A stretch of DNA of 24,092 nucleotides from a virus, in the IMG/VR virus record IMGVR_UViG_3300029893_000220, positions 1 through 24,092 of that record. The stretch is one strand, 5' to 3'. Within the stretch, counting starts at the first letter, position 1; each line of letters begins with the position of its first letter. The notes under the pieces are model-generated. The model saw only the letters and a program-made list of their open reading frames with translations. It made no database searches and was not told the origin of the DNA. This document shows positions 1 through 24,092 of this stretch, piece after piece. The translations under genes were made by a program, and so were the position numbers.

Positions 1-169
1 AGCTATTCTGTTCAGGAGAATAGGCGGGTGCTTGCGGCGTATTTCCGATCAAGTTAGAACCTCCTTCATATGAATAAGCAGCACTCGGCTTAAAGATTTG
101 TTGTATTTTTTCTGTTACTCCAAACTCTGGAAGACCCCAGGAGCCTATGTGAGTATTTAGTATTGCCAT
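1..169 (-). CDS. Partial leftward protein, N-terminus only
   Basis: An ATG at 169-167 on the minus strand opens a frame of 56 codons that is still open at the left edge, so only the N-terminus is present. It begins MAILNTHIGSWGLPEFGV and continues with a Ser/Asn/Pro/Gln-rich stretch ending near PAYSPEQN. No signal peptide or membrane segment is visible. It lies just beyond the late-operon terminator at 434-459 and reads in the same direction as the tail genes, so a further virion or tail-associated protein is plausible, but the family is not recognised. The upstream DNA is very AT-rich and is shared with the divergent gene at 192. No Shine-Dalgarno is visible. Confidence 0.6.
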   Translation of the reverse strand, partial: MAILNTHIGSWGLPEFGVTEKIQQIFKPSAAYSYEGGSNLIGNTPQAPAYSPEQNS

Positions 170-173
170 ATTA

Positions 174-182
174 TGTTATAAT
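174..182 (+). promoter_or_regulatory. Extended -10 promoter-like element upstream of the 192 gene
   Basis: TGTTATAAT at 174-182 matches the extended -10 consensus TG-n-TATAAT exactly. There is no convincing -35, as expected for this promoter class. It lies 10 bases before the start codon of the small membrane protein, so its transcript would have a very short leader. The AT-rich surroundings make chance matches easier. Confidence 0.4.
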
Positions 183-191
183 GTATAAATA

Positions 192-404
192 ATGATTACT
201 ATGAGTCATTTGTTTAAGTTTTTTTCCATGATTGTCTTTTGGGGTATTTTTGCTACTGGAGTACTTATACTTGTAACTCAGACGGCAAATGGAGATTTTG
301 ATAAAGGACAATGGCTGTTGTTTAGTGAAGTGGTTTGCGCTGTTGCTATAGCGAAACTTTCAGTGTCTATCATCTCCCCCAAAAAAAGTGCGAATAACCA
401 TTAA
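192..404 (+). CDS. Small two-helix membrane protein, holin-like
   Basis: A 70-residue protein with two hydrophobic segments, about residues 8-29 (ending ATGVLILVT) and about residues 41-62 (WLLFSEVVCAVAIAKLSVSI). They are joined by a short acidic loop, and the C-terminus is basic (PKKSANNH). Size and topology fit a two-helix phage holin or a small inner-membrane protein, but no family motif confirms it. It is the only rightward gene at this end, faces the late operon and lies near its terminator. An ATG at 201 is an alternative start; neither start has a Shine-Dalgarno site. No endolysin is visible beside it, which weakens the holin reading. Confidence 0.5.
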   Translation: MITMSHLFKFFSMIVFWGIFATGVLILVTQTANGDFDKGQWLLFSEVVCAVAIAKLSVSIISPKKSANNH

Positions 405-433
405 AAAGAGAATGGTCTAAAGTTATTAGACAC

Positions 434-459
434 AAAAAAACCGCCATCTAGTGTGGCGG
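434..459 (-). terminator. Rho-independent terminator of the leftward late operon
   Basis: Read leftward, CCGCCA (459-454) pairs with TGGCGG (446-441) across a 7-base loop and is followed by seven Ts (440-434), then GTG. It lies about 230 bases beyond the stop of the 687-2651 gene, with no other leftward gene between. Confidence 0.75.
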
Positions 460-532
460 GTAATGGAATTGCTTTCCTAAAACCTTATGTGGTTATATTA
501 TAGCAGATAAGTTAATAATCAAACAAGTCTAC

Positions 533-603
533 GTGGATCTATTTCAAGCGAAGGGCCTGTCTCCAAAACGAGTCCCGGGGTGCAACTCCCCTCCGGTCCA
601 CCA
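533..603 (+). tRNA. Degenerate tRNA-Trp(CCA)-like element
   Basis: A 71-base stretch can be drawn as a cloverleaf. GTGGATC (533-539) pairs with GGTCCAC (595-601) over seven pairs with one G-T. An anticodon-like arm (556-572) has loop CTCCAAA with T33 and anticodon CCA (Trp) at 563-565, but its stem has one C-A mismatch. A T-arm-like hairpin is GGGG-TGCAACT-CCCC (577-591), and CCA is at 601-603. Faults: the D-arm is only a 3-4 bp stem with a 4-base loop, the T-loop has G in place of T55, the variable region is short, and the 7-bp helix is out of register with the T-arm and the CCA. It may be a decayed phage tRNA, or a host tRNA/tmRNA 3'-end segment serving as an attachment core. No integrase is seen here. 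Confidence 0.4.
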
Positions 604-686
604 CAAAGTAACTCAAACCATAGTTAACTTTACCTAGTGTAAATGAAGATTGCAACATACTATCAAAATTGTGGATAACTTTCAAG

Positions 687-2651
687 CTAGACCACTCTCC
701 AGTCGCTCGGGATAGCTCCCTCGGCCTCAGGTCTGGCTACTAACCCAAGTTCAACAATCTTTGCTCTGGTACCCGTTCCTGTAACTTTAACCTGAGCTGT
801 GATAACTCCTGATTTGTTAATCTCAATTATTCTTCTTACGTCTGTGGTATTAGTAGTGGAGGTAGAAGCCTGATCTGTGCCCCCGTATACCCTCGTTCCA
901 AACTTAAACGATCCCCACCCAGCAAGAGTACTTGGGGAAGAAACAGAGAACGACTCCTCGGTCTTAGTGTTTCCAGTCCTGTCCTCTGTCAATATCTGTA
1001 CATCAACAGTTCCTCCAACAATGTTTGATAGGTGAGCCATGGCTTTAAGCAACGTTTTCATTTGGAACCCGAGACCAAAGTTTTCTTTCTTGCTAGTAAA
1101 TATCCAGTTAAATGGTGAGTTTTTGTCGTTTGTGTAAGAATTTGACACCTCAGTTATATACCCATCATCTCCATCACCGTAGACAAAGTGCTCGACATTG
1201 TTCGAGTCATAATACACGGTACCCACAATAGGATTGGCGGGGAAGGTGTGAGGACCGCTGAAACCACCCCTCTCATAATCATAGGAGATTGCTCTCATGG
1301 TAGATACTGAGATTGGATAGAACCACCAATACCTCTGGTCATAAAAGACTGCAAACATATCCTCCAGTCTGGTTGTTGAGATAACCTCCAGATTAGGCCT
1401 AATACCAGCAGATAACTCTGCAGTACGCAGAACATTAGCCAAGATATTTGGCTGGTATCCAAGAGAGTTTAGAGACACGCCACCACCAGGACGTCTACCT
1501 ACAAAGTAAGTATCATTTTCAACAGTAATAACTGTATCAGCGCTTAAACATCCAATAGAGTCAGTAATCTTTTGTACTGAAGGCTCAACTATACCCAGGT
1601 CAGAGTTATAAGCAAGAGTCATTTGATAAATAGCTCTCTCTTTCCAGATAACAATCTTGTTTTCTGAGACTTCTTTAATTGCTGTTATCTCAGTTCCATC
1701 ATCTTTATCAATATCGGTGTATCCACCACCTTTAGTCCAGTGGAATTTGCCAACATTCACGTCTGCCCCCGACCACATGACTCTTGATTTGTTAGAGCCA
1801 ATATTAGCCAAGATGATCTTTCCGGCTGATTTAATGGCAAACTTAGCGTTAGGGCCCCCAGTCTCGTTAAAATCAGGTAAGAAGGCAACCTGAGAAGGAA
1901 GATATGTTCCATCATCAATCCACGATGTAGTGCCAGAAGGCACCCTAGCCATTCTTGTTTCAGCCCCTTGATCTCTACCATAAATCGAGTATCCAGTAAC
2001 AATTCCTGAAGCTGCTGAAGGTTCGCTCCATGTAATCTTTACAGGCGATTCTTCTAAGAACTCTGGCAAGTTGGCCAACACGATTGGGTCTGAGGCTAGA
2101 GTTGTACCTGCGTCAGTCTCAGCAGCCACTCTCCAACTCCAGGTAAAGCCTCCAGATACCCCAGATAGGTTAGTGGCGGTCAGAGAGGTTGGGGAAGTAA
2201 CGGTAGTGTATGAAAGTAGAGTAGTGCCATCGTACCTTACCAAAGGCCTATTTTTCTGGACGATATATACCTTGTTTTGGAGTTGCACCATTCTCACTTT
2301 CTCTCCTGACACCCAAGAGGCACCGTTGATCCTCTCGTATGTAGATGATGATTTTTTAGTCAACCAGCCATCATCGGATATAGCCAGAAGTTCTGATGTA
2401 TCACCAACCTTGGCCCCAAACAAGCCACGTATCTTCCCATTTTCTGAAGCCAAGTAGTAATTTGATGTGCCAGGTCTTTGGGTAACAATACCCTTACCCT
2501 CAACAATCAGGTTAGTCATCTCCTTTGCCTGTTCTTCGGAGAGCTCAGAATCTCTGAGTAAAGTGTTTAGTTGTTTTCTGAACGAGTCCCAACTTACTCT
2601 AAGGGTCTTAGCTGGTTTAAATTTTCGTTTTCGTATTTGTGTAACTGCCAT
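687..2651 (-). CDS. Tail nozzle / stabilisation-like protein
   Basis: A 654-residue beta-rich protein, Ser/Thr/Gly/Asp-rich, with no signal peptide or membrane segment. The N-terminal part (about residues 1-110) has the pattern of podoviral tail-hub proteins: a genome-wide opener (EEQAKEMTNLIVEGKGIVTQ), then GTSNYYLA and repeated short strands such as GDTSELLAISDDGWL that suggest a propeller-like fold. P22 gp10-type stabilisation proteins and T7 gp12-type nozzles share this layout and size range. A fibronectin-III-like stretch is possible at about residues 155-250 (PTSLTATNLSG, ITWSEPSAASGIVTGYSIYG). It follows the adaptor gene by 4 bases and is the last gene before the terminator at 434-459. 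The exact family is inferred from sequence character and context. Confidence 0.6.
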   Translation of the reverse strand: MAVTQIRKRKFKPAKTLRVSWDSFRKQLNTLLRDSELSEEQAKEMTNLIVEGKGIVTQRPGTSNYYLASENGKIRGLFGAKVGDTSELLAISDDGWLTKKSSSTYERINGASWVSGEKVRMVQLQNKVYIVQKNRPLVRYDGTTLLSYTTVTSPTSLTATNLSGVSGGFTWSWRVAAETDAGTTLASDPIVLANLPEFLEESPVKITWSEPSAASGIVTGYSIYGRDQGAETRMARVPSGTTSWIDDGTYLPSQVAFLPDFNETGGPNAKFAIKSAGKIILANIGSNKSRVMWSGADVNVGKFHWTKGGGYTDIDKDDGTEITAIKEVSENKIVIWKERAIYQMTLAYNSDLGIVEPSVQKITDSIGCLSADTVITVENDTYFVGRRPGGGVSLNSLGYQPNILANVLRTAELSAGIRPNLEVISTTRLEDMFAVFYDQRYWWFYPISVSTMRAISYDYERGGFSGPHTFPANPIVGTVYYDSNNVEHFVYGDGDDGYITEVSNSYTNDKNSPFNWIFTSKKENFGLGFQMKTLLKAMAHLSNIVGGTVDVQILTEDRTGNTKTEESFSVSSPSTLAGWGSFKFGTRVYGGTDQASTSTTNTTDVRRIIEINKSGVITAQVKVTGTGTRAKIVELGLVARPEAEGAIPSDWRVV

Positions 2652-2655
2652 TTCA

Positions 2656-3309
2656 TTAGTCTGTTCCTAATTCAAACCCAGCCTCTTCTTCACGGGTAGT
2701 GGCTCCACCTTTGTATTGGGAGTGTTTATAGTATTCATTCTCAATCATCTGTTGAAGCATTAGATCTGCCTCAGCTTCCACTTCCGTAAAGATTGGGTTT
2801 TGAGTGTACTTAAATACCCTGACTTTCATTCTCTTAACTAGATAGTTGGGATTCCTCATCTTTACTGTGTTAGCAGGGGATGGTAGGGGAGATGGATAAG
2901 CCACAATGGGAACCAACACAGAAGTTGAAGAGGCCAAAGCTGGTTTGATGTTTAGGTAATACCCGTCACTGGTCGGATCATATCCAGTCCTAACCACAAG
3001 AGATGACGTTCCATGTTTATCAAAGGCGTCAAAATCCACCTCACTATAAAAGTTGCCGTTGATGTATGGACTACCAGCCAGTTTCTTTAAGTTCCTGGGT
3101 AAAGCCACTGAGGTTCCGGATTGAGAACCATTAACGTAGTAATTGGTCTTTAATTCTTCCCAATCATGAACCTCTGCCCAAGATTGATACTCTTCCTCTA
3201 ACCACTCACTCCATTGATTCCATTCCGTACTACCTTCAGTTGGGGCTGAGGCTTCACCTTTAGTATCTGCTGCTACCCGTTGAAAAAGTTGCGATTTTGT
3301 TAAGCTCAT
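2656..3309 (-). CDS. Head-to-tail adaptor (T7 gp11-like)
   Basis: A 217-residue protein with the look of podoviral head-tail adaptors. It has a helical N-terminus followed by a Trp-rich acidic segment (WNQWSEWLEEEYQSWAEVHD, residues about 31-50) leading into a W-E-E-L-K motif. The central domain is beta-rich and carries substrate-like phrases such as GYYLNIKPAL. The C-terminal helix is long (EVEAEADLMLQQMIENEYY). Its length and position directly before the nozzle gene fit the adaptor that joins portal to tail. The ATG at 3309 lies only 14 bases beyond the T-tract of the hairpin at 3324-3350 and has no Shine-Dalgarno site, which is odd for an abundant structural protein. The family is inferred. 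Confidence 0.6.
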   Translation of the reverse strand: MSLTKSQLFQRVAADTKGEASAPTEGSTEWNQWSEWLEEEYQSWAEVHDWEELKTNYYVNGSQSGTSVALPRNLKKLAGSPYINGNFYSEVDFDAFDKHGTSSLVVRTGYDPTSDGYYLNIKPALASSTSVLVPIVAYPSPLPSPANTVKMRNPNYLVKRMKVRVFKYTQNPIFTEVEAEADLMLQQMIENEYYKHSQYKGGATTREEEAGFELGTD

Positions 3310-3323
3310 ATATTTTTAAACAC

Positions 3324-3350
3324 AAAAAAAGACGTCCAGTAACGGACGCC
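3324..3350 (-). terminator. Terminator-like hairpin before the adaptor gene
   Basis: Read leftward, GGCGTCC (3350-3344) pairs with GGACGTC (3337-3331), seven pairs including one G-U, with a 6-base loop, followed by seven Ts (3330-3324) and GTG. It separates the sugar-transferase cassette from the tail genes and ends 14 bases before the adaptor start codon. Confidence 0.65.
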
Positions 3351-3374
3351 TCTTCGAATTGTTTTCGTAAAAGA

Positions 3375-4121
3375 CTATTGCCTATATTTTAGCATACCAA
3401 TATCAGGCCATTCACCACTTCTTTTTAGCTCTTCCTTCCTTAAATCATACTTACCATTTAAAACCACATGATTATCATCCCACTTTTCTTGCCCGCCAAA
3501 GTCTTTTCTATCATGTCGCAAGGTAAAACTCTCAAGTGTCTGATCTAGGTAGAACTTAACCCCTGCGTCATTCATCCGTTCACATATCTGAAGCTGATCT
3601 CCACCAAATCCCAAAAAATCTAGTTTTTCATCCATGCCACCCACTGTGTATATGTGTTTTTTGGGGATTGCTGCCAAGTTCCACTCACAATCGTTGAAAA
3701 TACACTCATAAAATGATCCATATTTACCAGTTCTCCTTGGGTCAGCCCAGACCTTATTTACCGGCTTGCCGTACTCGTCTAAATCACTATATTGGTCACC
3801 AACTCCAGATATACACCCGTTGGTGTTTTTATAGTTAGTCCAAAACTTATCTAATGTATCAGGCTTAGCGTATATCCAGTCCTGCCAAGTAACTATCAAC
3901 TCACCCCTAGAAGCTTTAAATAAAGCATTGTACGCCCTATTTAAGCCCCAGTAGCCACCCTTGAAGGTATCTTCTACCCAGATACAGTCAAAAGAGGGTT
4001 TTGATGGGCTACAAACGATCCACTCATAACCTCTAAAGGTTTGTTGCAAAAGGGATTTATCAATCAACCTTAAAGATTCATCACCCCGGATAGTTGGCGT
4101 TACAACACTTATTTTGACCAT
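3375..4121 (-). CDS. Family 2-like glycosyltransferase
   Basis: The frame is open from 4196, but the ATG at 4121 is the better start: the protein then begins MVKISVVTPTIRG, the canonical first beta strand of GT-A family 2 enzymes, and the extra 25 residues upstream are low-complexity Ser/Asn/Gly. That gives 248 residues. A Trp-rich central region (GELIVTWQDWIYAKPDTL) holds W-Q-D-W where the metal-binding D-x-D usually sits, so the acidic motif is degenerate. GGMDEKLDFLGFGGDQLQIC resembles the late acceptor-binding G-x-DE region of family 2 enzymes. It overlaps the preceding gene by 13 bases and is the last gene of the cassette before the 3324-3350 hairpin. Sugar donor and acceptor cannot be read from sequence. 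Confidence 0.7.
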   Translation of the reverse strand: MVKISVVTPTIRGDESLRLIDKSLLQQTFRGYEWIVCSPSKPSFDCIWVEDTFKGGYWGLNRAYNALFKASRGELIVTWQDWIYAKPDTLDKFWTNYKNTNGCISGVGDQYSDLDEYGKPVNKVWADPRRTGKYGSFYECIFNDCEWNLAAIPKKHIYTVGGMDEKLDFLGFGGDQLQICERMNDAGVKFYLDQTLESFTLRHDRKDFGGQEKWDDNHVVLNGKYDLRKEELKRSGEWPDIGMLKYRQ

Positions 4122-4780
4122 TCTTCTTCCCAATTTATTACTGGAGCCAGCAAGTCTTCCACCAAATGAGTTGCTAGAGAAGGAATTGGACCCCACAACC
4201 TTGAACCACTAGCTCTAATTTCTTGCCACATAGGGTAATCCCATGTTTCATGCTCGATGATTGTGTCCATGTGCTCATTAAGTTTGGAAGAATGACACCC
4301 AAAAGTAAGAGTGGTGGACCTCACCTCTCGCCAATGATGATCTCCAACAACCTTAATTTCATACTCTCCAATATGCCTTGGCTCGTTCCAATAAAGGTCT
4401 GGATGATCGTAAGGTGTTACAAAATCAAAACTCTCCATAGCAGCCATGAGTTTTTTGCCAACATCGGGCAAGAAGATGTAATCGTCCTCCAGTAATAAGA
4501 CATAGTCATCAGTCTTACTTGCTAACTCCAATTGTTTTCTGAAAGACCCCAAGTTTCCCATCTCTTCACCTCGCACGATACTTAACTTAAAAGGAATATC
4601 TTTGACTAGCCTCTCATACTCAATAGGACACGAATCTAAAACAAAAATAATCTCAGGCTTAATGTCTCTAAATCCTCTCACTACAGATGATAAAGTCTTC
4701 CCAAACATGGCTAACTTATCATCTTTATGTAGAGGAGACTTGCCGTTAACAAACGGACACACTCGCAGATAGATCTTCAT
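4109..4780 (-). CDS. Glycosyltransferase-like protein (GT-A type)
   Basis: A 223-residue soluble protein starting MKIYLRVCPFVNG. The segment DDYVLLLEDDYIFLPDVGKK (residues about 90-109) has the strand-ExD arrangement of GT-A enzymes, where the acidic pair holds the metal and nucleotide sugar. The first nucleotide-binding strand is less canonical than in its neighbours, and the C-terminal half is Trp/His-rich (DHHWREVRS, ETWDYPMWQEI). It overlaps the upstream gene by 35 bases and the downstream one by 13, which indicates translational coupling within one cassette. A transferase is likely; the family number and substrates are not determined. Confidence 0.6.
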   Translation of the reverse strand: MKIYLRVCPFVNGKSPLHKDDKLAMFGKTLSSVVRGFRDIKPEIIFVLDSCPIEYERLVKDIPFKLSIVRGEEMGNLGSFRKQLELASKTDDYVLLLEDDYIFLPDVGKKLMAAMESFDFVTPYDHPDLYWNEPRHIGEYEIKVVGDHHWREVRSTTLTFGCHSSKLNEHMDTIIEHETWDYPMWQEIRASGSRLWGPIPSLATHLVEDLLAPVINWEEEWSK

Positions 4781-5378
4781 ACGCTTTTAAAAAGGGGATT
4801 TTCCACTTCTTTTCAAAAATCTGTTTCCCCTCCTCAAATGACTTATTTCTAATGCCAGCCTTGGTGCTAGTTTGCTCTTCTAAGTGTCTAACCTTAACCG
4901 AAGTCACCTGCTCCATCTTCACTCCATCTTTGAGAGCCTGGTAAAAGCGATCTAAGTCTCCAAAATAGTTCTTGAAAACCAGATCGTCCCCCTTCCATAT
5001 TTTTTTAGGAAACATAAAGAAAGCCCCATCCCACTTCGGCTCCTGCTTGCCTTCAATCAATGGAAAAGAAAAGCCATCTCTCTTAAGACTCGATAAGCTA
5101 CCCTCAAGAAGCAATGTGTCATTATTGATAACACAAACATATTCTTTAGTAGCCACAGCTACACCGTCATTTACTGACTTGGTGAAGCCTAGGTTGGGAT
5201 TATGTCTGATATAAAAGTTAGCGGTATCTCTCAAGAATCCAGCACTCAACTTTGACCCATCATCCACGATGATTAGCTCACCATATTGATTGTATAACGA
5301 GTAAAGACAGTCTCGGGTTATTTGACCTAGCTGTTCGTCTAATAAATAGATTGGTATAACAAGGCTTATTTCTTCCAT
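4746..5378 (-). CDS. Family 2 glycosyltransferase
   Basis: A 210-residue GT-A protein. ISLVIPIYLLDEQ forms the first strand, ELIIVDDGS (about residues 34-42) is the classical nucleotide-binding motif of family 2 enzymes, NPNLGFTKSVNDGVAVA is the usual helix after it, and CVINNDTLLL (about residues 82-91) takes the D-x-D position as N-N-D. At 210 residues it is shorter than typical enzymes of 250-300, and the C-terminus (residues about 165-210) is Lys-rich. It overlaps both neighbours (13 and 35 bases). It probably transfers a sugar in the same pathway as the adjacent transferases. The acceptor is unknown: virion protein or host surface glycan are both possible. Confidence 0.75.
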   Translation of the reverse strand: MEEISLVIPIYLLDEQLGQITRDCLYSLYNQYGELIIVDDGSKLSAGFLRDTANFYIRHNPNLGFTKSVNDGVAVATKEYVCVINNDTLLLEGSLSSLKRDGFSFPLIEGKQEPKWDGAFFMFPKKIWKGDDLVFKNYFGDLDRFYQALKDGVKMEQVTSVKVRHLEEQTSTKAGIRNKSFEEGKQIFEKKWKIPFLKAYEDLSASVSVC

Positions 5379-5854
5379 ATAATCACTGCTCCATTTATAT
5401 GACCCTTAATGGGTTCTATTCGATATCCTCTATCCTTAACGAACTCATCTATGGCTTTCTTGGCTCCAAAAGGCTGTCCATAATCATCACAGACTATATA
5501 CTTCCTTGCGAGTCTATCTACGGCCTCCAAATCTCTCCTGCACCCTTCATAAGAGTGGTCTCCGTCAACATATACCCAGTCATACTTATCAGTAAGTGTG
5601 GATAAAACCTGGACACTATCCCCATATTTAATATCCCAACGATCAGGAAAATAGGCACGAAAAGCACCTTCCTTGCCTTTATTATCATCCAAATCTATAG
5701 AAAGCAATGTGCCGTTAGAGCCCATCAAGTAAGCCCACGCACTCATTCCCCAGCAAAAACCAATCTCTAATCCCGTTTTGGGCTTTAGCTTTGTGACTAA
5801 ATTAACCAACGGCTGAATGTATTGATCTGGGTTTAGTTCTTGCTCAAATTCCAT
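5366..5854 (-). CDS. SAM-dependent methyltransferase, class I
   Basis: A 162-residue Rossmann-fold enzyme. LEIGFCWGMSAWAYLM (about residues 30-45) is motif I with the G-x-x-x-G-like loop for S-adenosylmethionine. LLSIDLDD carries the acidic residue that binds the ribose. YDWVYVDGDHSYEGCRRDLE (about residues 90-109) is motif IV in the form typical of the Methyltransf_24 group, often linked to sugar or cephalosporin-hydroxylase-type methylation. YIVCDDYGQPFGAKKAIDEF follows. It lies among glycosyltransferases with overlaps of 13 and 22 bases, so O-methylation of a glycan is the natural inference. The substrate is not shown by the sequence. Confidence 0.75.
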   Translation of the reverse strand: MEFEQELNPDQYIQPLVNLVTKLKPKTGLEIGFCWGMSAWAYLMGSNGTLLSIDLDDNKGKEGAFRAYFPDRWDIKYGDSVQVLSTLTDKYDWVYVDGDHSYEGCRRDLEAVDRLARKYIVCDDYGQPFGAKKAIDEFVKDRGYRIEPIKGHINGAVIIWKK

Positions 5855-6567
5855 CCTAGGAGTTTCTTAATTTCTAATGGTAAAGGTGACTTGACAGCCT
5901 CCTCAAAAACATTCGGTACGGTTGGGTGAAAGTTTTTATCACCCTCTCTCCACTTGAGCCACACATCTTGATACCAATTTGGCACAAGCTCATGAGCATG
6001 ACCCCATGAAGATATCTTTTTGACCATCTCGGCGTCAGTCCTCACATATGAGAGATGGTGAAGTGTTGTGTCTGGGATGTAAAAGTTGTCATAGTAAACA
6101 TCTCTAACACTAGAAAATCTTTGGTGAGGGCGCATGGCTAGTACAGGAGGACCTTGGGTGGGTGTAACAATATGGTCAAGGTCTTTCCAATAAACAAGCA
6201 TTTCTGATGGTTTATAAATCTCTCTCTTAGGAGAATTACCAAGAAAAGAGAAAATCTTGTCAAGCGACTCTTTGGTGTAAAACTCATCGATGTCTACGAT
6301 CAAACACCAATCGAAACCCTTGTCCTTAAAGTAATCCAGTCCAAAGTGTCTTTGATCCTCATCCTTGCTCCAGTTACCCTCAATTACAGTAGCACCGTTA
6401 TTCTTGGCAATTTGTGCGGTATTGTCTACCTCTTCCATTGCGCTTCCTTGCCAAGGCATGAGTGAGACTAGAACAAGGTGCTCAACATCAAACCCGTCAA
6501 ACTGTCTTATACAAGCCTTGATAAACCGCTCCTCATTGTATGCACAAGTAACTACCCCTACTTTCAT
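5833..6567 (-). CDS. Glycosyltransferase, family 2 / GT92-like
   Basis: A 244-residue protein starting MKVGVVTCAYNEERFIKACI, a canonical GT-A first strand with the A-Y-N-E motif. FDWCLIVDIDEFYTKESLDK (about residues 90-109) supplies the D-x-D metal motif as D-I-D-E, the form common in Glyco_tranf_2_4/GT92-like proteins. DEDQRHFGLDYFKDKGFDW just before it matches the usual D-Q-R-x-x-G region of that group. The C-terminal half is rich in Trp, His and Tyr (TTLHHLSYVR, WYQDVWLKWREGDKNFHP). It overlaps the upstream methyltransferase in an ATGA (4 bases) and the downstream one by 22 bases. Confidence 0.75.
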   Translation of the reverse strand: MKVGVVTCAYNEERFIKACIRQFDGFDVEHLVLVSLMPWQGSAMEEVDNTAQIAKNNGATVIEGNWSKDEDQRHFGLDYFKDKGFDWCLIVDIDEFYTKESLDKIFSFLGNSPKREIYKPSEMLVYWKDLDHIVTPTQGPPVLAMRPHQRFSSVRDVYYDNFYIPDTTLHHLSYVRTDAEMVKKISSWGHAHELVPNWYQDVWLKWREGDKNFHPTVPNVFEEAVKSPLPLEIKKLLGWNLSKN

Positions 6568-7076
6568 TTAACAAATCCTCTAATAATAACCAGGCGCATT
6601 ATTTCGTCCTGAAAGTATTGGGTGTCAGGATACTTAAAATCCTCTCTAAACCACACAGATCGGTGGTTTTCAGAGGGGTGACCCCGCCATGAATATTGAA
6701 TAAAGTCAAAAGGATACTGAATCAGTATATGCTTAGTACGATACATTAGAAAATCTAACAAATCTAAACCGTCAGATTTTTTGAGGTGTTCAAGTACATC
6801 ACCCAAGATCACCAAATCCCACACCTCATCAGTATGTCTATCTATCCACTTCTCGATTGGCTCTACGTCAAGATCACTGTATTTATCTCTAAGCCCATAC
6901 TCACCAACATAGGAATCATCAACCTCAACACCTCTAAGATAGCACTCAACCCCCAGCTCCTTGAGCATATCTGCATACTTACCGGCACCACAGCCCACAT
7001 CTAGCACCCTTTGTGGATTAATAGAGGATATAAATTCCTTGATTTTATCGTCAAATCTATGGTCAGATACCGGCAT
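6564..7076 (-). CDS. SAM-dependent methyltransferase, class I
   Basis: A 170-residue enzyme. RVLDVGCGAGKYADMLKELG (about residues 23-42) is a textbook motif I (D-x-G-x-G-x-G) for S-adenosylmethionine, GVEVDD supplies the acidic ribose-binding position, and VWDLVILGDVLEHLKKSDGL (about residues 88-107) is the L-G-D-V-L-E-H motif of the Methyltransf_11/23 group. The C-terminus is Tyr/Phe-rich. It overlaps the large double glycosyltransferase by 14 bases and the next transferase by 4. Methylation of a sugar or glycosylated product in the same pathway is inferred from context; the acceptor is unknown. Confidence 0.8.
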   Translation of the reverse strand: MPVSDHRFDDKIKEFISSINPQRVLDVGCGAGKYADMLKELGVECYLRGVEVDDSYVGEYGLRDKYSDLDVEPIEKWIDRHTDEVWDLVILGDVLEHLKKSDGLDLLDFLMYRTKHILIQYPFDFIQYSWRGHPSENHRSVWFREDFKYPDTQYFQDEIMRLVIIRGFVK

Positions 7077-9393
7077 TGAAGTTTTTAACCCAAACCTTGG
7101 AAATCTCGTCCCAAGTTTCTTTTTTAGCTAATTGTTTAATCTCATCACTCAGTTTGGTCGTGTCTTTACCCAACAGCTCAACAACCTTTCTTGCCACTGC
7201 CTCCTGGGTCTCTCTGTCATAAGGATCACCCTTAACCTTCTGGCAATATGGTTTTTCCTTAAGAGCGGCATAATCAGTGGTAACCGGGATACACCCAGCC
7301 ATTGCTGCTTGCCTAACAGTTATGCAATCTATCTCCTCGAATGTTGTAGCGTAGTAAAGTATCTTTGCCTTCGATTTTGCCTTTATCAAATCTGACTGCC
7401 CAACCCGTCCCTTCTCTGTCACCCCAGGCTGACTCATCAGCTCAATCATTCTCTTCTTCCAAGCCATTCTCTCTGGATTGTCTGAGTAAAACGAGTCAAA
7501 CAGTTTCCATCCGTAGTAAATATCTAGTGTCGCTTGTGGAAACTTCTCCCTAATAATCGGCCAGCCATATTTAAGCATATACTCAAGGCCGCGGTCATAC
7601 GATGAAGCATAGATCAACTTAAATGGATCACGCTTAGATTTGCTCCATTTAAAGCTCCCCCTGTCTACACCGTTGGGCACTATTACAAACTTGTCTTGCT
7701 TTACATGAGGTAAGAAAGTCTGGTGGTACTTAGTTTTGATGAATATCTTATCTACTTTTTTGAGCCTGTCTGCAGTAAACTCCATCGGATTAGGTACATC
7801 ATGCAAGTCAAGGAAAACCTTGTTTGCCTTCCAGTCCATATCCAACATTGATGGATTTCTCCAGATGATTAAGTTATCGAATTGATCTTTCTGATTAAAT
7901 CGGTAGTAGTTTAGGTACTCGACACCGTCATACTCACCCTCATCTGCACCAGGATTTCCGTATACAGTCACCTTGTATCCAGCCTTAGTCCAAAGCTTGC
8001 TTAACTGGATTACAGCCGTTTCAGACCCCCCAATACCTTGAGATAGGTTCTTTGGTGTCCAACTCTCAAAACCAGCACCACAGAAGTACACAACGGACCC
8101 TTTAGGCCACTTCTTTGGTGGCAGATAAGTATTTCTTAACTTATCCACAATTACCGTGTTCTGTACCTCTTCTGGTAATGAAGCCAGTAAGTTAAGGATT
8201 TTATCCTCTCGCTTTTGCTCCCCAAGCACAGAAACCATATCGGATATGTTTCTCATCCACTCACCCCACCTAACAAGCTTAGCTGCTGACTCCATCTTGT
8301 CTTTATGCTCCTTCGTCGGCATGATCTCGAAAAGCTCAGAGGCCACCTTCAAGGCTCTCTTCATATCTCTCTTGTGGAAATAAACTAGAAAGAGGGTGTT
8401 TAGGGCATTGATCTTATCATCCCTAGGAGTTAGAACCGCTGCAGTTTGAGGCTGCTTAATACTTAATCCCAAATTAACGTAAAACTCAGCCTTCCTAAAA
8501 TCTTTCTTCATGGCGTAGGTACGAGCCAGGGCTATATACCACGATGGCCACTCTGGCCTTTCATGAATTGCTGACTCATAACAAGAAATGGCGTCATCGT
8601 AGTTTCCCTGCAAGTAAAAGATGCCTCCAAGGTAATGCCATGCCTGGGCTCTTTCCTCATCCCATCCAGAATGACTCAAGTAATCCTGAAAGAGTGTCGC
8701 CGCCCTCTCATAACCCTTTTGGGTGTGAGTATCAAACAAACATCGAGCAAGGTAGTACTCAGTCCTCGGGTCTGGTTCTTTTCTTAATCCTTTAGCCACT
8801 TCTTTTAGCTCTCCGGCATACTGCTTACTTAGAATCCTTATATTCCGCTCTATCCCAGATATTTTGTTCTCATTGGTAGGCCAGTGATTAACTGCAAAGT
8901 CTTTAATATATTGAGTATTTACCTCAACCTTAGGCACAAGCGTCTCGTGCAGTGCGGCTTTCCACTTGTATTTACCGTTCCTGACAATCCTCTCTCTTGG
9001 GTGAACGATAACAACCTCCTTGGTTCGTGGGTCAATCTCGTAGTTATAGTCCACAAAAACACCATCTAGATTCTGGTTGTCCATCTCCTTGACTACCTCT
9101 GGGATGATCCTGGCATTTTGCACCACATCATCACTGTCTAGCCACAAAACATACTTATACCCCTTGGTTTGTTCAAAGTTAAAGTTTCTAGCAGCGGAGA
9201 AATCATCAATCCAGTCAAAATGAGACAAAGTAATCTTCTTATCCTCTAAGTCTTTCCAATTGTCTTTTGTTTGCGTGGTGGTAATAAAAGCATGGTCTAC
9301 ATACGCCAAAATAGATTTAAGACACCTCTTGACCTCATCAACCTCATTACCCTTGATAATCATTGCCAGTGCTAGTTTCTTCATGTTGCTCAT
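7063..9393 (-). CDS. Fused GT2 - TPR - GT4-like double glycosyltransferase
   Basis: A 776-residue protein with three regions. Residues about 5-200 are a family 2 GT-A domain: LALAMIIKGNEVDEVKRCLK begins the fold, DWIDDFSAARNFNFE is the usual W-x-x-D-F-S-x-A-R-N motif, and YVLWLDSDDVV is the metal-binding D-S-D-D. Residues about 205-320 hold TPR-like helices (AWHYLGGIFYLQGNYDDAIS, ALARTYAMKKDFRKAEFYV). Residues about 430-776 resemble a GT-B enzyme: GSVVYFCGAG, GIGGSETAVIQLSKLW for the N-lobe loop, then VIVPNGVDRG, IYASSYDRGLEYML and a C-terminal E-x7-E-like region around TTFEEIDCITVRQAAMAG. It is the first gene of the cassette, after the 9401-9784 gene. Starts at 9393 or 9384 are both possible and neither has a strong Shine-Dalgarno. 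Two transferase activities in one chain suggest sequential sugar addition. Confidence 0.8.
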   Translation of the reverse strand: MSNMKKLALAMIIKGNEVDEVKRCLKSILAYVDHAFITTTQTKDNWKDLEDKKITLSHFDWIDDFSAARNFNFEQTKGYKYVLWLDSDDVVQNARIIPEVVKEMDNQNLDGVFVDYNYEIDPRTKEVVIVHPRERIVRNGKYKWKAALHETLVPKVEVNTQYIKDFAVNHWPTNENKISGIERNIRILSKQYAGELKEVAKGLRKEPDPRTEYYLARCLFDTHTQKGYERAATLFQDYLSHSGWDEERAQAWHYLGGIFYLQGNYDDAISCYESAIHERPEWPSWYIALARTYAMKKDFRKAEFYVNLGLSIKQPQTAAVLTPRDDKINALNTLFLVYFHKRDMKRALKVASELFEIMPTKEHKDKMESAAKLVRWGEWMRNISDMVSVLGEQKREDKILNLLASLPEEVQNTVIVDKLRNTYLPPKKWPKGSVVYFCGAGFESWTPKNLSQGIGGSETAVIQLSKLWTKAGYKVTVYGNPGADEGEYDGVEYLNYYRFNQKDQFDNLIIWRNPSMLDMDWKANKVFLDLHDVPNPMEFTADRLKKVDKIFIKTKYHQTFLPHVKQDKFVIVPNGVDRGSFKWSKSKRDPFKLIYASSYDRGLEYMLKYGWPIIREKFPQATLDIYYGWKLFDSFYSDNPERMAWKKRMIELMSQPGVTEKGRVGQSDLIKAKSKAKILYYATTFEEIDCITVRQAAMAGCIPVTTDYAALKEKPYCQKVKGDPYDRETQEAVARKVVELLGKDTTKLSDEIKQLAKKETWDEISKVWVKNFNAGI

Positions 9394-9400
9394 CTAATTT

Positions 9401-9784
9401 CTAAATCTTTTCAGCAGTTGCAAAGCCCGGATATCTCCTAGCGAATTCTCTCCAAAACTTTTGCCTACCATATTCTTTGATTCGATGTTGTGCTAGTTTC
9501 TCCAATACGTAAGAAACCTCACCAGGGAGGTTTAAAAGGTGCCTAAATGATTTATCCTCAGTTGAAGCAAATTTGTTTTTCCTACTCTTCTTGTATTCCT
9601 TGTTTGCGTCTAGAAACTTTCGATACTCAACGGGGTGTTTTCTCGACCATACCGAAATAGCCAAGTCTACGGTCTCCCAAATATCATTATTCCTCACCTT
9701 AAAAAGCAATTGATCAACAGCCTGAACCAGCCATGTAGGCCTCGTTTTGTTTGATAGTGGATCAATAGTGTAAAAATCTTCCAT
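9401..9784 (-). CDS. Small protein following the capsid gene, unknown
   Basis: A 127-residue basic, Trp-rich, mostly helical protein (MEDFYTIDPLSNKTRPTWLV at the start; RKHPVEYRKFLDANKEYKKS at about residues 49-68). It has no signal peptide or membrane segment. It lies between the capsid gene and the sugar-transferase cassette, so a minor head protein or cassette-linked accessory protein is possible. No family is recognised. Its start is preceded by AGGGG, a usable ribosome-binding site that abuts the 10-bp hairpin at 9798-9828, so initiation may be affected by that structure. Confidence 0.7.
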   Translation of the reverse strand: MEDFYTIDPLSNKTRPTWLVQAVDQLLFKVRNNDIWETVDLAISVWSRKHPVEYRKFLDANKEYKKSRKNKFASTEDKSFRHLLNLPGEVSYVLEKLAQHRIKEYGRQKFWREFARRYPGFATAEKI

Positions 9785-9797
9785 ATCTACCCCTAAT

Positions 9798-9828
9798 CCC
9801 CCTCTAGCGGGGTAGGCACTAGAGGGGG
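9798..9828 (-). promoter_or_regulatory. 10-bp hairpin between capsid and next gene
   Basis: CCCCCTCTAG (9798-9807) and CTAGAGGGGG (9819-9828) are perfect inverted repeats with an 11-base loop. No T-run follows in the leftward direction, so it is not a standard terminator. It may protect the capsid mRNA 3' end, partly terminate, or lower initiation at the 9784 start. It lies between the highly expressed capsid gene and a gene likely to need less product. Confidence 0.6.
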
Positions 9829-9857
9829 CGGGATTAAACTTCCTACCCTAGTTTTTC

Positions 9858-10781
9858 CTAACTGGATAAACCAGCTCGGAGACCCTCAACATAAATGTGA
9901 GAGCGTGAGCTATCGGCTTGCGCCAATAGTTCGGTCACAATGTGGCCCTTCTTGTTATCACCAGAAATACTGTTGACAACGTGTTTGGGTTTACGGAGAT
10001 ATCCGATACCACAAAGTTCTTTCCTAAGACCCAACATGGATCCTGAAGGCATATCCTTGTGAGCACGAAGCTCGTGGATGCCAAAGTCACCTTCGTAGAT
10101 GCTGATTGCTCTGACTAAGCGCTTGTCTTCAGCGTCAACGTTTCTAGTGTTACCAGCGGTAAACTTGGATACGTCAGACTTGACAGCACCAGCCACGAGA
10201 ATAAGGTCAACTACGTACTCATCGGTGTAATCCCATGATTTTCGAAGGAATTGCTCATTAAATAGAGTCTCATCCAACGAAGTACCAGAAGTCCTAGAGG
10301 TGTATAAAGCACCACTGTTATTCTTGACTTGGTTGATGAAACCTTCGGTCTCGCGAGCGACACCAGATGAACCAGAGGCTTTAGTACCACGCAAGACAGC
10401 AAACTCCATAGCGTTTTTAGTTCTACGCATAGCAGCTGCCATTTCACGAGCATAAGCATCCTTGGGAGAAACCTTGTCAACAACGATTTCAGTTTCAGAG
10501 ACCGCAAAAGGTTTCTTAATGATCTGAGCAATGTTGTTTCGCATGGTGGAAACAGTCAGATCAGAGAAAGTGTTTTCGTCACCTTCGACTGATTTGTCGT
10601 TGCTGGTGTTCCTCTCAATGTAGTACTCAGCCCATTGGTGTAGGGTCTGAGAAACAGGGACGGATTTGAGGGTGGTTACAAGATAGTTCGCATCGGGAGA
10701 TACGTCCATAATCTCGTCCATAATGTCCTCACGTCGGACTGTTTCTTGATAGGTTTGTAATGTACCTGTTAACTGTGCCAT
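9858..10781 (-). CDS. Major capsid protein, SU10-like (DUF5309 type)
   Basis: A 307-residue protein starting MAQLTGTLQTYQETVRREDI, the characteristic opening of SU10-type capsid proteins. A conserved hydrophobic ladder follows (MDEIMDVSPDANYLVTTLKS). Further family-like features are the WAEYYIERN strand, an EGDENTFSDL loop, and a C-terminus with GHIVTELLAQADSSRSHIYV, the usual final strand pair. The length is close to other members. It is preceded by the scaffold-like gene and by the strongest Shine-Dalgarno in the leftward block (GGAGGTGA at 10798-10791, 9 bases before ATG), as expected for the most abundant virion protein. The family call rests on remembered sequence pattern, not a search. 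Confidence 0.75.
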   Translation of the reverse strand: MAQLTGTLQTYQETVRREDIMDEIMDVSPDANYLVTTLKSVPVSQTLHQWAEYYIERNTSNDKSVEGDENTFSDLTVSTMRNNIAQIIKKPFAVSETEIVVDKVSPKDAYAREMAAAMRRTKNAMEFAVLRGTKASGSSGVARETEGFINQVKNNSGALYTSRTSGTSLDETLFNEQFLRKSWDYTDEYVVDLILVAGAVKSDVSKFTAGNTRNVDAEDKRLVRAISIYEGDFGIHELRAHKDMPSGSMLGLRKELCGIGYLRKPKHVVNSISGDNKKGHIVTELLAQADSSRSHIYVEGLRAGLSS

Positions 10782-10790
10782 TTTCTTTTT

Positions 10791-10798
10791 TCACCTCC
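10791..10798 (-). promoter_or_regulatory. Strong Shine-Dalgarno of the capsid gene
   Basis: GGAGGTGA on the minus strand lies 9 bases before the capsid ATG. It fixes the start at 10781 and contrasts with many neighbouring genes that lack any such site. Confidence 0.85.
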
Positions 10799-10811
10799 AA
10801 TCTAAGTAGCG

Positions 10812-11600
10812 TTAGAAGTCGAGTTCAGAGAGTTGTGTTTCCTTTAGACGTTGAGCCAGTGCACCTTGGTCTCCTTTACGGATTCTTTGGCGCAGAGATT
10901 CATCATTTACCGATGACCTCCCGCTACTTGTGGTTGTAGCTGGCTGTGCTTGGGCGACCTGCCTCTCAGCAAATTGCTGTTTAGCTTGTTGTTGTGCTTG
11001 AGCGCCAACCTGTTCTTCTCGGCGACGAAGTACAGCGGCTACCTCTCTAGCAATTGCGAGGGTTGGACGTTTGCGACCCATGACTTCACTAACCAGGCGC
11101 TTTTCAGCAACCATTTGCTGGAATACGGGATCAGAGCTAAGTTCTGGGAACTCACGCTCTGCTTCACGGTCTTCCATCTCACGGCGAATTCTATTGGCTT
11201 CTGATATCGCTTTCTGCGCAGCCTGGTGGCTTTGGTTTACAGCTGACAGCACTGTGTCCATATCTGTATCCGGGGTCACCTGTGGCCCGACATAAGGCGT
11301 TTCAAAAGTTGAATTAGCCTGGTTTATCTGGTCTAGGTAGTCTGGATCGACTCCTGTCTCAGACAAAGCTTCTTTCAGTCGCTTGTTCTCCACCCGCATT
11401 GCAGCCCATGCCGCGTTGTCTTTAGGAGACTCGTCATCGACTTCGTTAGTAATGTTCTGCTGAGAATCCACATTCTCAGGATTTTGATCTTGGTCTTGAG
11501 TCTGGCCGGACTCTTGAGTTTGATCTTCAGAAGCGGGGGCTACCTCTTGGTTGGTTTGCTCCAACTCTTGTGTGTTCTCCCCTGTGTTTTTTTCTTCCAT
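10812..11600 (-). CDS. Probable capsid scaffold / assembly protein
   Basis: A 262-residue hydrophilic protein. Residues 1-65 are a disordered acidic Gln/Glu/Asn/Asp stretch (EDQTQESGQTQDQDQNPENV), followed by a possible coiled coil around residues 65-150 (AAWAAMRVENKRLKEALSET; AAQKAISEANRIRREMEDRE) and a Gln/Ala-rich segment (EEQVGAQAQQQAKQQFAERQ) with a Ser-rich C-terminus ending LSELDF. Length, composition and position directly upstream of the capsid gene match phage scaffolding proteins, which guide shell assembly and leave before packaging. No enzymatic motif is seen. The start at 11600 has no Shine-Dalgarno. The terminator-like hairpin at 11658-11705 lies upstream. Confidence 0.7.
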   Translation of the reverse strand: MEEKNTGENTQELEQTNQEVAPASEDQTQESGQTQDQDQNPENVDSQQNITNEVDDESPKDNAAWAAMRVENKRLKEALSETGVDPDYLDQINQANSTFETPYVGPQVTPDTDMDTVLSAVNQSHQAAQKAISEANRIRREMEDREAEREFPELSSDPVFQQMVAEKRLVSEVMGRKRPTLAIAREVAAVLRRREEQVGAQAQQQAKQQFAERQVAQAQPATTTSSGRSSVNDESLRQRIRKGDQGALAQRLKETQLSELDF

Positions 11601-11657
11601 GAGATTAAATAAGTGCTAACTCGAACGGACAATGCCCTCGGTAGGCCTCAACAGCAC

Positions 11658-11705
11658 AAAAAAAGGCCGCTGACTTCAAACCCTAAGGTCTGCTTGTCAA
11701 CGGCC
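11658..11705 (-). terminator. Terminator-like hairpin upstream of the scaffold gene
   Basis: Read leftward, GGCCGTTGAC (11705-11696) pairs with GTCAGCGGCC (11674-11665) over ten pairs including one G-U. The 21-base loop can itself pair (AGACCT with GGGTTT). Seven Ts follow (11664-11658), then GTG. It separates the portal region from the scaffold and capsid genes. Confidence 0.65.
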
Positions 11706-11736
11706 GAGGTTGTTCCTCTAGCTGTCTATGAGCCTA

Positions 11737-11931
11737 TTATATCACAGGCCGTCCATCCTTTAACTCGTATACACCAACCAAACCAACGGGACAGTGTTTA
11801 CACTTAACTGTAGTGCCAGAAACAAACTCAAAATAATGGTTACACTTTGGAGGATAGTTATCAGGAATTATCGTCTCTTTCCAGTCAGCCTTAACCAAAC
11901 TCTTATGCTTCTTCGATTGACTTTTCTTCAT
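11737..11931 (-). CDS. Small zinc-ribbon-like protein
   Basis: The frame is open from 11979, but the ATG at 11931 is preferred: it follows a GAGAAAG ribosome-binding-like stretch and gives a 64-residue protein starting MKKSQSKKHKSLVKADW. The C-terminal half has C-N-H-Y-F-E-F followed by CKHCPVG, a C-x-H...C-x2-C pattern that could bind one zinc ion. The basic N-terminus could contact nucleic acid or protein. Its start overlaps the 3' end of the preceding gene by 29 bases. The role is unknown; small zinc-binding proteins are common beside phage portal genes. Confidence 0.55.
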   Translation of the reverse strand: MKKSQSKKHKSLVKADWKETIIPDNYPPKCNHYFEFVSGTTVKCKHCPVGLVGVYELKDGRPVI

Positions 11932-12190
11932 CTTTCTCTTTATCAGATAACATTTTGGCTTCTGATTGCCAGCTTGCAAGAGTGCTAATAAGGTTCTCGA
12001 TTACCTTCTCAGAGGCCTTGGCGAATATATACTTCTTTTCCCATCCTCTTTTAGTTGGGTCAGGGTAAAGGTTGTCCAGCATTTGGTTGAGGTGGGACTT
12101 GAGGTACTTCTGGTACAGATCCCCCTTGAGGAAGTCCTGGGCTAACACTCCCCGCTCCTTGGCTTCCCTCTCCTGTTTGGATAGCTTCAT
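11903..12190 (-). CDS. Small charged helical protein overprinting the portal 3' end
   Basis: A 95-residue protein starting MKLSKQEREAKERGVLAQDF, strongly charged and mostly helical, with a hydrophobic-aromatic centre (YLKSHLNQMLDNLYPDP; WEKKYIFAKASEKVIENLIS) and an acidic tail (KEKDEEKSIEEA). Its first 131 bases lie in a different frame inside the 3' end of the portal gene, whose own product there is a Pro/Gly/Gln-rich tail. The amphipathic pattern and the 157 bases beyond the portal stop argue that it is real. Possible roles are a minor head protein or portal partner. No family is recognised. Confidence 0.6.
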   Translation of the reverse strand: MKLSKQEREAKERGVLAQDFLKGDLYQKYLKSHLNQMLDNLYPDPTKRGWEKKYIFAKASEKVIENLISTLASWQSEAKMLSDKEKDEEKSIEEA

Positions 12191-14138
12191 TGCTTACTTC
12201 TTCAAAATACTGATCGGCTTCCTTTATTTTAACAAGTTCACCCAGCTTGCCCAATATATCCTTGTGTTTAAGTTGGTATCCATCCCTCCTAAGAGATCCA
12301 TCTTTCTCGGACTCTTTTGCTTCCTTGTACCATCCAAGTCTTCTGGCGTACTCACTGTCATTGTCTGGCATACCCAAAGCCTCAATGTCGGGGATAAAGT
12401 TATACTCACCAAGGTAGTCTTGTTCAGGATCAACGTACAAATAACCTTGATTTCCATCTGGTGTTAACTCCATCTTTGGCTTAACTCCATCAGCGGTAAC
12501 TACTTCGGCAACTGGAATAGCATATTGATCTAGTTCGCCGTTTTCAGTAAGGGCGTCATAGGCTAGTTCAAAAATATCTTCATCTCGTCTTGCTGCACCA
12601 GCAAAACCAGGATCTTTAAGAAGCTCTTGTGCATATTCGTAGACTAACTCATATCCCTCATCGGTAATGTTCCAATCAGTAAGACCAGCCTTATCAAAGT
12701 ACTCCAAGGCGTCCTTACCAACTATCTTGATAACAGTCTCTTTATCAGTAAACTTAGGATCTCTTAACATTTCAAAAATCAGATACATCAGTTTCTTAAG
12801 AGCCGCTGAAAGCATGATCTTGTTAAAGTTATCTCTAGCCCCTCTTAAGAAAGCCCTGTCCCTAACCTCTGTGGCGGTCTTGTCAGCACCTAGCAAGTCA
12901 ACTGAGGAAACACCCTGTCCAGTTTCTCCAAGTGCCTCAAGGAACTCAGTAACCAACATCTTGTAGGTCTCTGAAAAGCTTGATAGCGATTGAGAAGTCT
13001 TCTGATCTAAGACAGTAACATTAGTGGGGTTATTCACCAACCAAAATGCCTTTGGCCTAAACTTAAAAGTATCCATCCTGGTCTCATTGGCGTTAACCAA
13101 TGTTGGAGGGTACAAGTCTTTATTAACCAATTCAATGAATTGAGACTGCAGAGCTGAAAGTATCTTGAGTAGTGCTCGGACCGGCTGAAGCTCGCTCATT
13201 CCATAGACATCCTCCTGGGACGGGATATATACCAAAGGAACCACTGGGATCTCTCCGTGCACATAAGGATTTTCGATTGTTCTCAGGACCAAGGCTTCTT
13301 TCTTACTGCTTGTGCCCTGCTTGGGACACCACGTTACCCACTTGTCTTTGTAGAGAGTAATACAAACCTCAAACCTATCATCATCACCGTCCAAGTTTTT
13401 CTTATCCCGCATAGTAGAGAGATAATTTTGCTGTCGGCCTGTGCCAGTCTTCATTTCCCTAAGCTCTCTCATTGCTGACTCGTCGTAAGAGGCTCCATCA
13501 AGTTGAACTCTCTCGAGCTCATCTAAAGACGCATATCTTCTGACAATGACATAGTCCGAACCCTTGATCGTCTCTCTTCCTGGCTGTAGTAACACATCTC
13601 GGTTGTTAAGAAGATCTAACCACCAGTTGTTATATACAATCCGAGCCTCCTTCTTTTTGGTTTTAGGATTGTATACCTTCTTAGTCTCAACTTTCCACCT
13701 GGGCATAACAAAACCAGCCCCATAAAGTCGAGTATTTAGATCCCATTGAGCAACGATTGCCTCAATAGGAACATCTGAGTGTTGATTAAATCTGTCTATA
13801 CTCCACTTAAAATGCTCGGTAGCTATCTTTGCTCCCATCTCATCACCTTTCTCCACACCCTCAATCCTTCCGGTGAATCTCCCGCCCACCATCCTGACTG
13901 TTTTGTGAAAAATACCAGTGAATCCTCGTGGGGTTGCTAATTTTACAGAGTAAGGCCATTTATTTGGGTCAATGTAGGCATTAAACAGCTTGTCATAAGT
14001 GTCAAAGCCATATGTATTGTTTTGAATTCTATTATCCAGCTCGCTATTCGCCTCGTCATACTCTTTAACAAGCTTAGTTGCATCTACTGAAATCTGTCTT
14101 TTCTCCGCCTTAGGTTGTTTTTTTTCTTTTTTAGCCAT
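12060..14138 (-). CDS. Phage portal protein, large podoviral type
   Basis: With the ATG at 14138 the protein has 692 residues; the frame extends to a TTG at 14150, but MAKKEKKQPKAEKRQ is the natural start. Portals form the dodecameric ring at the packaging vertex. Supporting features are the large size, position directly after terminase, and portal-like phrases such as NPTNVTVLDQ, a long central helical region (FSETYKMLVTEFLEALGETG, about residues 400-420) followed by GVSSVDLLGADKTATEVRDR, where portals have a conserved A-T-E helix before the crown, and a disordered Pro/Gly/Gln-rich C-terminus (residues about 650-692). The 3' end overlaps the 95-residue gene. The ATG lies 10 bases beyond the T-tract of the hairpin at 14149-14178, without a Shine-Dalgarno. 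Confidence 0.75.
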   Translation of the reverse strand: MAKKEKKQPKAEKRQISVDATKLVKEYDEANSELDNRIQNNTYGFDTYDKLFNAYIDPNKWPYSVKLATPRGFTGIFHKTVRMVGGRFTGRIEGVEKGDEMGAKIATEHFKWSIDRFNQHSDVPIEAIVAQWDLNTRLYGAGFVMPRWKVETKKVYNPKTKKKEARIVYNNWWLDLLNNRDVLLQPGRETIKGSDYVIVRRYASLDELERVQLDGASYDESAMRELREMKTGTGRQQNYLSTMRDKKNLDGDDDRFEVCITLYKDKWVTWCPKQGTSSKKEALVLRTIENPYVHGEIPVVPLVYIPSQEDVYGMSELQPVRALLKILSALQSQFIELVNKDLYPPTLVNANETRMDTFKFRPKAFWLVNNPTNVTVLDQKTSQSLSSFSETYKMLVTEFLEALGETGQGVSSVDLLGADKTATEVRDRAFLRGARDNFNKIMLSAALKKLMYLIFEMLRDPKFTDKETVIKIVGKDALEYFDKAGLTDWNITDEGYELVYEYAQELLKDPGFAGAARRDEDIFELAYDALTENGELDQYAIPVAEVVTADGVKPKMELTPDGNQGYLYVDPEQDYLGEYNFIPDIEALGMPDNDSEYARRLGWYKEAKESEKDGSLRRDGYQLKHKDILGKLGELVKIKEADQYFEEVSNEAIQTGEGSQGAGSVSPGLPQGGSVPEVPQVPPQPNAGQPLP

Positions 14139-14148
14139 ATTTATACAC

Positions 14149-14178
14149 AAAAAAGACCCCCCGAAAAATTGGGAGGTC
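14149..14178 (-). terminator. Terminator-like hairpin before the portal gene
   Basis: Read leftward, GACCTCCC (14178-14171) pairs with GGGGGGTC (14162-14155) over eight pairs including one G-U, with an 8-base loop, followed by six Ts and GTG. It ends just before the portal start, mirroring the arrangement at 3324-3350. Confidence 0.6.
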
Positions 14179-14216
14179 TTCAGTTGCTCTGATAAACCGT
14201 AATTTAGCTTATTTTA

Positions 14217-14486
14217 TCACACAATCTTGCTAGTCTGCTCCTGTTGAACAACCTCGATCCTTCTATTCTGAATAATCAAGGCAACCTTACCCCATCCAGT
14301 GTTACGTTTGACGTTAGCAATTAGTGACAGTGCTTGGCTGATTGCTTGCCTTATTTCTTCTCCATCATCCTGGTATTCATCTAAAATTTGCTTTATTTGA
14401 AGTAAAACAGGATCAGAGAGAGCTAGAATTTGATTAAGCTTCTCGTTGTTTTCTTTGCGAATCTTCTCGTCGTCTATAAAAGTCAT
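14217..14486 (-). CDS. Small helical protein between terminase and portal
   Basis: An 89-residue protein starting MTFIDDEKIRKENNEKLNQI, acidic at the N-terminus and predicted mainly helical with heptad-like hydrophobic spacing (residues about 15-60: LNQILALSDPVLLQIKQILD). It follows the terminase nuclease stop by one base, so it is probably translationally coupled. The downstream hairpin at 14149-14178 makes it the last gene of the packaging segment. No family is recognised; a packaging or head accessory role is inferred from position only. Confidence 0.6.
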   Translation of the reverse strand: MTFIDDEKIRKENNEKLNQILALSDPVLLQIKQILDEYQDDGEEIRQAISQALSLIANVKRNTGWGKVALIIQNRRIEVVQQEQTSKIV

Positions 14487-14487
14487 C

Positions 14488-16128
14488 TTACATACCCAGA
14501 TCAGAATCTACCTCCTCCTGAAATTGGGGTAATTGATAATTAGATATCTGTACTACAGGGCTTTCAACTTGGTATAACTGCCAAGCGATAGCCAGTGCCA
14601 TACAGTTATGAACCAAGATATTGTTGGCAAAATACTCTGGAGTTTCTGCAACTTGGAGGTTATAAACTCTTTGCTTTCCGGCGATAACGCGACCCACAAA
14701 GTTGTGAACAAAACTTAGCACCCAAAGTACGGGTGTAAATAAACTTTTTACCACATTCCGCACAAATGGCTTCTTTCCTTTCTCCATGAATACTAAGACG
14801 AGCTGCTCGTCGAGCTTGTTCTTTCCACTTTTCTGGGTTGGCGGCTCTCCATTTTGCAAGCGTCTCTTTAATTCTTTTAGCGTTTTTGAGTCCGTTTCTA
14901 CGAAGAAGAGCTTGGTATTCGTCTGGGTTTTCTTCTTTCCACTTTTTGAGGGCTTGAATAGCTCTACTAGCTTGTCGTTTGCCATTTTCGCTATACACCC
15001 GGCTTGCTTCTTTGGGGTTGTTTTTCCGCCACTCTCGTAACTGTCTAACCAGTCGCTTGGCTTGCCGATGACCGTTAGACACAATGAGTTTATGCCTATC
15101 TGGTTCAAGAAGGTGTTTGGTGATGTGCTTACCCTTTTCCTCAAGTGCAAGATTGTCTGGTGAGTTATTAAGAGGATTACCATCTTTATGGTGAACAACA
15201 TATCCCTTAGGGATTGAGCCAAAATTGTCAATCCAAATTTGCCTGTGGAGTGCAAATGGAGGTTTTTTCCACTTATCGTGTCGCCAATAATAGACCCTAA
15301 GCTGTCTTCTCTTTGAATTTGGGTAGCGGTGATACTTTTTTCCTCGATACTCGATTGTTTCTCGTTCCACATGTATATTATATCACTGGCCTTAACTGTA
15401 GCAAGAGAGACAGTGCCTTTTTTCGTTATAATTGGATGGTCGGGAGTTCCCGTAAGTCCTAGGTTCGTAACTACCTTGGCATACCTAGAGTTGGTGGCAA
15501 TTACTGGTCTATAACCATTTCGGGTCATTACCAAATCTCCAACTCTAATGTTTTCTATTGGCACTTGGCCATTATTTGTTAGTATTTTTGTTCCTGCCAC
15601 GAAACATAAATCATCATGGGCTCCTTCCTCGGCTTGGGGTTTTCCAGATCTGCTGATAATGAAGGTGAACAACTCTTTTACTGTTGGTTTATGGTAGAGC
15701 TTGATTAGCTGTTTATCTATAGCCTCCTTTAAATCTTGAAGCATTTTAGGCCTAGTGGCCGTGTTAGTATCCCACCCAATCTTACTGCTCTCTGGGTTAT
15801 TTATAGCTCCGTAGCTTGGCATGGTAAAAATCTTGTATTTCCCGTTTCTGTTCAGCGTTGCAAGACGCTCTAACTCAAACACCCCGCCGTTTTGTCTTTC
15901 ATAAGCCACCACCGGCTGAATTCCTGTCTCATCAAATATTCTTTCAAGCTCAATGTGAATGGTTGGGGTAACTGAGGTAATGCTTTGCTTAACGTAGATT
16001 ACACCAGGAACATCAAGATTGGTTTTGGAAAGGAATTGTGCTGCAGTAAAGTCATTCGCCCCCGCTGATGGGTCAACTCCAACTGTGATAAATTCTCCCC
16101 GGTTGTATTTTCTATATTGTTGCAACAT
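14488..16128 (-). CDS. terL: Large terminase nuclease subunit with intein
   Basis: A 546-residue precursor. Residues 1-174 and 509-546 form an RNase H-like terminase nuclease domain: GVDPSAGAND (first acidic Asp19), VVAYERQNGG (Glu77) and AHDDL (Asp172/173) are the three metal-binding motifs. Residues 175-508 are an intein. Splicing would join GAHDDL to CMALAIAWQLY and restore the helix that carries the HDD motif. The ATG at 16128 overlaps the ATPase gene by 17 bases in the +1 frame; an in-frame TAG at 16143-16141 prevents upstream extension, so the two halves are separate ORFs unless ribosomes shift within 16140-16115. In most phages both domains are one polypeptide. This nuclease cuts concatemeric DNA at packaging start and end. 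Confidence 0.85.
   Translation of the reverse strand: MLQQYRKYNRGEFITVGVDPSAGANDFTAAQFLSKTNLDVPGVIYVKQSITSVTPTIHIELERIFDETGIQPVVAYERQNGGVFELERLATLNRNGKYKIFTMPSYGAINNPESSKIGWDTNTATRPKMLQDLKEAIDKQLIKLYHKPTVKELFTFIISRSGKPQAEEGAHDDLCFVAGTKILTNNGQVPIENIRVGDLVMTRNGYRPVIATNSRYAKVVTNLGLTGTPDHPIITKKGTVSLATVKASDIIYMWNEKQSSIEEKSITATQIQREDSLGSIIGDTISGKNLHLHSTGKFGLTILAQSLRDMLFTIKMVILLITHQTILHLRKRVSTSPNTFLNQIGINSLCLTVIGKPSDWLDSYESGGKTTPKKQAGCIAKMANDKLVELFKPSKSGKKKTQTNTKLFFVETDSKTLKELKRRLQNGEPPTQKSGKNKLDEQLVLVFMEKGKKPFVRNVVKSLFTPVLWVLSFVHNFVGRVIAGKQRVYNLQVAETPEYFANNILVHNCMALAIAWQLYQVESPVVQISNYQLPQFQEEVDSDLGM
14660..15370 (-). CDS. HNH homing endonuclease nested out of frame in an intein
   Basis: A 236-residue protein with a GTG start at 15370, in the frame offset by two bases from the intein that contains it. 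FGSIPKGYVVHHKDGNPLNN (residues 50-69) followed by SPDNLALEEKGKHITKH is a canonical HNH_3-type nuclease core: His60/His61, Asn69, Asn73 and His82/His86. Three W-x(4-5)-NP helical repeats follow (residues about 110-190: WRKNNPKEA, WKEENPDEY, WRAANPEKW), probably DNA-recognition modules. The C-terminus has C-x2-C-x14-C-x3-C (ICAEC...FCSQLC), a zinc finger. It would cut intein-less terminase genes and so drive intein spread. A promoter-like TTGCTA-N16-TATAAT lies directly upstream. No Shine-Dalgarno is seen. Confidence 0.85.
   Translation of the reverse strand: MERETIEYRGKKYHRYPNSKRRQLRVYYWRHDKWKKPPFALHRQIWIDNFGSIPKGYVVHHKDGNPLNNSPDNLALEEKGKHITKHLLEPDRHKLIVSNGHRQAKRLVRQLREWRKNNPKEASRVYSENGKRQASRAIQALKKWKEENPDEYQALLRRNGLKNAKRIKETLAKWRAANPEKWKEQARRAARLSIHGERKEAICAECGKKFIYTRTLGAKFCSQLCGSRYRRKAKSL
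15377..15403 (-). promoter_or_regulatory. Promoter-like sequence inside the intein, before the HNH ORF
   Basis: On the minus strand TGATATAAT (15385-15377) is a perfect extended -10, and TTGCTA lies 16 bases upstream (about 15403-15398) as a partial -35. Transcription would begin near the GTG start of the HNH gene, giving an almost leaderless message. Confidence 0.45.
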
Positions 16129-18055
16129 CCTTAACTTGCTCTAAATATGCCTTGAGAGCTTCTTTGTCAAAATAGTTATCACCCGACGCTATAAACGCCT
16201 CTTCTGGTGTCTCTGGATATTCTTGTGGGTAGAGTCTCCCGAGCTCCTTTCTCTTTTGCTCTAAGAAATCTTGTGAATAAAACAACGATGCTGAAAAAAA
16301 CAAAGGGTTAAATCCCGTTAATCCAAGCTCGGACTCATCCCAAAACTCCTTCAACTCATTAAAACCATTTGCTGTGGTCTCTATTACCACTCTTCCATCC
16401 GGCCTAACAGCTTGTAGAGCTGAGGCTAAAAGCTTCCTAAAGTGTTTGTAAAAAGCCGCCTCCGAGTTTGAGATCACCCCACAAGGAGTAAGAAATGCGT
16501 GGGACTTGTCCTTGACCTCTATCTCATAGGTCTGTTGGGGGGGGGCGTCTTCTATTGACTTAACCTTAATAAACAAGCCCCCATTACATGAAGACATATT
16601 CCTAGTAGTTAAATAGCGATACTTCATCCCCTTAAAACTTTTTGCCCCATTTTTCTTTTTCTGAGAAAAACCATGCACCCTTAATCTATAGATCGGTTGG
16701 GTTTTGTTCTCGTATCTTTTCCTGTTTTCCACATAGTCAAGAGCGGGAATCCTGTGATTTAACAGGCAATAGATTTGCCTCATCTGCCTTCCTATGCTTT
16801 CCCTGATAGTGGTTATAAACACCATCTCTTGCCTCCCATTTTTTACATAATCCAACTTTGAGCCGTCTCCATCCTTCCAACCATCAAATAATCCCAAAAG
16901 AAACTTCTTTGGATACTGATACAAAAACTTATCAGGAATATATTTGTTTTCAGCCCTACCAACCAGATCATTAACAAACATTGCTATTTCCCTAGAAAAG
17001 TACGTGATTATTTTTCTGGTCCCACTGTTATCTGATCTGATATCCACCCTAGGGCTTATTGGAAACAAGTCAATAAAGTTCTCATAAAAGTATTCATCAG
17101 GATGACAAGCAAAAGAAATCTTATTTAAGTCTTTTGTGATGTTTCCCTCGGCCAGGTAATAGCCTAAAAAATAACCCAGCTTATAATTCGTCTTCAAAAC
17201 TAAACCAGAGCTTCTTACATTACCTATTTTTCCATTTGGAGCTCTCTTTCTTACGAGATGTTTTGCGTTTTTCTGGTTCCTTACTACCAGATGTTTTACA
17301 TAAGCCCCCGTCTTTGGATATGCCCACATAACATAATCATCGGTAGTTAAATCCTTGGCCTTTTTCCATACTGGATCCGATAGGCGACTGTTATGCCCAG
17401 CACCAGCAACCCGAATCTTATGATCTGGAGAAACATCGATAGTTTCATTTGATAACCACAGTCTGATTCTTTTTATTGGTTTGATGCCAGTGTTCCATTT
17501 ATTAGTAACCTCAGTGAGGCCACCATCTTCAGCGATCACCCTGTCTCCTATTTCTATATCCTTTATCTTCTTTGTGATCCCGTTTTTACTAATTATTTTA
17601 GTGTCTCCGCCTACACACATGTGCAAATTTTTGATAGTCTTTGACCTTCCAAACTCCGTATTTTCAGCTGTACCTATCTGATATTTACTGTTTATTACTT
17701 CATTAACGAGCTCGTATTTAGAGTTGTACTTAAGTGGAATCTTCATTCCTGTTTTTTGCTCATACGACTGAAGGTAAAACTTAACCTTATCAAGCAATCC
17801 TATGGCGTTATCTGCGACGTCTGCGACAACTACTGAGTGAGAGTTAGGGTCAAGAATAAAATCTCCAGCAAAAATACCACCAATAAATGATGAAAAACCC
17901 TCTTGTCTAGCCTTAAGTAAGATATCTCTACCAGTTGCTTTGTTAGCAAATAACCGTTGCGGACCGTTTGGCACAAACTGAACTATCTGACCTTGTTTAT
18001 CTATAATCTCAAGACGTTGCTCGATAAATTTCTCGTAAGGCTTATAGACACTCAT
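16112..18055 (-). CDS. terL: Large terminase ATPase subunit with intein
   Basis: A 647-residue precursor. Residues 1-146 and 531-647 form the terminase ATPase. LLKARQEGFSS (about residues 46-56) is the variant Walker A of this family. Splicing joins IKNLHM to SEAAFYKHF, restoring the L-H-x-S-E Walker B with its catalytic Glu. VVIETTANGFNELKEFW is the following motif III region, and PETPEEAFIASGDNYFD is the usual end of the ATPase domain. Residues 147-530 are an intein with a LAGLIDADG endonuclease. The start overlaps the small terminase stop in an ATGA (18052-18055). The 3' end overlaps the nuclease ORF by 17 bases. This motor pumps DNA into the prohead through the portal. Confidence 0.9.
   Translation of the reverse strand: MSVYKPYEKFIEQRLEIIDKQGQIVQFVPNGPQRLFANKATGRDILLKARQEGFSSFIGGIFAGDFILDPNSHSVVVADVADNAIGLLDKVKFYLQSYEQKTGMKIPLKYNSKYELVNEVINSKYQIGTAENTEFGRSKTIKNLHMCVGGDTKIISKNGITKKIKDIEIGDRVIAEDGGLTEVTNKWNTGIKPIKRIRLWLSNETIDVSPDHKIRVAGAGHNSRLSDPVWKKAKDLTTDDYVMWAYPKTGAYVKHLVVRNQKNAKHLVRKRAPNGKIGNVRSSGLVLKTNYKLGYFLGYYLAEGNITKDLNKISFACHPDEYFYENFIDLFPISPRVDIRSDNSGTRKIITYFSREIAMFVNDLVGRAENKYIPDKFLYQYPKKFLLGLFDGWKDGDGSKLDYVKNGRQEMVFITTIRESIGRQMRQIYCLLNHRIPALDYVENRKRYENKTQPIYRLRVHGFSQKKKNGAKSFKGMKYRYLTTRNMSSCNGGLFIKVKSIEDAPPQQTYEIEVKDKSHAFLTPCGVISNSEAAFYKHFRKLLASALQAVRPDGRVVIETTANGFNELKEFWDESELGLTGFNPLFFSASLFYSQDFLEQKRKELGRLYPQEYPETPEEAFIASGDNYFDKEALKAYLEQVKDVATI
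16466..17617 (-). mobile_element. Intein with LAGLIDADG endonuclease in the terminase ATPase
   Basis: Residues 147-530 of the ATPase precursor (384 residues). Block A begins CVGGDTKIISKNG. Block B is DVSPDHKIRVAG. Two LAGLIDADG helices lie at residues about 293-304 (LGYFLGYYLAEG) and 385-398 (FLLGLFDGWKDGDG), each ending in an acidic residue as required for a single-chain homing endonuclease. The C-terminal block is SHAFLTPCGVISN followed by Ser531. The penultimate residue is Ser, not the usual His. The insertion splits the Walker B motif just before its S-E pair. Confidence 0.92.
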
Positions 18056-18468
18056 ATCCCGAAGGCGTCTTTCTCACTCTTTAGGTGGTTTAAGACATTT
18101 ACTTGAATGTTATTTGTCGTTTTCTCTTCTACATCTCCAGCTGCCTTCCTCATATCTTTCCAGTAGTTATAATCACGGACAGCATTTTTCATGCCAATTT
18201 TGTCTAAAGTTGGAAGCCAACGCCTACGAGCCTTCCTATACGCCTCGTAATACCAGTCCTCAAATCCAGGTTTCTCCAGCCACTTATACCAAGCTTGCTT
18301 CGTCATTTTACTTGCTGCAGCAATCTCCGTAGGTGAGTCAGAGTGTATTTCTACTGCTACAGCGAGCCATTTTTCCATTCCAGGAGTAGGATTAAACTCC
18401 TCCGTTTCGGTCAACTCTTTTGACTTTTGTATTGCCGTATCAGTCTTTTTTATCATAGGGTCTAACAT
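18052..18468 (-). CDS. terS: Small terminase subunit
   Basis: A 138-residue protein. Residues about 40-75 (SPTEIAAASKMTKQAWYKWL) form a helix-turn-helix typical of small terminase N-domains, which recognise phage DNA. They are followed by the W-L-E-K-P-G-F-E-D-W region and a long basic helix (YEAYRKARRRWLPTLDKIGM). The C-terminal segment (residues about 105-138) would assemble the oligomer and contact the ATPase. It overlaps the ATPase start by 4 bases (ATGA), the classic terS-terL coupling. Upstream lie two 9-bp direct repeats and an extended -10, so this is a likely entry point for late transcription. Confidence 0.75.
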   Translation of the reverse strand: MLDPMIKKTDTAIQKSKELTETEEFNPTPGMEKWLAVAVEIHSDSPTEIAAASKMTKQAWYKWLEKPGFEDWYYEAYRKARRRWLPTLDKIGMKNAVRDYNYWKDMRKAAGDVEEKTTNNIQVNVLNHLKSEKDAFGI

Positions 18469-18475
18469 GTTTGTC

Positions 18476-18495
18476 GCGGTAATTTTGCGGTAATT
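18476..18495. repeat. Two 9-bp direct repeats upstream of terS
   Basis: GCGGTAATT occurs at 18476-18484 and 18487-18495, spaced 11 bases start to start, which places both on one face of the helix. They lie 8-27 bases upstream of the terS start and downstream of the extended -10 at 18525-18533. A binding site for a regulator, or for TerS itself (packaging site), is possible. Confidence 0.5.
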
Positions 18496-18524
18496 CTAAA
18501 ACAATCAAGTACAAGTCAGATTTC

Positions 18525-18533
18525 ATTGTATCA
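18525..18533 (-). promoter_or_regulatory. Extended -10 candidate for the late operon
   Basis: TGATACAAT on the minus strand (18533-18525) matches TG-n-TATAAT with one mismatch. No clear -35 is present. It lies about 57 bases upstream of the terS start, in the only intergenic gap of the packaging region. Confidence 0.35.
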
Positions 18534-18572
18534 CACCAACCGTCGCACCGCCTCGAGAAAGGTTATTTTGTC

Positions 18573-19100
18573 TCATGGCTTCCATTGTGTTAAATTACAA
18601 GCTTGCTTCCATAAATCATTTGATTGATATTCTGCTGGATTAAAAGGATGCTCACCACTAAGTAAGCCCCTATGATCATGATTAAAATAAACGTCCATTT
18701 CTCCAGTATCATATTTTTCACCAATATACGCTTCCTCCCAATAATCATGTCTAACATCCCCAATAACATAACCGTCATATTTTAACCCCGTACCCAACAA
18801 TAAAACCGGTCTCGTTGGCGTAAATGTCTCGTCCTCGTCTAAGTGGGGATAATTTCTATCAATCTCCTCTTTAGTTCTTTCTGCCAGCCCCTCATTGAAA
18901 CTCAAAATTGGTTTAACTTCCACAAGTATCACTTTATTATTCATCCCGTACAACGCAAAGTCAGGTATCCAACCATCAAAATCCAAAGGTTCATACTCCC
19001 ACTTCCAACCAACTAGGTCAAAGAAAGCAGCCCACCTCGCTTCTAATCTGGAGCGAAATCTAACATTTTTATAAATTGTCGGTATCGGCGCTATCCCCAT
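18573..19100 (-). CDS. PD-(D/E)XK-like nuclease, unknown role
   Basis: A 175-residue protein. NVRFRSRLEARWAAFFDLVG (residues about 12-31) carries the helix with Glu of such folds, GWIPDFALYG supplies the catalytic Asp, and KVILVEVKP supplies the E-x-K. Together they form a complete P-D-x(n)-E-x-K site near the N-terminus. The C-terminal half has many His, Asp and Trp residues (DVRHDYWEEAY, DVYFNHDHRGLLSGEHPF) and no known domain. Similar small proteins occur in many phage genomes beside replication genes, usually unassigned. Start at ATG 19100 with AAAGGA upstream. It lies between the iteron-like region and terS, so it could process replicating DNA or degrade host DNA. Confidence 0.65.
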   Translation of the reverse strand: MGIAPIPTIYKNVRFRSRLEARWAAFFDLVGWKWEYEPLDFDGWIPDFALYGMNNKVILVEVKPILSFNEGLAERTKEEIDRNYPHLDEDETFTPTRPVLLLGTGLKYDGYVIGDVRHDYWEEAYIGEKYDTGEMDVYFNHDHRGLLSGEHPFNPAEYQSNDLWKQACNLTQWKP

Positions 19101-19102
19101 AT

Positions 19103-19354
19103 TTATTTTTTCCTTTCAAGAAAAAAAGTATTATCTATCAAAGTCCTATAATCTTCACCTTTGCAAAACGCCATTCTTCCTTTGCAATGCAACCCCCCTT
19201 TAGGGGGGTATTGCAAACGAGAATTTAGGCACGTTTGCAAACGAGAATTAACACTACCACTGCAAACGATGGATGTATCAATCCTTTCTCTTTTGCAATG
19301 GTATTGCAAAGGTATTGCAAACGAGAAAATCAACTTGTCAAAAAAGTATCTCAT
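19103..19354 (-). CDS. Doubtful 83-residue ORF across the iteron-like repeats
   Basis: An ORF whose ATG overlaps the helicase stop (ATGA, 19351-19354) and whose stop is 2 bases before the nuclease start, which is the tiling of a real operon gene. The predicted protein is unusual, though: Cys/Arg/Ser-rich with no domain, and its middle (VNSRLQTCLNSRLQ) is simply the translation of the TTGCAAACGAGAA repeats. It may be coding DNA in which an origin is embedded, or an accidental open frame. I favour the origin as the selected function. Confidence 0.3.
   Translation of the reverse strand: MRYFFDKLIFSFAIPLQYHCKRERIDTSIVCSGSVNSRLQTCLNSRLQYPPKGGLHCKGRMAFCKGEDYRTLIDNTFFLERKK
19161..19330. repeat. Iteron-like array, candidate replication origin
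   Basis: TTGCAA occurs seven times (19161, 19182, 19211, 19235, 19293, 19304, 19315) in 170 bases. The longer unit TTGCAAACGAGAA occurs exactly at 19211, 19235 and 19315, and partially as CTGCAAACGA at 19260. Spacings of 24-25 and of 11 and 11 bases keep copies on one helix face. A perfect hairpin ACCCCCC-TTTA-GGGGGGT lies at 19192-19209. The array sits directly beside the primase/helicase gene, as phage origins often do. Confidence 0.6.
19192..19209. repeat. GC hairpin inside the iteron-like array
   Basis: ACCCCCC (19192-19198) and GGGGGGT (19203-19209) are a perfect 7-bp inverted repeat with loop TTTA. It could act as a single-strand initiation or primase-loading structure, or as a weak transcription barrier between the helicase and nuclease genes. 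Confidence 0.6.
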
Positions 19355-20946
19355 AGTTCTTGATCATCCTCCTCCATAACTGGTCTAAAATACACCCTTT
19401 TCCGATGGTTGTTCTCATCTTGTCTATAATCGACATCCTGACTTTTGACTAAAGTCCCCAGTACCGTATCAGCAGTTCTCTTAGATATATCTTTACTCTC
19501 ACACGCCTTATAAAGATCATCCTTGGTAAATTCGTAATTTTTATCCAACAGCTCAGTTATCACTTGCCTGGCCTCAGCGTTCTTGGCTTCAATATCTATC
19601 ACCTCTCCCCCATAAGCAACTTCTGATATGTAAGTCCCCTTCCCATTAGGATTGACCTGAGATACTAAGTTGACTTTAAATTTTGATAGTTTTTGAGAGT
19701 CCCTAGCCTTGGTCTGCTCAAAAGAAAATTCATTGATTGTGTTAGGCATAGCTGCCACCCTGAAACCTGATACTATTTGAGCATTGATGTTGGTACTCCC
19801 TCTGGCTCTTTGTGCTGAACTTCTTACTGTCATTGATGGCTTGTTCTCATGGTGTAGTACCAAAAACGCCCTACCTGGAAACAACCGCCTTAATGTGTCA
19901 AAAAATACTTGGGTATCCCCAGCAGCATTCTCATTCCCAATCATTACGTCAGTGAAAGAGTCAATTACAATCAAACCAATGTTCAGCGCTTCAACCTTCC
20001 TCGATAGAGATTTGGCAAACTTTGATATGCCATCATCTTCCTTTGGATCAGTTAAATCAAAATAATGGGGGTACTTGACCCGATAAATCATCCCGTCCTT
20101 ATCCTCAATACCCATACCCTTAAACCGATCTTGAGAGATTTTCCTTGAGTTCTCCTTGTCAATAAAAAGCATTTTGGTTTTTGTGTTGATCGCAAATCTA
20201 CCCAACCACGGGCTATTCTCGACAATGGCTTTGGCTATAGAAAGCGTATATAACGACTTACCAGTACCCTCAGCACCAAAAATAAAAGTAAACCCTTCTG
20301 CTGGCAATACCCTCTCAATTATCCATTTTTCCTCGGGTATATCCTCTGCTAGTAATTCTGATATTTCTTCTAGTTGAAACTCATCAGGCTCATGCTTGTC
20401 CAGCCATTGATCTAAAGAAAGCAACTCGACCATCAAATCCTCCACCTTGTAGTCTTTCTCAAAATACTCGCACACATCCTTAACTCCTTCAGGTAGCTCA
20501 ATGATCGCCGGTTTAGCTCCAACATTCTCTAGTGTCTTGTAGTGCTTCTCAATTGCCTTCTTTCCAGCGTCATCGTTGTCCAGGCAAATATATACGTCCT
20601 TGCCCCTTAACGGCTCTAAAATATCCTCACTCACCGACTCAACTCCGTTGGTTGATGTTACTGCTGGTATGCCCTCTTGCCACAATCTCACGCAATCTGG
20701 CTCACCTTCACAGTAAACCACCCATTCCTTGTCTTTAGTCACGTGGCTGGCATAAAGCATCTTCTTAGCTCCAGGGTCAAAGCTAAATTTTGTGTCACCA
20801 GTCAGGTGGCGATAGTGATTGAACATCACCTCTCCATCCCCATTCTTGATCGGTATGGTTATCTTGTCATCATCCCACGACCAGCCAAACTTCTTGGCAA
20901 ACTCCGGATCTATTGTGTGGCTATCAAAATACTCTTGGGCAGTCAT
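19351..20946 (-). CDS. Replicative TOPRIM primase / RepA-like helicase
   Basis: A 531-residue protein. Residues about 75-150 are a TOPRIM domain: WVVYCEGEPDCVRLWQEG supplies the catalytic Glu, and DVYICLDNDDAGKKAIEKH the D-x-D. Residues about 205-450 are a RecA-like ATPase of the RepA/AAA_25 type: FTFIFGAEGTGKSLYTLSIA is Walker A, LNIGLIVIDSFTDVMI is Walker B, and AFLVLHHENKP is the sensor region. The C-terminus (residues about 460-531) looks like a winged helix (TKDDLYKACESKDISKRTAD). The zinc-binding domain of primase is missing here and is supplied by the upstream ORF, which overlaps by 4 bases (20943-20946). The protein would prime and unwind DNA at the phage fork. Confidence 0.85.
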   Translation of the reverse strand: MTAQEYFDSHTIDPEFAKKFGWSWDDDKITIPIKNGDGEVMFNHYRHLTGDTKFSFDPGAKKMLYASHVTKDKEWVVYCEGEPDCVRLWQEGIPAVTSTNGVESVSEDILEPLRGKDVYICLDNDDAGKKAIEKHYKTLENVGAKPAIIELPEGVKDVCEYFEKDYKVEDLMVELLSLDQWLDKHEPDEFQLEEISELLAEDIPEEKWIIERVLPAEGFTFIFGAEGTGKSLYTLSIAKAIVENSPWLGRFAINTKTKMLFIDKENSRKISQDRFKGMGIEDKDGMIYRVKYPHYFDLTDPKEDDGISKFAKSLSRKVEALNIGLIVIDSFTDVMIGNENAAGDTQVFFDTLRRLFPGRAFLVLHHENKPSMTVRSSAQRARGSTNINAQIVSGFRVAAMPNTINEFSFEQTKARDSQKLSKFKVNLVSQVNPNGKGTYISEVAYGGEVIDIEAKNAEARQVITELLDKNYEFTKDDLYKACESKDISKRTADTVLGTLVKSQDVDYRQDENNHRKRVYFRPVMEEDDQEL

Positions 20947-21287
20947 AAATTTTTGGCAATTTCTACCGCCTCACTGAATGAACAGTTGTTAATAAACATG
21001 ATTAAGTCAATAGCCGACCCCTTCTCTCCACAGGCAAAACAAAAATAACTATTAGTGTCCTCGTACATGGCAAAGCTTGGATTGTTCTCGCCGTGGAATG
21101 GACAAAGAGACACAACTGCCCGTCCAGACCTTTTTGTCTGTCCGCCAACCAACTTATCATACACATTAAGAATACTCACTTGCTTATAATCATCGTTCTT
21201 TGTTCTTGGAATACTACCCCTCAATTTTCTTAACACTCTTCTTTGTTGTGATTGTGTGAGCATATACTTGACAATATCAGAAAACAT
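20943..21287 (-). CDS. Separate CHC2 zinc-finger domain of primase
   Basis: A protein of 114 residues from ATG 21287, or 106 from ATG 21263 (MLTQSQQRRVLRKLRG). VVSLCPFHGENNPSFAMYED followed by SYFCFACGEKGSAIDLIMFI is the complete C-P-F-H...C-x2-C zinc ribbon that starts DnaG-type primases and reads the template. The TOPRIM-helicase ORF follows with an ATGA overlap, so the two chains probably form one primase. The first start lies inside the 41-bp palindrome and has no Shine-Dalgarno. The second would fit a nearly leaderless message from a promoter within that palindrome. Confidence 0.85.
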   Translation of the reverse strand: MFSDIVKYMLTQSQQRRVLRKLRGSIPRTKNDDYKQVSILNVYDKLVGGQTKRSGRAVVSLCPFHGENNPSFAMYEDTNSYFCFACGEKGSAIDLIMFINNCSFSEAVEIAKNL

Positions 21288-21303
21288 GATAAAGTCAAGT
21301 ATA
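21263..21303. promoter_or_regulatory. 41-bp palindromic operator in the divergent control region
   Basis: TATACTTGAC (21263-21272) and GTCAAGTATA (21294-21303) are perfect 10-bp arms. TATCA (21275-21279) and TGATA (21287-21291) are a second perfect pair with the same centre at 21283. Each outer arm contains TTGAC, so -35-like hexamers TTGACA (rightward, 21268) and TTGACT (leftward, 21298) lie inside it. On the leftward side TATTGT (21276-21271) follows at 16 bases. A rightward -10 is less clear (GATAAA at 14 bases). A dimeric repressor here would control both directions. Confidence 0.65.
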
Positions 21304-21308
21304 GAAAT

Positions 21309-21506
21309 ATGAAGACATACAAAAAATACCTATCAGTCGGAGAAGTTGCCCTCATGTTTGGAGTAAAAAAATTAACGGTTAGACAATGGATTAAGAATGG
21401 TGAGATCAATGCAACTAAAATTGGTCAAAAGTGGTTTTTCCGCCAAGAGGACATAGATCAATTATTTGTTGATAATCCCAGAGAGGAGGTGAACACAACC
21501 AAATGA
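21309..21506 (+). CDS. Excisionase/MerR-like HTH DNA-binding protein
   Basis: A 65-residue protein from ATG 21309; an upstream TTG at 21252 would run through the palindrome and is rejected. KYLSVGEVALMFGVKKLTVR (residues 6-25) followed by QWIKNGEINATKIGQKWFFR is the HTH_17/excisionase-type winged helix: helix-turn-helix, then the G-x-I-x-x-x-x-x-G-x-x-W-x-x wing. It is the first gene to the right of the 41-bp palindrome and so a good candidate for the protein that binds it. Excisionases of this fold act with integrases, but none is visible, so a regulatory role is favoured. A strong Shine-Dalgarno for the next gene (AGGAGGTG, 21484-21491) lies in its last codons. Confidence 0.8.
   Translation: MKTYKKYLSVGEVALMFGVKKLTVRQWIKNGEINATKIGQKWFFRQEDIDQLFVDNPREEVNTTK
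21484..21491 (+). promoter_or_regulatory. Strong Shine-Dalgarno of the SSB-like gene
   Basis: AGGAGGTG lies 11 bases before the ATG at 21503, inside the end of the HTH gene. ACAACCAA (21495-21502) fills the space up to the start codon. It fixes the SSB start. Confidence 0.8.
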
Positions 21507-22072
21507 TTGCACCAGACCAAAAGCTAAACATAAAAACTGAAAGTAACGGATTTGATCCAATTCCAGCAGATAAGTACACCGTTGAGGTGTTTGATGTAAA
21601 TATGGTTACGCAATTCAACAAGTTCCAGGGTGTCGAACAAGAACTACTTAACTTTCAGTTCGTCATTCTTGAGGACAAGAAGATGGACAACGGCGATTCA
21701 ACCAAAGGCAGGTTCCTCTGGAAACGCTGCTCACAGTCTTTTAATAAAAAAGCCTGGCTTAGAAAACTCGTTGCCGCAGCACTAGGACATGAACCTACCG
21801 AGGATGAGCAAAGAAACTTCCACCCACACGATATTCTTGGTAAGCAGGTTGACGTTATGGTCGAGCAACAGCCATCAGCTGACGGCTCCACCATCTACAA
21901 CAACATCATCTCCTTTACCAAGGCATCTAAACAACTTCCTAAGTGGGAAGGCGTGAAAGAAGCTAAAAAGAAATCCGACATCCATATTGATGGTATTGGC
22001 GGAAGGAAAAGCAAGAAATCGTCTGCGGAAGATATCGAGAAGATATTAGCTGACGACGAGATCCCTTTCTAA
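21503..22072 (+). CDS. Single-stranded DNA-binding protein, phage type (DUF669-like)
   Basis: A 189-residue protein. The central part (residues about 20-135) has the alternating strands of an OB fold (YTVEVFDVNMV, QELLNFQFVILEDKKMD, GRFLWKRCSQSFNKKAW), matching the DUF669 group found in phage recombination and replication cassettes. The C-terminus is a flexible Lys/Ser stretch ending in the acidic tip ADDEIPF, the partner-binding tail found on bacterial and phage SSBs (D-D-x-I-P-F). It would cover single strands at the fork and recruit the primase or the neighbouring RecB/Cas4-type nuclease. It overlaps the HTH gene by 4 bases (ATGA) and has the best Shine-Dalgarno of the rightward genes. Confidence 0.8.
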   Translation: MIAPDQKLNIKTESNGFDPIPADKYTVEVFDVNMVTQFNKFQGVEQELLNFQFVILEDKKMDNGDSTKGRFLWKRCSQSFNKKAWLRKLVAAALGHEPTEDEQRNFHPHDILGKQVDVMVEQQPSADGSTIYNNIISFTKASKQLPKWEGVKEAKKKSDIHIDGIGGRKSKKSSAEDIEKILADDEIPF

Positions 22073-22082
22073 GGTTTTTGTA

Positions 22083-22105
22083 CCAGCCCTCTTTGCGAGG
22101 GTTGG
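22083..22105 (+). terminator. Hairpin after the SSB gene, possible terminator
   Basis: CCAGCCCTC (22083-22091) pairs with GAGGGTTGG (22097-22105) over nine pairs including one G-T, with loop TTTGC. No T-run follows, so if it terminates it is not the classical intrinsic type. The promoter at 22126-22154 comes next, which suggests a transcription unit boundary. Confidence 0.4.
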
Positions 22106-22125
22106 CTAGAGAAACTTTAACCCCC

Positions 22126-22154
22126 TTGACAGATTGTAAATAGGGGTATATGAT
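22126..22154 (+). promoter_or_regulatory. Sigma70-type promoter upstream of the nuclease gene
   Basis: TTGACA (22126-22131), 17 bases, then TATGAT (22149-22154), nearly consensus. The start point would be about 22161, at the beginning of the shared leader AGTTAGCAATCA. The start codon is at 22186. Confidence 0.8.
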
Positions 22155-22162
22155 GACCTTAA

Positions 22163-22185
22163 GTTAGCAATCAGCAACAACCAAC
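22163..22185 (+). promoter_or_regulatory. Shared leader without Shine-Dalgarno, copy 1
   Basis: GTTAGCAATCA (22163-22173) followed by AACAACCAAC (22176-22185) leads directly into ATG. A second copy precedes the 23159 gene. The A/C-rich leader has no anti-Shine-Dalgarno complement and should be unstructured. Confidence 0.6.
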
Positions 22186-22872
22186 ATGACAGTAGTTCCC
22201 CAAAGAAGAGGACCATTTTACTGGAAAGGCACAAAACCCTACGTCTCAGTCACTAATGCTATATCCATTTTAGACAAACCAGCTCTGAGATATTGGTTTG
22301 GCCGTGAGGTCTACCGAGCCTTTATGGCCGACCCCTCCCTCAACGAACAGGAGGCCCTACAAGCTCCCTACAAGAAATCAAAAGACGCCATGAGTAGGGG
22401 TACAACCATTCATACCCTAATTGAAGCCTACAAACAAACAGGAGAAGTTAAGACCGACATCCCCGACAGTATCAAACTTTACATGGAAGCATTTAAGGAT
22501 TGGTTGGGCAATAACCATGTGGAAATAGTGGAGAGCGAAAAAACTCTCTACTCTGACAAATATGGTTATGCTGGCACGGCAGATTTGATTGTTAAGATCA
22601 ACGGTTCGGGGGTATACGTGGTTGACACCAAAACAGGCAAAGACATCTATCCGGAAGTCGCTTTGCAACTCTCAGCTTACAAACAAGCTCTTGAGGAAGA
22701 TGGGTTAAAGATTGACGGGATGGCTGCTTTACTTCTGGAGACTGGGGCTGACAATAAGCCAACAGGTAAGTATAAATTTGCCACTCAGCAAGACTACTTT
22801 GAGCAGTTTTTAGCTTGTAAGAAACTGTGGGAATGGATAAATCAAGATTTAGTTAGCAAATATTACAAATAA
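22186..22872 (+). CDS. RecB/Cas4-type PD-(D/E)XK nuclease
   Basis: A 228-residue enzyme with the motif order of the PDDEXK_1 family. SRGTTIHTLIEAYKQT (residues about 70-85) has the His that closes the site, KYGYAGTADLIVKINGS (about 125-141) holds the G-x-x-D with the catalytic Asp, VYVVDTKTGK (about 144-153) supplies the D-x-K, and VALQLSAYKQAL (about 158-169) is the QxxxY motif. An iron-sulfur cysteine set is not present, so it resembles simple phage exonucleases more than true Cas4. It follows the SSB gene, so 5'-3' resection in recombination or replication is likely. Start at 22186, from the promoter at 22126 and the leader at 22163. Confidence 0.85.
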   Translation: MTVVPQRRGPFYWKGTKPYVSVTNAISILDKPALRYWFGREVYRAFMADPSLNEQEALQAPYKKSKDAMSRGTTIHTLIEAYKQTGEVKTDIPDSIKLYMEAFKDWLGNNHVEIVESEKTLYSDKYGYAGTADLIVKINGSGVYVVDTKTGKDIYPEVALQLSAYKQALEEDGLKIDGMAALLLETGADNKPTGKYKFATQQDYFEQFLACKKLWEWINQDLVSKYYK

Positions 22873-22875
22873 ATA

Positions 22876-22922
22876 CCGCCAACAGTTAGCGGGGTAACAA
22901 CCAAGAACCCCCAAGTTGGCGG
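22876..22922 (+). promoter_or_regulatory. Nested hairpins upstream of the small HTH gene
   Basis: CCGCCAAC (22876-22883) and GTTGGCGG (22915-22922) are perfect 8-bp arms. Inside, GGGGT (22891-22895) pairs with ACCCC (22907-22911). The loop holds the GTTAGC and AACAACCAA (22896-22904) elements of the shared leader. No T-run follows, so regulation of the next gene or transcript processing is more likely than termination. Confidence 0.5.
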
Positions 22923-22943
22923 CCAATCAATTATATCAATAAC

Positions 22944-23111
22944 ATGAACGAACCAACCAAAGAGGAAATGATTATCAATCTCCTCAACCAAAAAGAACTA
23001 AGAAGAAAATACACCGTTACTGCTATTGCAAAAATGGTGGGTGTATCAAGGCAATGGGTGTATCAAATCATTGCTAAAAATAGAGATAAATTGGGACTTG
23101 ACAAGGCGTAA
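22944..23111 (+). CDS. Small helix-turn-helix protein
   Basis: A 55-residue protein starting MNEPTKEEMIINLLNQKELR. YTVTAIAKMVGVSRQWVYQI (residues 23-42) is a clear helix-turn-helix of the resolvase/sigma-like type: A-x-x-x-G-V-S-x-x-x-V-Y. No other domain fits in this length, so it is a pure DNA-binding protein, possibly a regulator of the early genes. The start at 22944 has no Shine-Dalgarno (TCAATAAC precedes it). Its 3' end contains the TTGACA of the next promoter (23098-23103). Confidence 0.8.
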   Translation: MNEPTKEEMIINLLNQKELRRKYTVTAIAKMVGVSRQWVYQIIAKNRDKLGLDKA

Positions 23112-23126
23112 AGTAGGAGTTATTCT
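23098..23126 (+). promoter_or_regulatory. Sigma70-type promoter upstream of the 23159 gene
   Basis: TTGACA (23098-23103), 17 bases, then TATTCT (23121-23126). The start point would be near 23133, again at the beginning of GTTAGCAATCA, the same geometry as the promoter at 22126. Confidence 0.6.
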
Positions 23127-23133
23127 ATAAACA

Positions 23134-23158
23134 GTTAGCAATCATAAAACAACCAACC
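23134..23158 (+). promoter_or_regulatory. Shared leader without Shine-Dalgarno, copy 2
   Basis: GTTAGCAATCA (23134-23144) and AACAACCAACC (23148-23158) precede the ATG directly. The 11-base first part is identical to copy 1 at 22163, and the second part differs only in length. Confidence 0.6.
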
Positions 23159-23500
23159 ATGACCAACAAAGTCAAACTTCTCAATAAAATAACCGCGGAG
23201 CTTCAAGCAATGAAAGAAATCTTGTATGGCTCAAGGATGTTCTCATTCAACCAAATTAAAGACGCTTGCGAGAAAGCTGGAGTAGACAAAGATATATTCA
23301 CAGCTATTGAAGCCGAGCTAATCGAGACGTTTTCCAGACAAGACGATCACGACTGCCACGCTTCACCCGAAGATGGTTGTACCGAATGTGAGAAGCAACT
23401 GGATGATATAAGCGAAGAGTGGGCGTTAAGAGAGCGTGAAGACTTTGATAGAGCAGTTAGCACACACGAGAGCAATTATATGGACAGGGTGGCTGGTTAA
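23159..23500 (+). CDS. Early protein of unknown function, possible zinc site
   Basis: A 113-residue acidic protein. Residues 1-55 are helical (NKVKLLNKITAELQAMKEIL; EKAGVDKDIFTAIEAELIET). HDCHASPEDGCTECEKQLDD (residues about 60-79) has a His, a Cys, a His and a C-x2-C pair that could form a small metal site. The C-terminus is charged (EEWALREREDFDRAVSTHES). No family is recognised. It has its own promoter and shared leader, unlike the overlapping genes of the leftward block, so independent early expression is likely. Host-takeover or regulatory roles are possible but not shown. Confidence 0.7.
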   Translation: MTNKVKLLNKITAELQAMKEILYGSRMFSFNQIKDACEKAGVDKDIFTAIEAELIETFSRQDDHDCHASPEDGCTECEKQLDDISEEWALREREDFDRAVSTHESNYMDRVAG

Positions 23501-23518
23501 TAATTAAATAAAAAAAAC

Positions 23519-24092
23519 ATGAAACTAACTAAAAAACAGGCGTTGGAGAAAATCGAGGAGCTTAAAAAATATATAGCCGAGAAGGACAAGGAAGAGCCTA
23601 AGGGTTATGTGATTAAGAATAGATACAACAACTCTGAAATCTTTGTCTCAACCAAGAACAATGTCAGAGACGCTGTTATTGAGGCGGTAGAACAGGCAGC
23701 CAACCTTAAGGAAGCCAACCTTGAGGGAGCCAACCTTAGGGGAGCCGACCTTGAGGGAGCCGACCTTGGGGGAGCCAACCTTAGGGGAGCCAACCTTAGG
23801 GAAGCCGACCTTAGGGGAGCCAACCTTGTGGGAGCCAACCTTAAGGAAGCCGACCTTGTGGAAGCCGACCTTAGGGAAGCCAACCTTGTGGGAGCCAACC
23901 TTGTGGGAGCCAACCTTAAGGAAGCCGACCTTGTGGAAGCCGACCTTAAGGAAGCCGACCTTGTGGGAGCCAACCTTAGGGGAGCCAACCTTAGGGGAGC
24001 CGAACTTTTTAACGCCAAATTTTACGGTAAGGGTGGAGCCTCTAAACTGAAAAGAAATCAGGTAGAGACTTTCTTAAAGGCACTGGGGTTCA
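23519..24092 (+). CDS. Pentapeptide-repeat protein, partial at right edge
   Basis: From ATG 23519 a frame of 191 codons is still open at the window end. Residues 1-60 are a charged helical head ([20 protein letters not shown]). Then come about 21 tandem pentapeptides of the form A-(N/D)-L-x-x (residues about 61-165), which fold as a right-handed quadrilateral beta helix. A different C-terminal segment follows ([20 protein letters not shown]). Such proteins can mimic DNA (Qnr/MfpA type, gyrase binding), but the acidic face needed is only suggested by the many D-L units. At DNA level the 15-base units are nearly identical. ORFs on the other strand and in other frames here are products of the repeat. 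Confidence 0.85.
23700..24010 (+). repeat. Tandem 15-bp repeat array in the pentapeptide gene
   Basis: About 21 units of the pattern (A/G)ACCTTnnGGnAGCC encode pentapeptides. Silent positions are almost invariant (CTT, GCC). A 53-base block at 23821-23873 is repeated exactly at 23896-23948, five units (75 bases) later, showing recent internal duplication. Confidence 0.9.

Follow-up and report, generated by a model that had tools for sequence, protein, structure and literature searches.

The terminase large-subunit gene (terL) of the virus represented by IMG/VR record IMGVR_UViG_3300029893_000220 (positions 1 to 24,092; this whole stretch of 24,092 nucleotides is called the window here) is interrupted by an intein that is very likely a mobile element made of two overprinted genes, namely a splicing domain with a passive linker and a free HNH endonuclease encoded out of frame in the same DNA. 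No fewer than 127 distinct loci of phages or prophages share the arrangement, which is thus a widespread class and not a one-off. The integrity of both frames, selection on the HNH protein, the purging of stops from the intein frame only, the predicted folds, the promoter or Shine-Dalgarno (SD) signals and a filled/empty pair of alleles are shown, and splicing, HNH expression, cleavage and homing are inferred. The features of the window are the following:

14488..16128, minus strand: nuclease ORF of the terminase large subunit (exteins), 546 aa, interrupted by the intein after the motif ...GAHDDL and before C+1 MALAI
14605..15606, minus strand: intein, from C1 to HN334 followed by Cys+1, 334 codons
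15337..15606, minus strand: N-terminal splicing half, intein residues 1-90 with blocks A and B, HintN profile, pLDDT 83-98
14683..15336, minus strand: intein-frame linker, open, without a recognised fold, unconstrained in sequence except for the absence of stops
14605..14682, minus strand: C-terminal splicing half, residues 309-334 (VYNLQV...ILVHN), pLDDT 95-98
14660..15370, minus strand: hidden HNH endonuclease gene, GTG start at 15370 and TAA stop at 14660, 236 codons
15143..15253, minus strand: HNH catalytic core, LHRQIW...VVHHKDGNPLNN
14669..14764, minus strand: treble-clef or zinc-finger-like CxxC...CxxxC segment at the C-terminus of the HNH protein, seen in the sequence
15377..15382, minus strand: -10 element TATAAT with a preceding TGA (extended -10), 6 nt before the HNH GTG
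15399..15404, minus strand: -35 element TTGCTA, with a 16-bp spacer to the -10

The HNH gene begins on the third base of an intein codon, within the ATG TGG codons of the intein sequence ...IYMW, and ends with a TAA (14662-14660) contained in the TAT AAC codons of the VYN motif (VYNLQV), so that this second gene is an exact fit between the splicing halves. The N-extein of the interrupted ORF matches a PHROG terminase (E 1.8e-8).

Other features of the window were also observed. The terminase large subunit is encoded by two overlapping ORFs on the minus strand (ATPase 16112-18055, nuclease 14488-16128), a split also seen in a similar form in locus L002, and the ATPase ORF appears to contain a second intein with a weak LAGLIDADG match. 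By eye, glycosyltransferase- and methyltransferase-like ORFs are clustered between structural genes at 3375-9393 (minus strand), and a pentapeptide-repeat-like ORF runs off the end of the window at 23519-24091 (plus strand), where both strands show long open frames over the repeats.

The splicing blocks CFVAGTKIL, TPDHPIIT and VYNLQVAETPEYFANNILVHN/C were all found in the nuclease ORF, and the sequence meets the criteria of a class 1 (Hint) intein (C1, block B TPDH, HN334 + Cys), with C1, T54, H57 and N334 invariant among 38 aligned members. The intein matches Pfam Hint_2 (E 6.4e-10), by profile comparison it also resembles solved inteins, among them gp41-1 (E 1.9e-12), and a Foldseek search of its AlphaFold model recovered the gp41-1 and RecA mini-inteins (E 5e-6 to 1e-3). 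The criterion for a Hint fold is met by pLDDT values of 83-98 in the N half and 95-98 in the C half, exceeding 90 over most of the two halves, with values mostly of 35-73 in the linker, and neither Pfam nor AlphaFold recognised an endonuclease or any other domain in the window linker when read in the intein's own frame. The HNH protein, on the other frame, scores against PF13392 HNH_3 (E 4e-14) and PHROG 15471 (E 5.7e-21); its core motif is present, with H42, H60, H61 and N69 invariant in the aligned set. Its AlphaFold model has a mean pLDDT of 93.4. A Foldseek search of this model against solved homing endonucleases gave weak matches only, perhaps because helical repeats dominate the model. 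According to the models, then, both splicing halves and the HNH protein are predicted to fold confidently and the linker is not. A reading made from sequence alone had claimed an intein with complete splicing blocks at 14605-15606, no endonuclease in its own frame and a 236-codon HNH gene with an intact core out of frame, and all three claims held (by coordinates, blocks, Hint_2 and AlphaFold; by the unrecognised linker; and by the ORF 15370..14660, PF13392 and the invariant residues, respectively). It had also claimed a C-terminal zinc finger on the HNH protein, for which the cysteine pattern is seen but the match to Pfam DUF2116 ('probable treble clef') is weak (E 0.064).

Viral contigs and bacterial and archaeal genomes were scanned with the HNH protein and the intein as queries, which led to 196 hidden-HNH intein loci (some contigs having been fetched more than once before redundancy reduction), of which 127 are non-redundant at 90% amino-acid identity and 90 at 50%. 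In all of them one ORF spans HintN and HintC, and the phase of HNH is the same. This count was limited to the phase of the window's HNH, but a separate classification had no phase restriction: a hidden HNH was found in the window's phase in 135 of 137 inteins and in another phase in none, the remaining two being without HNH. Among the annotated plasmids searched only one clear further case was found. The hidden form is present in isolated phages, including Rhodobacteraceae phage MD07 and the cultured phage TJE1, and in the Halobacterium plasmid pGSL19_54.9. The whole intein ORF used as a single protein query recovered two relatives only, probably because the linker diverges fast; the HNH query worked. 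The usual insertion site is the nuclease motif of TerL (HDD|C, DNH|C-IDA-RY and the like), occupied in most members across highly divergent terminases; a few members, judged by eye, are inserted elsewhere in terL. One viral contig carries a hidden-HNH intein in a DegT/DnrJ-type aminotransferase gene instead of terL (L032:4156-6261). In the isolates inspected the annotation shows a terminase or a Hint protein only, which indicates that gene callers miss the endonuclease.

The intein frame of the window has no stop over the 236 codons that overlap HNH. When the synonymous codons of HNH were shuffled, the chance of an open intein frame was 0.03 for this copy alone, a value as high as this because the phase is naturally stop-poor for HNH proteins. 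The evidence that the frame is kept open comes from the relatives: 91 non-redundant copies show 0 intein-frame stops against 275 expected by synonymous shuffling, and this is not explained by chance. The unused third frame of the same copies contains 1918 stops (1973 expected), and in free-standing and other relatives the frame equivalent to that of the intein contains 162 (167 expected). Keeping the intein frame open has a visible cost in the composition of the HNH protein. Methionine is depleted in hidden copies (0.76% vs 1.37%, p=0.008), Met followed by a codon beginning with A is found in 0 of 191 cases against 14 of 27, NTA before a purine never occurs, and hidden copies contain no Met or NTA/NTG codon in a context that gives a stop in the intein frame.

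Selection on the amino acid sequence acts on the other frame. In pairs above 50% identity the differences at the three HNH codon positions are 0.36/0.30/0.55, and in distinct close pairs the changes that are silent in HNH and alter the linker outnumber the reverse by about 97 to 34 (several rows of the substitution table repeat the same pair, and the ratio given is that for distinct pairs). Linker amino-acid identity is barely above that obtained by codon shuffling. A conserved function of the linker was considered and rejected, since a similar excess over shuffling is found in the untranslated, dead third frame. Constraint in the HNH frame together with linker identity near the shuffled level indicates that HNH is maintained and that the linker need only stay open. 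In two deletion derivatives (the mini-intein L220, and L033) the intein is intact and HNH is wholly or almost wholly lost. With more than a hundred natural replicates, the class lends itself to measuring the evolution of one frame beneath another.

These data also bear on the remaining claims of the sequence-only reading. Its statement that no intein-frame stop occurs over 236 codons held, and its estimate of the chance of this, near 1 in 100,000, failed: the value obtained by shuffling shows it to be overstated for one copy. Its proposal of two overprinted genes, a passive linker and a free endonuclease, is supported by the comparative data, and the database search for inteins with out-of-frame HNH genes that it suggested extended the arrangement from a single case to the large class of non-redundant loci described above; the comparison of synonymous and non-synonymous change in both frames, which it also suggested, is the one just given. 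It had named a sequencing frameshift as a refuting result, which is excluded by the shared phase of the 127 loci, and also relatives with a decayed HNH and an intact intein, which do exist (L220 and L033) but are rare and resemble ordinary endonuclease loss.

About half of the loci, including the window, carry a -35/-10 pair in which precisely 6 nt separate the -10 hexamer from the HNH start downstream, a position that would place the predicted transcription start on the start codon and give a leaderless mRNA. In the window this promoter-like element is TTGCTA - 16 bp - TATAAT with the extended TGA (15404..15377), and the HNH start is without an SD. Its score is 6.7 against a mean of 3.1 in synonymous shuffles that keep the intein protein fixed; with p=0.09 this is not significant, and the case for a promoter rests on the family. 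For 68 no-SD loci below 50% identity the combined Fisher value is 2.7e-22 at offset 6, which is also the offset with the highest mean, and loci with an SD of 4 or more show no promoter signal at this offset (p 0.72). Fisher values are overstated because independence is assumed and the loci share ancestry. An SD is present in 0 of 38 strong-promoter loci against 19 of 49 others (p=3e-6), and the TTG of the -35 is reached via two different codon registers (spacer 16 or 17). Many members carry an internal SD (for example GGAGG in L004 and AGGAGG in L141), the SD excess itself being modest across loci, and in about 35 of the 124 scored loci a strong promoter and an SD of 4 or more are both missing. 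Non-HNH inteins of the same Hint type would serve as promoter controls; only two were found in the scan (the first intein of L029, and L231, both LAGLIDADG-like in appearance), which is too few.

Evidence bearing on mobility comes from the terL of Acinetobacter phage Highwayman, for which 112 matching phage records were found, the whole query being matched only in Highwayman; its intein DNA has no match in any other phage record. The terL of Acba_21 is a precise empty site, with exteins 99.5% identical to those of Highwayman, and the differences between the two cluster at -163 to -1 and +1 to +12 around the insertion, the +1 residue being Leu in the empty allele and Cys in the filled one. This pattern is what co-conversion during homing would give, homing itself being inferred without cleavage data, and the two phages are a tractable isolate pair for its study. 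It is likely that the HNH endonuclease spreads the intein, although cleavage and homing are both inferred. Free-standing HNH homologues adjoin terL in phages PAE1, SN1, CL2, EauM-23, BP10 and Poludnitsa. In L023 and L019 an intact HNH lies directly downstream of an intein-less terL with the intein-derived upstream DNA kept, and the former intein frame is now filled with stops ('escaped' copies). In Vibrio phages 1.238.A, 1.245.O and 1.238.B (L165, L166, L167) terL is split: the N half, HNH and the C half are separate ORFs and the intein frame contains 13 stops, which looks like a split intein. The relative L022, in which the HNH frame continues into the C-block and a different frame encodes the N half, may be a frameshifted derivative or an assembly error.

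In the mechanism that we propose, the first frame would be translated within the terminase to give a Hint splicing domain, the halves of which, joined by a long meaningless linker, would associate on folding and excise the whole intein, linker included. Reading this DNA one base earlier gives an entire HNH homing endonuclease gene that has a start and a stop of its own and is most likely transcribed, in the window and about half of its relatives, from a small promoter within the coding sequence of the N half. HNH would be translated from a leaderless mRNA in these promoter-bearing members, and many other members would use the internal SD. The conserved nuclease motif of intein-less terL would then be where the endonuclease cuts, and the intein would be copied in during repair. 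A bolder reading, towards which we lean without much margin, is that overprinted HNH inteins are a large overlooked class of mobile elements in the terminase genes of phages (and prophages and archaea), in which the endonuclease is an autonomous module with an embedded leaderless promoter or internal ribosome-binding site, and in which this module can be embedded in an intein, lie in a split intein or stand free at the same target gene, moving between these positions.

Among the rival explanations, it remains possible that HNH synthesis starts internally on the terL transcript (through a weak SD, coupling or leaderless-like entry) and that TATAAT is a by-product of the intein amino acids. This would agree with the clear SD of some members such as L004 and L141, with the non-significant promoter score of the window itself and with the leaderless initiation on the host transcript proposed by the authors of the ShiLan study (PMC11855218). 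Against it, the window has no SD, the no-SD loci peak at the exact leaderless offset above intein-preserving synonymous shuffles, the -35 TTG is reached via two codon registers and an SD is absent from every strong-promoter locus. Programmed -1 frameshifting yielding an IntN-HNH fusion instead of a free HNH is very unlikely: all loci do have HNH in the -1 frame with respect to the intein, but most of the early-sampled loci have an HNH-frame stop a few codons upstream of the start, and no more than 11 of 127 loci contain a -1 slippery heptamer. Very unlikely too is the idea that HNH is a dead remnant and that the intein alone matters, for which the two deletion derivatives could be cited, but which is opposed by purifying selection on HNH, by its invariant catalytic residues in the aligned set, by the long intact HNH ORFs of the scored loci and by copies where HNH is intact and the intein frame decayed. 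Finally, sequencing or assembly frameshifts separating an in-frame HNH intein, a type that does exist (the CL131 dCTP deaminase, L047), are all but excluded by the same phase in 127 independently assembled non-redundant loci and in complete isolate genomes, by the separate start and stop of HNH and by the specific purging of stops from the intein frame.

Regarding known systems, the closest precedent to the overprinted intein is not an intein: it is the ShiLan domain, an out-of-frame HNH in a methylase for which no splicing element was found (Arsenault et al., 2025, PMC11855218). Both have an out-of-frame HNH in an open host frame, a GTG at the third position of a host codon, a TAA at the end, a patchy distribution and no SD (that the phase is the same was judged from the stated start position of ShiLan). 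They differ in that the ShiLan linker stays in the host protein, as no splicing domain was found there, whereas the complete Hint intein of the window would remove it; additionally, hidden-HNH inteins sit almost exclusively in terL, and an embedded promoter is identifiable among them. The embedded promoter or SD is a testable answer to how a hidden endonuclease could be expressed, a question left open for ShiLan. Nothing closer was found for out-of-frame endonucleases in inteins in the literature searched, which excluded a preprint on the 'Non-Canonical Architecture' of actinobacteriophage inteins (Gosselin et al., bioRxiv 10.1101/2025.01.02.630785) that PMC11855218 cites for overlapping reading frames; because this preprint may overlap with the present findings, priority is uncertain.

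Canonical HNH inteins such as that in the dCTP deaminase of Aphanizomenon phage CL131 (PMC6293099) also have a Hint domain with an HNH between blocks B and F, but fused in frame (as in L047) and not as a separate out-of-frame gene. Mini-inteins (gp41-1, the Mtu RecA mini-intein) share the Hint fold and blocks with the window intein, and differ from it by a short linker and the lack of an endonuclease. The terminase inteins of mycobacteriophages lie in the ATPase domain (PMC5050341), whereas the site in the window is in the nuclease domain. Free-standing HNH genes by terL (Pseudomonas phage PAE1, Lactobacillus phage CL2) are homologous and have the same target gene, but lie outside an intein, and in most of those tested the stops in the +1 frame are at about chance. 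Fractured genes with split inteins and a free endonuclease gene have reportedly been described (Dassa et al., 2009); they resemble the present class in having an endonuclease gene between intein halves, the form shown by the terL of Vibrio phages 1.238.A and 1.245.O, and differ in that their halves are separate proteins that need trans splicing, whereas the window class is read through in one frame. Out-of-frame HNH insertions and inteins are each known already, separately. In the general textbook view an intein is one polypeptide into which the endonuclease is fused; here each function has its own gene, both written on one stretch of DNA, and an intein that seemingly has only an unfolded linker may consequently be armed.

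Follow-up and report, generated by a model that had tools for sequence, protein, structure and literature searches.

An intein with an overlapping, out-of-frame HNH endonuclease gene in the nuclease half of a split phage terminase

Homing endonucleases of inteins are expected to be in frame, and Dassa is said to have described, in 2009, fractured genes with split inteins and a free-standing endonuclease gene between the intein halves. A canonical bifunctional arrangement is found in the dCTP deaminase of cyanophage CL131, in which an HNH is carried in frame in an intein that was spliced in E. coli (PMC6293099). The large terminase subunit (TerL) is a favoured intein host in mycobacteriophages, where the inteins are reported only from the ATPase domain, the Walker B site included (PMC5050341), and a TerL intein is also described from phage TaPaz (PMC8228797). 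The terminase of Campylobacter phage IBB_35 holds an intein together with an HNH-bearing intron (PMC3322345). The closest described case is the ShiLan domain, an out-of-frame HNH in phage methylases in which no splicing domain was found; its authors propose leaderless initiation, and the insert is expected to stay in the methylase (PMC11855218). A further ShiLan-type case has been described (PMC12613952), and a 2025 preprint by Gosselin on non-canonical actinobacteriophage inteins, cited in PMC11855218, may describe part of the architecture reported here. Within the portions of the literature searched we found no endonuclease out of frame inside an intein beyond ShiLan-type insertions, and an earlier description is possible.

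In the present study we analysed a virus record of 24,092 bases, referred to at its full length as the window, whose terminase genes lie on the minus strand and whose features are collected in Table 1. What is new in this sequence is the intein of the nuclease ORF with its nested HNH gene, a member of a large class of dual-coding inteins. The HNH ORF lies wholly within the continuous intein ORF, the intein frame being mainly linker there. The ShiLan insertions are similar in having an out-of-frame HNH in an open insertion, a GTG start, a TAA at the end and a disjunct distribution, and also in the relative frame of the two genes, by our reading of the start position stated for ShiLan. However, in the window the HNH is enclosed by a complete intein, splicing domain included, and the present analysis quantifies both stop avoidance and an embedded promoter. 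The element shares with a canonical bifunctional intein, as described for CL131, a HINT domain and a homing-type endonuclease in one unit, but its HNH occurs solely in another frame than that of the precursor, i.e. as a separate overlapping gene outside the precursor polypeptide. Unlike the split inteins of fractured genes, the window intein is not divided between separate ORFs and would splice in cis. Two inserted elements in one terminase gene are also known from IBB_35, although there they are an intein plus an intron, with no nested out-of-frame gene in the intein (PMC3322345). The nuclease-domain site also differs from the TerL sites described in mycobacteriophages.

Table 1. Features of the terminase region of the window (a slash marks an intein junction)
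Feature	Position	Strand	Remarks
Probable terminase small subunit	18052..18468	−	PHROG terminase small subunit, E 0.0016
TerL ATPase ORF with in-frame intein	18055-16112	−	647 aa; identified through relatives L002 and L201
ATPase-domain intein	17617-16466	−	384 aa; Cys147 to Asn530; LHM/C...SN/SEAAF; at presumed Walker B motif
Overlap of ATPase stop and nuclease ATG	16128-16112	−	17 nt; nuclease in +1 frame of ATPase
TerL nuclease ORF with intein	16128-14488	−	546 aa; PHROG terminase, 4.7e-8
Nuclease-domain intein	15606-14605	−	334 aa; Cys175 to Asn508; after HDDL; HDDL/C...HN/CMALA
IntN part of splicing domain, single-coding	15373..15606	−
Putative extended sigma70-like promoter	15377..15404	−	TTGCTA-N16-TATAAT, TG before −10; ends 6 nt before HNH GTG
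HNH endonuclease gene, out of frame inside intein	15370-14660	−	GTG start, TAA stop; 236 aa; HNH_3, 4e-14
IntC block (VYNL...HN)	14605..14667	−	First codons also contain HNH stop

Judged through its relatives, the gene pair of the window is a T4 gp17-like terminase large subunit. An intein-free, single-chain relative (L002) matches T4 gp17 with an E-value of 8.8e-8 over positions 42-454, and both the ATPase and the nuclease half of the window align to this single chain; the homology to gp17 therefore spans both domains, whereas the single-chain layout is absent. Both halves of a second relative (L201) match PHROG terminase models, its ATPase matching the terminase large subunit at 6.9e-12, and a Pfam terminase search of L002, L201 and L204 gave no match. 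The terminase neighbourhood of the window also contains a portal-like gene and an SU10-type capsid gene, the capsid protein having no match in the three relatives in which it was searched, a result that carries no weight.

The insert in the nuclease half is, from its motifs and its predicted structure, a class 1-type intein with a HINT fold. Pfam returned Hint_2 at 5.2e-10, above the cut-off, and Intein_splicing at 2.6e-4, below it, and the class 1 residues are present (C1, a block-B TPDH and HN/C). In the AlphaFold model of the intein frame (pTM 0.44), residues 1-90 and 311-334 had pLDDT values of 92-98 and the linker between them 35-80, and Foldseek placed the gp41-1 intein first (E 5e-6), with other inteins also matching. 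The HNH frame was modelled with a mean pLDDT of 93 (pTM 0.52). These models predict a disordered linker in the intein frame, and a splicing domain and an HNH protein that are both folded. The identity of the nested protein as an HNH endonuclease is supported by the Pfam HNH_3 match, by H and N columns that show no variation across an alignment with identities as low as 28%, and by zinc-finger cysteines recognized by eye. A sequence search of the PDB with the window HNH gave no significant match; by fold, the HNH homing endonuclease I-HmuI, which is intron-encoded, was the top PDB entry, but weakly (E 0.08), and no entry fell below 0.001.

To gather related loci, we searched with the HNH protein alone, ignoring context, and obtained 41 loci, 32 of them with the N-terminal HNH part; the others (L036-L044) were dropped, the match covering only the C-terminal coiled part of the query with no HNH hit. 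Of the 32, 29 had an intein-equivalent frame that stayed open along the entire match, and in 27 of these it continued into a host ORF carrying intein blocks, in every case in one relative frame; the two others, L020 and L024, had the open frame yet no such continuation. Twenty loci were translated and judged by eye to be terminases, the intein standing mostly after an HDD-type motif, with the exceptions of a DegT-like aminotransferase (L034) and a fragment too short to tell (L035). An alignment of 24 nested HNH proteins (A1) was then used to search GTDB genomes, with 67 loci found, and IMG/VR, where the best 80 of 242 were taken. HMM classification and the removal of duplicates left 113 nested HNH ORFs and 58 others, all distinct (the IMG/VR part from the best 80 of 242), identical ORFs, ORFs of fewer than 80 codons and ORFs containing N being left out of these counts. 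Four of the 58 (L066, L187, L189 and L197) were later found to be nested and one (L092) to be nested in the other frame; the loci are related to each other and the counts are accordingly not independent. The dual-frame design was thus seen in more than 100 other viral and bacterial genome sequences, and the splicing residues are widely kept: among the nested inteins, Cys1 was found in 111 of 113, a His somewhere in the block-B stretch also in 111 of 113, and a terminal Asn with Cys, Ser or Thr directly after it in all 113, an ending that the HMMs used favour. Public phage records with the arrangement are Tetrasphaera phage TJE1, Acinetobacter phage Highwayman, Rhodobacteraceae phage LS06-2018-MD07 and the fecal phage MT838676, the HNH sitting inside a feature annotated solely as ‘terminase large subunit’ in the first three and the MT838676 record being unannotated. 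Free-standing relatives of the same HNH adjoin terminase genes in BP10, PAE1, FBPa53, SN1 and EauM-23.

These loci show that stops are avoided in the intein frame. Across the 113 nested genes this frame held no stop, against 305 expected by synonymous shuffling, which would leave 8.9 stop-free genes among the 113, whereas the third frame showed little avoidance (2153 stops seen, 2254 expected) and the equivalent frame of the 58 other HNH genes none (821 against 780). For the window alone the stop-free frame is of marginal significance (P 0.054). As the nested set had been defined by the shared ORF, which makes this comparison circular, we repeated the test without that condition, asking only for an IntN block 60-700 nt upstream of the HNH in any frame. 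Among the matches listed, this gave 119 distinct loci, 116 of which shared one relative frame; 115 of the 116 were stop-free, the exception being L068, and the remaining three had either the other frame (L024 and L092) or the same frame as the HNH (L198). A search that started from the intein instead (A4; best 80 of 133, minus 12 duplicates) gave 68 distinct loci, with a nested HNH in 51, an in-frame HNH in none and a broken frame in one, 14 having no HNH and two being cut by contig ends. Three of these 14 loci from the best 80 of 133 are mini-inteins of 129-135 aa, which suggests that the splicing domain needs no linker.

Apart from the missing stops, the linker does not appear to be under selection. 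Where nested HNH proteins were 0.50 identical, the amino acid identity of their linkers was 0.29, and for the other HNH genes the corresponding shadow frame gave 0.27 against an HNH identity of 0.52. As the two values are alike, the linker is tolerated and not selected save for the absence of stops, and the idea that it is a functional domain was rejected on the same ground. The one constraint on the intein frame in this stretch is that it stay free of stops.

In the subfamily of the window the HNH start codon straddles two intein codons, taking its first base from the third position of an Ile, Val, Thr or Met codon and the rest from the Trp codon of a conserved motif. This Trp motif was found at 28 loci, where the base before the Trp codon is A in 24 and G in four, all of the latter Met codons, and 26 of the 28 use the motif as the HNH start (L006 and L007 begin further on). 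All 24 non-Met cases thus have A, yet the share of ATA, GTA and ACA within their codon families is 42, 32 and 41% respectively. Upstream of the start the HNH frame closes within 12 codons in 88 of 113 genes, and the HNH stop lies at most 75 nt from the intein end in 111 of 113, often, by eye, in VYN or VYD codons of the C block.

Many loci carry TTGACA-like and TGnTATAAT-like hexamers in front of the HNH gene, with 6 nt between the end of the −10 and the start codon. This is the spacing of a leaderless transcript, and it suggests that the HNH mRNA is leaderless. We scored these sites against redrawn synonymous intein codons, with weights that are E. coli values and may not be those of the hosts, at the 106 loci that remain when seven nested loci without a usual start codon are left out. 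A p-value below 0.05 was obtained at 38 of the 106 starts, compared with 1.9% of 214 control sites. A −10-like hexamer lies exactly 6 nt upstream in 43 of the 106 (the window and 42 of the 105 others) and a Shine-Dalgarno sequence precedes 27 of the 106; the two never coincide (Fisher p 4e-8). The promoter of the window taken alone is marginal (p 0.067), its support coming from the family; in a general scan it was the best of its region, where promoter-like sites were in no excess overall (six found against 7.9 in shuffles).

We therefore consider it likely that the nuclease half of this two-chain terminase harbours a composite mobile element, consisting of an intein and an overlapping, out-of-frame homing endonuclease gene. 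In the terminase frame, the element would encode a class-1-type splicing domain whose two parts are separated by a floppy linker of approx. 220 residues, no more than the frame-shadow of the HNH gene, and the intein would excise itself and ligate the exteins in cis. The HNH frame has a start of its own where IntN ends and a stop where IntC begins, and would give a free HNH endonuclease, expressed independently from a leaderless promoter within the IntN codons or from a Shine-Dalgarno start. The enzyme would then cut intein-free terminase genes at the conserved HDD region, and repair would copy the whole element in.

The alternative that survives best is that the HNH gene is dead or never expressed and that selection acts on the open intein frame only. 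Neither start signal was found at 36 of the 106 HNH starts, which speaks for it, but the HNH frame itself bears marks of a protein-coding gene: in 587 nested pairs, differences fell on HNH codon positions 1 to 3 in proportions of 0.30, 0.26 and 0.44, close to the 0.30, 0.24 and 0.46 of 30 pairs of other HNH genes, and this enrichment at position 3 is joined by the invariant H and N columns. Moreover, the start codon and the signals upstream of it are conserved beyond the needs of the intein amino acids. We therefore regard a silent HNH gene as improbable. It is more doubtful still that the HNH is made as a part of the intein, by frame shifts near 15370 and 14660 or because two indels hide an in-frame bifunctional intein. 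An in-frame HNH within an intein does exist in CL131, but the single frame relation of the 116 loci, the own start and stop of the HNH genes with the early closure of their frame upstream, and the lack of any in-frame HNH among the 68 intein-first loci (from the best 80 of 133) all speak against it.

A frameshift has also to be weighed at the junction of the two terminase ORFs. The initial annotation had described the large terminase as separate ATPase and nuclease ORFs overlapping by 17 bases, which the ORF coordinates confirm, and had left a choice between two chains that assemble and a +1 shift of the ribosome. It had asked for an alignment of homologues, and we compared the window with 16 loci (L002-L005 and L201-L212), i.e. 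15 distinct relatives, L207 being the contig of L005; L201 and L202 are two contigs alike, both counted among the 15. TerL is split at the same point as in the window in 14 of the 15, L002 alone being single-chain. Programmed +1 frameshifting that fuses the two ORFs finds some encouragement in the +1 overlaps of 8-17 nt in the window and five further loci (L003, L004, L201/L202 taken as one, L208 and L211). However, the overlaps of L203, L204 and L210 are of the ATGA type, i.e. in the other frame, and L005, L205, L206, L209 and L212 have gaps of about 90-560 nt between the halves, that of L005 being occupied by a NinG-like gene (PF05766). As the junctions vary in this way, neither a fixed or programmed frameshift, which we hold to be very unlikely, nor a sequencing indel, which is ruled out as the source of the split, explains the arrangement. 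By comparison with these relatives, the split is a trait common to this terminase lineage, and we infer that the terminase works as two separate, translationally coupled chains, the first of the two readings that had been offered.

An intein had been proposed at an active-site motif in each ORF, with a LAGLIDADG endonuclease in frame in the one and an HNH out of frame in the other, and this description is borne out. The ATPase intein is of a known sort, standing at what we take, by eye, to be the Walker B site; two LAGLIDADG-like motifs were assigned to it in the same way, and its Pfam matches are all below the cut-off (Hint, 8.7e-4; LAGLIDADG_3, 0.0015). Empty sites are found in L201 and L202 (83% identical ATPase), which read LHM/SEAAF and HDDL/VMSLA with no inserts. 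The +1 residue of the ATPase intein is thus the native serine. For the nuclease site, the eight empty loci that align cleanly all have Val or Ile at +1, and the cysteine found there in the window therefore probably came with the intein. In L004 there are three inteins across the two chains, one of them a 161-aa intein at the same Walker B site. The further suggestion that splicing acts as a timer of packaging gained no support, as the close relative L201 lacks both inteins and such a terminase thus exists intein-free. HNH genes are common in phage introns, but the removal of the nuclease insert at the RNA level, as an intron with an HNH ORF, is scarcely credible given that an Rfam intron search of 14000-18600 up to E 1 gave no match and that the insert has in-frame splicing blocks and a predicted HINT fold.

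Returning to the intein with its overlapping endonuclease gene, we compared its parts at the 99 loci with long exteins, 14 short-extein loci, the window among them, being left out. There were 114 pairs with HNH proteins at least 50% and intein cores at least 45% identical, and 60 of these had TerL exteins lacking a blastp match (E 1e-3). Similar elements therefore stand in dissimilar terminases, and transfer of the element as a whole between unlike host genes is probable on these sequence comparisons. HNH similarity was correlated with intein similarity (Mantel r 0.44, p 0.001) and nearly as strongly with extein similarity (0.41), and inheritance of the element along with its host gene, on the same comparisons, occurs too.

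The link between HNH and intein is not stable. In a tree built from 153 HNH cores, of which 117 are nested, 30 are free, five are fractured or broken and one is in the other frame, the nested label had to change 19 times, at least ten of these changes being forced by well-supported branches, although this tree is rough, having few columns, and cannot separate repeated nesting from repeated escape. The fractured-gene arrangement is seen with an HNH of the window's family in Vibrio phage 1.238.A (L311), where TerL with IntN, the HNH, and IntC with the end of TerL are on separate ORFs; L076 resembles it, and in L068, with its broken intein frame, no C block was found. A different nuclease, DUF559, was found in L276 (PF04480 above the cut-off; L302 is the same contig) and in eight further loci (L303-L310), and the six distinct loci examined all have it nested inside a helicase intein, in the other frame, and show no stop in the intein frame where 7.7-9.9 were expected. 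In L092 the HNH likewise lies in the other frame of a continuous intein ORF. With DUF559 and L092 in the other frame, out-of-frame nesting seems to have arisen more than once.

With somewhat less assurance than for the element itself, we favour the view that phage selfish DNA employs dual-coding inteins as a general strategy, which would have more than one origin, with differing nucleases and frames (HNH in one frame at more than 100 loci, L092 and DUF559 in the other). In such inteins the homing endonuclease would have shifted to a second frame, with a promoter of its own in synonymous codons of the splicing domain; they would uncouple cutting from host-gene expression while splicing in cis, and might be a source of free-standing HNH genes and of fractured, trans-splicing inteins. 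The out-of-frame HNH had been listed as a detail of this terminase; the widespread dual-coding architecture is the important part. Surveys restricted to the frame of the host gene would score such inteins as endonuclease-free and miss the enzyme. The many natural replicates, with mini-inteins and free-standing relatives as controls, make the origin of an overlapping gene directly testable. The architecture suggests a route by which the endonuclease of an intein may be expressed without dependence on a late structural gene, and it offers a plausible intermediate on the way from canonical to fractured split inteins.

Nesting of an endonuclease gene within a continuous intein frame was also seen with a different nuclease, in helicase inteins with the junctions IIDE|C...HN|C (L276 and the loci L303–L310), where the nested gene is that of a DUF559 nuclease and uses the other frame. 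Six distinct loci of this set were examined, and in each the intein frame runs over the nuclease gene without stops. At L092, the HNH gene is nested in a relative frame differing from that used by most such genes, and 169 codons of the intein are stop-free as against 8.2 stops expected. The host of the nested HNH intein at L034 is, judging by eye, a DegT-like aminotransferase and not a terminase.

Among the terminases, the two-chain enzyme of L004 carries three inteins: one of 161 aa sits at the Walker B site, and the nuclease chain holds the other two. At L005 the terminase is also split, and an inserted NinG-like gene separates its ATPase half from its nuclease half. The TerL (terminase large subunit) of Vibrio phage 1.238.A is fractured, with separate ORFs for IntN, HNH and IntC.

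Locations of the features described
Sequence	Position	Feature
L276	3000-3831	Helicase intein
L092	3308-4108	Intein with HNH
L034	3156-5261	Intein host gene
L004	854-4895	Two-chain terminase
L005	2795-3238	NinG-like gene
L311 (Vibrio phage 1.238.A)	2289-3386	Fractured TerL
Window	3375-9393	Run of glycosyltransferase- and methyltransferase-like genes
Window	19157-19327	Iteron-like repeats
Window	19351-20946	Gene adjoining repeats
Window	23519-24091	Pentapeptide-repeat-like gene

Elsewhere in the window, structural genes flank, by eye, a run of glycosyltransferase- and methyltransferase-like genes, and the iteron-like repeats, with TTGCAAA cores, are possibly an origin or a regulator site. The repeats of the pentapeptide-repeat-like gene keep another frame and the opposite strand open, a reminder that composition can produce open overlapping frames.

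Follow-up and report, generated by a model that had tools for sequence, protein, structure and literature searches.

The alpha protein of phage P4 combines primase, helicase and origin-binding parts in one protein, and belongs to another helicase class than the enzyme described below. RSF1010 RepA is a RecA-fold helicase, and there a separate protein, RepC, binds the iterons. In SaPI Rep and in Cch2, the C-terminal domain binds iterons located downstream of the protein's own gene (PMC7581432, PMC6092414, in the text available), and the accessible part of a 2018 paper states that the SaPI/PICI Rep-ori organisation is found in "no other known bacterial replicon". The origin of pRN1, whose ORF904 carries a C-terminal winged helix, also lies downstream of the replication gene and has an essential stem-loop, and this system is compared with P4 alpha in the same text, as far as available (PMC4234260). 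Phage TLS encodes a separate primase and helicase, and the available text on this phage gives no such repeats (PMC11447400).

Here, we describe an array of iterons in a viral stretch of 24,092 bases (the window), an IMG/VR record that is classed as linear and is probably a fragment. The array lies directly 3' of a helicase gene, which is the same position as that of the origin in the SaPI/PICI rep-ori and SCCmec Cch2 systems, although its function in the window is that of a candidate origin. As in the PICI/SaPI elements, the array consists of an element-specific word repeated beyond chance. However, the SaPI/PICI helicases are of the Rep/Cch types (DUF927 or D5/primase-C-terminal), whereas the window encodes a TOPRIM and RecA-fold enzyme of tailed phages. 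PICI origins, in the available descriptions, consist of two iteron sets around an AT-rich region, whereas in the phage arrays a hairpin is common and the AT-rich part is weak; the window array does not have two sets arranged around such a region. The phage group differs in its helicase family and in its AT-rich layout and therefore falls outside SaPI/PICI; by analogy it seems to work like the SaPI/PICI and pRN1 systems without being a member of them. As described in the text at hand, pRN1 has a 100-nt stem-loop, lacks iterons and encodes an archaeo-eukaryotic primase with an SF3 helicase, whereas the window has iterons and a short GC stem. Finally, a lambda-type ori is an iteron array read by a phage initiator, as we propose for the window, but the lambda iterons are inside the initiator gene, whereas the window array is outside the helicase gene, on its 3' side.

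Table 1. Iterons, genes and other features at and around the array (window coordinates).
Feature	Position	Strand	Basis or remark
Likely terS	18052-18468		phrog_24579, E 0.0016; array ~0.7 kb upstream
AT-rich flank, candidate unwinding stretch, weak	19100..19149		80% AT versus 58% mean
ORF across array, 83 aa, judged not a gene	19103..19354	-	No Pfam/PHROG match at limits used
Iteron array, putative ori	19154..19327	both orientations	8-9 TTGCAAA(CGAGAA) copies, including imperfect ones
Iteron TTGCAAAGGTGAA, 2 mismatches	19154..19166	-
ORF across array, 72 aa, doubtful ORF of the original prediction, judged not a gene	19161..19379	+	ORF list
Iteron TTGCAAAGGAAGA, 3 mismatches	19175..19187	-
GC hairpin ACCCCCC-TTTA-GGGGGGT, 7-bp stem	19192..19209		Sequence, inverted-repeat search, folds; flanking iterons able to pair around hairpin
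Iteron, exact 13-mer	19211..19223	+
Iteron, exact 13-mer, palindromic core	19235..19247	+	Overlaps 3-mismatch copy 19228-19240 (-)
Imperfect iteron CTGCAAACGATGG	19260..19272	+	TGCAAACGA at 19261
Iteron TTGCAAAAGAGAA, 1 mismatch	19286..19298	-
Iteron TTGCAAAGGTATT, half site	19304..19316	+
Iteron, exact 13-mer	19315..19327	+
TOPRIM + RecA/AAA_25 helicase, 531 aa, candidate initiator	19351..20946	-	Pfam, structure model
Predicted winged-helix domain of helicase, residues ~452-522, candidate iteron reader	19381..19593	-	Model, comparison
CHC2 zinc-ribbon primase piece, separate gene	20943..21287	-	4-bp overlap with helicase; precedes helicase
Small HTH_17/excisionase-like protein, alternative candidate initiator or regulator	21252..21506	+	Divergent from helicase
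ssDNA-binding-protein-like, phrog_378, E 2e-6	21503..22072	+	Homologues beside helicase in L262, L263, L265
PD-(D/E)XK exonuclease, phrog_298	22186..22872	+

As listed in Table 1, the array contains copies in both orientations. The hexamer TTGCAA occurs seven times in 160 bp (at 19161, 19182, 19211, 19235, 19293, 19304 and 19315), and the exact 13-mer TTGCAAACGAGAA three times (at 19211, 19235 and 19315), so that both counts of the original prediction were borne out. The same prediction had named a scatter of the 13-mer through the genome as the finding that would speak against an origin, and the 24,092-base contig holds no copy beyond the three in the array. The window as a whole has 16 TTGCAA hexamers against a shuffle mean of 9.1, a number reached by 2 of 100 shuffles. 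When hexamers with at least three different letters were counted per 170 bp, the array reached 7 for TTGCAA and 8 for TGCAAA, compared to a maximum of 5 across 100 dinucleotide shuffles, and outside the array hexamers at 7 per 170 bp were found solely inside the pentapeptide-repeat gene of the window. All five window sites of TTGCAAANGNGAA, on both strands, are inside the array. The array is thus beyond chance and confined to one place of the contig. Inverted copies are also present (e.g., 19285-19299 versus 19314-19328, 93%), which had escaped the original prediction. The seven hexamers are spaced 21, 29, 24, 58, 11, and 11 bases from start to start, so their helical phasing is partial: the predicted spacings of 24 and 11+11 are present, and 25 is obtained only by counting the imperfect CTGCAAACGA at 19260. 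The predicted 7-bp GC hairpin was located between the second and third hexamer, and 23 bases separate the helicase stop codon from the array, in agreement with the proposed place beside the TOPRIM-helicase gene. AT content within the array is 52-68% (50-bp windows), with the AT-rich part at the array edge. The GC skew across the contig shows no turn at the array and is uninformative.

The only Pfam families found in the window helicase at E 0.001 were AAA_25 and Toprim. Foldseek matches of a low-confidence model included Twinkle, gp4, DnaG and KaiC, and the enzyme models, with low confidence, as most like Twinkle / T7 gp4. Since the full-length model is poor (pLDDT 59), we limited its use to the C-terminus. 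Helicases with 46-47% identity to that of the window are encoded in L262, L263 and L265, where homologues of the zinc-ribbon, helicase, SSB-like and exonuclease genes are grouped. By eye, two early genes of the window (22160-22190 and 23130-23162) have a common leader resembling GTTAGCAATCA...CAACCAAC-ATG. Downstream of the array follow a small nuclease-like gene (phrog_21138 relative; 18573-19100, minus strand), the likely terS and terL. Relatives of the nuclease-like gene were found in 113 viral stretches. In Rhizobium phage TM3_3_14B, a homologue is the gene immediately before the primase/helicase gene, and in N65 a short match overlaps the endonuclease I gene that immediately precedes the primase/helicase gene. 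The large terminase (14488-18055, minus strand) is divided between two overlapping genes, each of which carries an intein-like Hint insertion. L160, L155 and L164 lack the insert and align on either side of residues 148-530 of the first of these genes. The intein-like region of the second contains, in a different frame, an HNH_3 endonuclease ORF (14660-15370, minus strand, E 4e-14). The capsid protein matches Pfam SU10_MCP, and other IMG/VR contigs contain relatives of the structural genes. Within the structural module (3375-9393, minus strand) is a block of genes whose translations, by eye, resemble glycosyltransferases and methyltransferases, and L073 has a similar block.

Comparison with relatives supported the predicted candidate origin, as arrays were found at the same position behind other helicase genes. 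We compared 28 loci, consisting of the window, 9 of the 12 loci obtained in a search with a 57-residue TOPRIM alignment (L264, L269 and L271 were left out as copies of L263, L268 and L270), and 18 loci from records of named phages. In 14 of the 28, thus in 13 of the 27 besides the window, a single 8-mer occurs four or more times within 350 bp at the helicase 3' end. This fraction is no population estimate, since the loci were picked by hand from match lists for diversity and not at random, and the window itself counts among the 14. The 8-mer word differs in each of the 14 array loci, and in every case the count was reached by none of 200 shuffles. Other gene ends in the helicase loci reached four copies in 3 of 207 cases, comprising two arrays just 5' of the helicase gene (L241, L261) and one coding pentapeptide repeat. 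Because these 207 ends mixed coding and non-coding sequence, the control was repeated with ORF-free gene ends. With 80 ORF-free bases after the gene end, 3 of 106 reached four copies, and under the strict definition (a gene end with no ORF of 100 aa in at least the next 120 bases) 2 of 87, which are the 5' arrays of L241 and L261. With loci treated as independent, the Fisher p value was 2e-12 against the 207 ends and 1e-8 against the strict control. Eleven of the 28 lacked a 3' array, their best 8-mer count being 2; the two loci with 5' arrays, Arthrobacter BruhMoment and Microbacterium FreddieHg, belong to this group. Three loci were marginal, with a count of 3 that was reached by 12 (L262), 2 (L266) and 10 (L239) of 200 shuffles.

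The arrays share position and design, and no relative carrying the same iteron words as the window was found. Immediately after the helicase stop, L263 carries CCCATATC words and a hairpin with 18-bp arms, L265 has TCCGCCAA words and hairpins, and L262 has the looser, marginal array. More distant helicases are followed by nine GCACCCAA (L267), four CCGTTCAC (L268) or four TAGTGTGA (L273) words, and 3' arrays were also present in Acidithiobacillus phage AcaML1, Wolbachia phage WO (KX522565), whose gp5 is annotated as similar to RSF1010 RepA, Alteromonas PB15, Salicola CGphi29, Idiomarinaceae 1N2-2, Rhizobium N65 (12 copies), Rhizobium TM3_3_14B and Roseobacter CRP-406. Eight extra loci of close relatives added six with an array, namely a 99.9% copy of WO, Alteromonas XX1924 (near PB15) and four CRP phages; the other two, the Wolbachia-phage loci L289 and L290, had no 3' array. 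Look-alike words occur in distant phages (window and L287, L265 and L282). As the words vary between phages, sequence similarity cannot find these putative origins. The 15-mer TTGCAAACGAGAATT was found in 69 IMG/VR stretches, which is near chance by estimate, with a best TTGCAA cluster of 3 per 200 bp, and was rejected as a probe. Searching viral and genome contigs with the helicase as a single protein gave no matches, and a first two-sequence helicase alignment recovered the known contig and an identical copy only, with none in genome contigs. A window-type helicase was absent at E 1e-4 from the best 80 of the 113 stretches matching the neighbouring nuclease gene, and relatives by structural genes contained the helicase in 2 of 22 records, one of them partial, most of these records having other replication genes or being fragments.

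An 8-mer scan of 21 contigs or pieces, mostly from structural-gene relatives, reached four or more copies outside ORFs in G003, L073 and G019 alone, besides the window array, which falls in the doubtful ORF. L073 (750-840) carries four to five AAAGAATGCTTT-like words upstream of terL that adjoin a C6/G6 inverted repeat (by eye), and this contig ends before any helicase. G019 has five ACCTTTTT-like words in non-coding sequence (L259, 2594-2690), ~2.3 kb before terL, and no helicase was recognised by eye among its ORFs within 1-9000. G017, a relative of the window by capsid, portal and terminase, contains an apparent lambda-O-like initiator ORF (by eye; L256, 15743-16363) with four TAACCAAA words inside.

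In many related phages the repeats behind the helicase gene have the same place but another spelling, which suggests that the enzyme's own C-terminal tail reads the iterons. When the last 90 residues of the window helicase were aligned with three relatives, the resulting model had the order helix-strand-helix-helix-strand-strand (pLDDT 81-88 for residues 11-80), and the C-terminus thus models as a winged helix. The top matches among solved structures were MarR-family winged-helix repressors (best E 2.6e-3, none below 0.001). Of ten C-termini scanned, some were matched by Pfam winged-HTH models, always below cut-off, and 2 of the 10 had no match. Identity between the window and L235 helicases is 26.5% in the C-terminus versus 52-56% in the helicase core and TOPRIM.

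The Roseobacter CRP phages allow the reader and the word to be compared at close range. CRP-811 and CRP-823 have eleven ACTACAAA-type words (one mismatch allowed), and CRP-821 and CRP-831 have ten TGTATAAA-type words at offsets that match those of the first pair within one base and with the same strand pattern. Also conserved are the 16-bp hairpin AAACCCTTTAGGGTTT inside the array and the beginning of the next gene. The CRP-823 and CRP-821 helicases are 97% identical over residues 1-420, 99% over 421-600 and 74% from 601 to the end (~145 residues). For this last part, identity is 99% within a pair and 74-76% across the two pairs, whereas residues 421-600 are 98-100% identical in all four phages and residues 1-420 are at odds with the pair grouping (97% for CRP-823/CRP-821, 85% for CRP-811/CRP-823). 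Judged from these sequences, the C-terminal domain and the iterons travel or change together in the CRP phages, because only residues 601 to the end and the iteron word follow the pairs. CRP-821 and CRP-823 were isolated on the same host strain, according to the available paper on these phages, whose main text contains no word beginning with 'repeat' (PMC12629253). A graded series of words, GGTTCA in Alteromonas PB15/XX1924, GGTACA in Idiomarinaceae 1N2-2 and GGGACA in Salicola CGphi29, possibly points to joint change as well; the C-termini of these phages diverge in the order of the words, and so does the rest of the helicase, to a lesser degree. Over 19 array loci, Mantel correlations of iteron similarity were r 0.64 with the C-terminus and r 0.53 with the rest of the helicase. 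When three near-duplicates were dropped, they fell to r 0.25 (p 0.014) and r 0.17 (p 0.042), a weak correlation that would be expected if the words are rewritten quickly.

Two other readings of the array, both unlikely, are close to each other in probability. The array could be an operator, through which the helicase C-terminus or another regulator controls transcription of the helicase or of the genes downstream, which are late genes here, without any origin function. It does lie between co-directional genes, and repressors are the closest folds of the C-terminal model, but a search with a simple sigma-70 consensus found no promoter in 19100-19360, and the downstream gene is annotated differently from phage to phage, whereas the array keeps its place next to the helicase. 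Marginally less probable is an origin that is read by another protein, either the HTH_17 protein or a host factor, with the helicase only recruited. Many plasmid origins rely on a separate initiator, and by eye L235 has an HTH-like ORF at the same place as the window; the CRP iterons, however, change with the helicase C-terminus, and the single annotated HTH gene of CRP-821 is 5 kb from the helicase.

Much less probable than either is a pac/cos packaging site made of terminase-binding repeats upstream of the terminase genes. The short distance to the likely terS in the window (Table 1) and the 21-bp spacing of the L073 repeats, ~170 bp before terL, would suit such a site. In other phages the linkage is not seen, since the array is ~3.3 kb from the ORF preceding terL in L157, ~3.3 kb from terS in CRP-821 (across the record start) and ~8.6 kb from terL in RHph_N65, so that its position follows the helicase and not the terminase. 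We consider it very improbable that the array is a coding or untranslated-RNA feature, i.e., a repetitive ORF or a folded transcript at an operon joint, for although the predicted RNA fold is strong (z -5.7) and an ORF with its ATG on the helicase stop crosses the array in the window and, by eye, in L157, the array folds because its palindromic core is present in many copies, the minus-strand ORF has no family match and by eye does not resemble the L157 ORF in the corresponding place, and the best Rfam match of the region had E 0.5 and scored 17 bits where the gathering score is 55.

The reading that we consider probable is that replication starts at the array and that the adjacent helicase recognises this origin through its C-terminal winged helix. 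The repeats themselves are, judging from the sequence comparisons, very probably the start point for copying the phage DNA. According to this model of an origin read by the helicase, the C-terminal winged-helix domain would bind the iterons, several helicase protomers would assemble at the sites, some of which are spaced by one helical turn, opening would take place at the hairpin, the AT-rich flank or both, and the helicase would load and start the fork. Iteron word and reading domain would evolve jointly as one cassette, giving each phage its own origin specificity.

On balance, we also favour a broader view, with less confidence, namely that these loci represent a widespread phage replicon type, in which RecA-fold TOPRIM helicases bring their own winged-helix origin reader, the origin lies directly 3' of the gene, and both form a swappable cassette in which a change of reader goes with a concerted rewriting of all iterons. 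We found no description of this helicase and 3'-iteron layout in phages in the open-licence literature. If true, the replicon type would be convergent with SaPI/PICI Rep, and the claim that the PICI organisation is unique would fall. To our knowledge, direct origin recognition is not known for the RecA-fold ring-helicase class, which would then gain this property. CRP-821 and CRP-823 suggest that origin specificity may be swapped between close phages of one host strain, and the paired differences in C-terminus and iterons are a ready-made candidate recognition code. If the rule holds, origins would become readable in many phage genomes, cultured or not, as a repeated word right behind the gene for a TOPRIM/RecA helicase.
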